Assembly: GCA_963681505.1 (NCBI GenBank)
Contig: OY811973.1
Span: forward strand, 4,037,573 to 4,101,572
Direction: 5' to 3'
Source of the DNA: Eunapius fragilis
Lineage: Eukaryota > Porifera > Demospongiae > Spongillida > Spongillidae
Length of the DNA stretch: 64,000 bases
Positions 1-64,000 of this stretch are shown in pieces (the first letter of the stretch is position 1; every line of letters begins with the position of its first letter). Under the pieces are notes generated by a model that was not told the DNA's origin, made no database searches, and saw only the letters and a list, made by a program, of their open reading frames with translations. The position numbers and the translations under genes were made by a program.

Positions 1-2253
1 AATCCGAAAATGCTTGATGCCTAGATACAATGCAAGGAGTTCCCGGTCGAAAGCACTGTATTTTGTTTCAGAAGGTTGTAGCTTCTTACTGAAGTATGCC
101 AGTGGTTCCCACGAGTTGTTTACAAACTGCTGCAGAACTGCACCTATGGCGAGGTCAGAGGCATCTGTGGTGATTGACAGCGGTGCTCCATGGTGCGGGT
201 GGGAAAGTAGTGTCGCCTCCGCCAATGCCTTCTTGGTAGCATCAAATGCTTTTGACATTACGTCACTCCAAATCAAGGTCTTTGGATTGCCTGCTAGTGC
301 TGTGTTGAGTGGTGACATCATCCGTGCAGCACCTGGGATGAAACGGTGGTAAAAATTGATCATACCTACAAATTCCTGTAAACCCTTCACTGTGGTTGGT
401 TGAGGGTATTGGCTAATGACCTTTACCTTGTCAGGCAATGGTACAATCCCGGTTGGAGTGATATGGTGTCCTAGAAAATCAATTGAATCCTGACCAAATT
501 GACATTTAGAAGTGTTGATAACTAAGCCATATTCCTGAAATCGTTGGAACAGCTGGCGGAGGTGGTCCATGTGAGTCTCGGCATCATGGCTGGCGATGAG
601 GATGTCGTCGATGTAGACAAAAACAAATTCCAACCCGTTGCAGACAGTGTCCATTAAGCGCTGAAAGGCTTGAGCGAAATTCTTCAGCCCAAAAGGCATC
701 CTTAAGAACTCATAAAGGCCAAAAGGGGTGATGATGGCCGTTTTGGGTATGTCTTCAGCTGCAACCGGAATCTGATGGTAGCCTCGCACCAGATCGACCT
801 TGGAGAAAATGGTCTTCCCATGAAGTTGTGCTGAAAAGTCCTGAATGTGTGGCAGGGGATACCGGTCAGGTATTGTTGAGTTGTTGGGGTGTCTGTAATC
901 CCCACACGGGCGCCACCCCCCTGATGCCTTGGGTACCATGTGGAGTGGGGATGACCAAGGACTTGCTGATTTTCTAATCAGGCCCATCTCCTCCATGTTA
1001 TCAAACTCTTGCTTGGCTACAGCCAACTTGTCTGATGGCAAACGACGAGCACGCGCATGAACTGGGGGGCCAGTAGTCAGTATGAAGTGCTCTACTTTGT
1101 GTTTGATGGTAGAGGCAGTAAACACTGGTGTTGTAATGTGAGGAAATTCTGTTAACAGGGTCTCAAACTGGTTGCTAGAGGTGGAAATGGCACTAAGCTG
1201 AGGTACCGCTGTGCGAACGGTTCCCAGTGAAACAGAATGATATGTTTCTGCATCGATCACCCGCTTCCGTTTGAGATCCACCAGTAATGAGTTTGAACGA
1301 AGGAAATCAGCTCCAAGAAGAGGCCTAGAGACATTGGCGATAGTAAATGTCCAATGGTAAATCTTGGAGGCAAAACAAATGGGAAGAGTGCGAGTTCCAT
1401 AGGTTTTAATGGAGCTGCCGTTGGCTGCTGACAAACAGGGCCCAAGTGGTCTAGTGCGTTCATCCTCTCTAGTGGCGGGAATGACACATCTCTGCTCCAG
1501 TGTCTACTAGAAACTTTTTCCCAGAGACCTCGTAAAGAAGGAAAAGGAGGCTCCTGTTAATGCCAGTCGCTGATGCAACCACTGGTTTTTCTTTTCCTGT
1601 CCATGCACATGGTTTGGTGCACTTGCGTGCTGCCTTACCAAACGTGCGGTGATAGAAACACAACCCATCTTGAGGGGATTGGGATGGGATGACTTTCTGC
1701 TTGGTAGGTCGGTTGTGATGCACAGCGTTGGTGCTATATTCCATATCCTGGCTGGTCCAAAGGGCGTCTGCATGTTTGGCTAATTTTCGGCAATCGTCGA
1801 ATTGCGCATCGACTAGCTGCATGCGGATGTCTTCGGGTAGGCGCTCGAGAAACAGTTGCTCAAAAAGAAAGCAAGGAGGATGATCGCCTAAAAGGGCCAA
1901 CATTTCGTCCATCAGAGCAGATGGTTTTGTGTCACCGAGTTCGCGAAAATGTAGGAGCCGGGACGCTCGTTCTCTCTTGTTGAGTCCGAAAGTGTCGTTG
2001 AGACGGTCCTTAAGCGCCTTATATTTGTTCTGCGTCGGTGGTTGGCTGATTAGGTCCAAAACGCGCGTCGCTGTCGATTGGTCAAGTGCTGCCAGCACGT
2101 GGTAATATTGTGTCTCGTCTGCTGTAACCTTGCGCAAATGAAACTGCGCTTCCACCTGCGCAAACCATACAGCAGGTTGTGCAGGCCAAAATGTAGGAAG
2201 CTTGAGTGAGACGGATCGAGTGTTCTTCTGCCATTCACGTCAAGGGTCACCAA
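1..2253 (-). pseudogene. Ty3/gypsy retrotransposon gag-pol, decayed and cut by window start
   Basis: On the minus strand a gag-protease-reverse transcriptase-RNase H reading can be followed from about 2253 to the window edge. Gag (about 2210-1560) has the LPTFWPAQPAVWFAQ block and a cysteine-rich CFYHRTFGKAARKC segment. The protease motif FLVDTGAE lies near 1490 and is followed at once by a one-base frame break. The reverse transcriptase contains [27 protein letters not shown] and the catalytic [10 protein letters not shown] (about 600-640). The RNase H start ([15 protein letters not shown]) lies near 130-180. Another frame break lies between the upstream ATG (about 2236) and the first conserved gag residues. 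Integrase and the 3' LTR would lie before base 1. Assignment to Ty3/gypsy is firm from motif order; the copy cannot make a full polyprotein. Confidence 0.9.
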
Positions 2254-2465
2254 TGTGGCGTGTACTCAATGACAATGTAATACACGACAACTTTGCAAAC
2301 TACACACGTGCGCTAATCTAATTAATGCACCAGTTCATCTCGTTCTCAGTCCTCTCTGGCAGGGTCGCTACAATAAGCTATTTAGCAACTTCACGAAGTG
2401 CACTCCGTAGAAATGTATATCTCACGAGCGACACGTCATATGCTAATTATATTCATATTCAGATC
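2254..2465 (-). repeat. Probable 5' LTR region of the preceding gypsy element
   Basis: Directly outside gag the plus strand reads CAAGGGTCACCAATG then TGTGGCG. On the minus strand this is an LTR ending in ...CACA followed by a TTGGTGACCC primer-binding-like site, a common gypsy arrangement. The far end of the LTR cannot be fixed because the 3' LTR is outside the window. It ends no later than the G/C-tract fragment at 2466. Confidence 0.45.
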
Positions 2466-2530
2466 CGAGGGGGGGGGGGGTGTCCAGACACCCTGGACCC
2501 CCCCCCCCCCCCCCCCTGGATCCGCCACTG
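2466..2530. mobile_element. Remnant of a G/C-tract foldback MITE
   Basis: A G-run and a C-run form an inverted pair ending in CTGGATCCGCCACTG. The same end, CTGGATCCGCTACTG, bounds the better copy at 29920-30069, so this is a shortened member of that family whose left end (CAGTGGCGG) is lost. Confidence 0.55.
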
Positions 2531-3178
2531 ATTTTCGTTACCGACAGTAGATGACTTTTTGGCAAAATGGCTGTTTCGAGACATGTTTCGTTAATCCCGT
2601 ATTCTATTCTTCAATCAAAACTATGGTGAGATAGAAAACCCATCGTGCGTATTCTGCCTTTTAACATTTTTTGCAGCCCTCATAGGGGCACATTTTTCAC
2701 GCGTACGTTTGCTGCTGGTAGCCATTCATTCTACGACGTACTGGTAAGTGGCACACTTCGTTTAAAAGTGCATGTTGCGCTGCGTACTGATAAATATTGC
2801 GCTCGACATAGGTATGTGTTTTCTAGTAAGGCTCTAAAACAAACAAGTCAAACAAGATATGACACCAACACGATGAGGTTTTTTGTTTTACCCCGCGTGT
2901 CATATGCCTTGCAGGTCAATCGGTTGCCTACAGTTGTGTCACCCCAGTTGAGGAAAACTGCATTGATCCGTGAAGGTTAGCAACTTCTTCACAGGCAGAT
3001 TTTTACAGCGCCCCTCTGCGGTGGATTGCTGTTTCTTTCACAACTAGCGTCTCTTAGCAGGATTGAATAGAAGAACATCGATAAAGAGGTTTGTATAAAA
3101 GGTAGTGCTGTTGGTGAATTTCAAAATTTAACCCCGTATTGACCCTAATAGGTCACGATTCAGCTAGGCGTGCCAAGC
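2531..3178. other. No gene seen
   Basis: Short open frames only (the longest, 2645-2980 plus, has no recognisable domain). Nothing else supported before the CACTG element begins. Confidence 0.5.
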
Positions 3179-3181
3179 AAT

Positions 3182-3310
3182 CACTGCGCGGAAGTATACC
3201 GTATACAGAGTAGCGCAGACACTGTATACTAAGTCATATACGGATACGTATGCAGAAGCTCTAGTATCCGGACACATATGGGGACTCGTATGTGAGAAGA
3301 CTAGTATGAA
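3182..3310. repeat. Left subterminal GTATAC-rich repeats
   Basis: Contains AGTATACCGTATAC, CTGTATACTAAG, CATATACGGATACGTATGC and CTCGTATGTG within 130 bp. These are degenerate copies of one short palindromic word adjoining the CACTG end and mirrored at 9290-9567. Confidence 0.6.
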
Positions 3311-3839
3311 GAGCAGAATGCTGTGCAGTATTTAGAGGGGCCGAATGCGGAGCAGTAAGAATGGGAAATGCGGATCGATTTAACAAGTGGAAATATGCAT
3401 GCCTGTATAAGCTTCTTGTGCAGCACTCATAAAGAAGCAACGCGCTTGTCTGCGGACAGCTGTGATGGAGCTACTGTAGCTTTAATCCTTGGTGGCTTGG
3501 TCAGCAGGCATCACTCAGGATAATCTTTTTAAAAATTATTATCTGTATCACGTGACTAGCACTTATAGACCGCAGAGGGGAAGCCGAGGGGGAAGCACTT
3601 TGGAGTTTGGAGGGGTTAGTCAATTCTATCTAACAGCATGCATGGAGTACTTCCCCGTAGCATGCATGCCGATGGGGTAACTTGCCTTTCAGATATAGCA
3701 GAGAAATGCCAGAGATAATATAGCCGCGGCACGCACCTATTCCCGAACTAAAACGATGTCTCATAACAGGTTGCTGGACGTGGAAATGGGAACTAACACA
3801 TAGGAGATGGTTGATTTGCGGGTTAGATGTTTATTATAC

Positions 3840-3925
3840 TTTTTGAACACACACGTACATACACTCGCACGCATTCACACACATGCATGTGCACACACAA
3901 CACACGCGCACATGTTGCACACATA
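3840..3925. repeat. CA-rich microsatellite-like tract
   Basis: Interrupted CACACA/CACGCA repeats. Low-complexity sequence with no coding support. Confidence 0.6.
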
Positions 3926-4285
3926 CTCGGATCATGTATACACTGACAGTCTTTCGTATCTGCTCAGATAAACTTTAAGGTGCAACCATTGTGTGCTATG
4001 GTACATGTATGTGTACTATCTGTTACATGTACGTGCATGTCTATTCTCTCCACACATGGCAGCCTCGTTAGATATTGATGACCCCACATCAGAGATGGAA
4101 TTGATTCAGGTTATAATACACACTTCATTCAACACACAAATCATGATGGAACACAACTGACAGTCAGTTGCTCAGTTGGATGTGCACATGTTACTTGTGT
4201 GTATTTTCTCTATCCTAGAAAACATGCTTTTCATACACGCCGGGCATATTCAAAGTGAGTTGAATTCAAAACATGGGTGAACAAG

Positions 4286-4809
4286 CATGGGCGTCCCCAG
4301 GGGTGAATGGCGCCCCCCCCCCCCCCCTTCGGGACTGAATGGCGCCCCCCCCCCCCCCCCCCTTCGGGACTGAATGGCGCCCCCCCCCCCCCTTGTAATG
4401 GCGCCCCTCCCCTCGTAATGGCGCCCCCCCCCTCGTAATGGCGCCCCCCCCCTCGTAATGGCGCCCCCCCCCCTCGTAATGGCGCCCCCCCCCCCCTTGT
4501 TTACATACATGCACACCCCCACTGCACTGGCTGAAAGTGGACAACATCTACCATTCACTAGTGGAATCGGCCCAAAAACGGACAGCACCCCCCCCCCCCC
4601 CCCCCCCCCGCTGGTTGAATCGGCCGAAAGCGGACAGCACCCCCCCCCCCCCACCACTGGTTGAATCGGCTGAAAGCGGACTGCACCACCCCCCCCCCAC
4701 TGGTTCAATCGGCCGAAAGCGGACAATGTATACGTGGCTGTCAAATGGCGCCCCCTTGCCCTATCCTGGGCCCCCCCCCCCCCTTCCAGAAAAGCTGGGG
4801 ACGCCCATG
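4286..4809. mobile_element. Foldback element with internal poly-C minisatellites
   Basis: The ends CATGGGCGTCCCCAG (4286-4300) and CTGGGGACGCCCATG (4795-4809) are exact inverted repeats of 15 bp. The interior is two arrays: TAATGGCGC followed by 8-18 C (about 4307-4500) and GAATCGGC(C/T)GAAAGCGGACAGCAC followed by 9-20 C (about 4550-4735). Long open frames across it on both strands are a by-product of the repeats (poly-Gly or poly-Pro) and are not genes. Confidence 0.65.
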
Positions 4810-4995
4810 ACAAGGTATTTTTGACAGAAGTACAAATGGTGTATGGGATGGGCATAACTCTGCCAGTTAGGGTCTATGAAGAAGGGCTCTAAGCTTACCC
4901 ATTGCAATCTGGTCTGGGAGCAAAGCTGAGAAGTTTGCTTTTCAGGTAAGACTAATACTTCTTAATCCTGCTTGGCCGGAGGCAGCAGGAGACAT

Positions 4996-5022
4996 GGGGG
5001 GAGGGGGGGGGGAGGGGGGTGG
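4996..5022. repeat. G-rich tract
   Basis: A nearly pure G run (GGGGGGAGGGGGGGGGAGGGGGG type). One of many long G/C homopolymers in the window. Confidence 0.7.
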
Positions 5023-5285
5023 AATGTGCCACTGGGATGGTTTTTTTAAAATAAACTATAGTCTTTATGGATGCTTCTTTTTGGAAGGTGTAATTTGAGT
5101 CATATGATCAGTTTATGCAGACCCTGGAACAATTGAGCTGCTGATAAGAGCAGATAGAGCACCTCACAGCTGCAACCAATGGACTTTTGTTGACTACATT
5201 TTATTTGAATGCTGAATTGCTTTGTATATTCCTGTTCCAAACTGTTATTTGAAGAATCCTATGACTGTCTCAATCACTCACAAAC

Positions 5286-5308
5286 TACACACACACACAC
5301 ACACACTA
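5286..5308. repeat. (CA)n microsatellite
   Basis: Uninterrupted CA dinucleotide repeat of about 11 units. Confidence 0.8.
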
Positions 5309-5935
5309 TGCACACCTAATCATATTCATACCTTAGAAACACAGCTGCAACTACATGTCAACAAGCCATATATGGAACAATCTGGAAGCATATAAGCACA
5401 TTCATTAGTACAGGTTTCTGTTCTGATCTGGAATGAGACTGTGGCTCAAAATTTTTTACATTTTTCTGGCACAATGGAAGCTCGGAGAATCGAACGTACA
5501 GAGGCCAATGCTATGATTCTCTTACCACTTCATTATAATAAGAAAAAAACTGTATGTGCCCCCTATCCCCACCCCCGCCCACTCCATCTTTACACATGAC
5601 TATGCTCAGTTTGTATACACACAATAATACCTCAAACTTCTCACAGCAAATACTTATAGTGGACTGCAAAAATTAAATATCAATGTATCATTACTAAAGT
5701 AAACCAAATATTTAGGGGACATAGGATTATCTTAAAGGATCTCACACATAACTCAATCTTTTAATTATACATTATGATATATGCCTATGAATTGTAATAT
5801 GATTTTATGTATATTATTATAATCTGAACAGAACGACCAAAGTTATTCTGTGCCTTTAAAACATTCGTTACACAATGGAATATATCCCTGGGTTGTATTG
5901 CACGTAAATATTATATATTAAGTCGGCTATATCAG

Positions 5936-6567
5936 TGTAGGCGGGGCACAATAACACTGAAATTGATGTCCAAAGATATCATCAAACAGATATCAGTGAG
6001 TCACCCGCTGAACATATCTGTTGCACAAAACCAAAGTTGAAATGACGTGGTACGACGCTGGTAGTGTTGCATACTTTCAACCAAGTGCTCAATGACTGAT
6101 TTTAAATATTATAATGACCGAGGTCATTGACAGATCAGAGATGATGCTATCTTAGGCCGGGTAATCGGCAGTAAATAATTATAAATGCAAGTATATAAGT
6201 ACAGAATACATTGGAAAGCAATAACGGAATTAATTTCTGTGTACTGCAGCTTCAGTTTATTGCTATTCTGAATGCAGGCTCAATTGCAGTTTATATATGA
6301 GCCCTAATTCTGATCTCGGCGATATTTTAGCATGACCAAACTTTATCTTTTTCAGAATACAGTGAAATGTACCCCCCTGAGTCGATTTCTGTTGCACTTA
6401 AGTCGACCATAAGCGTTAAAACAAGTGTATTATAATGTGGGCGGGGCACAATAACAATCCTTACAACACCGATTCTAAATTAAAGCTAGGTTCCAGCATG
6501 ATTTCATAATGCACTACACAAGCCGGGTCAGAGTGGATGACATTAGTACTAGTGTTGCATAGTTTGG
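5936..6567. repeat. Paired direct repeats about 500 bp apart
   Basis: GGCGGGGCACAATAACA occurs near 5940 and again near 6441. TAGTGTTGCATA occurs near 6061 and again near 6550. The two pairs keep nearly the same spacing (501 and 490 bp), so a block of about 130 bp seems to exist twice with a diverged middle. The element type is unknown. Confidence 0.4.
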
Positions 6568-6761
6568 ACTATGCAGTGACAGACTGAAAGCATTGGTTTG
6601 AGGTCTCTGGTTCCCATGCACCATGTACGACAGTGCGAGTTAACAAATCGAATCCGCAATGGTGTACTAATATATATATATTTAATGGTGTTCCTTGATG
6701 ACAAGATGGGCCTGAAAATCCAAACCAGATGTCGATGAGTCCTAAGGGTGGGATACAAAGT

Positions 6762-6762
<1 letters not shown>

Positions 6763-6800
<38 letters not shown>
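6763..6800. repeat. (GT)n microsatellite
   Basis: Uninterrupted GT repeat. It gives rise to spurious poly-(Cys-Val) and poly-(His-Thr) open frames, which I do not annotate. Confidence 0.85.
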
Positions 6801-6801
<1 letters not shown>

Positions 6802-7392
6802 GATTACTGTACATTTGCTGCTTTCCAGCTGAAACAAATGTACTCATAGTCACCTGTGAGACGCAGACTCTGTGCACAACTGTCTGTGGATGCGTTTGTG
6901 TATTACACATGAACACTATACAACGAACAAGGTAAGTGTACTCACACGCTTGACACATCATGGGTGCATGAAACTCATGGTACCTCTCTCCCCATGTGCT
7001 GCACCACGTGATGCCCCCACCTCCCTGTCAATCATCAATTTGGTTCAAATTCATTTTGCACGCTCACACATAACCACATAGACATAGCATTACAACACAA
7101 CACACAACGAGCCATGTATACGTATGCATTTGGAGGGGTGGGTCCTCACACGGCTCCTGGAAAAAACCTACAGAAAAACCACTCCTACATCACATTACAA
7201 AAGACACACACAGTTCCATTTAGTGCCTTGAACTCTCCAGTTCAACATCTTGTTATGTTGTCCTGTCTCGCTGTCAATGAAAATTCAACTGGAATCTGTT
7301 CACCAAACACCAACACAGAAAAGTTTAGACTGACAATCCCTATGCGCACATTAAACCCCATCAAGCATGTGGCAGCGTCCAGCCAATCCCAT

Positions 7393-7700
7393 TGCAAGGG
7401 CGTAGACAAGGGGCGGGGGGGGGGCAGGGGAGTTTTAGCCCCCCCAGATTTTTGCAATTGAGTTATTAAAATTTCTGAAGTTGTTAATAATCAATTGTAA
7501 AGTGCGCGCTATTCAATAGAGTCACACGCACGTATTACAATTGCATTACACACTTGTATTGCTGACCGAGTTGGAAGTGTACAACTGTTTGGTTTCTGTG
7601 TAGTAAGCCAGGAGAGCAACAACACAAACAAAACCCACGCGCACGCAAAAGTAACCACATATAGCCCCCCTACCCTTAAAAACTAGCCTATGCCCTTGCA
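7393..7700. mobile_element. MITE with TGCAAGGGC(G/A)TAG inverted ends
   Basis: The left end TGCAAGGGCGTAGAC and the right end, read in reverse complement as TGCAAGGGCATAGGC, match at 13 of 15 positions. Similarity continues inward through G-rich sequence followed by AGTTTT/GGGGGGCTA. About 308 bp with no coding content. Confidence 0.55.
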
Positions 7701-7974
7701 TTTGGGAGGGAGCTAAGTTTCTGTCAAATTTGTTGTACTCAACAAACAGAAACATGTATAATACCTAAGGGCACACACGCACATACAACAGAAAATGAAG
7801 TGCAGATTTGGGGCGGGGGCGGGCATTACGTTTAACTGTTTAACTGAGGCTGGCTAGGCCAGGAGACATATGATCACAGCATGTGCCTTTTTAGAAGAAG
7901 CCGCTGCAGCCAGAAATCTGTGACATACATTATTGTGGGGGAGTACAGTACACCATGGGCAGATACAAGGGGGT

Positions 7975-8080
7975 GGGGTTGCAACCCCCCCCCCTCCCAA
8001 CCATTTCATATAAGGTTCCTCCCCTCTTCCACTATGCAGCACCCTCCTTCCCGCCCCCCCCCGCCCCCCCCCTCTATGCG
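7975..8080. repeat. C/G homopolymer-rich segment
   Basis: Runs of C interspersed with CCTTCCCGCC-type sequence near 7985-8075. No gene is supported; the open frames here are proline-rich artefacts. Confidence 0.6.
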
Positions 8081-8269
8081 TATCGGGCCTGAAGCGTACA
8101 GCACCCTCCCCCCTGCTTTACATATCGCGGGTCTGACCTGCAATCCTCCTTTAAGATATCAGCCCCTGTACACTGATGCTCCCCGACCACATCATCAGCA
8201 CAGCTCTCGACGTGGGTGTGACATACATGGTGCGCTCATCGACGGAGCAAAGTCAATCACAGCTTAATA

Positions 8270-9130
8270 CTTGCATGACCGTGTCAACCAGTTGTCTTGA
8301 TGCCCTGGTGTAAAAAAAAGTTCCAGGCCTATTAAAATTGTTTGTAGGCCGCTAGAAAAAGCACATACACACATACATCAATGATCTGATCATGCATTAC
8401 ACAGAAAACATTTCATATCCACAGGGCTTAGAACCTCAGGTGGGCTTCGATTGGAGGTTATTAAAAGTAATCGTTAGTCGCGTCACGTGTATTTTGGCGC
8501 TTATAGGGGCGAGGCAGTATGAAAAGTAGATGTCTCTCTAGGTAGGCAGAGAGATCAACGAAGGTAAGTGGTCATTATGGTTGTGTAATGAGCCATGCGT
8601 TTCATCTTCCGTAGTTATTCGCGTGTCAAAAAAAAATGAACTCGCTGCTGCGTGGAAATTCTATGGTGGAATTCACTTGTGCAGGGATCGTAGTAAGTGT
8701 TGAACGTGTGACAGTGTTCTTTTAACCTCAAACCAGGCAAATCGATTTACGAAGAAAACATAAAAAGGTAGAGTCTTTACAATGCCGTGTTATTAACAAT
8801 AAATAGCACAAAAGAAGTACACCGCTGAAGACAGAAATCGAACGTACGGTTGGCAAGTAAACTCATTGACATGTACGTTGGAATTTTTGTACCGTTTTGA
8901 CATTTACCGTAGCGTGTTCTTTAATACAGAAAGCCGACAGCAAGCACAGCATAAAACCACTGCTCCACTACTAAACAAAGGATCGTAGAAAAAGCAAGTA
9001 CTACCCGCTGAAGAACTTGCTATGCGCACTCTATGTACACAGCGCTTCAGTTGCTTCCAGTAAGTCATGGATGTTTATACCTCGGCTACTGACTTGACGC
9101 GCACATTACCTCAACTCCAGGACCGAATGG
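8270..9130. other. No gene seen
   Basis: Within the CACTG element. No open frame with a recognisable domain and no clear repeat. Confidence 0.5.
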
Positions 9131-9289
9131 ATGCAAAGCTGCATGGATGGTGGAGGAAAGAAGTATAGAAAGCAGAATTTCGTACTGCTTATTCATGTCG
9201 TTGTAATTCCATTATATAAAGTTTGCAACTCATGTTATTACTGGTTATTGGGAATGGATATAGTAACCGAATGCAGATCGGGATATGCT

Positions 9290-9567
9290 ACGATAACCAC
9301 TCGTATACCGAAACTCTGCATACAGACATTAAACGTATACTGAAACGTTACAAGAGTCAGTATACGGTCATGAAACGTATACTGATTGATATACAGAGGT
9401 CGTATGCAGACCTGATATCATACGTATATACAATGTATCCGTATTCGGAGTTATCGGGAGTCTGCATTCCAGTCGTACCTAAAACTGCATACGCGACGAT
9501 TGCAGACCAGTTTCGTGTAATATCAATGCAATATACAACGCCGCATACGGTATACCTTCGCGCAGTG
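9290..9567. repeat. Right subterminal GTATAC/CGTATAC repeat array
   Basis: At least ten GTATAC, CGTATAC, GCATACG or ATACGTAT words occur in under 280 bp, on both strands, running up to the terminal CGCGCAGTG. It mirrors the left end, and fits a binding array for a transposase or accessory protein. The reading frame through it (9223-9591 plus) has no domain and is not called a gene. Confidence 0.65.
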
Positions 9568-9869
9568 AATCCCTACATATACAAAAGTTAAGGCGTGCAT
9601 GCAGGCGGCGGGATCAAGCACATCATGAAGGAGTATTCATTATACCAGGTAAAGCAGATCGTTCAGCATGCGTGTGTTTTATTAGTGCTCTATTTGGCTA
9701 GGCATATGTAGCCTGGGTGGAAGAGGCTTCTGCCATGATCTCTGCAATTGGCTCCCACTTGTAACATTGGTATATTCCCCTCTGTACATGCTTATTAAAT
9801 TTTATTCGAAAGAAATTGCTGGGCTAATCTATTAATGCATGTTACTACTGGGAACGAGTCATCGTGGGG

Positions 9870-10062
9870 ACGGGATGAAATCACGGTATAATAACGTAGT
9901 CTTGCGGACATTGCTCACGTACTTACGTGCAAACACACGAATGAAGATTACGACCGTAATCCTATCCCCGTGAGTAATCGGTCCGAACGCGGGTACGTAA
10001 GCCTGATGACAACGTAATCCGTAAGGTCCGGGTTACAAATGAATTTACGTGACGTTACGGGC
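9870..10062. repeat. TTACG/CGTAA-dense segment
   Basis: TTACG or its complement CGTAA occurs about eight times in roughly 160 bp (e.g. GATTACGACCGTAATCC, AACGTAATCCGTAAGG, TTTACGTGACGTTACGG). The density is far above chance and resembles the subterminal region of another transposon end. No partner end was found. Confidence 0.45.
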
Positions 10063-10084
10063 CCGCGGCATTGCAATCGAATCG

Positions 10085-10445
10085 CTGTGAGAGGACGCCA
10101 TTGTGCTTGGTGACATTGTTCTGGTGCATGATGAAGCCCACCCTAGAACATACTGGAGATTGGGAAAGGTGGAAAAACTTATCAAAGGGTGTGATGAACA
10201 GATCAGAGCTGCAGTTGTTCGAGTTGCATCGAGATCAGGGACAAATACTCTTAAGCGACCTGTTCAACTACTGTATCCTCTTGAAAAAAATCATGCAGAC
10301 CATGAGGAAACTGAATCTGGGTCACTGAAGGGGGGAGCCGAGCAGCAAGACGTGGTGAGGTTACCCAGAAGATGTGTGGCCAAGCTGATGATTAAAGCAC
10401 AGTCACAGTATCTCAATGAATCTAAGTATGAAATTGGCTAGTTAC
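10085..10445 (+). pseudogene. BEL/Pao retrotransposon 3' coding fragment (DUF5641-like)
   Basis: The frame starting at 10103 reads LGDIVLVHDEAHPRTYWRLG, then GKVEKLIKG and VQLLYPLE. This is the conserved block that follows integrase at the C terminus of BEL/Pao polyproteins (DUF5641). Everything upstream (gag, protease, RT, RNase H, integrase) is missing, since the fragment begins abruptly next to the TTACG-rich segment. The frame ends at a TAG at 10439-10441. A purine-rich tract and a TG-starting sequence follow, as expected for a polypurine tract and 3' LTR. It is a 5'-truncated remnant. Confidence 0.85.
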
Positions 10446-10466
10446 CACTAGCCAATTGGGGGAGTG

Positions 10467-10685
10467 TCAGAACTTAAATTGCTTTGATTTTGTAATTTTG
10501 TGTAGTGCACGTGATCTAAGTATAATATTTGTGGCAACCGCGAGCATTTAGTAAGCCACGAGCGATCTCCAAGAACATCGTGGTTCTTACACGGTCCAAC
10601 CGCGGCAACACTGCTTCCAAGACTTCATGCAAGGTAGTGCTGTATCTATCCATTGATGCTGGTACATTATTCACATAACCGTCTA
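10467..10685 (+). repeat. Probable start of BEL/Pao 3' LTR
   Basis: After the BEL/Pao frame comes ATTGGGGGAG (polypurine-like) and then TGTCAGAACTTAAATTG, a TG start. The 3' limit is not certain because the 5' LTR is missing. Confidence 0.45.
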
Positions 10686-10689
10686 CAAA

Positions 10690-11545
10690 GGAAAATGGGG
10701 GTTAATTGTTTTGAAATTTGATCACGAGCCACAGTTTGCAATTGGCCCTCCGTTGCTTGGCTCTAGGCACAACCACTGGCATAATGTCCTTGCTTCCCAC
10801 ACCTGTAACAGATGACCGGTTGATCATCCCCGTCACTTCTTAATTATAACTTGCAACATACTAGCCTGAGCGTCAGCACCTTGCATTCCTCGATGATAAT
10901 CTGGAGCACTGTTTGTTTTCTCCAACTTATCAAGGCGCGAAAGTATCGTCTGCAACATACAGTACCACTGACCGAATGTGGTTCATTACCTCCACCAACC
11001 AGCAGGTTGTGTACTGGGTTGTTCATCGGAAACCACTTGTGAGAACTTCATGCATGGAGGTTGGATATCGATATATGATTCAAATTGCATGCAGTATGGT
11101 ATAACCGCCTCATCCAGATTTGTGGGGCGACTCTGCCTCATGCCAAAATTGAGTTGTGAGTCCTCAATTCGGTCCAAAAGACTCCAAATAACAGTTTAAT
11201 GACAGCCTATTCCACAGAAAGATCAGGATAGGCTTTATCTGCTACAGCGAAGTCTGACAAACTTTCTTTCCTGTCTTTCCGGCGGGTTTGGAACTCCACA
11301 TTGTGTAGCTCTTGTTTACTCTTAAGTTCAAAATGTCCCCTTAGGCCTCCACTGCCTCCGAGTATGTTGTGACCTTAAAACATTTAAATATACGCTCAAC
11401 CAGTATAAGCCGCACTTTCAGCCACAACTGCTTTGCTTCGTCATTCCGGTCATTCACAGCAGCCACGTTTTCGAAATGGTCGATCCACTGTGGTAGTCAC
11501 CTAAACTGTTGTAAAGCTCGGGCAGAACCACAGGTCTACCGCAAG
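10690..11545 (-). pseudogene. Decayed gypsy gag with CCHC zinc knuckle
   Basis: On the minus strand several frames together give a recognisable gag: WIDHFENVAAVNDRNDEAKQ (about 11490-11430), HNVEFQTRRKDRKESLSDFA (about 11300-11240), then TNLDEAVIPYCMQFES (about 11110-11060) and a zinc knuckle CGKQGHYASGC (about 10825-10790). Stops and frame changes separate the pieces, so no intact protein is possible. No protease or RT follows. Confidence 0.75.
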
Positions 11546-12250
11546 ATTTTGCACACACACACAGTAAGTTCAAAAGTGTGAAAGTCACCTATTTTTTGGT
11601 GTGGACGTAGTATGCCAATAGGCACACCAAATCAGGTATAACCGTCATGTGGAACCTATAAACAGGTGAAATCACACTTTAAAACAGGCGATATTACACC
11701 ATTATTCCAAAGCCTAATTTTCTAGTGGTGATTCCATACTCGTTTGCAGAGCGTGTTATTGTAATAACAATACACAAGGAAGAGTCATAGTAAAAAAAAA
11801 CCCTATACACTTTAAGAAAGACTGAAGTAAGAATGTTTATTAGAAGCCTTCATCATCACCATAACACGAACACACCCGTCCAGACAACTGCTCTCATTGG
11901 TATGAACGAGTTTTAGACAGCTCTGACTACCTTAACCCGAGTTAAGAAGATGGCCAGAGGTTAAACACAAACGACTCACGTGGCGTAACGAACGTCCGTC
12001 CAGTCCGTCCGCGCTTTGTTACATATATAGACACATATATAACTTAGTTACATGCTAGTCTCGTCCCCAGACCCAGATTCCCAACAGCTGCGGGCGAATT
12101 TACATCACCGCTACGTGGAAAGTGGGTCTGGGAAATAAGAACGACGCACTTGTTCCGAGCGTCCCAAAACACTGGGACGGATGTGTATATACGTAATGAC
12201 GCTGACGTAACCTTAATAACACATGCAAGTTGCTGATTACCTGATTTCAC

Positions 12251-12499
12251 GTGGAAGGTGTGGCTCAATTAGACATCGAAGTGGGAATGTGCGAGCAAGA
12301 TATGCAGATTCAGGAGGTGATTTTGCACGCGGTTCAAAGGCTAGGATTTACTGACCCACGTCCACAACAAATGGAGGCAATTAAACCTTCATGCAAGGAA
12401 AAGATGTTTTCGTCAGTTTGCCAACTGCATGGATATGGCAAATCGCTAATATATTCAGTGCGTACGACGAATTGCTTGGCTGTAGAGGAAGCATATTAG
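12251..12499 (+). pseudogene. RecQ-like helicase N-terminal fragment
   Basis: The open frame contains QEVILHAVQRLGFTDPRPQQ, the RecQ-type Q-motif region, and HGYGKSLIY, a Walker A-like P-loop. Between the two, the expected DVFVSLPT stretch is read in another frame, so an indel has broken it. No DEAH box or helicase C-terminal domain follows before 12757. It lies inside the YqaJ/THAP transposon just after the left inverted repeat. Either a captured host exon or a lost N-terminal part of the transposon's own protein could explain it. Confidence 0.6.
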
Positions 12500-12756
12500 T
12501 ATAGGTGCGTGTAGTTTGCCCCGTGGTTCACAGGCCTTATCTATAGACAATCTACAGATGCAGCTGCATTATGTTTATAGTCACTGGGGCATCTGTAGAT
12601 CATATCCACTGCACCAACCATCTGCAGAGCTGCTTATGCATAGAGTATGTAGACACTGGGGCTCCATGAACCATATCATCATGGCTGCCTATAGACCGTT
12701 TGCACCGAAAATGGCCACGCCCAATTTTGCGTGGGTGGTAGGGCATAATTGTACGC
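12500..12756 (+). other. No coding support between RecQ fragment and SWIM gene
   Basis: A frame at 12516-12869 overlaps the true SWIM start in another phase and shows no domain. Nothing else recognised; promoter sequence may lie here. Confidence 0.4.
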
Positions 12757-13208
12757 ATGGCGGTGCAGATAAGAGCTTATTTTTCATCTATTTCATGGGA
12801 TGCGCGAAAGCGCTACTTGCAAAAGCTACGTATCGGTGGAATAGGTCTTCCAGATCCGTTTGGTATTGACGAAGGGCTTTGGTCTGAAGATGTAAAGAGG
12901 TGGCCCACAATGGAGTTCGGAGACCTGTACTCCTATTTAGTGAACACCGACGGTACATACACACAAGAGTCGCTTAAAGCCTACAAATCCTTGGAAGCTC
13001 ACAACTACTTTTTTAACGGGTATGTTCGTACGGTATACTATTATGACGTGGGTAGTACCAGTGACTGCGAGCGCAGCACACAGTTTTGCATTCTAAAGGC
13101 TTTCGTGAACCCTAGCCAACGAGCGATGCAAAAGCCAAACGAGGCATGGGTCATTATCAATCGAACAAATGGCACTGTGGAAACTGCACATTGTACCTGC
13201 ATGGCTGG

Positions 13209-13279
13209 GTAAGTTATAAGGAAGACTCAAAAATTACATGTATGCATACGTGAAATGACATCTTTTTTTTTGCTTGCAG
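13209..13279 (+). other. Intron 1 of the SWIM-YqaJ gene
   Basis: Donor GTAAGT at 13209, then a T-rich tract and TTGCAG ending at 13279. Removing it joins MAG to LGEVCSH in frame and completes the SWIM motif. Confidence 0.85.
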
Positions 13280-13406
13280 TTTGGGCGAAGTGTGCAGCCA
13301 TGTTGCTGCATTGCTGTTTAAGATTGAAGCTGCTTGCAGATTAGGTTACAACAAACTATCTTGCACATCTCAGCCATGTGTTTGGAACAAAACCTTTGTT
13401 GATAAG

Positions 13407-13484
13407 GTATGACATAAACATTTGTTATTAATCAGTCTATCGATCTGAGGTATTCTTTTAACTGCATGAACATTATCATTATAG
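13407..13484 (+). other. Intron 2 of the SWIM-YqaJ gene
   Basis: GTATGA...TATAG. Removing it joins ...TFVDK to VQPAMIIN in frame. Confidence 0.75.
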
Positions 13485-13851
13485 GTCCAACCAGCCATGA
13501 TTATTAATATGGAGTTTGTGAAACCATCTTATGAGAAAGATGCAAAACAAGATCAAGCCAGTGCAATTCAATCTGCTATTCCTCATAGAATTAAGAAGCA
13601 TCAAACTCCATTCCTTTCACCATCATCAACTTTATTGTCTCTGCACAAAGTGCTTCCTGATGCTTGTGTATTTACTACCATTCCATTACCTTCTTTCAAT
13701 GGAGAGCAAGTTCCAAATTCTAGTCCAAGCCTAGCAACAACAGAATCTTCACAGCCTACTTGTAGTACAGTAGTTAGTGAAGCAGCAGATCCGTCCAAGA
13801 TATCTGAAGGTCACCTGTTATCTGCAGAACACTCAACACCATTGATGAGCC

Positions 13852-14333
13852 ACCCGGGTGAAAAAATACACGTTGTAACGCGTTATAACGCGTGAAAATG
13901 GGACATAAATAACGCCAAAACACGCGATTTTCAAGATGATTATCTCTTTGATTGTGCAATACAATAGAGTAGAATTTTGCCTATACACAAAGCGGTCCAG
14001 TGTGTATAAAGTTCCAAAGACTGGTTGGTTTGGCATGCATCGCTCCGATGATATTCACATTCAATGTACTAGCTTAATTTCGCGGGCTTTTGTATACTTT
14101 CCCGCGAAATCAAGTTCGTACTTGAATGTGAATATCTTCGGAACGATGCATGCCAAACCAACCAGTCTTTGGAACTTTATAAACACTGGACCGCTTTGTG
14201 TATAGGCAAAATTCTACTCTATTGTATTGCACAATCAAGGAGATAATCATCTTGACAATCGCGTGTTTTGGCGTTATTTATGTCCCATTTTCACGCGTTA
14301 TAACGCGTTACAACGTGTATTTTTTCACCCGGG
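13852..14333. mobile_element. 482-bp foldback MITE inserted in the SWIM-YqaJ gene
   Basis: Two arms of about 225 bp are near-perfect reverse complements, with outer ends ACCCGGGTGAAAAAATACAC and its complement. A short loop near 14080-14105 contains TTTCGCGGGCTTTTGTATAC. Arm identity is very high, with only a few differences (e.g. CGCTCCGATGAT against its partner CGTTCCGAAGAT), so insertion is recent. The coding frame resumes right after the right end. Confidence 0.9.
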
Positions 14334-14379
14334 CAGTTACCTGAAACACCAATAGAACTGTTTCATTCAATGGAGTTTA

Positions 14380-14412
14380 CTGAGGATCAATCATACGAAG
14401 AAATCATACGAA
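14380..14412 (+). repeat. 13-bp tandem duplication causing a frameshift
   Basis: ATCATACGAAGAA occurs twice in tandem. Because 13 is not a multiple of 3, the second copy shifts the SWIM-YqaJ frame; the downstream frame EEMAQEVFFRMK aligns only if one copy is ignored. Confidence 0.8.
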
Positions 14413-15394
14413 GAAATGGCTCAAGAAGTCTTTTTTAGAATGAAGGTAAGTAAGGAAGATGCTAAAATGATTGAAATGCATACGAAACTTCAGAGATAAT
14501 GTACAGAATGGTACAATCAAAGACGAGGGCGTTTGACTGCATCAGTTTTTCATGATGTTTTCACGCATAAAGAGGATGCAAGTGCTTTGGTTTCAAGGTA
14601 TTTGAAACCAAATGACGTATCTACACTACCAGCTATCAAGTGGGGTGTTGCTAATGAAAGTACAGCAAGAGATGCATACGCTCAACAGATGTCTCACACA
14701 CATGTGAGCTTTGAGTGTAGAATATCTGGACTTGTAGTGCATCCATTATATCCCTGTCTTGGTGCTAGTCCTGATGGTGTTACATGCTGTGGTTGTTGCG
14801 GTGAAGGTATATGTGAAATCAAATGTCCATTCTCAATCAAGGACGTTGATCCTAATAATTGCAAAGGAAAACCAAAGTTCTTTCTGAAAGAACATGGATT
14901 GAACACAACACACAAATACTACACACAAGTTCAAGGCCAACTTGCAATATGTGACAAACAATTCTGTGACTTTGTTGTATGGACAGCAAAAGGATTATTT
15001 ATTCAACGAATATACAGAGATAAGCCTTTTTGGGAAAAGGTTTCCCTAAAGCTGTCAGAGTTTTATGTGAAGCACTTTCTGCCAAAAGCAATAGAAGAAA
15101 GTTCGCTTTTTGTTGGGGCTGAAAAATTTTGTTTTTGTCACGTTACTGAGCATGGCGAAATGGTATTTTGTGACAACCCAAATGCCCTATTGGATGGTAC
15201 CATTTTTCATGTGTGGGACTGCAATTCCCACCTACGGGTACATGGCACTGTTCTAAATGTGATGGAACATTGTAATGTACATGTATATGTGCAAAATTGT
15301 AATCACATGATGTATGCATGTTTACAATGTATGCAACTGTATCAATTCACATGAAGTATATGTATACAATGTACCTCAATTAAAGGACAGACAG

Positions 15395-16937
15395 TTACAC
15401 TAAACAAGGATGGAGATTAGATAATGCAGCACATGTAATGAGTATTTTGTCAATTGTGGCATAATTAACATCAGTAGCTGTCTTGAGTAGAGAAATAGGT
15501 AGCGTTGAACTTAACAGACCATAATTCTTCAACCTCCCAATGGCACGTTCCACATGGATGCGTATTCGTGATAGCTGTCTTGAGGTTTCTACTTCTGCCT
15601 GGGACAATTGATCCTTGCCTTTTGTAAATGATGGAATTGCAAGAGATGCACCATGTAGTGCAAGTTCATCAGTAATATCAAATCCCCTATCTGCAACAAC
15701 CAAGTCACCTGGAAGAAGTTTTCGATAAAATCCACATTCATTTGTAAGGTGCTTATCTGATACCCTACCACCCCAACATTTTGACAGGAAAATAATAGTT
15801 CCCGTTGGGTTGATTGCCAAGAAGAACTTAACTGTATTGTGTCCTTTGTATGAGGAATATGTTTGAGCTCTGGCAATTAGTGATGTTGGCCGTTGGATAA
15901 AAATTTCAGAGCAATCAATAATTCACACTGATCTTGAGAATCCGGGCTTGAAACATTTAGGCAATGTTTGACGAATGACTTCCCTATCTGGCCAATGAAT
16001 TAAACACTGCAATTCTCTTGACAAGAGATCTATCCAATAATGAAAAACTCGACTAACTTGAGAAACACTAACGTCGAAGCGATATGCCAAGTCCTGATGT
16101 TTGAAAGCATGTCGGAGCTTCATTAACACCATCAACAATTGCCGGTTAGGTGTCATCAATGAGCAAGCATTCTTCTTTTCAGCAAGAAACACAGGGGTAA
16201 GTATGTCACAAAGGTTGTGAAATGCAGCATATGATGGAAGCCCAGTGTAGTATTTTATATGTTCATCATCTGCATTTATATCCAATGAAAAAAGGGTCAT
16301 AGGTACACTTTCAGCATCTGGAACACCTTTCTCTTCTAAAATAACAGAATCTACTACACCAAACAGTGTGCTCAATTTGAAATACTTCTTTCCTTCTTGC
16401 AATTGGTTTTGTAGCAGTACGTGCATGTACTTCTACATCTTGGACAGTGTATTCACCCGTTTGCGTCTCAGCATCCAGGGAAGCTGGAAAACCTGTTTGA
16501 GTGGCATGGTCAATCATAGGCGGCCTAGCGCCAGTTTGTGTCCAATTATCAACCAAAAGAACGAAACGACGTACATTTACAACTGCAACATCCCTTTTGA
16601 CATGCCTTTCAAATCGTTTCAATTGTTTGTCCGCTTTATCAGTTGCATTAAACTTAGTAGGTACGAAATCAGGGTGGAGTACATCGCGGGATGGTTTGCC
16701 TGGATGTGTTTAGTAAGACTAGTAAATAACACAGGAGCATTTATTTCTTTAGTACTTACCATGTACGAAATGTAGACAGCAAACTCTAGTTGATGCATTC
16801 GGTAGCCAATCTTTCCTTCCAATGGCGGCAATCCATAGTTTTCTTTGCTTCGAATCTGTTGGGAAGCGAAACAGCTTCATTCCTGTAGATTTTTTGTACC
16901 TCAAAGTACATCCGAACGCGCAGCAACTAGACGGCAT
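15395..16937 (-). pseudogene. THAP-domain DDE_Tnp_4-type transposase, broken
   Basis: Exon 1 (16760-16937) encodes a THAP zinc finger: CCAFGC near the start, then LFRFPTD, W and CCLHF, the C2CH pattern. An intron (GTAAGT...CCAG, 16700-16759) joins it in frame to KPSRDVLHPDFVPTK. After a polar linker with three TQTG-like motifs, the helix-turn-helix and DDE part follow: TPNRQLLMVLMKLR, then IIDCSE (first D), VADRGFD (second D) and IHVERAIGRLKN (E). Breaks seen: a frame change near 16425 and an in-frame TGA near 15943, just before the first catalytic Asp, where relatives keep coding; TGA is one transition from CGA. It is convergent with the nuclease gene in the same transposon. Confidence 0.88.
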
Positions 16938-17353
16938 TATAGAGATACGTAGAGATCTGATTCAAATCAATGCTTATTTGCCCTACAAAATGGCACGGCA
17001 CGTGACTTTTACGTTTTTTACGCCCACGCATGCAAAGGGTCTATTCCACTACCCACGGTAATTGAGATCAGGAGCAACCTCTTATTAGTTGTACATGACT
17101 CTACATGAGTGATAAAAAAGTTGCTATACACTCAGAAAATTGTACATAATACGCGTAGTAATATCATGCGGAAATGATAGCGCTTATTGATATCTAATTG
17201 TGCGAGATTAGTTCTAAATTTAGATTGCCGTACTATTTTTGGACATAAACATTGAGGGACGCTCGGGTCGTTCTTATTTCCCAGACCCACTTTCCACGTA
17301 GCGGTGATGTAATCCACCCGCAGCTGTTGGGAATCTGGGTCTGGGGACGAGAC

Positions 17354-18179
17354 AAGTTACATACATATGCATGTAGCCTACATATATAGATGGTTTGCAG
17401 TGTCATCTCGGGAAGGCTCACAATTACGTTGACTCAGCTCACTCACCGCCATGTTTTTTAGACTTGGTAATTAAAACAAGGCAATTAATAAAAATTGTTA
17501 ACGCCCCCTTACTCGTTTACTCATGTACCTAAAGTGACATGTGTACTGAGGTTTGAGAAGCATACCTATTTGTATGGATGGAATTAGTAGGGAACTGGAT
17601 CACAGCGATCGTATGCAGCAGGATACCCCCCAATATGTACCCGATTGGCGAATGGGATCCGATACTATTACCTGCTAAGCTACATCCATTCGATTGGGAT
17701 GCAAAAATAGGCCACATCTTCGTACGCATCTCAAAGCATAGTACGCTTAACGCAAGGGGTTAACGAGTCAAGTCACACGAAAAACGGCCTACAATAGGAG
17801 CGAAATCACACCAAAAATTTCACTCCATTGTTATCGCTCGCGATCGCTTGATGGAGTGAAACCACACCAGTGATACGTTTTCGGGTGACCGTCACCCGAT
17901 TTTCATTGTCCCACCAAAGTATAACAGGTGACGATAGGTGAACTTCACACTTTTGAATTTGCTGTGACATGTGCACCCGAAGTCTCGTCTCCGCCATTGT
18001 CGATCCTGCCGTCTACGCCAAAGTGAACAGAACGAAACTTGCGACGACAAAACTATATTATATATCCAACAATAATTATACGCACTATAGTATAAATACT
18101 CCTAACGTAGTCTAATAGTCAGGGTACAATAAGCATGACATGAATACATGCATGCTCATACAATGTCATTTATAAAAAT
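17354..18179. other. No gene seen; a short palindrome at 17819-17865
   Basis: TTTCACTCCAT and ATGGAGTGAAA face each other around GTTATCGCTCGCGATCGCTTG. GAAATCACAC occurs here (about 17803) and near 11668 at the other outer end. No coding support. Confidence 0.45.
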
Positions 18180-18403
18180 TCATGGATCTGGACCATAATT
18201 ATTACTAATTTCAAGGGATAAATGATCATATAGGATGCTGCAAAGTTCCATAGCCCCTTGCTCAGTGAAGGGATTCAAACAAAGGTCCAGTTTCTTTAGC
18301 TTACAGTGTTTACACTTGACCAATAAACTAATAGCATCATCATCCAGACCACATGAATGCAGTTTCAGGACTTCCAATGTTTGGTTATTGGTGAGCAATT
18401 GTT
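18180..18403 (-). CDS. LRR exon, probably the last exon of an NLR-like LRR gene
   Basis: Acceptor CTCAG at 18404-18408 (minus) then QLLTNNQTLEVLKLHSCGLD, DDDAISLLVKC and KLKKLDLCLNPFTEQGAMEL, which are two ribonuclease-inhibitor-type leucine-rich repeats with the LxxLxLxxCxL and LxLxxNxFxxxG patterns. The frame ends at TGA 18180-18182. The exon enters in phase 1, as the three LRR exons at 41.6, 48.7 and 58.5 kb do, so it fits as their terminal exon. Linking them across 23 kb is inference. LRR arrays of this kind are the sensor part of NLR receptors but also occur in other proteins. Confidence 0.7.
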
Positions 18404-18555
18404 CTGAGGATAAAATGACAAGACATCAGGTGGTGGATGTATTGACAGCCCTCATACAGGGGTAAAGGGAGGGGGTGGAAGGAGGTTTTACAGACTTAGT
18501 CTAGGCCCCATCATTCTGGGTCTATTACTGTAACAATGGAATGAGGGTGGAAGAT

Positions 18556-18592
18556 AATAATAATAATAATAATAACAATAATAATGATGTGT
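18556..18592. repeat. (TAA)n microsatellite
   Basis: ATAATAATAATAATAATAACAATAATAAT. Such tracts adjoin LINE fragments throughout this region and probably derive from LINE 3' tails. Confidence 0.8.
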
Positions 18593-18734
18593 CCTGTCTT
18601 AAACTATTGATATACTTCACAGTGTGTAATGTATTATTGTTGTTATAATTGTGTATGCATTTATACTAAATTATTGATTACTTATATAGCTTGCAGGTCG
18701 TCTCTCTATCAGGAATAATGAACTGAAGTCCAAG

Positions 18735-18775
18735 ACCATTTTTAGCCTGTACAGCCGCCTAGGGTTGACATTAGT
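18735..18775 (+). pseudogene. 3'-end scrap of an RLE-type LINE
   Basis: SLYSRLGLTLV matches the C-terminal block of the 20041-23619 ORF (SLYGRLNLTLVRANARA). It is fused directly to the next LINE fragment. Confidence 0.55.
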
Positions 18776-19354
18776 GCCCTTGACTGCAAGAAGGAAGGTC
18801 TGGTAACTCAACGTCACAATGAAGTTCGAGATGTTATTGGCGACTTAGCATCAGTTGTTTTCAAGGAAGTTGTTAAAGAACCAGTTGTGCAAGAGGCAAA
18901 CGATGCTGAAGGTGTACCCTCCCTAATTGCCGACCTTAGTATCAGAGGAGTATGGCAGCCCCAGACCGTGGCGTTGTTTGATGTACGTGTCACAGACACT
19001 GACGCCCCGTCCTATTCACAGCGAGTTGTTTCTGCCATTCTCTCTTCAGCTGAGGAAGCGAAGAAAATGAAGTACTCTGAAGCAGCAGCTCTTCGCCGAG
19101 CATCATTCACACCCTTTGTTGTGTCAGTCGATGGAGTCCTGGGTCGAGAAGCAAGCTTTTTTATCAAACATCTTGCTCAGAAACTCGCTCATAAGTGGGA
19201 AAAGTCAAACAGTGAAGTATTGGGATGGATGAGAGCACGACTGTCTTTTGCAATCCTCAGAGCAACAAACCTTTGTCTGAGGGGCTCCCACACCAAATGG
19301 AGGAGTGCATTTGGAATGGATGATGGAGCAGGGTTACCTAGTATCTCTGCCTGA
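18770..19354 (+). pseudogene. RLE-type LINE C-terminal fragment (second family)
   Basis: A frame from about 18770 reads CPLDCKKEGLVTQRHNEVRD, a zinc-binding knuckle. It then passes LIADLSIRGVWQPQ, LFDVRVTDTDAPSY, FTPFVVSVDG and MRARLSFAILRATNLCLRGS before a stop at 19352-19354. The D...FDVRV pattern resembles the restriction-like endonuclease of RLE-bearing non-LTR retrotransposons and matches the C terminus of the ORF pair at 24683-27114. It is 5'-truncated: no reverse transcriptase is present. Confidence 0.75.
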
Positions 19355-19458
19355 ACGTCATGCTTAAATAGTTCTTGTCATTATCATTTTTATTTAATGT
19401 GTAATATTATTATTGTTTTTGCCCCATATGTCTAAATGTATTATGTATTCTGTAACAG

Positions 19459-19482
19459 AAAAAAAAAAAAAAAAAAAAAAAA
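19459..19482 (+). repeat. Poly-A tract
   Basis: A run of more than 20 A about 105 bp after the LINE fragment stop, consistent with its 3' tail. Confidence 0.7.
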
Positions 19483-19654
19483 TTTGTAAGGGCGAACTGT
19501 AGAGCTATCCTATCTAGGTTAACATGACTGTTAAAGGACTTATTTTAGTGTATATAATAATAAATGTGCATTTATTCCTTTTTATTCCCTTCATCAATGT
19601 GATTAGAATCATTAATTGCTACCCATTATAAATAATAATAATATACCAAAGACT

Positions 19655-19735
19655 TAACTTGACCTTAGTCCGTTGTAATGCAAGAGCCATGCTATCCCGT
19701 GCAAGGCTGTTGCAGTCAGTAGACGGGGGTTAATT
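19655..19735 (+). pseudogene. 3'-end scrap of an RLE-type LINE
   Basis: LTLVRCNARAMLSRARLL followed by a stop matches the C terminus of the 20041-23619 family. About 80 bp, so an extreme 5' truncation. Confidence 0.6.
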
Positions 19736-20040
19736 GAGACATGTGGGTTAGGGTGGGTGTTCTTAGGGTGTTGTGGGTCTTATTGGTGTGCTGTACACTA
19801 CTTAGGGGTTTTATTTCGTTGTACATGTAATCTTTGTTCAATATTATTAAATTATTATTAAAACTTCAGTATGCTAGCAACTTGTTTTTGTGCGTATCAT
19901 GTGTCTGTGTGATGTATTTATGTGCTTGTACTGTATCAATAATAATAGTTTGTTATTAAAAAAGAATACATGAAAATATAAAATAACGAATGCTATTATT
20001 AATACATACATACATATCCAGACACACTGAGACACACTGG

Positions 20041-23000
20041 CTATGAAAGTGACAATGAGGAACTATCCCCCTCCTGAAGGGAACAGCCACATCTTAAGAG
20101 GAGGGCTCGGGCATTGGCTCGCACAAGAGTCAAATTAAGGCGGCCATACAAGCTGCAGACAACCTTGGACTTGGGGGAGTTGGTCCTTGTGGCAAGGTAT
20201 GATGCAAGCCGTGAAAAAGCTTGCATCGCTTCGTTGCCCCAGGCTCCATATGACTCGGCCACAAGGGGAATACATGTCCACCCTAGCTCGGAACACTTGG
20301 CATCATTGGCAGAGTGCTTCCTTAGCTCAGCAGCAACCGCTGCTGACCCTGCTGTGCGACCCGCTTCAGAGAAAATAGTAGGGTTAAGCGGAGACACCAC
20401 AGTAAGGTCAAAGGCAGCAGGCTTGCCACAGAGCCAATTGGAAGCTAGGATGTCAGCAGGGCGTGTGTTCCGAAGCTCATGTCCTAGTCCACTACCGGCC
20501 TCTGCCTTGGCGCTGATGCAGGCATGATGGCAGGTTTGAAGCACTACATCCCTGAGCTTGTTGTGCCTGGATACAGCATCACCACCTCTCTTACATGTTA
20601 TTGCATGGTGACCTAGGGGATCCAAGGGATGTTCTGGACACAACGCACAGGGAGGTGAGCCAGGTGAGGTGTTTAGCCCCAGCCACCACTTGATGGCCAT
20701 TTGGTGCTCGTTGGGGTCTAAGCTTAGACCCAGGCCTGGAGATGGTACTACAGAGAGCCAAGCAGAGGCATGGGGAGAGGAGATAGACAGGAGACGAGCC
20801 TTGTCAGCCACAGAGCTCTGGGATAGAAGAGAGTTAAATTGAATGTTTTCTAATGCAGCTGATAGAGTGTGTTGTCGGCAAGGAGAAGATGCAATACTGT
20901 TGATATTAATTGCACTCTCAGGGGGAACACACCTATTGTAGGAATTGACCGCATCAGCCAGGAAATTATCTGATGGTGTGGCAAGGCCTGCAGTACTGAT
21001 GGAGGCGATAAAGGCTGCATTAGAGTGATGAGCTAGTGAACGAAGCCCCAGGCCACCTCTGCTTAAGCTCAACTGGGCCTGCATCCAAGAACTGTCAGTA
21101 GTGTCAATCGCTTGGCACTCTGTGAAGGTGCACCTAACCTGCTCATCAAAGGCATGCAACTCATCCAATGCCAGGGATGGGGGAGTGGAACGTGCAATAT
21201 GGACCAATTTGGTAAATCCACCACACATGCGTAGTAGAATGAGAGCAATCTGAGGATCACATGACCCGAGCTTAACCAGGGAGGATAGCAAAATGGAGGC
21301 AGCAGCACGTTTAGAGGCAATAAATGATGAACAAAATGCAACATCCCCTATGGGGGCTCCAAGGATGATGAGATTGGGAGTACAAGATTTGTTCATCTGA
21401 GAAGGGAATACACTGAGGTCACCTTGGCCAAAAAGCTCACATTTAGATGGATTTAGATGGAGCCCCAATGAGGGACCTAAATCTTGAAGTAGACATACAA
21501 CATGCTGGACAGAGGTAGATGGGCCGGCCACCACCCCATCATCCAGGTACCATGCATTGAAAAGTAAGTCTTGGCAACTTTCCTCCTTGGAGATGGAAAG
21601 GACCAGATGGTGCAGGACCAAGGCGAAGTAGAAGGGGCCTAGGGGATCCCCTTGCTGCACACCAGCCTCAGAAGTCAAAGTTCCCATAGAATGCCACAGG
21701 AAAGGGTGTTGGCCACAACACCATGTTGTCCATGGGAGGAGAAGGGGAAAATGTAGGGTGCATTGGTCAAGGAGGGACTGGCGAGACACTAGGTTGAAGG
21801 CATTTTTCATATCAACCTTCAAGCAGACAAATTCAGGGTCGTGCCAATGATTATCAAGACAACGTCTGAGGCCATGGATTACCTTCTCACATCCTTGGGG
21901 GAGAGCAACACCAAACTGAAAAGGTTGAAAGAAAGCAGAAGCATCTTCCTTAATCAAACTGCATAGACATTTGCTGGTGAGTCGGCGAAGTGATTCACCC
22001 ACTGCGATGGGCCTGATGTCCTGTGTACCTTTCCTTAAAGCAACTAAGCTGCCCCCGGCCATGTACTGGGAAATTGCAGCTGGGGCTTGTCCAGAGGCGA
22101 GGAGATTTATTATACCCCGAAGAAGGGAGCAGATGGAAGTAGGAACTGGAACTTCAGCCACATCAAGAAGGTGTTGGATGCGCAGACCTGTGGGGCCTGC
22201 TGCAGAGGCCTTGGGGAATGATCGAAGGATAGACAGGACATTAAAGTCTGGTGGTAAGATTGGAGAGGCCAATGGAAGAGGTGGGTGAGCAGGAGGTAGT
22301 GGGGGAGGACTCTTGGGGTGTTTGGCTGATAGCTGAGTCCATGTATCCTCAGTATTGGGAGCGAGACCTGAAGAGGTAAGGATCTGGCAAGCCTTTCCAA
22401 GAAGGCCGTCCTTGGCAAGAGAAATGGCTTCAGTGATCTTCTTTACATCCTCATCAAGGGGTGAAGACCAGGGGCCATGGTGTGACACATGCTGTTTGGT
22501 ACGAGCCCACAATGATGTAAACTGACCACACTCCCAGGCCTCACATAGCAGTTTGATGTCAGTTTGGTGGTGACGGCGACCACGGCATGGGGCAGAAGGA
22601 AGTACACATTTTGGTAGCATAAAAAGTTTGAGCCATGACTCCACATTGTTATTGTATAGAATGTTAGACAGTGTTGATGCAAGGGCACGCGCAAAAGCAT
22701 GCCTGAACTTGGACGGAATGAAACGAATTGTTGGGCACTTTTGGCTGAAGACTTCATCCAGAGTAGGTAGACTGTTAACGGATGGAGAAGGAAGGGTGGA
22801 AGGGCTGGGAAGCTGTGCATTGAAATTACCACAGCAACGTCTTTGGTGGGACAAAGACCGAGAAGAAGACACAAGTTGGCGGCAGCGTGGACAGATGAAG
22901 AGGCCTTGTGTACTAAGCCAAGAAGCAGGAACCTCACCTACAAGGATGCCATGCGCATGTTGTTGCATGTGCGAGTGCCACATCGAGGGAGCAATACGTG

Positions 23001-23619
23001 CTTGGCAACCCAGAACTGTGCAAGGTGATCTGCATGCTGCAATGTCTTGATTGAATGCCGATAAGGAAGGCTGCACGGAGGCAGCGAATGCGCAAGGGTC
23101 CTGGTCATTTGAAACAGGCGGGTCCTTTTGTCCGAGCACTGGTAGGTTAGATGACACAGGAAGTGGGTTGCCGCAATGAGGTGATGTTGATATGGGTTGA
23201 GGTGGATCGGAAATGAGGACTGGTGGTAAACTCAAATTTGCGGAGGATAATGATACCTGTAGCGATGGTGATGGCGGCTGAGGTGAAACACGTGTCTGCG
23301 GTTGAAGCGCTGAATATATAGGTGATTGCGACGACGGTTGTGAATATGATATCACGGGACTTGCAACTGTACCAGGACTTAAAGGTCGTGAGCAAACGCT
23401 AGTTGCTGATGTTGACTCGAGGTGCCTGGAAGGCGAAGGTGACAATGTGGCGCTCCGATTGGAGTTAGCACACCCTCCGCGCTTCATGGGCTGACAGTTT
23501 GTGCAGGATCTGTTCGCTTTCACACATACACAGGACTTACATCTAGCATTTATCCCATTACATGAGCAACACTTCGGCTTCCGAACCTCTGAATGCAGCA
23601 ACGTTGACGCTGACATCAT
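20041..23619 (-). CDS. Open 1192-aa ORF of an RLE-type non-LTR retrotransposon with N-terminal CXC-like cysteine cluster
   Basis: The only long uninterrupted transposon ORF in the window. Residues 17-50 form a CXC-like cluster (CCSC, CKSCVC, CTNC). Residues of about 50-190 are Ser/Pro-rich, and zinc-finger-like CTVLGC...H and FICPRCRQL...RC segments lie near 195-270. The reverse transcriptase has motif A KVDMKNAFN (about 600), B GVQQGDPLGP and C AWYLDDG (about 690). A CALC...HHAITC knuckle (about 990-1010) and RPADIL...AFDLTV (about 1053-1075) resemble the CCHC plus restriction-like endonuclease of R2/Hero/NeSL-type elements. The ATG follows an A-rich run. It nicks target DNA and reverse-transcribes its RNA in family members. 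Whether this copy is active is unknown. Confidence 0.85.
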   Translation of the reverse strand: MMSASTLLHSEVRKPKCCSCNGINARCKSCVCVKANRSCTNCQPMKRGGCANSNRSATLSPSPSRHLESTSATSVCSRPLSPGTVASPVISYSQPSSQSPIYSALQPQTRVSPQPPSPSLQVSLSSANLSLPPVLISDPPQPISTSPHCGNPLPVSSNLPVLGQKDPPVSNDQDPCAFAASVQPSLSAFNQDIAACRSPCTVLGCQARIAPSMWHSHMQQHAHGILVGEVPASWLSTQGLFICPRCRQLVSSSRSLSHQRRCCGNFNAQLPSPSTLPSPSVNSLPTLDEVFSQKCPTIRFIPSKFRHAFARALASTLSNILYNNNVESWLKLFMLPKCVLPSAPCRGRRHHQTDIKLLCEAWECGQFTSLWARTKQHVSHHGPWSSPLDEDVKKITEAISLAKDGLLGKACQILTSSGLAPNTEDTWTQLSAKHPKSPPPLPPAHPPLPLASPILPPDFNVLSILRSFPKASAAGPTGLRIQHLLDVAEVPVPTSICSLLRGIINLLASGQAPAAISQYMAGGSLVALRKGTQDIRPIAVGESLRRLTSKCLCSLIKEDASAFFQPFQFGVALPQGCEKVIHGLRRCLDNHWHDPEFVCLKVDMKNAFNLVSRQSLLDQCTLHFPLLLPWTTWCCGQHPFLWHSMGTLTSEAGVQQGDPLGPFYFALVLHHLVLSISKEESCQDLLFNAWYLDDGVVAGPSTSVQHVVCLLQDLGPSLGLHLNPSKCELFGQGDLSVFPSQMNKSCTPNLIILGAPIGDVAFCSSFIASKRAAASILLSSLVKLGSCDPQIALILLRMCGGFTKLVHIARSTPPSLALDELHAFDEQVRCTFTECQAIDTTDSSWMQAQLSLSRGGLGLRSLAHHSNAAFIASISTAGLATPSDNFLADAVNSYNRCVPPESAININSIASSPCRQHTLSAALENIQFNSLLSQSSVADKARLLSISSPHASAWLSVVPSPGLGLSLDPNEHQMAIKWWLGLNTSPGSPPCALCPEHPLDPLGHHAITCKRGGDAVSRHNKLRDVVLQTCHHACISAKAEAGSGLGHELRNTRPADILASNWLCGKPAAFDLTVVSPLNPTIFSEAGRTAGSAAVAAELRKHSANDAKCSELGWTCIPLVAESYGAWGNEAMQAFSRLASYLATRTNSPKSKVVCSLYGRLNLTLVRANARALLLRCGCSLQEGDSSSLSLS

Positions 23620-23639
23620 TTTTTTTTTTAATTTTCAAA

Positions 23640-23675
23640 TATATATATATATATATATTATAATAATAATAGAGC
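23640..23675. repeat. (AT)n and (TAA)n microsatellite
   Basis: ATATATATATATATATATAT followed by ATAATAATAATAG, next to the 5' end of the 1192-aa LINE ORF. Confidence 0.8.
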
Positions 23676-23839
23676 CAATGCCACAGCCATACTCTCCAGG
23701 TGTTTTGTCCCTGTCTAGTACCTATAGTAGGGTGCATTTAATTACCTTACTGCTATATATTCGTGTATCTCTGTCTATATGTATGTTTATTATTATTATA
23801 TTTATTTGTTTTTATTTATATATACAAGAGAATACATGA

Positions 23840-24495
23840 ATAGGAATACAATATTTAGGAGGAGAAATAACATGCATGAATTATTAATAACTCATGCTAC
23901 AGTTCAATAAACTTTAAGATGGGAGCCACCTGGAAAGGATTGCTGTCGCATTTGCCCTCACCAGATGCAAGTTGAGCCTGCTATACAGGTCAGACAGCAC
24001 AACCGACTTTGGTTTGCCCGATATGATGGCAAGACGGGAGGCAAGCATCTTAAACGAGTCCATGGCTTCCTTTCCCCAAGCACCATAGGACTCCGTGACC
24101 AGAGGTACACAATACCAGCCCAAAGCATTGCATTTGGGGTCATTCTCATTATGCTTTCGCTCTTCAGTGGACAAGGCGGCTGCCCCAGCTGACAATCCCG
24201 CTACTGAAACAATTTTAGGGTTTAGCGGTGATGTCACTGAAATATCAAAGGCAGCTGGTTTGCCAAGGGCCCAGTTGGGTAGCAAAATGTCTGCAGGGCG
24301 TGAATGGTCATGCTCAGATGTAAGATTGCTACCCATCTCCACCTTTACGCTCAAGTGGGCTCTACGGCAAGTCTCCGCCAACACATTGCGCAGCTGGTTG
24401 TGTCGGGTGACTACGTCTCCTCCTTTTTTGCACGTTGTAGCATGATGACCAAGGGGATCTAATGCACTGTTTGGGCATAGGGCACAGTTAGTAGT
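23840..24495 (-). pseudogene. 5'-truncated RLE-type LINE copy, C-terminal part
   Basis: Minus-strand frame from about 24490 reads CALCPNSALDPLGHHATTC, SRPADILLPNW, KPAAFDISVTSPLNP and LYSRLNLHLVRANATAIL, ending at 23914. It is the same architecture as the 1192-aa ORF (knuckle plus RLE), with roughly similar spacing. Only the last 190 codons and about 75 bp of 3' UTR remain. The last ~150 bp are almost identical to the 3' end of the copy at 27225-28965. Confidence 0.8.
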
Positions 24496-24496
24496 A

Positions 24497-24529
<33 letters not shown>

Positions 24530-24530
24530 T
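24497..24530. repeat. (TAA)n microsatellite
   Basis: About eleven AAT units at the junction between two opposite-strand LINE fragments. Confidence 0.85.
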
Positions 24531-24620
24531 GTGGCTGAAATTTATGGCCGGTTGAATGTGGTCCTGGTTCGGTCCATTGCTAGAGCCATCCTGGCCAGGG
24601 AGCTTCCACCCTCCTAACTT
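24531..24620 (+). pseudogene. 3'-end scrap of an RLE-type LINE (plus strand)
   Basis: VAEIYGRLNVVLVRSIARAI and a stop match the C terminus of the 1192-aa ORF family, here on the opposite strand from its neighbours. Confidence 0.65.
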
Positions 24621-24682
24621 GCTATTAGTAGTTTAATTGTGTATGCATTTTAATAATAATATATAATAAGTTTGATTCCCTG

Positions 24683-27114
24683 ATGAAACATGGAAGGACG
24701 CGGGATGCTATCAGGTTATTATCTTCATCATCTAATGGAAAGGTATTACAACTTCATGACAGTATGTTTGAGATGACATCAACTGGTGAACAGATATCCC
24801 GTTCTGTGAGAGACATCCTATCAGATAAACACCCTAAAGGAATACCACCTGTTTATTCTTCTCTTCTCCAAGACAATCCTGCCCCAGTCAACCCCATACT
24901 TTTTGACCAACTCACAGCGCAGTCTATATATCAGGCTGCTTTACACGCTGAGGGTTCGTCTGGTCTTTCTGGATTAGACGCATATGCATGGAGGCGTCTT
25001 TGCTCATCATACTCCTCTGCTTCACAAGACCTCTGTTCAGCACTTGCCTCTGTTGGCAAACGTTTATGCACAGCTGACATTCCCTCAGAGTATCTCAGTG
25101 CTTTTGTGGCATGTCGACTGGTACCTTTGGATAAAAACCCAGGTGTGCGGCCAATAGCAATAGGAGAACTACCACGTCGAATCATTTCTAAGGCAGTATT
25201 GAGCATTATTGGTCAGGATATTGCTGATGCAACTTGTCCCCTACAGTTGTGTGCAGGCCTTGTGGGAGGTTGTGAGGCTGCAATACATGCTATACAGACG
25301 CTTTTCTCAAACACTTCCACAGAAGGTATTTTGTTAGTTGATGCCAACAACGCTTTTAATGTGCTAAACCGACAAGCTGCACTACACAACATCAGTGTTC
25401 TCTGTCCTCCATTTTTCCAGATCCTCCAAAATACCTATCGCACCCCGATAAGGGTTGTCATCCCAGGTAATGGTGAAATATCTTCTTCTGAAGGAACATC
25501 TCAGGGGGATCCCTTGGCCATGGGTATGTATGCACTGGGAGTTATACCCTTAATACGGACCCTGAATACAAAATGCCCTCAAGTTAATCAGGTGTGGTAT
25601 GCAGATGATGCATCTGGTGCAGGGTCATGTGCTGATTTGAGAGTATGGTGGGATGCTCTGTGTTCGGCTGGTCCTAATTTTGGATACCATCCAAATCCCT
25701 CAAAAACATTTTTTGTCACCAAACCTGAGCATGCTGAGAAGGCCAAACAATTATTTGCTGGCACTGATGTTTCTATTTGTGCTGGAAGGCGTTGTCTTGG
25801 GGCGGCCATTGGCTCTAAGTCCTTCACTGAAGAGTATGTCAGAAACAAAGTATGCACCTGGGTTGAGGAAGTTAAGAGTCTGGCAAGTATTGCTGCCACA
25901 CACCCGCATTCAGCATACAGTGCATTCACCCATGGTCTCTCCAGTCGGTGGACCTTTGTCTCAAGGACAATGTCGGACATACAACACCTACTAGTTCCTT
26001 TGGAATATGCAATTCATCAATTTCTCTTACCAGCTTTAACAGGTCGTCCTTCATGCTCCAGTCTGGAACGTAGCTATCTTGCCCTACCAGTTAAACTAGG
26101 GGGACTGGGCATATCTAACCCCATTGAGGCATCCTCTCCTTCTTTTCTTGCTTCGGTAAAACTAACTGCCCCCTTGCTGACATGATCATGTCAAAAGGAA
26201 CCGAGACTCACCTAGATTACAACTTACTTCAATCCCTGAAGAGAGATATCAGCTCGGAAAATCATAAATTACTCCAACAAAAAGCAGAAGGCATATACAA
26301 GCTACTATCTCCGTCGTTGCAACGCTGCTTTGATCAGGCCTGCGAAAAAGGTTCGTCCTCTTGGTTATCTGCCCTTCCCATTGCAGATCATGGCTTCCAT
26401 CTGAATAAAGGAGAGTTTCGTGATGCTTTGTGTCTGAGATACGACTGGACGCTTACTAATGTCCCTCAACATTGCAGTTGTGGAAAACAGTTCTCTGTTG
26501 ACCATGCCATGACTTGCCATCTTGGTGGTTTCCTAACTGTCAGGCACAATGACATTAGAGATCTTACAGCCTCATTGCTGACGGAAGTTTGTTATAATGT
26601 TGCAACAGAGCCACAACTACAACCTCTTAATGGAGAAACCTTTTCTTACCTCACAGCCAACACAGATGCTGAGGCCAGGGCAGATATCAGAGCTAGAGGA
26701 TTTTGGTCCAAAAGCCAAGATGCATATTTTGATGTAAGGGTTTTTCACCCTAATGCACCTAGCTACGTTTCAAAATCTCTTTCCGCTCTTTTTCGTACCC
26801 ATGAACAAACCAAGAAAAGAGAATATGGACAACGCATTCGAGATGTTGAACATGGTGTTTTCACACCCCTAGTTTTTTCCACTTCGGGTGCAATGGGGAG
26901 AGAAGCCACCACTTTTTACAAACGGTTAGCTGACCTACTATCTGAAAAACAAGACAAAGCATATTCCCTCATTATGGGCTGGCTGAGATGTCGTCTGTCT
27001 TTTGCCATACTGCGCAGTGCTATCATGTGCCTACGAGGAAGCAGGTCTTCCTACCACCACCCAATCTATTGTGTTCTGACCCTAGCAGTGCATGAGGGCA
27101 GAGTCTCTTCATAG
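24683..27114 (+). pseudogene. Reverse transcriptase of a second RLE-like LINE family, split by one frame change
   Basis: Frame 1 (24683-26185) has motif A LLVDANNAFNVLNR (about residue 221), motif B SSEGTSQGDPLAMG and motif C QVWYADDASGAG (about 305). It ends ...LLT with a TGA overlapping the ATG of frame 2 (ATGA at 26182-26185). Frame 2 (26182-27114) continues the same protein: CSCGKQFSVDHAMTC, RADIRARGFW, AYFDVRVFHPNAPS and RCRLSFAILRSAIMCLRG. Relatives read through this point as one protein, so a single indel is the simplest reading. The 5' end is truncated, as the first ATG lies after an AT-rich run. The tail of this family is also seen at 18770-19354. Confidence 0.82.
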
Positions 27115-27224
27115 ACTGTATCTATTTCTATGGTTATTGTACTTGGTAATTATGTTGTTATCATTGTGTTTGTTGATTGTATATATAATGTATTTTGATA
27201 AGAATTACACTCATGCACAATAAT

Positions 27225-28965
27225 ATAGGAATACAATATTTAGGAGGAGAAACAACATGCATGAATTATTAAAAAATCATGCTACAGTTCAATAAACTTT
27301 AAGATGGGAGCCACCTGGAAAGGATTGCTGTCGCATTTGCCCTCACCAGATGCAAGTTGAGCCTGCTATACAGGTCTTACAGCACAACTGACTTTGGTTT
27401 AGCTTCCCATAAATATCTACCAAAGTCTTTGACTTCTGGTATCCTATGCCAAAGGACAGGCGCGAGGCCAAATGGGAAAATGCTTGCCTGGCTTCAAGAC
27501 CCCAGTTCCCATAGCTCTCCACAGCAAGAGGGATACATTTCCAACCAAGGGTATCACACTTGGGGTCATTTGCCTGGTGTTTCCTCTGCTCTGCCAGTAG
27601 TGCAGCTGTTCCTGCAGTAACGCTTGCTTCCCGAAGTGACACAGGTGTAAGAGGAGACGTCACAGTTACATCAAAAGCGGCAGAGATTCCACTTATCCAG
27701 TTGTTCACTAGGGCATCCGCAGGACGAGACCTAGAAAGGTCAGGGGTAAGTGCACTACCTGCCTCGATCCTCACTCCAAGGTTTGCCTTGTGGCAAAAAT
27801 CTACAAAGACATCTCGCAGCTGGTTGTGTCGGAGAACCACATCACCACCTCGTCTGCATGACAAGGCATGATGCCCCAGGGGGTCCAAAGCTATTTCAGG
27901 GCATAGCAGACAGCAGGAGGCTGTTGTTGTTTCTAAACCCAGCCACCACGAAATAGCTGTGCGGAATTCACTAGGGTCAAGATGCAGGCCAGGCTCACCC
28001 GAAGGAAGGACTGAAACCCATGAAGTGGCCAAGGAAGCAGAGATAGTGAGGAGGCAAGCTTTGTTTGCTGGAGAAGCTGAGTCGTACAAACTATCGTAAG
28101 TCGAGCTATCCAGCGTATGGGAGAGAGATCTCTGTGATGGAGGAGACTCAATGGCAGACTCTGGAGATATGGCATCTGAGGTAGAGACTAAGCTATTGAA
28201 AGTATTAACCGCATGAATCAGATGATGGTTATTAGCAGTGGCAAAACCAGATGAACAAAAGGATGCAATGAAGGCAGCACTCGAGTGGTGAGAGAGTGAG
28301 TGAAGGCCGAAACTTCCAAACCTTAGGTTCAGTTGAGATTGGCACCAGGCGGCCTCATGGAGATCTAAAGATAAGCACTTAGAGAAGCAACTCCTTAAAT
28401 CCAAGTCAAGTATCTTCAGAGAATCAGCAGCCACGCTAGGGGGGGGGGGGGGGGGGGGGGGTGATCTGGCTAAATGCACCATCTTACAAAAACCACTGCA
28501 AAGCCGTAGCAAGTTAAAGGCCACCTGTGGGTCAACATCTGAAACATCTTCCAACTTAGATAGCAACTTTGTGTATTCAGCACGCTTCGCGGCAAAGAAC
28601 CCAGTGCAGTAAAGATAGTCCCCAATAGGAGTACCAAGAATGTCTAGGTCTGGTACATGTGAAGCTTTCATAGCAGGAGGGAACATGGAAATATTGCTAC
28701 GGCAAAATAGTTCACATTTGGATAAATTGATGAAAATACCCAGTGATGGACCAATGTCTTCAATTATGGAGAGCGCCCGCAGAACAGCTTGTCTGGGGCC
28801 AGCCAAACACCCCATCATCCAAGTACCATGCCTGAAGGATGAGACGAAGGCAGTCATCATCTGCATCGATGGCGGCAATGACCTTGTGTAGAAGCAAAGC
28901 GAATAACAAAGGGTCTAATGGATCTCCCTGCTGCACACCTGCCTCAGAAGTGAGATGTCCTAGTT
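27225..28965 (-). pseudogene. RLE-type LINE copy with chimeric 3' end
   Basis: Begins (minus) inside the RT with GVQQGDPLDPLLFALLLH and WYLDDG, then a one-base frame break near 28810. The long frame 28878-27343 carries the CLLC...HHALSC knuckle and RPADALVNNW...AAFDVTVTSPL. Near codon 490 of that frame the sequence switches at a shared AAACCAAAGTC to the 3' end of the 23840-24495 family, so KLNQS is followed by that family's tail in another frame. A 20-odd G run (28440-28461) encodes a poly-Pro insert not seen in relatives. The copy is 5'-truncated and abuts the 3' end of the APE-type LINE. Confidence 0.8.
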
Positions 28966-30870
28966 ATGTGTACATATATTACACAATGGCAAGTAATGGC
29001 ATAAATGAATATGCACTAATATACTGCCGGTTCTAAAATGGGTAACATTTACAAAAAGGAGACAAGTCTACATTGCTGAGTTTTGACCTAAATATAGTTT
29101 TGGAGGATGCTGTAACCACAGAGTAGTCTTGTAATGAATTCCAAATGTGTATCACTCTGATTGAGAAAAAGTTTGAACGAAAATTATGGTGAGGTAATGA
29201 CAAAGGACTAAGTCTGATTGAGTTCCCTCTTGTACTGTATGGTGACAAATTGATACGAAAGTAAGCTGATGCATCAAGATCTACAAGGTTTTTCACAATC
29301 TTGAAACACATAACAAGGTCAAAATACACCCTACGATACTCCATTGAGTGAAGCCCTAAATTAGCAAGACAATCAGTATAGCTCATAGTAGGCAGCTTTA
29401 CTCGTACAAAAATAGCTAAGCATTGAATTTAGTCTTGTATGAGCCACGGATTCCACACTGGAGTATTGTATTCGAGAATTGGTCTCACATATGAATACTT
29501 GACAAAGCGTCGATATATTTAGCGTTTGAAGACCTTTAAGTAAAAGGGAACACCTTTGGAAAGCCTTTGCAGCAATAGATGCACAATGTAAACTGGGTTA
29601 AAAATCAGATGTAATATTGAACACCTAAGCCACAAATATCAAAAACCATATTTAGCAGCACACCACCCAGGGAGTAGGAATTGCTTGCAGAGTTATGTCC
29701 AAAGGATATTACACTGCACTTCTGAAAAGCAATATTAAGCTGCCACGTTTCAGACCACATACATAAATTCGACAAAGACAGAGACAAAAAGGTGAGGATG
29801 AATCAGAAGAATTTGTAGCATAGAGTTTGGTATCATCTGCAAATATTTTAGGTTGAACTGGTGGTATACTAAACAATCCGCAAGGTCATTGATATAAATG
29901 AGGAATAACAGGGAGTCCACAGTAGCGGATCCAGAGGGGGGGGGGGGGGGGGTAGGGGGGCTAAAATCATATTCACAATTCATTTTCACCATATATGGTA
30001 CTGACAATGCCTTATATGGTGAAAATTAATTGTGAATATTGTTTCAGCCCCCCTCTGGATCCGCTACTGGGTCCAAGCACTGATCCCTGAGGAACACCAC
30101 TGGTAACAGGTAGGGAAGAAGATAAAGTACGATCAATATAAACTTGCTGAAAACGATTCATAAGAAATGAAGATAACCACCTCAACAAGTGGGGAGTAAA
30201 CCCATAGCACTCTATCTTATAGCAGCTTTCTATGAGAGATAGAATCAAAGGCTTTAGCAAAGTCTAAATACACAGAATCAATTTTAGAACGAATATCAGT
30301 ATGGAGAGTCCATTCATTAAGTGTGATTAGCAATTGGGTACAAGTAGAACGCCTGGCAAGAAAGCCAAACTGATCTTTGGAGGTAAGGCTATAAGAACGA
30401 AGAAAGAAAACCATTGATTCGTACATAATAGACTCCATTACTTTGCAACAAACACTGGTAAGAGAAACTGGACGATAATATATGGGAACCTTTTTGAAAA
30501 TGGGACAAACAATTGCCTGTTTCCAACCATGAGGTATACTCCCACAGTCCGTAGACATTGTAAAAAGCCTGGACAATGGAAAGGCAATTGCAGAAGCAAC
30601 ATCCAGCTGGAAAACCATCTGGTGTTCTGGAATATTTAGAAGGAAGACGCTTCAGGGTACATAATACTTTACTGTAAGTAAACTCAACTTGTTGATATGC
30701 CTGGACACAAGAAACTTTAGGATGGAAGATGGGTAAAACACCATTATTAATGGTCAAAACAGAAGCAAAGTAATCATTAAAAACATTGCATTTGTCACGA
30801 TTGGTTATAGCATGAGAACCATCAGTCTTCATAAGGGGCGGAATAGAAGATGTGTGACTTAGTTTTGAAT
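28966..30870 (-). pseudogene. APE-type LINE ORF2, reverse transcriptase part
   Basis: Minus-strand pieces in several frames. PIFKK and YRPVSLTSVCCKVMESI (about 30500-30450), motif A VYLDFAKAFDSISHRKLL (about 30270-30220) and motif B VTSGVPQGSVLGP (about 30110-30070). A 150-bp MITE follows, then LLFLIYINDLADCLV, the motif D region WSETWQLNIAFQKCSV, and the C-terminal FRSNFFSIRVIHIWN block ending at 29033. This is the standard CR1/L2/jockey-group RT. Frame breaks and the MITE make it non-functional. Confidence 0.85.
29920..30069. mobile_element. 150-bp hAT-like foldback MITE inserted in LINE RT
   Basis: Ends CAGTAGCGGATCCAGAGG and its reverse complement bound a near-perfect hairpin: G-run, then TTCACAATT...TTCACCATATA, a short loop and the complement. 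Removing it rejoins LINE motif B (SVLGP) with LLFLIYINDL. Similar sequences of about 8 bp (TTGGACCC / TGGACTCC, minus strand) flank it, as expected for a decayed hAT-type target duplication. Confidence 0.8.
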
Positions 30871-31930
30871 TAACATATGAATATAGTTTGGATAAATTGT
30901 TACTGTTGATAATATTACATTCATGAGAATCATAAAAGGACTGTGTTGTAAGTTCATATTCTTTAGCAATTTTTTGTAGATCACTCTGTCCTTATGATAC
31001 CCTTTAAGAGTAACAATTGGCGAATATGCTTTAGACGTGGTAGTTTGATACATGACACAATTCTTAAAGGAACAAACCTCTCAATGCATTCATTGAGCTT
31101 CATAGAGAAAACATTCCAAAACTCATCAACTGAACAAGATTGTTGAAGCATTAACCAATCGATATCCAGAAGGAAAGATATCATCAAAGGGTAATTTGCA
31201 GCCCTAAAATCTCAATTATACGAGATAGAGTTTGCGGGATGATTGCAAGGACATATAACCGTGAATTCAACAGTTGAATGATCACAAGAGACAACAAAGG
31301 GATCAACAACTGAAATATCAAACATTATACTTACACCGGAAACCATCACAAGGTCGATACAGAGATTACCACGAGTAGGGAGATTAACAAGCTGGGTAAG
31401 CCCATTTTATAAAATAGATGTCAAGAAAAGGCTGCTGCACATTGAACCAGCATTAACAGGTACACTCCAATCAATGTTAGGATAGTTAAAATCACCAATC
31501 ACTACAACAGGCATCTTATAGTTGCAGTAATTGTCAAGAAATGAACATAAGCATGATGTATGAGCAATATCATTTGCCAAAGGAGGGTTATAAATACAAA
31601 TAAACCGATACTGTTGAGAGGGAAATAACATGTCAACAATGATGCATTCATGCTGTTGAAAACACGATGTGAGATCAATACATACAGTTTTCAAGCCATG
31701 TTTAACAATAACAGCTACACCTCCAAATTTATCTGGTCTATCTTTCCGTATCAATGTGTATGAGGAATTTGACAGAAGAAGAGAATCAGTGATAGCAGAA
31801 TGAAGCCATGTTTCAGTGACAAAAATGAGATCATAATCAGATGCCAAGAGCAAGATATTCAAATCAATCAGTTTGTTACATAATGATCGCGCATTTAATA
31901 ATTTACATCTCTAAATACCATTCCCTACCT
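30871..31930 (-). pseudogene. APE-type LINE ORF2, endonuclease and linker part
   Basis: The frame 31862-31407 shows the apurinic-like endonuclease: DLIFVTETWLHSAI, RKDRPDKFGGVAVIVK and VVVIGDFNYPNIDW (catalytic Glu and GDFN motifs). The linker (31187-30981) has DEFWNVFSMKLNECIERFVP, typical of the region between endonuclease and RT. It is continuous in order with the RT downstream and ORF1 upstream, but frames are broken. Confidence 0.85.
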
Positions 31931-31937
31931 GCCTGTC

Positions 31938-32594
31938 CTATGGGTTAGTACTTGGACTGGACACACTTTGTTGAGAAGAGTTGGAGTCAACTACTCGTCG
32001 TTCCTTAATTGTCCACTGTGAAACAGGGCCCCGCCTATCAATGTAGTATTCCAGACCAGTTTCATTTTTCTTTTTACGCACTATGTCATAAAGGCCACGA
32101 ATATGAGTGCGTTCAGCAGCTGCAGTATGGCTGGGGCGCACAAAAACCTTTTTGAATTTAACAGACTCTTTCAGAATCGTGGCCTTGCGTAGAACCACAG
32201 ACCTCTGAGCAGCGTTGGCAACACAGACCTTGACTAAACGCGGATTGACATTGGATCCCCCGTTTGGCTCTTTCCCTAGTTGAAAGGCATCAATTAGAAA
32301 AACACTATCTTCGCTCAAGGAATCAAAAATTTCTTTCACAAGGGCCTTATCTGTAACAACATTGCCAGTTTCCTGAACTCCAGAAAGAATTATGCACATC
32401 TTTTCATCATGGGCCGAGATAGTCTCCTTTACCGCCTTGTCAGCATCCACACCTATATTACATACTGCTCCACATTGTGCAGGCAAAGACCCTCCAAAAC
32501 CGCCTCAGTCTTTGCCACAAACTCCACAAATTTCTGCTCAAGGTTAGAAACCCTGAGTGGCAAGTTCTTCAGTGAGATTTCACAACTCAGACAA
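31938..32594 (-). pseudogene. APE-type LINE ORF1, 3' portion
   Basis: Frame 32486-31938 has SVFLIDAFQLGK, VNPRLVKVCVANAAQRSVVL and FVRPSHTAAAERTHIRGLYD, the nucleic-acid-binding ORF1 fold of CR1/L2-type LINEs. The preceding segment (32594-32480) in another frame gives CLSCEISLKNLPLRVSNLEQ and KFVEF, a coiled-coil lead-in. At 32594 the ORF is cut by the 8.2-kb transposon and resumes at 40820. Confidence 0.8.
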
Positions 32595-32599
32595 CCCAG

Positions 32600-32810
32600 T
32601 GAAAAATTCTTACGTATCTTGGCCAGGATCCTGGCCAAGATTGCAAGATTTATCCAAGATGCAACCCAAGATACCAAGGTGTAACTCAGGATAGCCAAGA
32701 TGCCAAGCCGCAACCCAAGATGGCAAGATACAAACCAAGATGAGTAGGCCAAGATGGCAAGATATAATCAAGTAGCCAAGATGTCAAGATGCAATCTATG
32801 ATGTCAAGCT
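32600..32810. repeat. Left subterminal CCAAGAT/ATCTTGG repeats
   Basis: TATCTTGGCC, TCCTGGCCAAGATTGC, ATCCAAGATGC, CCCAAGAT, GCCAAGATG and GGCAAGAT recur about twelve times in 210 bp next to the element end. The right end (40590-40810) carries the same word. Confidence 0.7.
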
Positions 32811-35354
32811 GATAAACATATAATAAGATAGCTCAGTATTGTATCCATTTTAGTAAACAGCATATGTAAATATGATTTTCATAGCAAGATGTGCATAAAT
32901 TATTGTTAGGTATATGCTAATGATAGATAATATTAATGTTCATCAGCACATATATATTACAACTGAAAATGACATTTTGCACGCAATACATGTGTAAGAT
33001 ATTAATGATGTTCATATATATTGGGCTGAAATATAATTACATCAGTAGGTGAGTATTTGATAGGTACATGAACACACTTTCTTAAAATTGAAATAACTGG
33101 AGCAGCCACTACATTATTTGTGAGTGATATTTTCTTAACTACAACAAAATACGAATTCAGTTGCATATTTCTGAAGGACTTGAGGTCATGTATTGTTGGT
33201 GACACATTGTCCAGGATTCCTTGAGATACCCGTTCGTAAACATCAATTATTGCTATATGATCTGCATTCTTCAATACACAAAATTTTCTTATTGAACCCA
33301 ACATCAATGTGTCATGATACATGATTTCACAAACCGAACTGTCACGTGCCAATTTGGTCTTTTTAGCTTGATATGCAGTTCCATTTATCATATATGATAA
33401 ATAAGTAGGTAGAACCTTGTCAGAAACCCTGTAATCTGAATTGGATAAAATATTTGCTTCATCTGTTAAAAGCTGTGTGTTTCTGCACTTTCCCAGGGGT
33501 CCATTATTGATATTTACACTTTGATTAAAAAATGCAACAGTACGTGCACTTTCCACAGGTAATGCATTTATGTGAGCTGTCATTGAGTAGTTCATTGTGA
33601 TGCCACGAATCAAGCTGGGTATAAAATTCCTACACCCATGCCTATGTTGCTTTATGTGCCCATTCATATTTTCAAAACCAAAGCAGGAGTATGCCCACAG
33701 AGGTCCTAACATTTGCACAAATCTGGAAAGATGAACAACACTGTGCAAGTTTGGTGACAGCATCTCTTCAGGATACAGTTGTGGCACAAGATTGTAAAAT
33801 AGTACCAACATTTCATCAGCAGCTCTGATGTCTTCAGAAGTTATACGTGTTCCAAGTAAAATGTGCATAGCCGTAACTAATAGAGCAAAGTGGTGAACAT
33901 AGTCAGGAGGCAAAATTTTGGTAAGAATTGGAAGGCTATAATACAACAACCAAACTTTATACTCTGATGCCTTCCAATAGGCTTGAGCTGTTCCAGTTTC
34001 TCTCGGGGATCGCCTAAACTCGTGTGGTGGTTTAATTCTAAGCAGATACTTGTTTATGATGTTGACTACTTTTCCAAGATAGAATCTAAGTTCAGCATAC
34101 TTTGGATTGATCCAACAACATAAAAATGCTTTCACCACACCTTCTAGAATAGCATGCATATAGTCAATAGGTATATGGTATATTGAAATGAAGGGTGCCA
34201 ATAGAGATATTCCTTTTACTCCAAACACAGGCCTTCCCAACATAATTGCTTTTTTCGCCCACACAGCTATTTCAAAAGGTGTGCGAATTTTGTGTGGTTC
34301 AATTGGAAGGTAGAGGTGTCGGTGACACTTATGTATACCCCTGTCTGTACAATAAGGACATCCATAATAACCGTTGTATTGTGTTATATTTAATGCTGTC
34401 ACTGGAAAATCAAAAACTCCTGCTATAAGTTTAGCTTTTACAACCTTTGTGCCATCAGGGGTTGATATTTCTATACCCTTAGTTTCAAGCTGTTGTATTT
34501 TTGAAAGTGTTGGTGGAAGAAGGATATCCATCGGTGGTTTGCATGGTCCAAGCCATAAAGCACCTACCATAGTATTTTCTGCATTCATTCGAGTTAATGG
34601 TGGAAGTGATGAAGCAAAGGCCAAAGGGTCATACCTGACGAAAGTATTGGTGAAAGACAATGCATTAATTATTATGATGAACAGCAAACCCTTCATACTG
34701 ATTTGTGATCATAAATTGAATCTTAATGTGTGTGTGTAGATGTATAGAATGAGGAATCTTTGTAGAAAAATTAAATTGTGCCAAGTTTATATTATTTCAA
34801 CATATCTACTTACCCTTGTACAAATGAACACTAACCTGATGACTTGAAAACAGGAACTCCATCGCAACACATAATAAGTCCTGTATGCTCTGGCACTGAA
34901 AGAAACTGCCCTTCTTTCCGAAGTGCTGCTGCTTCCATCCGAAATGTCACCAATGATGCCTTCATTAGTATTGTGAGTTTTATAGAAGTACTGAGATATT
35001 TCATTCCACTTTTCTGCATGAAATTAAACACACTGCCATGTATTTTAAAACTTACATGCTTGCTTACCTGAATAAATTATTCTCAAATGCCTTTCAAACG
35101 GAAGAACTGCAAAGTAACATGTCTGTGCTTTGTTAACCCTACAATGCTGCTCTGAACACTTATTTAAACCTTCCAAATTTTGCATACATAGTGAACAATA
35201 CTTCTGGATGGTATAATCATATTCACACATGAATTGCTTCCATAGCTGGTAAGGTGTTTTTGCACATTGATTGATATCTGAACAGTGGATTGATACCAAT
35301 TCTAACAATTTACTGGTAGCACATTTGCTTAAGTGGTTTGTAACTGAAAAATAG

Positions 35355-35920
35355 TTGCATGCTAGTCAGCTAGCTTCCTTACTAAGTGATGCACCTAAGT
35401 ATAGGGCACTTCCACTTATACTACTTCTGCAGACATCATCTTCCATAATCTCAAACTGTTCATTGTCACTGTCATCACTATCACCCTCTATGCCCTTGCT
35501 CTGTTCACCTACATCATCACTGTCACCCTCTATACCATTTCTCTGTTCATTATCACTGACATCATCATCTTCTATGCTGTCCTCACTTACATCATTACTA
35601 TCTCCTTCTACACCCTTGCTCTGTTCATTATCACTGACATCATCATCATCCTCTGTGCTGTCTTCGTTCTGTTCATTGTGACCAACATCATTACTATCAC
35701 CCTCAAACCCTCATCATCACCATCATCCTCTATGCACTTACTCTGTTCATTGTCACTGACATAATAACTATTATTGCTCTGTTCACTGACATCATCACTA
35801 TTACCTTTATCTTTACTGGTGAAATGTTCACTATCATTGCTGCCCCCTTGACCATCTCCATTATCGTTATAGTATTCACCTTCCTGTTTCAAGTCTGCTA
35901 TTTTCAATGCAACCTGCAAT
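35355..35920 (-). repeat. Acidic coding repeat in the transposase gene
   Basis: Tandem units of about 40-60 bp encode VSDNEQSKGIEGDSDD-like peptides on the minus strand, rich in Asp, Glu, Ser and Asn. The plus-strand Ser-rich open frame is its shadow. A frame shift lies near 35715. Confidence 0.7.
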
Positions 35921-36559
35921 ACTTGAAGAAGCCGTACTTTCCATTAAAGATTCATCATGACCTTCCAAATCTGGAATGAATGAAAGCTAATGAACACATA
36001 AAAAATGACTATAAGTAACAATTTAAATAAAAGCCATGGCACAGAGGAAGGTGAAAATGCATTCCTCCCAGCTCCATGTAGAGATATCATCAACAACATT
36101 TGTAGATGCAATATGGGAGCCAACAAAGCGTGCACAACATAACTATATTTGGTGGGCATACTTACATGCTGCTCCTCTTACGGTTGATAAACTACTTGCA
36201 TCCACATTTGCATGCAGCTCTGAAAAATAGATATCAGTTCATAATCAATGTTAGATTACATACTAAAACAAGCATACTAGTCTTAGCATTCCACCAGCGA
36301 AGTGTTCGTCCTGGAACAGGGACTTTTGGGTCATGGCAATACTTCCTCCGAACACCTTTGCTTGCTACAGTGCAGCACATGAATGGGTATGCTCATAAAA
36401 TGCACATTGATACACATGCAGTTAAATATGCATGGGAGAAAATAAAAAAAGTATCATTTGATTGATAACGTACCCTCATGCTCTTGGATATACATCGGAA
36501 TAGGAATGCTGGGATTCCAAAGGTATTCTCGATATCTCTTTCGAACAGGCACACCATCT

Positions 36560-37580
36560 ACATGTAAGTAAGTTGAGTTGCAATGCAAAGGTATACACAA
36601 CATAAAAAGGTTCCCAAGATCAATGAAAACATTATTAACTGTATAAACTTTAAGTTTAATTGCTACGAAATATTGTACTTATGTGTGAAGAGAAAAGACC
36701 AAAAATGAACTGGAAGCCAAGAATATTATATGATTAAATATATAGGGGAAGTGACAACTTAACACATTTAATTTGTTCGCACTGATTGTCCAGGTGCTAA
36801 ATTACGCAGGCCCATAGGCAGCATTAGAAAAGTGGTCAGGTTGGTAATAGGACTGAAAGAAATAGCAGCTAGGGGGGCTGGGGGATTGCTGTAAGCACCC
36901 CCAGCGAGGTCTGGGGTGGAACCCCAGAAGCTAACGCATTTCCGTGAATCTGAGAGGCAGTTTTGGCAGCAAAATTGCTATGTAGCAATGAAATCTTCCC
37001 CTGCATGAAGTAATGAATCAAAGACCCGAACAACACTCTACCTTTAATGCCCCTCTGTATTTAAAAAATAAATAAATATATATATTGATGCTTACTAAAT
37101 AATACACCAAACGCTCATTTAGGGAAGTTGTACTTAATGAGGTGATTAGGGTTTTCTCCAACATCTAAAAGAATCTCAGATGACGATTGAAAGTTATAGC
37201 GTCGATTGAACAGTCATCCATGAGGCGCTCACGTTGACTACAATACTGAATACTAAAATCTATAACGATATAAATGTGACTGGTTTTTAAAATTAGAAAC
37301 AAAAAATAGCAGCGGATTGCAATTTCATATACATGTAGCTATTCAATGGCCAGATCTAGAACTAAACAACCATGAAAACTGTTTAGCTGATAACCTGTGA
37401 ATATAATTATTATATAATTATCCATACCGTGACCGGGTATAGTATACACACAATTGTATATCGTTTTCAGCCGTTTCTGTCGGGGTGGACCTTATATTAA
37501 GTTTAGCTTGGGCAAAAAGTGGTCAGGCTATAGCCCGAATGCCTGACCGGCTGCCACGGCCTGTTACGTACGATAACACA
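36560..37580 (-). other. Intron region of the transposase gene, nothing else seen
   Basis: Between presumed exon 2 (36474-36557) and exon 1 (37585-37615). AT-rich, with no domain-bearing frame and no clear repeat. Confidence 0.45.
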
Positions 37581-37687
37581 TCACCTTCACTTTCATCTGC
37601 TGCAGCCGGATCCATGAAAAAGTAGGTATGCCGATCAGAATGCAGTGGAATCCTCAGGCGCTGTTACTTTTGATGGGCCGTAAAGTA

Positions 37688-37910
37688 ATACACACCCAGG
37701 AAAGTTCAAATTTGTATCATAACTCATATTTGTATCATAGCAAAAAACATATTTGAAACATCGATCTTAGCAAGCAGATATGTATCAAATATGTTTTCTA
37801 ATATGTTACAAATACACATATCTGATACAATTATGTATACGCTTGCGGAGATGAATGTTTCAAATATGTATTACGTATTTGATACAAAATTAACTTTCCT
37901 GGTGGTGTAT
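37688..37910. mobile_element. MITE between the divergent transposon genes
   Basis: Ends ATACACACCCAGGAAAGTT and AACTTTCCTGGTGGTGTAT are inverted repeats with about two mismatches. The interior carries TTTGTATCA/TGATACAAA words in both orientations. It sits 73 bp upstream of the transposase ATG and 170 bp upstream of the BEN-gene ATG, so it lies in their shared promoter region. Confidence 0.7.
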
Positions 37911-38079
37911 ATTTAGAGCACACACCTTAATTTAATTACTGTAGCGTCACGTGCTAAAAGAGTTGGTCTCTTTTGTTCAACGGCGGGCCACTTTGTTTTC
38001 AGACGGGGCGGGCGCACTCTTCAATTTACGTGCTTTCTAGCGTGCACGTGATATTGCAGGAGAACTTTGCGCACTGGCT

Positions 38080-40222
38080 ATGCCTCCTAAGAGACCAGCG
38101 CGATTACCGAAAAGGTACGACGACCTTGTTAGCACCCATGTGGAAGAAGCCACAAAGAGTGAGTTCCGGCAGCTTACAAAAATGTGGCAATGTGATGCAT
38201 ATATGAGGCATGGTTTTTGTAGTTTAACCAAAAATTAAAAAAAAAACTGCCTGCATGGGATTCATGCATGCATGTGTAGCGCGGGAATAGCGTAAAAGCC
38301 ATATATATATATACGATTTAGTCCTATGGCCAGTTTTGTATACACTTGTCTATTTTCGACACAGCGCTAGCATTTGCCATTGTCGCGGGGGGCCGGTGTT
38401 TGGGAAGGATGATAGACTAGAAACTCTTACCTGTGGGTGAGAGTGCGTCCTCTGAAGATATAAACAGTGGTAGGCGTTATTTACGTACGCTGAACTACCT
38501 TTTCAGAGTGGTGCAATGTGTTGTGCATTGAAGATAATCGAACGTACAGATGCCTGTCGAGTACGCTATCTATTGAAGATAAAGGGGTTGTTGAAGAAGA
38601 CGATCTGATACCAGGAGCAGGGAAAAACAAAGGGAAACTGTATACAGTAGTTCTACAGGAAGTGGATGGTAAGCATATGGACTAATTTCTTGCACTGACC
38701 TGTACAGGTAACCGTTTAAAAGAATTTTCAAGCATGAAAAAAAAAGCCTTATTGTAATATTTATCGGTAACACAAAATCAATTTTTGCAATTACTGCATG
38801 CATTAAGTTGTCCTAGATTTGTCCAGGTTGATTACAAAAAAAATTGGTGGCTGTGATTGTAAAGATTTTTGGGACCTTTTTATGTGGATCAATGCTGCGA
38901 TATCATACCTATATATGAAATTATGAATCATTTTGAAATAGGATATTTTGAATACATGTTCCTAATAAATGGTTCACATATATATATACAATATATGTTT
39001 GCATGGTATAATGCCTTCTTATCCAAAAGGGAAGCCTAAGCCTGCTAATAAGCATTTGTTTAGTGAAGATTCTGATTCAGCAGAGGAACATGCTAAGGAA
39101 AAGGTACTCATTATGCAATATAGCTTGTGCAATTAAATTCATTTTTCATAATGTGGTGATGTTTATTTTCTTTTTCTTGTAGACATCACAGCCACAAGCA
39201 GAAATTCATAGTCAGCAGGTAAGGAGACACATGTAGTATTTTTAATCTGATATTTTTACAATCTGTGTTCAGAGATCAGTTGATCAAGATCAGAGCACCT
39301 TAGCAGCTACTAAATGTGATGTAAGATAAATTAAATCACATTTTTGGTAATCCACATGTGAATCATGACATTGACAATGACTGGCGGTCAGAGCAAACAA
39401 TGGGAAAACATAACCAGCTGTCTGAAGGTGAGTATTTTGCTTAATTTATTTTCATTCATAAATGTTTTTACACAGCAAAGTATTGATGTACTCAATAAAA
39501 ATGTAGTGGCATTGAATAGTTCCGTGCTCACATTGATCACTACTATGGGAAGGACAGACCGTGACCATCATCAATTGATGGAAAAAGTCAGTGACGGTGG
39601 CGTCCCAAATACAGAAGAAGCAGGCAAAGTTGCTATTGCAGATGTGAAAAGGCCCCAGATAACATCACCACCACCTGAAAGTGAAGAGAAATTTATAATG
39701 GTATTATCTGTTTCTATAATTTTTGAGACATAACTTAATAAATGTTTATTTCAATTTTAGGAAAATGGTGTTGATATAAGAAACATCAAGGCTCATGACA
39801 TATTCAAATATGCACTAGTCCTAATGGATGCTCTCCTCACAGAAGAAGATATGTCAACTTCATGCTTTGTTCAGTCAGAGAGGGGAACAGCAAGTGGCAA
39901 ACACCCGTTAGAACCTTCAAAAGTGAAACTCCTTGAAGGTAAATTCAATGTTTTTTTTTACTACCACCGTTTCTGTTGTGCTAATTTCATTGCTGTACAC
40001 CTTTTAAATACAAGTGGTGATATGATGATGCAATTGATTTATATATGTACAGAATGTCTGTATAGGAGGTATGGAAAGAATGCAGTTGAAGAGAACCTTA
40101 ATGCCATAAGACAGAGGTGCAACCAAAAGTGCCGAGATAAAAAAAAAGAAAAAGAAAAAGAAAGCAAAAGGCATTTGTTGACGAAGGGAGGTAGTGGTAC
40201 TTCCTCACAAACCATGTCCTAA
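38080..40222 (+). CDS. Nine-exon BEN-domain protein gene carried by the transposon
   Basis: Nine exons: 38080-38158, 38507-38668, 39030-39103, 39183-39218, 39273-39320, 39392-39427, 39476-39700, 39761-39938 and 40053-40222. All introns are GT-AG, phase is kept at every junction and no stop occurs (1008 nt, 335 aa). The N terminus is basic (MPPKRPARLPKRYDDLV). Residues of about 85-150 are polar. The C terminus matches a BEN domain: IKAHDIFKYALVLMDALLTE, CFVQSERG, HPLEPSKVKLLEECLYRRYG and IRQRCNQKCRD. BEN domains bind DNA and chromatin. The ATG at 38080 gives the only frame matching exon 2. In position and probable role it parallels TNPA of plant CACTA elements; that is inference. Confidence 0.75.
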
Positions 40223-40232
40223 CTTGCTACCC

Positions 40233-40490
40233 AGCTCAACAACTCTGTTTACTCTGCAGCTCATCAAACTGTTTACCCAGCAGCTCATATCAACTGTTTA
40301 GCCAGCTCATCAACTGTTTACCAGGTCATCAACTGTTTAGCCAGCTCATCAACTGTTTACCCTGCAGCTCATCAACTGTTTAGCCAGCTCATCAACTGTT
40401 TAGCCAGCTCATCAACTGTTTAGCCAGCTCATCAACTGTTTAGCCAGCTCATCAACTGTTTACCAGGTCATCAAGTGTTACCCATGTTTA
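40233..40490. repeat. Minisatellite, about 20-bp unit
   Basis: CAGCTCATCAACTGTTTA and variants (GGTCATC, CTGCAGCTCATC) repeat about a dozen times directly after the BEN-gene stop, probably in its 3' UTR. Confidence 0.85.
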
Positions 40491-40589
40491 TCCAGCTCAT
40501 ACACTGTACATGTATATCATTTTGATTGTAGCTATATAAATGTAAACGTTATATGCATGTACATGAAGGCAAGAATGCACTGCAAGATG

Positions 40590-40810
40590 AAACCAGGATT
40601 GAAGCCAAGAATCTTGGCCAAGAGACAAGGATTTTCCGACAAAGATCTGGGCAGGATCTTGGGCCTCTTGGCCAAGGTTAACCCCCCCAAGACCCCAGGA
40701 TCTTGGCCAAGAGAGTGCCCCCAAGATCCCAAGATCTTGGAGCCTCTTGGCCAAGATTGCTGGCCCAAGATCCCAAGATTACGATGCAAGATCTTGGCCA
40801 AGATGTTTCC
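40590..40810. repeat. Right subterminal ATCTTGGCCAAGA repeats
   Basis: GAATCTTGGCCAAGAG, GATCTTGGGCC, AAGATCCCAAGATCTTGG and GCAAGATCTTGGCCAAGATG recur about ten times up to the element's right end. Several are palindromic CCAAGATCTTGG-type words. Confidence 0.75.
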
Positions 40811-40819
40811 GCTGGGCAA

Positions 40820-40990
40820 GGAGTACACACCTTCTTTACTATAGGTAGAACATCGCAACTAACCTTGGAAAACGTACTCGAGCATTCACAGTGAAAGTAC
40901 TAACCACAGTAACTGCAAGACAATCTGTTCGGCTTTGTTACGTCCACAGTCTAACGCTCACAGACTAAGCACTGTTTACCAGGCGCCATT
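40820..40990 (-). pseudogene. APE-type LINE ORF1, 5' portion with PHD-like finger
   Basis: ATG at 40990 (minus): MAPGKQCLVCER, then LSCSYCG, YFHCEC and VKKVCTPC, which is the C-x2-C...C-x2-C...H-x-C spacing of the PHD-like finger at the start of CR1/L2 ORF1. It runs into the transposon's right border, and its frame continues at 32594 (CLSCEISLK). Two in-frame TAG codons have decayed it. Confidence 0.75.
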
Positions 40991-41591
40991 TTTTATTGAA
41001 TAATTCTACATTATGAGAACTACTACATGATTGAAATAACCCAGATTAGGTATGGTAAAGAAGCATACACTTCTATCTTGGCATACATCTGTTTCAATAA
41101 GTTCAACTTTGTCAGGTAACTAGTGTTTCAGGCGAATCAGTTATTGCAACCACCTGTACAACAGTTGTGTTTCATTTATTCATTATTGCAATTAGTAACA
41201 ATTCTGGCCATGACTTCATTGTATACTTTATATAGGGCATCCTTGGACCACTTACTACAATCATAGAGCTAATAGACACTTCATTGCCCTGAATCATGCA
41301 TTTTGAATGCATAAATGAAAGTGACATTAAAGTTTTCTGTGCTTCATGGGAGGAGGCTACCTCCCCTCCTGCACCCTCCCCAACCTGATTGCTTCTTTAC
41401 ACACCCAACCCAATGTTGGTCCCTATATAGGCTAAGGCTCAGGTAAGGAGTTCAGATGAGATAGACATTTGTACACTGATGCATGTATCTACAGAGGTAA
41501 AGCTGGTTAGAGTGGGAGCTCGTTATGACTAGAAAGTGTAGCCAGAGGAACACAACCATTATCAATAGTATGATTACCACACCTGGCTTAC
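40991..41591. other. LINE 5' UTR or intron sequence, no gene seen
   Basis: Upstream of the LINE ORF1 ATG and downstream of the LRR exon donor. No domain-bearing frame. Confidence 0.4.
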
Positions 41592-41765
41592 CTAGGCTGG
41601 CTAAGCCTCGGGCATCATGAAACTTGTTGTTTGATATGTCAAGTGAAGTCAAATTTGGGCTCATTCTGATTGCATCACAAACTTCACTCCAGCCCTCATG
41701 AGGTGGTAGTCCACAGCCCCCTAGTTTAAGTGATGTGAGGACCCTGTTCTCTCTCAACATCCTCC
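41592..41765 (-). CDS. LRR exon of an NLR-like gene
   Basis: 174-nt exon with acceptor ...CCAG before 41765 and donor GTAAGC after 41592. It encodes RMLRENRVLTSLKLGGCGLP, WSEVCDAIRMSPNLTSLDIS and NNKFHDARGLASLG, two leucine-rich repeats. Phase is 1 at both ends, so such exons can be duplicated without frame loss. It is closely related to the exons at 48686 and 58452. Confidence 0.8.
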
Positions 41766-42470
41766 CTGGTATGATGTAATAAAAGAGTGCAATGAACTTG
41801 GTCACATTTAAAAACAATTAAGCTATAGCTCCATGATGTTGACCACCATGCAACTAGGTGACTATATTAGTGAGCGAATTGGCTCCTTGAGTTGGTGAAG
41901 AAGGGATCAAGCCCTGACAACTTTAAACGTAGAAATGAAAACCACTAATAAAATGAAAGATACCGCAGGTAAAGCATGTGGTGTGTGATGCCATCACATT
42001 TATGTTTGCTCATCGTATGTATGCGGTTGACCTTATCACACTAGTTGCTATGGATACTTGTGTGAATCTCTCTTACATTGGTAACACTACAAGGCAGACT
42101 GATCAGAATCATGTACAGAAGGTATCAAGAGGTAGAGAGGGTTGTTCAAAGGCTGACCTGTGCCTCAGTGGTAAATGTATGCAGTGTACCCTACAGATGA
42201 CCAGGTTTCTCTTTATGACAAGGGTGGAGGATACAAAGATCTATATATAATTGTGGCTCAATATTTTTATTTACTTTTTGTGATATCTATAGTGAGATGT
42301 TTAGACCATGATTACATTGACATGCTATTTCATGCCCACATACAAATTTCATTATCAGGCATGTTTTCTATAACACCCTTCCTGCAATTAATGAGCACTA
42401 GTGCTACATTTTGAAATGAATGCAATTTCAAAGAAAATGTCAATGGAAGGGAGCAACATTTAAATACATA
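41766..42470. other. Presumed intron, no gene seen
   Basis: Short frames only and no recognised repeat. Confidence 0.5.
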
Positions 42471-42685
42471 ACAGTGTCCAGCAAAATCACCCTTGTGCTT
42501 GTGATACCCTTTCGGACAACTACAAGAAAAGTAATACTTTCATTGAAACATATTGCTAAGTTTTAATTCAGTGCCTAATAAATTTATGATGGATTAAATT
42601 TGATAGAACATCTTTGGAGTGCAATGAAAATCAAAATGTTTCAAAAATTAAAAACTAGCTAGAAGTGTGATTTTGCTGAATACTG
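42471..42685. mobile_element. MITE, ACAGTGTCCAGC family, copy 1
   Basis: Left end ACAGTGTCCAGCAAAATCAC; right end GTGATTTTGCTGAATACTGG is its complement with a few changes. The same ends bound 44193-44436, and the interiors are similar (TTTCATTGAAA...AAAACTAGC). Confidence 0.75.
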
Positions 42686-42749
42686 GAGGGGTGTTTGCAA
42701 AGAATGCGAATTTTCAAATTATAATATTACAACTTAGGATTGAAATGGG

Positions 42750-42995
42750 TAAGTCTCAGTACAAAAGGTCCCTTATGGTTCCAAAGATTATTTTAGTGAT
42801 TTTTGTTGTCAGGCCCAGTGGAGTACAATGCAGCAAGTTTGATGGCAAATTGTCTTATGGCCTTACAAATCATAAGACCAGAAGACAATTCTGGCCTCAA
42901 ACGTGCTGCTGCATTGAACTCCACTGGGCCTGATAACAAAAACCACAAAAAAAACAATCTTTGGAACCATAAAGGACTTTTTGTACTGAGACTTA
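42750..42995. mobile_element. Foldback MITE, TAAGTCTCAGTACAAAA family
   Basis: TAAGTCTCAGTACAAAAGG and CTTTTTGTACTGAGACTTA pair, and pairing continues for about 85 bp per arm (GTTCCAAAGATT..., GGCCCAGTGGAGT...). A central ~80 bp is less well paired. Confidence 0.8.
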
Positions 42996-44192
42996 CACAA
43001 ATTAGGGGAAAGCTGGGCAAAGTGAACACGTCGGGCAAAGTGAAAAACTCAATTTACTTTGAGATACACCATCATAAAATTATCCAATTTTGGCCCGTTA
43101 TAAGATAGGTGCTGACAAAAAAAGTGCAGTACAATTAATTAAATTAGTTAGTGAATGTGTAAGTTGTTAATTAATGTGTTCTTCCTAGTTTTTATTACGA
43201 CCGATATCATAAATGGTGAGCAAAAGCCAACTAGTCTCGTCATGACTAGTGGATTGAAAATTCAAAAGACAATAGAAAACGGCACAAATGAATGGCGCAT
43301 AACATTTTTTCAAAAGCCAAGATACGTCGAATTGATTTTTTCGCTTTGCTCGGTCAAATCTAATAAAGGCAAAACTGATCTTGTTGTGAAAATCATTTAT
43401 AATAAATACAATGCGTTTACAAACTTTTTTGACCATGTTGAATGTTAAAGAATAATGATTTGCCTAGACACACAAAAACACTTGTTTCGAATTATGCATA
43501 CTTCGAACAGTACAATGGTCTAACCTTTGCTTGATGTCTTTTACATGTGTTGCAATCTTTACACAATCCAATTATAAAAAACAATTAAGTCACTTACTAA
43601 AATCACCACAGTTTTGTTTTACTAATCTAAATGTGCATTCTTGAAATAGTTTGTGCAGTTTGAATGCAGCCGCACTACATTAATAAAGGTCAGAAGCAAT
43701 GCAGGGTGTAGGTGGTCCTTTGCTTGTGGCACCTGCTTTCTGATTGTCACATGCATGGAAAATCACCTCTGTATAAGAGTTACACAAAGAGACTAACCCA
43801 CTTTCAAGTATAGTAGGTAGCCATAGCAAGTTGACTATGTCTCGTGGTTTGCAACACAAATAGAAAAAGTGTTCCTTTCCTTGTAGGGTGTTGAAATGGG
43901 GATTAGCTTATTGCTTGTGCACGTTCCAATGGTTTGTCAAGATCATTGTTAAGGGCATGACATCATCATTTCAACTTTTCGGACAAACGAACTGGTGGTC
44001 ACAAAACATTGGATCACAAATAGCTGTACAATCAACAAATTCAAAGCCTTTAATTCATAGATAAACGATTAAAATTACCATGAATACAATATGAACTATC
44101 AGTGGAACATTTCTGATTTCTAATCAGTATGTTGAATAGTGAGTTATTAACATTTAAGGCTTAAAGGTTAAAGCTGTTATGAAATAAATGGG
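42996..44192. other. Presumed intron, no gene seen
   Basis: Frames at 43155-43448 (plus) and 43185-43436 (minus) lack domains. No repeat recognised. Confidence 0.5.
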
Positions 44193-44436
44193 ACAGTGTC
44201 CAGCAGAATCACTCTTGCAGTACTTTTTCAAATTTTCCAGAAAAATTAAAAGAAAAGGTACGCTTGCATTGAAATATATGGCTAATTAGAAATTCAGTGA
44301 TTAATTACTTTATGAGGGATATTCCAATTTAAGATGCGTAAGAGCCATTTGATAGAAGCTCTATGGAGTTCATTGAAAACCAAAAAATTAGAAAACTTGA
44401 AAAACTAGCCAGAAGGGTGATTTTGCTGGACACTGT
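44193..44436. mobile_element. MITE, ACAGTGTCCAGC family, copy 2
   Basis: ACAGTGTCCAGCAGAATCAC...GTGATTTTGCTGGACACTGT. Ends are better preserved than in the copy at 42471-42685. Confidence 0.8.
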
Positions 44437-44536
44437 GCCAAATATTGTTAACAACCATGGTTAACTATAGACCAGCATTAAATGAAGCAAAAGCACAACT
44501 GTCTAATAGAGGACTTAGCGTTTTCTTAATGATACA

Positions 44537-44817
44537 AGTAAAGAAAAAATTCTCTAACGAGAACGTTGGTGAGATATAGGAATTGGAGGCAAAGGTGATG
44601 TAAAATGGAAGGGAACAAGGTTTTGGAAAAAGAGAAACAAAATAAACTCCTTTATATAGCACGTGAAAATTTTACACAACAAAAACGAAGTACTAAATAT
44701 GGGATTTTAGTCTTAATTTTCTTTTCCCAAAACTTTGTTCCCTTCCATTTTACACCAACTTTGCCTCCAATTTCTATATCCCATCAACTTTCTCGTTAGA
44801 GAATGTTTTTCTTTACT
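44537..44817. mobile_element. Foldback MITE, AGTAAA...TTCTCTAACGAGA family, copy 1
   Basis: Arms AGTAAAGAAAAAATTCTCTA and its complement extend about 100 bp, with an internal TACTAAATATGGGA. Members of the same family are at 58075-58360 and 61364-61638, each about 280 bp. Confidence 0.8.
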
Positions 44818-45372
44818 AGCCTGTTTCCTCTATTTTTTGTCGAATCTGAATCATTATCATCAAAATATGCTATAGAGCCATATTATACACACCACTTGTC
44901 ATTGCCTCAGCACAATAGCAGCTGCTCTGGACGGAAACGCGCGCCAAGTCATGTCTAGCAACACAATGTTTAAAGAATCAGATTCTCTAAGTCAAATTCT
45001 AAATGATTACGTAAAAGAGTATCATGCTTGATTAATATATATGATAGCTGAAGATGTCCTTCCAAGCGATTCTGAAGCGATTGGTGTAATTTGAGCTCTT
45101 TAAAACCATTTCTATCCCGAGTTATACTAACCTGAGAAGAAAAAGACGATGATGACGGAGAAGATTTGGTCTGCGAACGAGGAAAAACACGAACGTTTTT
45201 GTTCTTTTAAAGCAAACAGTTTGAAGACTCGAACAAAACATCAAAATGACCGCCTTTGCCTTCTGGTTCAATAGCAACAAAGTGGTAAACTATCCGTTTC
45301 TTGAGTCGATGACCCGCGTCTTACTTAGTTCCTGATTCACGACCCAGGTCTTCTATATGTATATGTAGAAAC
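44818..45372. other. Presumed intron, no gene seen
   Basis: No domain-bearing frame or repeat before the 5' LTR at 45373. Confidence 0.5.
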
Positions 45373-45454
45373 TGTGGTGTTAACTAACTATTATTATTAA
45401 TGTGTGCTTTATATAGAATTGTGATTATTAATTATCATATTGATGAATACCACA
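45373..45454 (+). repeat. 5' LTR (82 bp) of a gypsy element
   Basis: TGTGGTGTTAACTAAC...GAATACCACA, followed at once by TGGTGGCAGCGGTGGG (primer-binding-like). It differs from the 3' LTR at three positions. 82 bp is very short for an LTR. Confidence 0.9.
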
Positions 45455-45470
45455 TGGTGGCAGCGGTGGG

Positions 45471-45944
45471 ATGGCACAGGTTTTGTTGAAACCACCAGAC
45501 CCATTCAACCTTCAAATGCCGGATGACTAGCCTCAATGGATAACTAGGTTTAACCAGTTTCATGAGGCAGCTGGCCTTGCTGAGGAATCGAATGATAAAC
45601 AGGTTAATACGCTACTCTATTCTATGGGCGAAGGTGCATCATCAGTTCTTGCATCGACCAACATAACCTCCGATGAGCGAAAGGTGTACCAAAAGGTTGT
45701 TGAGAAACTGGACGCGTTTTTCAAGGTGAGAAGAAACGTCATTTTTGAGAGAGCGCGATTTAATCGTCGATGCCTACGTGAAGGTGAGCCGATAGACACA
45801 TACATAATGGAGCTGTACAAATTGACAGAAAATTGTGATTACGGTGCGTTAACAGCAGAAATGATACGAGATAGAATTGTTGTTGGCATCAGAGACGAAA
45901 CATGTGGCAGTGGACTTAAGTTCAGCATAAGACATTTAATGAAA
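45471..45944 (+). pseudogene. Gypsy gag, broken
   Basis: ATG at 45471, MAQVLLKPPDPFNLQMPDD, then an in-frame TAG where relatives have Trp. It continues NTLLYSMGEGASSVLAS, FNRRCLREGEPIDTYIMELY and ENCDYGALTAEMIRDRIVVG, the gag capsid pattern of invertebrate gypsy elements. It ends by running into RNase H sequence at the deletion. Confidence 0.85.
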
Positions 45945-47870
45945 TAAAGAAAGAACTCAGCCAGCCAACGATGCTATGTATCTATGATCCTAATGCTGAA
46001 ACAAAGATATCAGGAGATGCCTCATCACATGGATTGGGAGCCGTACTCTTGCTAAAGCATGATTCTGTGTGGAAACCTGTTGCATATGCTTCTCATTCCC
46101 TGTCAGACACAGAAGCTAAATAGAGAAAGAGGCACTAGCTTGTGTTTGGGCATGTGAAAAAGTTTTCTGCTTATGTCCTTGGTATGCGATTCATGGTTGA
46201 AACAGATCATAAGTCCCTTGTTGCCTTATTTGGGTCAAAACATTTGGACGAATTACCACCTCGGATATTAAGGTTTCAACTGAGAATGGTAAGGTTTGAT
46301 TATACCATTAGTCATGTTGCCGGAAGATGCTTTTTACTGCAGACACCTTATCTCAGGCCCCTGAACCATTTACAGAGGGAGACGTCAGACATGAAGCTGA
46401 AAATGAGTATTTGATGGAAGCCCACAAAGACTCCAAGTGTATTGCAAAGCACAGCAGGATGATCCCATTTGTGCAAAGGTTATGCAGCACGTTCAACAGG
46501 GTTGGCCAGACAAACACAAAATTGAACCTGCTTTAAAACAATTCACTGTAAAAACGGTTTGGTGCATTCACTCGAAAATCATGAATAGGGTACTCGATTC
46601 TGAACGGATTGGTGCATGTCACTCGAAAATTGTGAATAGGGCACTCGGATTTGAGAATCGAGTACCCTATTCATGATTTTCGAGTGACATGCACCAATCC
46701 GTTTTTACAGTGAATATTGGAATGTACAGGGTGATCTGGTAGTTCACAAAAAGTTACTGCTGTATGGAAAAAGAATCGTGGTTCCAAAGGCACTTCAAAA
46801 GGAAAATCTTAAGAAGCTGCACCAGGGGCACCAAGGAATTGTTAGATGTCAAGAAAGAGCGTGGATATCAGTTTGGTGGCCAGGTATTGGACAACAGATT
46901 AAGGATCTTGTTCAAAGTTGTTCAACCTGTGCAAGGCAGTTTGAACCCCACCCAGAACCACTAATACCTACACCATTGCCGGAATTCCCTTGGCAACAAG
47001 TTGCATCAGACCTGTTTAGCTTCAAAGGAGAAAGTTATATAGTTGTAACAGACTACTATTCATGTTACCATGAAGTGTTGAAGCTAAGAGATACCACATC
47101 AAAAGGTGTCATTGATGCAATATTTTCGCGCCATGGAATTCCTGAAACATTGGTTTCTCTGACAATGGCCTACAGTATTCTTCAGAACTGTTTGTAAAGT
47201 TTGCGGCGGAATACAATTTTGTGCATGTGACAAGCAGTCCTCACTATCCCAGGAGCAATGGACATGCTGAATAATCAGTGCAAACTGTCAAGAACATATT
47301 GAAGAAGGCAAGTGATCCTTTACTAGCCATGCTCATCTATAGGTCAACTCCTTTGCCATGGTTTAAACTTTCACCTGGGGAACTGCTAATGGGAAGAAAA
47401 CTGCGACTAACCTTCCCATACTCCCAGATCAATTGAAGCCTAAGTGGCCATACTTAAAAGAGTTCCAAATGCAAGATGACCGGGTGAAGAAGAGCAGCAA
47501 GATGAATTTTAATAGAGAGCACAAGCCTCAGTCTCTGCCACAAATTCCAGATGATGCATCTGTAGGGATTACAAACGAAAGACATCAGCCAGCACCAGGC
47601 AGAGTGATAGTGCAAGCTGTAACACCTCGCTCGTACATTGTGGCTACTGAAGATGGGGGACAGGTAAGATGCAATCGCCAACATCTGAATACCATACCAG
47701 AAAACCCCGTGACATTACCAAGTCAGGAAGAGGTGACACAGCAGAGGCAAGAAACAGAGATAGCAGAAAGAGAACCAGTGCAAGTACAACAGACACAACC
47801 GATAATGACACGATCTCGAACAGGAGCTGGTATACATCCTCCTCAGAGATATGGAATGTTCGTTACACAT
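45945..47870 (+). pseudogene. Gypsy RNase H and integrase, broken
   Basis: RNase H: ISGDASSHGLGAVLLLK, VAYASHSLS and VETDHKSLVALFG. Integrase: H2C2 finger LHQGHQGIVRC...CSTCARQ, core WQQVASDLFSFKGESYIVVTD, SPHYPRSNGHAE and SPGELLMGRKLRL. The tail is 47433-47873. Stops after SDTEAK and after NGHAE and frame changes near 46320 and 47157 break it, as does the MITE at 46544. Confidence 0.88.
46544..46712. mobile_element. CACTG-ended 169-bp MITE inside the gypsy element
   Basis: CACTGTAAAAACGG...CCGTTTTTACAGTG, with arms that continue TTGGTGCAT...CACTCGAAAATCATGAATAG. An inner block is partly duplicated. It interrupts the gypsy between RNase H and integrase. CACTG ends suggest a CACTA-mobilised MITE; the flanks ATT/AAT are complementary, not direct, so the duplication is unclear. 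Confidence 0.75.
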
Positions 47871-47883
47871 TAGGAAAGGAAGA

Positions 47884-47965
47884 TGTGGTGTTAACTAACC
47901 ATTATTATTAATGTGTGCTTTGTATAGAATTGTGATTATTAATTATCATATTGACGAATACCACA
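47884..47965 (+). repeat. 3' LTR (82 bp) of the gypsy element
   Basis: TGTGGTGTTAACTAACC...ACGAATACCACA, same length as the 5' LTR with three substitutions. Confidence 0.9.
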
Positions 47966-48685
47966 GGAACTACTGTCTTTCTTTAGTGCTAAATAATGTT
48001 ACATTGTACGTATTGTTCTTTAATTGAACACTGTCTGAAGCTACCATGAGTTATGCACATGAACCATTGGAAATCCTTCTTTGTGGGTCATTAATACCCT
48101 CAAGTATATACACATCCACCCACATCATTAAATAGGAGGAGCCCCGTATAGCAAAAACAAAATTGTACAGTAACTAACAGTGTGGAAGTGATTAGGTGGG
48201 ATATGAGGAAAAGATGCAACCAATTGAATGTATATGAAGTACAGTTAAGTAGGTACTGACAGTCACTTATACACCTCAGCATACATCATACAAAAGGAGC
48301 CCTGTAAATCCTCTACAAGCATAAGTCTATCCACCAGGTGGGAGTGGTCCTTTACTCCAGTCATAGATGTACGTAGTAATGCCATATACCAATGCCACAG
48401 GTGCTCTTCACAATGGTTTTAGAAATAGATACAGATGACCACAGAGAAAAAACATTGCATGGAGCTATTATGATCACACACCTTTCACATTTGCACCTGA
48501 CCTGGTTACAAGCAGATGGTGGTAATATTAATTAAAAATCACAGTATCACTCTGGTATAAAATGCAACATACATGTATTCATGTGCATCCATACCAAAGT
48601 TATAATGTGCTTTTTAAAAATATTTTAAACCATAGTGCCCTTGCAGTGAGCAGGATTACAGAACCCTATACAAACACTAGCTTAC
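47966..48685. other. Presumed intron, no gene seen
   Basis: No domain-bearing frame. Confidence 0.5.
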
Positions 48686-48856
48686 CTAGACAGACTATGC
48701 TGTTGGCATCATCAAACATGCTCCTTGATAGATCAAGTGTAGTCAAGGTTGTGTTCGTTTTCAAGACATCACATAGTTTACAAAGGTCCTCTGAACGTAG
48801 CCCACACCCATCAAGTCCAAGTTTTGTGAGGACCTTGTTCCTAGCCAACATTGCCA
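48686..48856 (-). CDS. LRR exon of an NLR-like gene
   Basis: 171-nt exon, acceptor CCAG, donor GTAAGC, phase 1 at both ends. Encodes AMLARNKVLTKLGLDGCGLR, LCKLCDVLKTNTTLTTLDLS and RSMFDDANSIVCLG. About 75% like the exon at 58452-58622, so one is a recent duplicate of the other within the gene. The donor-side intron is about 6.9 kb to the next LRR exon. Confidence 0.82.
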
Positions 48857-49314
48857 CTGGTAAAAGGAATAGGAATGATTAAAGTTAAGTTACAGTCATA
48901 TAAAAAAACTTAGCATCAGTTGCCATGGAAGTGCATTGTGAAACCTAGCTGTTGAGTCAGAGAGCATTTTGTTCTTCTTGGCATTCTGCCAAGAGAAATT
49001 TTTTTTTCCACCCATCAAACCACTTCACGACACTTAGCACATATGACCAAACAAAAAAAAAGAGTTATTATGCTGCAAATCGTTCCGACCTAAGCTAAAA
49101 CCCCCACACAACCGCCTCATAAATATTGAAACATATGAGCAAAGCATTGTATTTTAAGCCTCAAAACAGGCCTAGAACACACGTAGGGTGAGACAGTACC
49201 AAATCAACTTTTATGTGCATCGTAACAATGGCTTACTGCTACTAATCCCCCAAAGTACTTACACGCAGCCATACCTTACATGTGGGCAAAAGAATTAGAA
49301 TCAGACACTCTAAA
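48857..49314. other. Presumed intron, no gene seen
   Basis: T-rich and A-rich short tracts only. Confidence 0.5.
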
Positions 49315-49760
49315 CATTACATCACAAACGAGACCATTGCTGGCAGATTATAGAGTCCAATTGACATCTGCAAATTTAAACAGACCCTCTGGGGTAAAAA
49401 AAGCCTGTTTTTTTCCTTTTCTGCAGGTTTCTTGGGAACCTGCCAATATTCACTGATAATGTCCAATGTACTGAACCACTTGGATCCTGAAAATTTGTCC
49501 AACGTATCATCTATCCGTGGAACTGGGTAGGTATTTCGTCTGGTGACTGTGCTTCCTTAGTGATTCTCCAATCGTTTTGGCCCAAAAGAAAGACGGTACT
49601 ACCCATTTTTGTGTACAATTGCCCAGGGGCTTTCAGACTTCTTGATCACACCTTTCTGTAACATCTCACTCATCATGCAACTAACCTCCCGACGGTAACA
49701 ACCTAAATTGGTTGTGCACCTTCAGTATTGATACTAAGCTTCAGTGTTCCAATACATCAA
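49315..49760 (-). pseudogene. Gypsy reverse transcriptase fragment
   Basis: Minus strand: EMLQKGVIKKSESPWA (about 49670-49620), then DTLDKFSGSKWFSTLDIISE and YWQVPKKPAEKEK (49510-49410), the start of a gypsy RT palm up to LxDxxSGYWQV. The rest is missing, and it is not in frame with the neighbouring RT at 50.2-51.6 kb. Confidence 0.75.
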
Positions 49761-50190
49761 TTTTTCCCCGGTCCTTGTGCAAATATGTCATGGCATTATT
49801 CCAGCAGCATTGCCAGGAGTTGAGTATACTCTCCTCATTGGATGCGACTGGTTCACATGGTCTGCTAGCTTCTGCATCACGCTCTCTGTAATATAACTAG
49901 TAGAGGTTTGCACGGCCAGCGCAATAGCAAAGCTAAATCATAGAGAAACAAAGGTCCATACACACCAAAATACATTTCCTAATATACTCTATAAGTCATC
50001 AATAGCCCTGTAACCTTGGAAACCAAGCCCAAAGAACTGTTAATTGATTGGTGGGCCTCCACAGACATTGTCAATTAACACTACCATTCAGGTCGTTCAG
50101 GCTTTTGCATGCTTCAGAAGGACTTGTTCCCACGCAGTCCTTCAACATTCCTCCCTCCTTCTTCAGCCAGCAAGCTCGGCTGCTACGTCT
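49761..50190. other. No gene seen; probable 3' flank of the Gmr1-like element
   Basis: The 3' LTR of the minus-strand element should lie here but could not be delimited. Confidence 0.35.
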
Positions 50191-52735
50191 TCATCCAACG
50201 GCATCCTTGACAGACCCATCTGCATTCCCATTTTTAGGTCCTTTTCTGTGTGTGACCGTAAAGTTAAATGGCTGCAATGACAGACTCCAACAAGTTAGCC
50301 TCGAATTACCGTCCTTCAACTGATCCATCCACAGCAGTGCACAATGATCAGTCTCAACAGTGAACTGTCTGCGAATCAGATAGGTCCGAAAGTGGCACAT
50401 TGACACTTCAATAGCGAGGCACTTCTTTTCTATGGTGGAGTACCTCTCTTCCCGTGGTAGCAACTTTCTGCTATAGTAGGCGACCGGATGATCATTGCCA
50501 CTGTTGTCGCTTTGGCTTAGCACAGCTCCCAATCCACGATCCGAGGCATCTGTTGTAGTACAAGCGGCTTCTCAAAATCTGGGCTCTGGAGCATTGGTGA
50601 AGAGCACAGAAGAGATTTCAGGTCCTCAAACACGTTGCACTGGTCATCCCATTGTACTTGCATCGGTGCAGACTTCTTTGTCAAGTCTGTCAGCGGAGCA
50701 GCCAGTGAGGCAAAGTTTGGAATGAAGCACCGATAGTAGCCCGTCAGTCCCAGGAATGCGCGCACATGTGTCTTAGTAGCTGGAATGGGAAAAGTCAGCA
50801 CAGCTTGCATCTTTGATGGTTCTGGGCTGACAACTCCACTCCCAACCACATGACCCAGATAAGTGTATGATGTTGTCCCGAAGCAGCACTCTGACAGTTT
50901 TGCTGTCAACCCCGCCCCCTTAATCTCTCCAACACAGCTCTAATGTGGGTAACGTGCTCCTCTTGAGTTACTGTATATTATCAAGTCGTCAATATATGTA
51001 CCACAAACACTCTCCAGATTACGTACAACTCGGTCAACCAGGCTCTGAAAGGTAACTGGCGCTCCCTTCAGTCCGAATGTCATTCGATTGAACTGGTAGA
51101 GCCTCAAGGGTGTTGCAAATGCTGTCTTTTGCTTGGCATCTCCCGAGACTGGAACCTGCCAGTAACCACAGGTCAAGTCCATGCATGGTAGTGATGTAAT
51201 GTGCGCCTACTAGCTGATCGATGAGATAGTCCACACGGGGCACATGGTAGGCATCAGATTGTGAGATGCTATTTAAACCATCTGTAGTCAACGCACAGGC
51301 GAAGAGAGCCATCCTTTGTTTTCACCAGAACGATCGGGGAGCACCACTCACTCATGGATGGTTCGATTATCCCTTCCTCCAGCAACTCCTGTATCCCTCT
51401 CTCCACCACCCCCCATGTGGAATGCGATATGGTGGTAGTTTCACTGGACGGCAGTTCGTGTCTCGATTCGATGTTCAGTCAGAGCAGTCTGTCCAGGGGT
51501 ATTGCTCATTACAGATGAAACTTGACTAGCAGAGCCCGTAACGTTCCTCGTTGCTCGGCTGTAAGCTGCTCTCCAAAATGGATATCCTTGGCAGAGAATG
51601 TTTCTGGTCTAAGTGCCCTCCAGATTGAAATCTCGTCCTGCACATCTACCTCCATATCTTTGGCCCATCCAGCAAGATGTGTGTGGCTTTCTTGGAAGCA
51701 TATTTACGTTAAATACTTTATTTTGTTTACAACGGTCGTGCATGTCGATGCAATATGTGAACTTGCCAATCTGCTTGAGCATCTTGTACAGTTCTGCCAA
51801 TGAGCCATCAGCGAGTTGGTTGACGTAGGCAGCAGTACCAACACACTGTCTCCTTCGTTAAAGACTCTCGCACCAGGTCCAACATACTTTCCAAATTCTC
51901 TCTCATGGATATGATGTGAGACACCACACTTTCATTGCTCTTCTCCGTCGCCTCCCACGATTCCTTCAATACATCAAAGTGATCCCCATACATCTCTCCC
52001 ATACAGGAGTTCAAATGGTGAAAACCCTGTGGAACACTGAGGCACTTCTCTATAAGAGAACAACACATACGGAATGAGGAGGTCCCAATCCTTTCCTTCC
52101 TGCACTACTGCCTTCTGTAGCATTGCTTTAAGGGTCTGGTTGAACTGCTCTACCAACCCATCAGTCTGTGGGTGGTAAGGAGTTGTTCGAATCGGGTGTA
52201 CATGTAGCAATCAATACACTTCTGTAAGAAGTTGCGAGGTAAAGTTCGACCCTTGATCAGTTAGAATTTCAGACGGGATCCCCACTCTTGCAATGAGCTT
52301 CATCAGCTCTTCCGCCACATTCTCCGCGTCGATTGTCCTCATGGCAACCGCGTCTGAGTACCTGATAGCGTAATCACATATTACCAGTACGTACCGGTTC
52401 CCTGACCGGCTCTTGGGAAGAGGACACACAATGTCCATTGCGGTTCGTCCACAATAGATAGAGGGATGAGTGGTGCACGTTGGGGCTGTGCCTTGGACGA
52501 CTTCTGGAACGTCTCACAGCACCTACAAAATTCTGCAACGTCTATTCGCACTGTTGGCCAGTAGAACCTTTGCAGCGTACGGTCAGCAGTCTTGTGCTTC
52601 CCCAGGTGCCCAGCTAATGGAATGCTGTGTGCCAATTCCATTACCATCCAACGACACTTTGGAGGCAAAACAAGCTGTTCCCTAATCTTTGTCTCCCTTT
52701 CCTTCGCACAATACGATAAGCCCTCTCTCACTCAA
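50191..52735 (-). pseudogene. Ty3/gypsy pol with integrase upstream of RT (Gmr1-like order), broken
   Basis: Read 5' to 3' on the minus strand: integrase H2C2 finger HLGKHKTADRTLQRFYW...CRCCETFQKS (52620-52490), integrase core VLVICDYAIRYSDAVAM, ILTDQGSNFTSQ and TPYHPQTDGLVEQFN (52440-52150), and the integrase tail YCIDMHDRCKQNKVFNVNML. Then come EISIWRALRPETFSAKDIHF (about 51640-51580), RT KLPPYRIPH, EEGIIEPSMSEWCSPIVLVK and YIDDLIIYS (about 50990-50965), thumb FLGLTGYYRCFIPNFASLA and RNase H VETDHCALLWMDQL. The reading order is integrase before RT with linking sequence conserved between them, unlike standard Ty3/gypsy. Stops and frame changes are frequent. Confidence 0.82.
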
Positions 52736-52759
52736 CAATAACTCCATCCTCACCTTTCT

Positions 52760-52920
52760 CCTTCCCAACAGTTAAGAGATGATGTATGTGTACGCGCATG
52801 CGCATACGGCCGTTGTTGATTTCTGGTGTGTACGCTACGTGTGGTGCGCGTCAGCTGTGCCGTTATCAAAAAGCATCCTGTTGCTTGGTACTTTGTCACG
52901 GGGATAGGGCTGCGTAACAT
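52760..52920 (+). repeat. Probable end of 5' LTR of gypsy element 1
   Basis: Sequence ends ...CGTAACA and is followed by TGGTGTCAGGAGTGGGAT, a primer-binding-like site also used by element 2. The LTR start could not be fixed. Confidence 0.5.
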
Positions 52921-52948
52921 GGTGTCAGGAGTGGGATATCAGTAAAAA

Positions 52949-53759
52949 ATGGCGAAACAGTTGATTCCAGAGCCCATTGGGGAAGGGGATCTCAGCAGCC
53001 ATTGGATACGTTTCAAAAGGGAGTTCACACAGTTCCTGACAGCAACGGAGAAAGGAAGTGCAAGTGAACAGGTGAAGCTGGCTACATTCCTTAGGACAGT
53101 GGGCCCCCGGGTGAACGATTTGTACAAAACAATGTCCTTCGGTGAGGAAGAGGATCGGGCCAAGTGGTCAGTGGTGTGTGGGAAATTGGACAGTTGGTGC
53201 GCTAGAAGAACGAGTAAGCACGTGAGACGCGACAAGTTTTTCCAGATGAAACAGGAGGGAAACAGCGTAGATCAGTTTGTGACAGAAATTCGCAAGCAAG
53301 TTAAGGATTGTGAATTCGGGGATCTTAGGGATGACTTGATGCTTCACGTATTGATTCGAGGCGTAGAGAGTGAGAGAATGCGGAGATGATTATTTGAGAC
53401 TGAAAACCTAGACCTGGAAAAAGCAATAAGAATGTGTCAAGATATGGAAGCCACTGCAGCAGACATGCAGCCTTTGGTGGTAAAGACAGAGTTGGGGGAA
53501 AAGGTGGCAGCCATTGATTGCAGGAATAGAAAAGGGAAAGGAGGTAGTGCAGGACCTGGAAAGAGAGAGCCACAGAAAGAGGGAGCGCAGAGCCGGGCAG
53601 GTATGTGAAACGGGAGGAGAAACGGGTGGTACCCGCTGCTCATGCTGTGGTCAGAGTCATCCACCAAGACGTTGTCCTGCATATGGTCAACAGTGCAAAA
53701 GATGTTTAGCCGATAACCACTTTGCAAGAATGTGCAAGAAACGTGGACGCCAAAGGAAG
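52949..53759 (+). pseudogene. Gypsy element 1 gag
   Basis: ATG at 52949: MAKQLIPEPIGEGDLSSHWI, FKREFTQFLTATEKG, FFQMKQEGNSVDQFVTEI and ENLDLEKAIRMCQD, then a zinc-knuckle pair CSCCGQSHPPRRC and CKRCLADNHFARMC. An in-frame TGA at 53387 falls where relatives continue, and it is one transition from CGA. A further frame change follows near 53515. The frame then runs into the LTR of element 2 at 53760. Confidence 0.85.
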
Positions 53760-53879
53760 TGTAATGATTTAACTGTAGCTGCTAACTAGCCAATTATATT
53801 GTATGATTGGAACTATTTAAAGTGAGACATTGCTATGTTATTCGGTCTGACTGTACAGCTCTAATGTAATTATATTACA
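53760..53879 (+). repeat. 5' LTR (120 bp) of gypsy element 2
   Basis: TGTAATGATTTAACTG...TAATTATATTACA followed by T and TGGTGTCAGGAGTG. It lies inside element 1 gag. The last ~13 bp of the matching 3' LTR appear at 55821-55833. Confidence 0.75.
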
Positions 53880-53896
53880 TTGGTGTCAGGAGTGTG

Positions 53897-54690
53897 ATGG
53901 TAGAACCCATAGATACGGCGGAGCGCTCGGCCGATAGCAAGGAACGGCTAATTCCGGAAGTGCAAGTGGTAAGGATGAGCTTAAGGCCTCCTCCCCACTT
54001 TACAGAAGCGACGGACCTGGTGTTGTGGCTGACTCGTTTCGAGAGGTATGTGACACAAGCTGAGATACCAGCCTCTTTAACATGCCAGTCTTGGAGGATG
54101 TCTTACTTGCTCTAAAGGAAGTGTAATGATTTAACTGTAGCTGCTAACTAGCCAATTATATTGTATGATTGGAACTATTTAAAGTGAGACATTGCTATGT
54201 TATGGTGGACAAAGGAGCTTATTCCGTTGCTGGCAGAGGGTCCGTTCAGACTTGTTTCGCAACAAGGCCTGGTGGCTTCCGAGAACTACAAGGAGGTGAC
54301 GCAGTGCCTCCGAGCACAGTACGCTCCGGAGGGTAACCAGTTACAATGGCAGGCAAAATTTCAGCGACGCGTGCAGAATTCAGGCATACAGCTGGTAGAG
54401 TATGTCGGACATTTGCGCATGTTGGCAGATAGAGCATATCCCGGGTGGACCATGGAGCAACGTCTTGAATTGGTAAGAAACCAGTTTATTCAAGGTGTTC
54501 ATTCCTCCAGTACGCAGCTGCGACTAATGAAAGAGATGCCTGAGTCAGTCGAGGAAGCGCTTATGCTAGCGATGCAGCAGGAAGCTGTAGAGATAGCGCA
54601 AAAGAGGTTGTATAGACATGTGACGGTGACTTCAAGGAGATAGCTGCGATTGTCGAACGCGGAGAGGGAGATAAGACTGCGGAGAGGCTG
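53897..54690 (+). pseudogene. Gypsy element 2 gag
   Basis: ATG at 53897: VEPIDTAERSADSKERL, RPPPHFTEATDLVLWLTRFE. A 90-bp duplicated segment interrupts it at 54114-54203. It resumes KELIPLLAEGPFRLVSQQGL, VTQCLRAQYAPEGNQLQWQA and GHLRMLADRAYPGWTMEQRL. Relatives are gypsy gag polyproteins. A frame change near 54620 leads into the zinc-knuckle frame at 54700. Confidence 0.8.
54114..54203 (+). repeat. 90-bp exact duplicate of 53752-53841
   Basis: The copy starts 8 bp outside the LTR (AAAGGAAG) and covers the first 82 bp of the LTR, ending GCTATGTTAT. Because it includes flanking element-1 sequence, it is not an LTR insertion but a copied junction. Identity looks complete. Confidence 0.9.
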
Positions 54691-54699
54691 AGGAGGCAG

Positions 54700-55833
54700 G
54701 TGCAGGAGTCTGAAAAACTCGTCCAACAGCTAAAAAGGCAGATCCAACAGTTGGAACCTGGCCGAGGCTCGGGTGTGGACGATAGGCGAAGACGCCCTTC
54801 AAACTATCCATGTAAGCAGCCAGGTGTGGTCTGTTGGAACTGTGGAGAACGAGGACATTTGAAGAGAAATTGTCCATCGAGGAAGAAGAGTTCAGTGGAT
54901 TCAGTGGCTGTACATGTAAGTTCCACCTTAATGATTAAGGGTTCCATTGAAGGTCGTGTTACGGACATATTAGTCGATACCGGTTCTGCGGTAACGCTAG
55001 TGAGTGAAGACGTATGGGTAGAGGCTAAATCAGGAGGTGCTTGTCAATTGGAGGCACCAGTACATATGTTTGTTGCTGCAAATGGAGGAAAGCTAAATAT
55101 CACTGGACAATGCACCGTCAAGATAGCAGTGGGTCCCTTGTCAAAAGACCGTGTAGTATTGGTGGCAAAAAATCTACACCAGGAATGTCATCTTGGTGCG
55201 GATTTTTTGATGCGTCATGGCTGTGTTTTAGACCTCCAACAGAAGATTATGTTCACAGAGCAAGGGCCTGTACATTTTGTGTCATCTGTATGTATTGAAC
55301 ATAATACCCCTGAATGCTTTGTTGCACTGAGTGAAAAAGTAACGGCGGGGCTGAAAATCAAGCCTAAAAAGTGCCGATTGCTACAGACTAGTGTGCAGTA
55401 CCTCGGTCACATAATTTCAGGTGAAAGTGTTAGGACTGATCCAGCAAAAATATCATGTGTAGCCAACTGGCCCATTCCAAGGAATAAGACTGACCTTCAA
55501 CGTTTCCTTGGTTTTGCGTCATACTACAGACGTTTTGTAAGGAGTTTTACTCAATTGGCACCCCCTCTGCATGCCTTGACTCAGAAAGGTGCACAGTGGG
55601 TATGGACTGAAGGGTGTAATAATGCATTTTTTAAGCTAAAAAAACTACTCATGTCATCACCAATACTTGCTTTACCTGACTTCAGTTTGGATTTTGTTTT
55701 AGACACAGATGCCAGTGGGGATGGTCTGGGTGCTGTGCTTTCTCAGATGACTAATGGAGAAGAACGGGTACTGGCATACGCCAGCAGGGCGTTAAGCAGG
55801 TCAGAAAGGAAGTACTGTTGTGATTATATTACA
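54700..55833 (+). pseudogene. Gypsy element 2 zinc knuckle, protease and partial RT/RNase H
   Basis: A 403-codon open frame that is a fusion by deletion. It has knuckle CWNCGERGHLKRNC and protease DILVDTGSAVTLVSEDV. It then passes directly from ...ALSEKVTAG (about 55350) to the RT thumb KPKKCRLLQTSVQYLGHIIS, LQRFLGFASYYRRFVRSFTQ and the RNase H start LDTDASGDGLGAVLSQ. The RT catalytic motifs are missing, so it has no polymerase. The frame continues past 55833 into element 1. Confidence 0.85.
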
Positions 55834-57055
55834 GAAGCAAGAGTATTCAGTGTGCTTGATGTCAAAGATGGTTTATGCACGTTAAACTCAGTGATCAATC
55901 CAGTTTCTTAACTAAGTTCTGGGTTCCAAAAGGAAGATATCGTTTTTTGAGGATGCCATTTGGAATCTCGTCAGCCCCAGATGAGTTCCAGCGGTGGCTC
56001 CAGGCAGCACTCCATGGAATTGAGGGTGTGGCAGTCGTCGCAGACGATGTTCTGGTCTTTGGTGGTGGGAAAACAGATGAAGAAGCTCGACAAAGGCATG
56101 ATGAGGCGCTTGTGCCATTGTTGATGAGGGCTCGAAAAACCAATATCAAGTTTAATAAAGAGAAGATGAGACTTCATAAGTCTGAGCTGCAGTACATTGG
56201 CCACCGGATTTCAAGCAAATGAGTGAGTCCGGACCCTGCCAAGGTTAAAGCTATTCAACAGATGGCCGCCCCAAAGTCAGTGACAGACGTGAGACGGTTC
56301 CTAGGAATGTGCAATTATCTAGCCAAGTTTATCCCTAACCTGTCGGCAACCAGCGAGCCCTTACGTTGTTTAACTGAAAAGTACATTGAGTTCCAGTGGG
56401 GATTAGAAGAACAAGCAGCTTTTGAAAGGCTCAAGGACATGATTTGCAAGGATCAAATCCTAGCGTTTTATGACGTCAGAAAGCCTGTGGTCATGCAGTG
56501 CGATGCCAGTACAGAGGGGCTGGGGGCTACTTTGTTGCAGGGAGGGCGACCAGTGGCTTTGGTGTCCAGATCGTTGACCAAAGCAGAGAAGAACTATGTG
56601 GCCCTGGAGTTAGAATGTCTAGCTATCGCGTTTGCCTGTAGCAAATTTGATCAGTACATATATGGGAAAAAGGTTAAAGTGGAAACGGACCATAAGCCCC
56701 TGGAAGTTATCACCAAAAAATCCATATTAGCAGCTCCTCGACGGTTGCAGCGCATGCTTCTGGCATTACAGAGATATGACATTGAAGTGGTTTATCGACT
56801 TGGAGAGCAGCAGGTGAAATCGGACATTCTGTCCAGGTTTCCGACTACTGAGTCACCAGCTGTAGAGGATGAGGATCTAGCCCTGCAAGGGATCATGGCT
56901 ATCCACGTTTGCGGGGAAGACTACTCCAGTGAGTTGGAGGCTGTTGAGGAGAGAGACTTTGTGGGGTGAAGGACGAGAGGATGATAGAGGTAAAGAGGGC
57001 AGTGGTCACAGATTCAGAACAGATGGCACTTAGCCAGGTGATTAAGCAAGGTTGG
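55834..57055 (+). pseudogene. Gypsy element 1 RT and RNase H, resuming after the nested insertion
   Basis: ARVFSVLDVKDG, RFLRMPFGISSAPDEFQRWL, VVADDVLVFGGG (catalytic VADD), thumb RRFLGMCNYLAKFIPNLSA, and RNase H MQCDASTEGLGATLLQGG, VETDHKPLEVITKKS and VYRLGEQQVKSDILSRFP. Breaks: a frame change near 55880 and a TGA at 56221. After 56969 a further frame gives MALSQVIKQGWP, then the sequence stops resembling gypsy near 57055. Integrase is missing. Protease and the RT N terminus were lost before element 2 inserted, since gag joins RT directly across the GAAG site. Confidence 0.82.
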
Positions 57056-57616
57056 CCAACTGTGGTTATACTATGTAAAATAGTTTAGTAGAGCTCTGGC
57101 ATAAAATGCTTGATTATACATGAATATCGGAAGTTTCGTTAGAAACTTCCATATAGGATTTGACCCCGACTATGAATGTCATTAAAACGCGACCCGTCTG
57201 TAACAACACTCCCGACGATCGGATCGTGTAGCTTGTTTTAGCAATCGATCTAGAAGTCAAAAATGAGTAGTTTCGTTTTTGTTTCATGTCGCTGAACCGC
57301 GTGGTTGTTGAGAACAAGAGTGTACTGCCCGTCCTCGTACCCAGTCTCGGAACAAGGGGCGGGTCGTCTTCTCCTCCTTCTTCTTGGCAACGCATAACTC
57401 AGGACAGGAACATTTCTAAGCGATGAAAATTTCACCAATAGCTTCAGAATCGGCTGGAGGACTCGCTTTGATATAATATAATACTTTGATAAACAATCGA
57501 CTATCAGCCTCCTATGTCTTGTATAATTTAATTACGGTATCTAAAGATAAACGGGGATGACAGGATGACAGGTGGGCGAACCAGCTTCTCCACATCACAT
57601 CAATGATACCGTCGGG
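57056..57616. other. No gene seen
   Basis: Contains a short palindrome (GAAGTTTCGTTAGAAACTTC near 57130). Minus frames here are Arg-rich with no domain. Confidence 0.45.
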
Positions 57617-57983
57617 TAGTCTGGGGACCCTAGCATGATGTAGGGTCTGGAACCACGCGTATACCAAACTTGGTTAGAACGCGCACTCTCACGTGAACCG
57701 AATCAACACCAAATCACACTAATCTGTACGTGTAGAAGACAAGCTGTCATAGCATGAGCGCTAGCATCTCTGAACCCGGGACGATCGGCGCCTCTATAGC
57801 TTCTCCACCCACAGTCACGGTAGGATGCTGAAGACGTGTTAGATTTTTTTTTTTTTTTTTACATGTGCTTGATCGTCCATACAGATCGTCCCGGGTTCAG
57901 AGATGCTAGCGCTCATGCTGACAGCTTGTTCTCTACACGTATACTGGTTCCAGACCCTACATCATGCTAGGGTCCCCAGACTA
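57617..57983. mobile_element. Foldback element with TAGTCTGGGGACCC ends
   Basis: TAGTCTGGGGACCCTAGCAT pairs with its complement ending 57983, and pairing resumes inside (CTGTCATAGCATGAGCGCTA... with its complement near 57895-57935). A poly-T tract lies at 57845-57860. The left arm carries about 60 extra bases. CGTCCCCAGACCCA just outside (57992) resembles the inner part of the 12058 transposon end. Confidence 0.8.
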
Positions 57984-58074
57984 GATCATCACGTCCCCAG
58001 ACCCAACTATGAAAAGGGAGAAGCAGCCATACAACAGTCATTGGGTTACTTGGGTATGAAAAAAAATTAAGAAA

Positions 58075-58360
58075 ACAAGTAAATAAAAACATTCTCTACG
58101 AGAAAGTTGGTGGGATATAGGATTTGATTATGACATTGGTGGTGTAAAAAGCAAGGAAACAAGGTCTTATCAGAAGGGAAAATGTCATAGTCCTATATTT
58201 AGCACATTTCTAGGGCATGTGTTGTTTGTGTGCTAAATATGGGACTATGACATTTTCCCTTCTGATAAGACCTTGTTTCCTTGCTTTTTACACCACCAAT
58301 GTCATAATCAAATCCTATATCCCACCAACTTTCTCGTAGAGAATGTTTTTATTTACTTGT
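58075..58360. mobile_element. Foldback MITE, AGTAAA...TTCTCTACGAGA family, copy 2
   Basis: ACAAGTAAATAAAAACATTC...GAATGTTTTTATTTACTTGT, with arms of more than 120 bp that are nearly perfect complements around a GCACATTTCTAGGGCATGTG loop. The best-preserved copy of the family. Confidence 0.9.
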
Positions 58361-58451
58361 ACATTTATACCCAAAGTTACAATGTGGTTGGTTATCTTTT
58401 TTAACCATAGTAGTGCATGAGCTAGCAGTGAGAGGACAAACACCAGCTTAC

Positions 58452-58622
58452 CTAGACAGTCTATGCTGTTGGCATCATCAAACTTGTTATCTGATAGATC
58501 AAGTGAAGTCAAGGTTGTGTTCACTTTCAAGACATCACATAGTTCAAAAAGGCCTTCTGCACGTATCCCACATTTAAAAATGCCAAGGGTTGTGAGGACC
58601 TTATTCCTAGCCAACATTGTTG
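58452..58622 (-). CDS. LRR exon of an NLR-like gene
   Basis: 171 nt; acceptor ...CTAG before 58622 and donor GTAAGC after 58452; phase 1 at both ends. Encodes TMLARNKVLTTLGIFKCGIR, LFELCDVLKVNTTLTSLDLS and DNKFDDANSIDCLG, two leucine-rich repeats. It is the most upstream exon of the series seen in the window; earlier exons, including any NACHT domain, would lie beyond 64000 or were not recognised. Confidence 0.82.
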
Positions 58623-60083
58623 CTAGTGTAAGGAAAAGTTACATTATAGTCATTAAAATAATATTAACACTAAAGCTGCACTACATGGCATCAGTTGCCA
58701 TGTACATGCATTATAGAATGTGTATTGCAATGAAATAAAAGTATATGTATACACAAAAACAAGAGCAGACCGCTAAAATCAATGTACATGCATGTAACAT
58801 CTACATTAACCCCACAGGTGATTTTACAGTGTAGGTTACAGTACCGGTCATTATAAAAGTCACGTTCCGTTTTAGTGCTATGATCGTAGCACGGTGCAGT
58901 CATTTCAAAAGCAGGATAATAAAGCGATGAACTATTTGACAGTTTCAATGTGTGTCCGACAACCGCAATACTCAGTTTAAACCGGGGTTTTTTTTGTATG
59001 TGCATGTGTTATCCATGCAGGGCTGTAAAATGTGCAACTCCATTTGAACTGTTTGTGAGCACGTGCATGGTCATTGACAACAGTAGGTGAATTTCATTGT
59101 CGCGCCGCATTTCTTCTTCCACCACCGTGCTTTTATTTCCGTTGTAATGGGTGACAGACGCCCTGATCCTGGCTGCCTAAAAATCCCACCAGTAGCTTCG
59201 AAGCGCTGCAAGAACTGGTGAACGTTAATGTTTTGCATACATTGAATGTTCTCCGATAATAGCAGCTGATAAATGGTAGGAGCTTTGTAACCTTTCTGAT
59301 AGTAAAACAGTATCCTAAGTTTTGCTTTGTGTAATTGTTGTAGATCATTTTAAAAGCTGAAGCATTACGCTAGCATTTAAATCATAGTTTAAACTAAACG
59401 ATGACTCAAATTACAGGTCTAAATTGACAACATTAGTGTTAAAAAAACGTACCGAAGCAAAACAAAACGAAATGAGAAGCCATAGCTCTAAGACGAAACG
59501 TTATGACCGCTACTGTATGTGGGATGGCTCTTGCTTGACTGGTAGTGTCATGTACTTTTGTAAGATCAGTGTCTGAACCTGTGGGGGCAGGTTCAATATA
59601 GGAATTGTTGAGTGTTGATGAAGTCATTAAAAACTTAACTCGCGTATGAGAAATGGATAGCTTATCTCTTTGTTGTGATGGAATAAGAGTAAAGCGATCT
59701 ACAGTTCTACATTGGTTCCGTGTTATAAAACGGTGTACTTTTAGTTTAAGAGAAACAAAATACTTCCTGTTTCACGTGCCCAGTCCTAGATAATTCTTGG
59801 TCATCGTTGTCATCGTCTTCTTAGGAAGGTATAACTCGAGCTATCAACGGTTTAGAAGAATGGCAATAGTACCAATCACTTTGAAATTTACCGGCACATT
59901 ATTATAGTATGTCATATGGACACATATCACATCTTGCAAATTCAAAATAAGAATGCATGGTTTATAACAGATTTTTATAACTTTAGGCAGTATAAATATC
60001 TAGCAGGCACTAAAATGTATTTGGTTTTCTTATTCGCAGTTTAGTTGTTACTTACTTTTGCTAGTGAAGTTGTTTTTCTAAAA
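58623..60083. other. No gene seen
   Basis: Frames at 58691-59005 and 59133-59348 (minus) carry no domain. Could be intron or upstream sequence of the LRR gene. Confidence 0.45.
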
Positions 60084-60443
60084 ATGCCTTCGCGTAATCA
60101 AAAGAAGAGATGTAAGCAACGAGTGAAATACCTCCAAAAACGAGAAGATATTTTATCACAAGCCCGAGAGTGCTTCAATGCCGATCCTGAAAAGGAGAAG
60201 GCCACTGTGCGCAACACCTACAACGCAGATATAGAATCAAAGTGTGCTGCTAAAAGGCAGCTATGTGGAAAGGATCTCAAGGCGAACCGTGCTGCAAAAA
60301 TGCAGAAGTATGAAAAGGACCTCGAGGCGAACTGTTCTGCTAAAAGGCAGAAATACACAGAAAATTCAGCTGCCATTAAGGCATCTGAAAGGAGTCGGGA
60401 TTGGAATGACCCTGCTGTCCGATTGGCTAAATGTGCTGAATGA
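60084..60443 (+). CDS. Lys/Arg/Ala-rich repeat protein ORF, function unknown
   Basis: From the ATG at 60084: MPSRNQKKRCKQRVKYLQKR, then an internal repeat of about 17 residues (KDLKANRAAKMQKYE, KDLEANCSAKRQKYT). The product is about 119 residues, basic, and predicted to be helical or coiled coil. Similar KK.Y..NPE/RAAKR repeats precede helicase-type transposon proteins in some invertebrate genomes, so this may be a fragment of such a gene; I cannot tell. The earlier ATG at 60045 is possible but the second has the better context (AAAATGCC). Confidence 0.45.
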   Translation: MPSRNQKKRCKQRVKYLQKREDILSQARECFNADPEKEKATVRNTYNADIESKCAAKRQLCGKDLKANRAAKMQKYEKDLEANCSAKRQKYTENSAAIKASERSRDWNDPAVRLAKCAE

Positions 60444-61363
60444 AAAAGCAAAGACCTAAAAGCAATTGACTTTGTAGAAATGGTTGGCATGCAAAGGTGT
60501 CCTACAAAGCACATATAATGCTGCAGCAACACTCTGTATCATACCATACACATTTGCCATAGCAGATCACATACAGATACATCGACATGTTTCATGAGGG
60601 TGTGGATGAGCATAATAAAGACCATCATTCGTCTTCATACACCCTACCTTCCTCCTAGAAAATTGTTTGCTCATTGACAAACTAACGGGTTGCATCCCTC
60701 ACCAAGGTAAAAAAGTAAGGTCGAAGCTCTTATATTCTACATTGATGTACAGGTAGGTGGGGCGCGGAGTAAGAAATGAAGGATTACAAAACGTTGCGTA
60801 AAGCAAAGCCATGATAAACAGTGAATTTAATTTAGGGAGGGTGGGGTTGCTAAGTACACCAACAGTTTCTTCTGTACCAGGTGAAATAATTATTTTTCTG
60901 CTGTCGCAAATGTGCTAATTACCGCAGTTGCAAGCGGCCACTGTACATACTTTGCTAACTGGTGCATGCTACTGTATGAATTAAGTTGCAGTTGCAAGAG
61001 CTGAGTACTAGGTGAAATGAAAATTACTGCAACCATATCCATCTCCCATATAGCTACTCCTTGTATGATCCCAAATCTCATGCACTAATTAATGGAGTAT
61101 AATAGTGGTCTTGAAAAAGACACCACCAGCTCCACCCGCCACCCTGCTCCCGCTGGCACCACCAGCGCCTGTGTTTCCCCCATGGCCAATGCCACCCTGG
61201 CCTGCGTTGCCACCCTGGCGAGGAGGCCGTGGAGGACACCCCAGGCCCCGCCAGCAAGACAGTAGAGCTAGAGCACGGGTCATTTATTAGGTAAAAAACA
61301 ATTATTAACATTAAATTTGTACTTTGGAGCCGGGAACCACAGGGTGAAAAAAAAACTTATGAA
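60444..61363. other. No gene seen
   Basis: CCACC-rich sequence at 61115-61250 produces Gly- or Pro-rich frames on both strands that I do not call. Confidence 0.5.
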
Positions 61364-61638
61364 ACAAGTAATAAAAATATTCTCTAACGAGCTCATATAC
61401 GAATGACCAATGATCGTGTAAAAAGCACTGAAAGAAGAATGACAGAAGTTTGACTAGAAAATTGTAATAGACCTATATTTAGCCATTACTCAGACATGCA
61501 CTGTTATAATGCGAGTGTGCTAAATATAGGCCTATTACAATTTTCCAGACTAATTTCTGTCACTCTTGTTTCAGTGCCCACCATTGGTCATTCCTATATG
61601 CCACCAATTTGCTCATTAGAGAATTATTTTATTTACTT
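61364..61638. mobile_element. Foldback MITE, AGTAA...TTCTCTAACGAG family, copy 3
   Basis: ACAAGTAATAAAAATATTCT...AGAATTATTTTATTTACTT. The inner TAATAGACCTATATTTAGC pairs with GCTAAATATAGGCCTATTA. The most diverged of the three copies; its left flank (GGGTGAAAAAAAAACTTATG) resembles that of copy 2. Confidence 0.8.
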
Positions 61639-63137
61639 CTTATATACCTTTAAAACCATTATGACATGTTGATAGAATACATCTTAGTTGATAGAATACA
61701 TCTTAGTTGATAATTACCATGGTAAATGAAACACCCTTCACCCATGCATGGGGACATCCAGCCGGTTGAGAATGAGCTGAGAATGTATATGTAGCTGTTG
61801 AGATTTTGGAGAGCTGATCAGTGCAGAAGCCGGGCTGCATCAAGTTAGGACAAGAGGGATGTACTTTTAGAGCCATGGAATTTATCTAAACCCCCTGATC
61901 CAGTTTAACGATGCCCAGGTTCCCACTGATCCAGTAGATGTTCTGTGCTATACTCCACCATTACCTATAGTATAATTATGTTTGGACTACAGCACACCTT
62001 CTGCATTGGAGCAGCCATGCAAGGCTAGGTTTTCCAGCTAATTAACTATCCAACATGCGGACCCAAGCCAGGGACTGCATGTGTCCTGCCATGTTTCACA
62101 GGTTGTGAAGTTGGTGACCAGCCCTTGCCACCAGGTGCCTGCATACTCTAGTCTCAACCACATGACCTGACTCCTAATAACATCCTACAGCCTACAGGGC
62201 TCTTACCCTGCTAGCATGGCACCCATTTCTCCATCAACTAAGACTTTAGCATGGCAGCTTGTAGCAGGCCATACTTATAGTTCCGTGCATATACACACTG
62301 TTAGCCTGAGGAAACTATTAGGCATGAATTGTAATGACAAAGAGCTAAAGTGGTTACTACAAATTTAAACACCAGATATGTCCAGTACTGTAGGTGAATT
62401 TTGCGAAGTTACCAAGCTGCGCCAAATATAGCAATATAAAAGTGACCCACTTTTATGTCAGTCCACTTTAAAGTTGGACAGACAGGGTAGGTCATGCATT
62501 GAACCATTAATTGTCTATTTATTGTACTTCCAGTATAGCAATTAAGGGGATTTTCTATAAGTATGTAAAATTCAACATCATGCACGTACATGCATGTAAT
62601 TCCATCTAAGTGATCTACGTATGTCCTAGATCAGCCTGGAGAGGCTAGGTGATTGAAGGTACAGTACGGTGAAATACAAGTTTACACTCTCAAACGTGCA
62701 ATTTGCAAGTGAGTAGCAATCTAATAATCCTTCAAGCGCGCGCGTTGTACTGCTAATTGAACGGAAGTTGCAATTAATTCATATGCTCGCGAGCCATTCG
62801 TAAACGTTTTGGTGTGTGACATTTTTGGGCGGACGTTTGTCTGAAAGAATAATAGTAGGATGAGACATGTAACAGAATTATCCGATGACCGACCTTTGAA
62901 TTTGGCTATGATAAGTGTGAGTAAACTATCTGATACATGCATTACAATTCTCCTATACTCATCTTGGCCTCTCGTTTTGTTAAACATGTACAAATTCCAC
63001 TGGGTCACTCCATACCCAATCATGAAACGTTTTGCCACCTATTTTTCTAAGTCATGTGATCTTGTCCTCATTAAGGATGCCAAATATGAATTTCCCAAGA
63101 CTTATGTTTGTTTTGTCACACAAGTGTAAACTAAAAA
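61639..63137. other. No gene seen
   Basis: A short direct repeat (TTGATAGAATACATCTTAG twice near 61670-61710). No domain-bearing frame. Confidence 0.45.
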
Positions 63138-63685
63138 AATTAATCACTTTATATATCAGCCAGTGAGTCACACTAAGCAACGAGGTTTTGAAGCCTGTTA
63201 GTGAATTACATGAAGGTTGTTCACGAATTGAATATAGATGAAACTATTGGGTCTCTGGTAAAGTATAACCATAAGTGGGTGAATATGCATGTACACATGT
63301 AAGCATATATCATACAGCTGCATGGATGATCTACGTTGATACATCACCACTTATGAGCACAAACCTAAAACAACTTTACCAGAGACCCAATAGGTTCAAC
63401 TTTATGTTACAACCAGATCCCATACATTCGTTCCCACTATGAAACTTATGACACAACTCTGTAATCCATAGATTTTAGGTATCGTTTTCATAAAAGGGGG
63501 AAAAAAACAATACTTTGTCTGATAATCTCCAATCAGTGTGTCTTTATCAACACTATCACAATTACTTCCAGTGAGAAGACTTAACAATTAACATGAACAA
63601 CTATCATGTGTTCCATAAGCAGGGTTCAAAGCCTCATTGTTTAATGTGACTCACTGGCTGAGATGTAAAGTGATTAACCTTAATT
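63138..63685. mobile_element. Large imperfect foldback
   Basis: ATTAATCACTTTATATATCA...CAGTGAGTCACAC pairs with GTGTGACTCACTGGCTGAGA...AAAGTGATTAA. An inner pair TATTGGGTCTCTGGTAAAGT / ACTTTACCAGAGACCCAATA lies at 63246-63266 and 63372-63392. The arms are unequal: the right one carries about 200 bp not present in the left. Weak complementarity continues outward to about 63050 and 63790. Confidence 0.7.
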
Positions 63686-64000
63686 GTCATTTAATACTTT
63701 GTGGTCAAACATTCAGCATGCATTAGCATCAAAAGTTGTGGTCTTGGGAGTTTCATAAATGGAATCCTTGTGCACGTCAATGAGGACAATATAGATTCAC
63801 AAACATCTCCCAACTGATGGAAGGGAAGTTTGTTAACAATAAGGGAAATGAGACATGCTGGTCCGATCTCAAAGATGAAGTACATTGTGGGTGTGGCTTG
63901 AACTGCATTCACCATTCCAATAAGCTAAGGTATATTTTAAAACCTGCCTAATTTTGAAAGGGCCTTCAAACAATAGAAATGCAGTCACCTAATCACATAT

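What the first reader, a model, noticed from the sequence alone, without database searches (positions are those of the whole stretch)
32595..40816. TNP2-type transposon carrying an intact nine-exon BEN-domain gene and palindromic subterminal repeats
Seen: borders fixed by a CAA duplication and by restoration of a LINE ORF1 on removal; two divergent genes; CCAAGATCTTGG-like repeats at both ends; the BEN gene has nine exons with phase kept and no stop, while the transposase beside it has several breaks. Known: plant CACTA elements pair a catalytic TNPD with a DNA-binding TNPA that binds subterminal repeats; BEN domains bind DNA. Inference: the BEN protein is the repeat-binding partner in this animal family, and its gene may be under separate selection or simply younger in its damage. 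I know of no described BEN partner for a CACTA element.
Basis: partly seen in the sequence, partly recalled or inferred. Interest (0 to 1): 0.88.

Follow-up and report, generated by a model that had tools for sequence, protein, structure and literature searches.

The report
BEN partner gene of CACTA transposons
A jumping gene in an animal genome carries, next to its transposase, a second gene for a BEN-type DNA-binding protein, and related jumping-gene families in the same genome carry the same pair, which suggests an animal counterpart of the helper protein that plant CACTA elements need to move.

Summary
Window 32595-40816 is one of 11 near-full-length copies of a TNP2 element in this genome; all 11 end CCCAG...CTGGG, and 10 have an exact 3-bp target duplication. 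All carry a transposase and a divergent nine-exon BEN gene; both read open in 3 of 11. The BEN score is below Pfam's cut-off in family 1 (18.8-23.0 bits; cut-off 23.2) but above it in three diverged families (32.4, 29.4, 23.9). Of 98 TNP2 places, 54 have a divergent BEN gene within 12 kb (random placing: mean 0.5, maximum 4). Where the match lies in an open frame of 550 aa or more: 20 of 21 at 34% identity or more (several are sister copies), 0 of 9 below 30%. Element ends are rich in repeats; a palindrome excess beat every shuffle in 4 of 8 stretches, and known BEN domains bind palindromes. Best reading: an animal CACTA (TRC-type) lineage whose TNPA-like partner is a BEN protein. Binding, splicing and expression are untested. 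Separate selection on BEN is not supported: within-family dN/dS is 0.6-1.1 on few changes, and three copies share a BEN frameshift.

The parts
32592..32594 (.). left copy of the 3-bp target-site duplication CAA
32595..40816 (.). whole TNP2/BEN element, 8222 bp, termini CCCAG...CTGGG
   Evidence: 11 near-full-length copies in the genome
32595..32825 (.). transposase-side subterminal region: 9 CCAAGA/TCTTGG sites, two near-palindromes ATCTTGGCCAGGAT and ATCCTGGCCAAGAT
33002..34634 (-). transposase exon 7 (Transposase_21 core), predicted, damaged in this copy
   Evidence: PF02992 26.2 bits for the window ORF (under the cut-off 28.6), 47.6 bits for the 1000-aa reading of L014
34836..35013 (-). transposase exon 6, predicted, damaged in this copy
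35068..35970 (-). transposase exon 5 (acidic repeats, Cys-rich segment), predicted, damaged in this copy
36166..36219 (-). transposase exon 4, predicted
36278..36364 (-). transposase exon 3, predicted
36474..36557 (-). transposase exon 2, predicted
37585..37615 (-). transposase exon 1 (start MDPAAADESE), predicted
37691..37907 (.). nested short inverted-repeat insertion, private to this copy
   Evidence: alignment break at 37689-37690/37908-37910 in the other 10 full copies; inverted repeats I1, I2, I14
38080..38158 (+). BEN gene exon 1, predicted
38507..38668 (+). BEN gene exon 2: N-terminal segment conserved between families
   Evidence: predicted fold of the L012 version, pLDDT 87.6
39030..39103 (+). 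BEN gene exon 3, predicted
39183..39218 (+). BEN gene exon 4, predicted
39273..39320 (+). BEN gene exon 5, predicted
39392..39427 (+). BEN gene exon 6, predicted
39476..39700 (+). BEN gene exon 7, predicted
39761..39938 (+). BEN gene exon 8, first part of the BEN domain
40053..40222 (+). BEN gene exon 9, second part of the BEN domain and stop; the predicted intron before it sits at the same place in L027, L028 and L029
40587..40816 (.). BEN-side subterminal region: 17 CCAAGA/TCTTGG sites, perfect palindromes CTTGGCCAAG (5) and CAAGATCTTG (2)
40817..40819 (.). right copy of the target-site duplication CAA

Best explanation
The element belongs to an animal branch of the CACTA/TRC superfamily that is a two-gene unit. 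A TNP2 transposase (7 predicted exons, 1000 aa when open) cuts and pastes at CCC-type ends. A divergently transcribed BEN-domain protein (9 predicted exons, 335-338 aa) is the element's own site-specific DNA-binding partner: it most likely binds, as a dimer, the repeats clustered within about 230 bp of each end, many of them palindromes on the BEN side, brings the ends together and/or controls the element's two promoters, the role TNPA has in maize Spm. It probably acts in trans, since copies with a broken gene have multiplied. Shown: two genes inside common borders, conserved pairing and orientation, BEN homology, clustered repeats. Inferred: splicing, binding of BEN to those repeats, synapsis and regulation, action in trans.
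For: Copies: 11 near-full-length copies have both genes, whole or damaged. Pairing between families: 41 of 98 TNP2 places with the family-1 BEN query alone and 54 of 98 with two further BEN queries have a divergent BEN locus within 12 kb; random placing mean 0.18 (maximum 2) and 0.5 (maximum 4). Only 5 places have a BEN locus in another arrangement. Match in an open frame of 550 aa or more without a stop: 20 of 21 paired at 34% identity or more, 0 of 9 below 30%; the 21 include sister copies, about 6 families by my reading, 5 with BEN. BEN identity: Pfam 32.4, 29.4 and 23.9 bits in three diverged families, cut-off 23.2; profile against PDB sequences finds BANP (E=8.1e-4) and BEND6 (8.1e-3). 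Long-term constraint: between four families BEN dN 0.40-0.83 with dS 1.7 to saturated, transposase dN 0.37-0.81 with dS 2.1 to saturated. 10-bp palindromes beat all 300 shuffles in 4 of 8 stretches: family-1 BEN side 7 (mean 0.3, maximum 3), L027 7 (0.5, maximum 5), L030 upstream array 57 (4.4, maximum 12), L032 end 4 (0.2, maximum 2). Known BEN targets are palindromic: BANP ATCTCGCGAGAT and NACC1 CATG sites (PMC11472053, passages); Insv TCCAATTGGA, bound as homodimer (PMC6911014, passages).
Against: No binding, expression or splicing data. 44 of 98 TNP2 places have no divergent BEN found; one of them, C9:2716402, has an open frame of 585 aa and no BEN in the next 8 kb. Of at least 158 BEN loci 104 have no listed TNP2 place beside them; three such places were read, and none showed a transposase beyond one weak remnant (L030, L034, L032). 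Within the family BEN shows no clear constraint (dN/dS 0.6-1.1 on few changes). L015, L017 and L019 share an 8-bp deletion in BEN exon 1, so elements spread without their own BEN. Palindrome excess is not beyond shuffles in 4 of 8 stretches: family-1 transposase side 1 (maximum 2), L029 in part 4 (maximum 5), L030 BEN side 6 (maximum 6), L032 BEN side in part 0. With four families the nearest BEN and the nearest transposase of L028 differ (BEN: L027 0.55; transposase: family 1 0.56).
Confidence: 0.65

Rival explanations
1. Anti-silencing model: the BEN protein is a VANC-like factor that binds the element's own repeats to keep it free of silencing chromatin, and is not part of the excision complex.
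For: VANC is a transposon-encoded, sequence-specific protein whose targets often form tandem repeats that differ between related elements (PMC5735166, abstract and section 9). Here repeat cores differ in part between families, and in L030 some 2.4 kb of 71-bp tandem repeats lie upstream of the presumed BEN start. The N-terminal segment is predicted as a small beta fold whose nearest, insignificant PDB matches are Tudor domains.
Against: In family 1 the sites are almost all subterminal (26 of 30), not spread through introns and upstream regions as described for VANC21. TNPA itself combines promoter reactivation with a need in transposition (PMC1636069, passages), so the two models are not exclusive.
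Confidence: 0.22
2. Passenger model: a host BEN gene was captured once by an ancestral element and has travelled with it without a role in transposition.
For: Within the family BEN shows no clear constraint; copies with a shared BEN frameshift and elements with a shared stop in the BEN exon (L030, L034) have multiplied.
Against: The pair, its orientation, the BEN intron position and the BEN reading frame are kept across families whose transposases are about 40% identical; dN is well below dS between families. A passenger would be expected to be lost.
Confidence: 0.1
3. The association is produced by insertion of TNP2 elements into, or next to, BEN genes of the host.
For: TNP2 and BEN loci are both repetitive in this genome.
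Against: In 11 copies the BEN gene lies inside the termini and target duplications; 54 places are divergent and 5 have another arrangement.
Confidence: 0.02

Closest known systems
Animal TRC elements (SmTRC1 and relatives; CACTA superfamily)
   Same: Transposase_21 core; ends starting CCC (Aedes CCCAGTCAAC, Tribolium CCCTAGTAG..., PMC1636069 passages; here CCCAGTGAAA and, in L030, CCCTAGCAAA)
   Different: 3-bp rather than 2-bp target duplication; a second, divergent BEN gene. [quoted passage not shown]
Maize En/Spm (TNPD plus TNPA) and plant CACTA elements
   Same: TNP2 transposase, subterminal repeat clusters, a second DNA-binding protein for them, 3-bp target duplication (soybean Tgmt*, PMC2613891 passages)
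   Different: In Spm both proteins come from one transcription unit by alternative splicing (PMC1636069); here two divergent genes, and the partner is a BEN protein
VANDAL/VANC of Arabidopsis
   Same: Accessory DNA-binding protein with repeated target motifs that differ between related elements
   Different: VANC carries DUF1985 and DUF287, not BEN (PMC5735166 section 9); VANDALs are Mutator-like elements, not CACTA (recalled)
Host BEN proteins (BANP, BEND6, NACC1, Insv)
   Same: BEN domain (BANP and BEND6 found by profile); palindromic target sites for BANP, NACC1 and Insv
   Different: Cellular genes; here the gene is carried by a transposon

Membership tests
CACTA/TRC superfamily (TNP2 transposons) | Transposase_21 (PF02992) transposase | tested here: met
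   47.6 bits, cut-off 28.6, for the 1000-aa spliced reading of L014; the window's damaged ORF 26.2 bits, under the cut-off
CACTA/TRC superfamily (TNP2 transposons) | Short terminal inverted repeat of the CACTA (plant) or CCC (animal) type | tested here: met
   CCCAG.../...CTGGG in 11 of 11 full copies; CCC convention from PMC1636069 passages
CACTA/TRC superfamily (TNP2 transposons) | 2-3 bp target-site duplication | tested here: met
   3 bp exact in 10 of 11; 4 bp TGTG in L013
CACTA/TRC superfamily (TNP2 transposons) | Subterminal repeat clusters | tested here: met
   26 of 30 sites in the outer 230 bp of either end
TNPA-type partner | Binds the subterminal repeats of its own element | not testable with these tools
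   Only indirect: palindrome excess beyond all shuffles in 4 of 8 stretches and palindromic targets of known BEN domains
TNPA-type partner | Needed for excision together with the transposase | not testable with these tools
   none
BEN domain (PF10523) | Profile score over the curated cut-off | tested here: inconclusive
   Window protein 18.8 and L011/L012-type 23.0 bits against 23.2: below; homologous partners in L027, L028, L029 32.4, 29.4, 23.9: above
BEN domain (PF10523) | Similarity to BEN domains of solved structure | tested here: met
   BANP E=8.1e-4, BEND6 8.1e-3, BEND3 0.43 with the A1 profile, by sequence only; an unrelated chain (CasC) stands at 0.48
VANC-type anti-silencing factor | Causes loss of silencing marks over its own element | not testable with these tools
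   none

The most novel reading that the evidence does not exclude
A whole animal CACTA/TRC lineage uses BEN proteins as repeat-binding partners, the BEN proteins diversifying together with the palindromic cores of their families (TCTTGGCCAAGA, AAGATCTT, TCTTATAAGA, CATGATCATG; some cores overlap between families); and some of the BEN transcription factors of animals, such as BANP-like proteins, descend from such transposon partners.
Probability: 0.15. Interest if true: 0.9.

Novelty: new variant of a known kind. Interest (0 to 1): 0.72.

Why it matters
Plant CACTA elements need a second, repeat-binding protein. The paper that described the animal branch (PMC1636069, passages) found no conserved counterpart and left the role as a hypothesis. 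A BEN gene standing beside the transposase in family after family supplies a concrete candidate and makes the question testable with one protein, one repeat and an excision assay. It would also place BEN domains, known as chromatin factors, inside mobile elements.

Tried and rejected
Separate selection on BEN: not supported. Host BEN gene beside an insertion: contradicted by borders and target duplications. The window's intact BEN as something special: 5 of 11 copies have BEN open and 5 of 11 have an open transposase. BEN-only elements as evidence that BEN is selected in cis: not supported; L030 and L034 carry the same in-frame stop in the BEN exon. Alternative splicing that would rescue the shared 8-bp exon-1 deletion of L015/L017/L019: looked at by eye only, no in-phase donor seen. 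Tudor fold for the N-terminal segment: Foldseek E-values 0.43 or worse, a hint at most. BEN/transposase co-phylogeny: four families are too few. Literature: searches returned no paper that, from listings and starts of abstracts, describes a BEN gene in a CACTA element (passages read only in PMC5704228); two searches were about animal EnSpm and plant TNPA. Repbase and most subscription journals are not held, so absence from print is not shown. The species was not identified; 'animal' rests on the BEN domain and the CCC-type ends.
Full report
What is there. The window lies in a 219-Mb genome of 24 contigs. The element spans 32595-40816, starts CCCAG, ends CTGGG and is flanked by CAA. Searches with its two ends and two genes found 11 near-full-length copies, including the window's own (L009-L019). 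All 11 share the termini; 10 of 11 have exact 3-bp duplications, L013 a 4-bp one. Further pieces are partial: L020 (matches 32594-35171 only), L021 (both genes in part), L022 (right part), L023 (left end only) and L024 (a diverged BEN gene, 67-91% identical in pieces, no transposase match in the 9 kb fetched). The window copy alone has a 217-bp nested insertion between the genes.

Genes. The BEN gene has nine predicted exons with GT/AG borders and gives 335 codons in the window copy; it is open in L009, L011, L012, L014 and L016, 5 of 11. The transposase has seven predicted exons and 1000 codons; it is open in L010, L011, L014, L015 and L016, 5 of 11. Both are open in L011, L014 and L016. The window transposase lacks 33 bp in five places and has one in-frame stop relative to other copies. 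L015, L017 and L019 share an 8-bp deletion in BEN exon 1.

Is it BEN? For the window protein Pfam gives BEN at E=0.0019 (18.8 bits) and for the L011/L012-type protein 9.3e-5 (23.0 bits; cut-off 23.2). A six-frame genome scan with the Pfam model listed three matches, none in these elements, probably because an intron splits the domain. The corresponding genes of three diverged families, joined over the predicted intron, score 32.4, 29.4 and 23.9 bits. A profile of five sequences (two of them family-1 variants) finds BANP, BEND6 and, weakly, BEND3 among PDB sequences, with one unrelated chain at E=0.48. The intron inside the BEN domain is at the same place in all four families. A second conserved segment, exon 2, is predicted as a small beta fold (pLDDT 87.6); Tudor domains are its nearest but insignificant PDB neighbours (E 0.43).

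Does BEN go with TNP2? The family-1 transposase core found 120 matches (117 of 488 candidates scored), reduced by hand to 98 places. With the family-1 BEN query 41 of 98 have a divergent BEN locus within 12 kb; adding BEN queries from L027 and L029 raises this to 54 of 98: 12 of 13 at 95% identity or more, 9 of 14 at 56-70%, 17 of 34 at 44-54%, 16 of 27 at 34-43%, 0 of 10 below 30%. Random placing gives a mean of 0.5 and a maximum of 4; it ignores clustering of transposons, but orientation is an internal control: 54 places divergent, 5 with another arrangement (3 of those 5 also have a divergent one). Among places whose match has no stop and lies in an open frame of at least 550 aa, 20 of 21 at 34% identity or more are paired (values typed). 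These are not independent: by my reading they are about six families, five with BEN. The exception, C9:2716402, has only chance-level matches to seven BEN-gene queries in the next 8 kb. The more distant TNP2 families, below 30%, have none (0 of 9), so BEN marks one branch, not all TNP2 elements.

BEN without transposase. Of at least 158 BEN loci, 104 have no listed TNP2 place beside them (the TNP2 list is itself capped). Three were read. L030 (element C5:6746271-6752643, 6373 bp, ends CCCTAGC.../...GCTAGGG) and its relative L034 carry BEN-gene exons with a shared in-frame stop and no transposase match; in L030 about 2.4 kb of 71-bp repeats holding TTCTTATAAGAA lie upstream of the presumed BEN start. 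L030 has no exact 3-bp duplication (left TGG, right GGG); L034's left flank was not fetched. L032 keeps BEN exons and a weak match to transposase exon 2 (41% over 29 aa, E=0.009) near an end ...GCTGGG. These look like deletion derivatives mobilised in trans, an inference from three places.

Repeats. In family 1 26 of 30 CCAAGA/TCTTGG sites are in the outer 230 bp of either end. Perfect 10-bp palindromes against 300 dinucleotide shuffles (mean, maximum): family-1 BEN side 7 (0.3, 3), transposase side 1 (0.2, 2), L027 BEN side 7 (0.5, 5), L030 upstream array 57 (4.4, 12), L030 BEN side 6 (2.0, 6), L032 end 4 (0.2, 2), L032 BEN side in part 0 (0.1, 2), L029 BEN side in part 4 (0.9, 5). Cores: TCTTGGCCAAGA and CAAGATCTTG (family 1); AAGATCTT (L027); TCTTATAAGA (L030); CAAGATCTTG (L032); CATGATCATG/CATGCATG in L029, with 18 CATG against a shuffle mean of 6.6, maximum 12. 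They differ between families but overlap in part: family 1, L027, L030 and L032 share AAGA/TCTT half-sites, a pattern chosen after seeing the repeats. The ends of L028 were not fetched. BEN domains of BANP, NACC1 and Insv bind palindromic sites (PMC11472053 and PMC6911014, passages).

Selection. Within the family changes are few. L014 against L009: BEN 2 synonymous and 8 non-synonymous, transposase 10 and 17. Over the 11 listed pairs that involve the window copy or an older copy, BEN dN/dS is 0.61-1.06 (one pair has no synonymous change) and the transposase 0.38-0.90; several of these copies are broken. This gives no support for separate selection on BEN. Between families BEN dN is 0.40-0.83 with dS 1.7 to saturation; transposase 0.37-0.81 with dS 2.1 to saturation. 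Both genes have been kept as proteins over the long term.

Mechanism. In maize, tnpA and tnpD are both needed for transposition; TNPA recognises the subterminal repeats and also acts on the methylated promoter (PMC1636069 and PMC2613891, passages). The anatomy here matches that division of labour: a conserved transposase for CCC-type ends, and a partner with a domain type known to bind palindromes for variable, partly palindromic subterminal repeats. I think the BEN protein binds these repeats, pairs the ends and regulates the divergent promoters. A VANC-like anti-silencing role is the main rival and may be combined with it. Binding, splicing and expression are not shown.

Known or new. The element is an animal TRC/CACTA-type transposon by transposase, CCC ends and target duplication. 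A BEN gene in such an element is not described in any paper that my searches returned, as far as listings show; the library holds open-licence papers only. The SmTRC1 paper left the animal TNPA counterpart open. I rate this a new variant of a known kind.

Noticed in passing
window 37691-37907: Short nested element with inverted-repeat ends (ACACCCAGGAAAGTT/AACTTTCCTGG...), absent from the other 10 full copies, so it probably inserted after this copy did.
   Followed up: partly
window 14500-15354 (+) and 15395-15922 (-): YqaJ exonuclease ORF (64.5 bits) next to a DDE_Tnp_4 transposase ORF (161 bits), likely another two-gene DNA transposon.
   Followed up: no
window 20041-23634 (-): 1197-aa open frame with reverse transcriptase (RVT_1, 62 bits) and a Cys-rich N-terminus, by eye a non-LTR-like retrotransposon ORF; more RT-like ORFs, by eye only, at 23914-28914.
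   Followed up: no
L030 2712-5175 (about C5:6750010-6752475): About 2.4 kb of 71-bp tandem repeats built on the palindrome TTCTTATAAGAA upstream of a BEN gene without transposase. One search lists some 17 BEN loci of similar identity (51-58% to the L027 query), 15 of them with a stop in the match.
   Followed up: partly
L027 near 6155 and L030 near 5345: G tracts follow the element ends (CCTGGGTGGGG..., GCTAGGGGGG...); insertion into or creation of G runs was not examined.
   Followed up: no
L025 and L026 (C21:1355994, 1362650, 1369285): A remnant of a related right end (about 84% identical over 96-99 bp) recurs at about 6.65-kb spacing, three times.
   Followed up: no
C5:6717298-6732600: A TNP2/BEN pair of another family (transposase 45-50% identical in two pieces) lies directly beside the family-1 copy L012.
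   Followed up: no
C1:5984596, C23:183711, C16:3363261 and others: TNP2-like matches at 27-29% identity in open frames of 824-1002 aa, none with a BEN locus found nearby; what partner, if any, they carry is unknown.
   Followed up: no
L013 flanks: One copy has a 4-bp (TGTG) instead of a 3-bp duplication.
   Followed up: no
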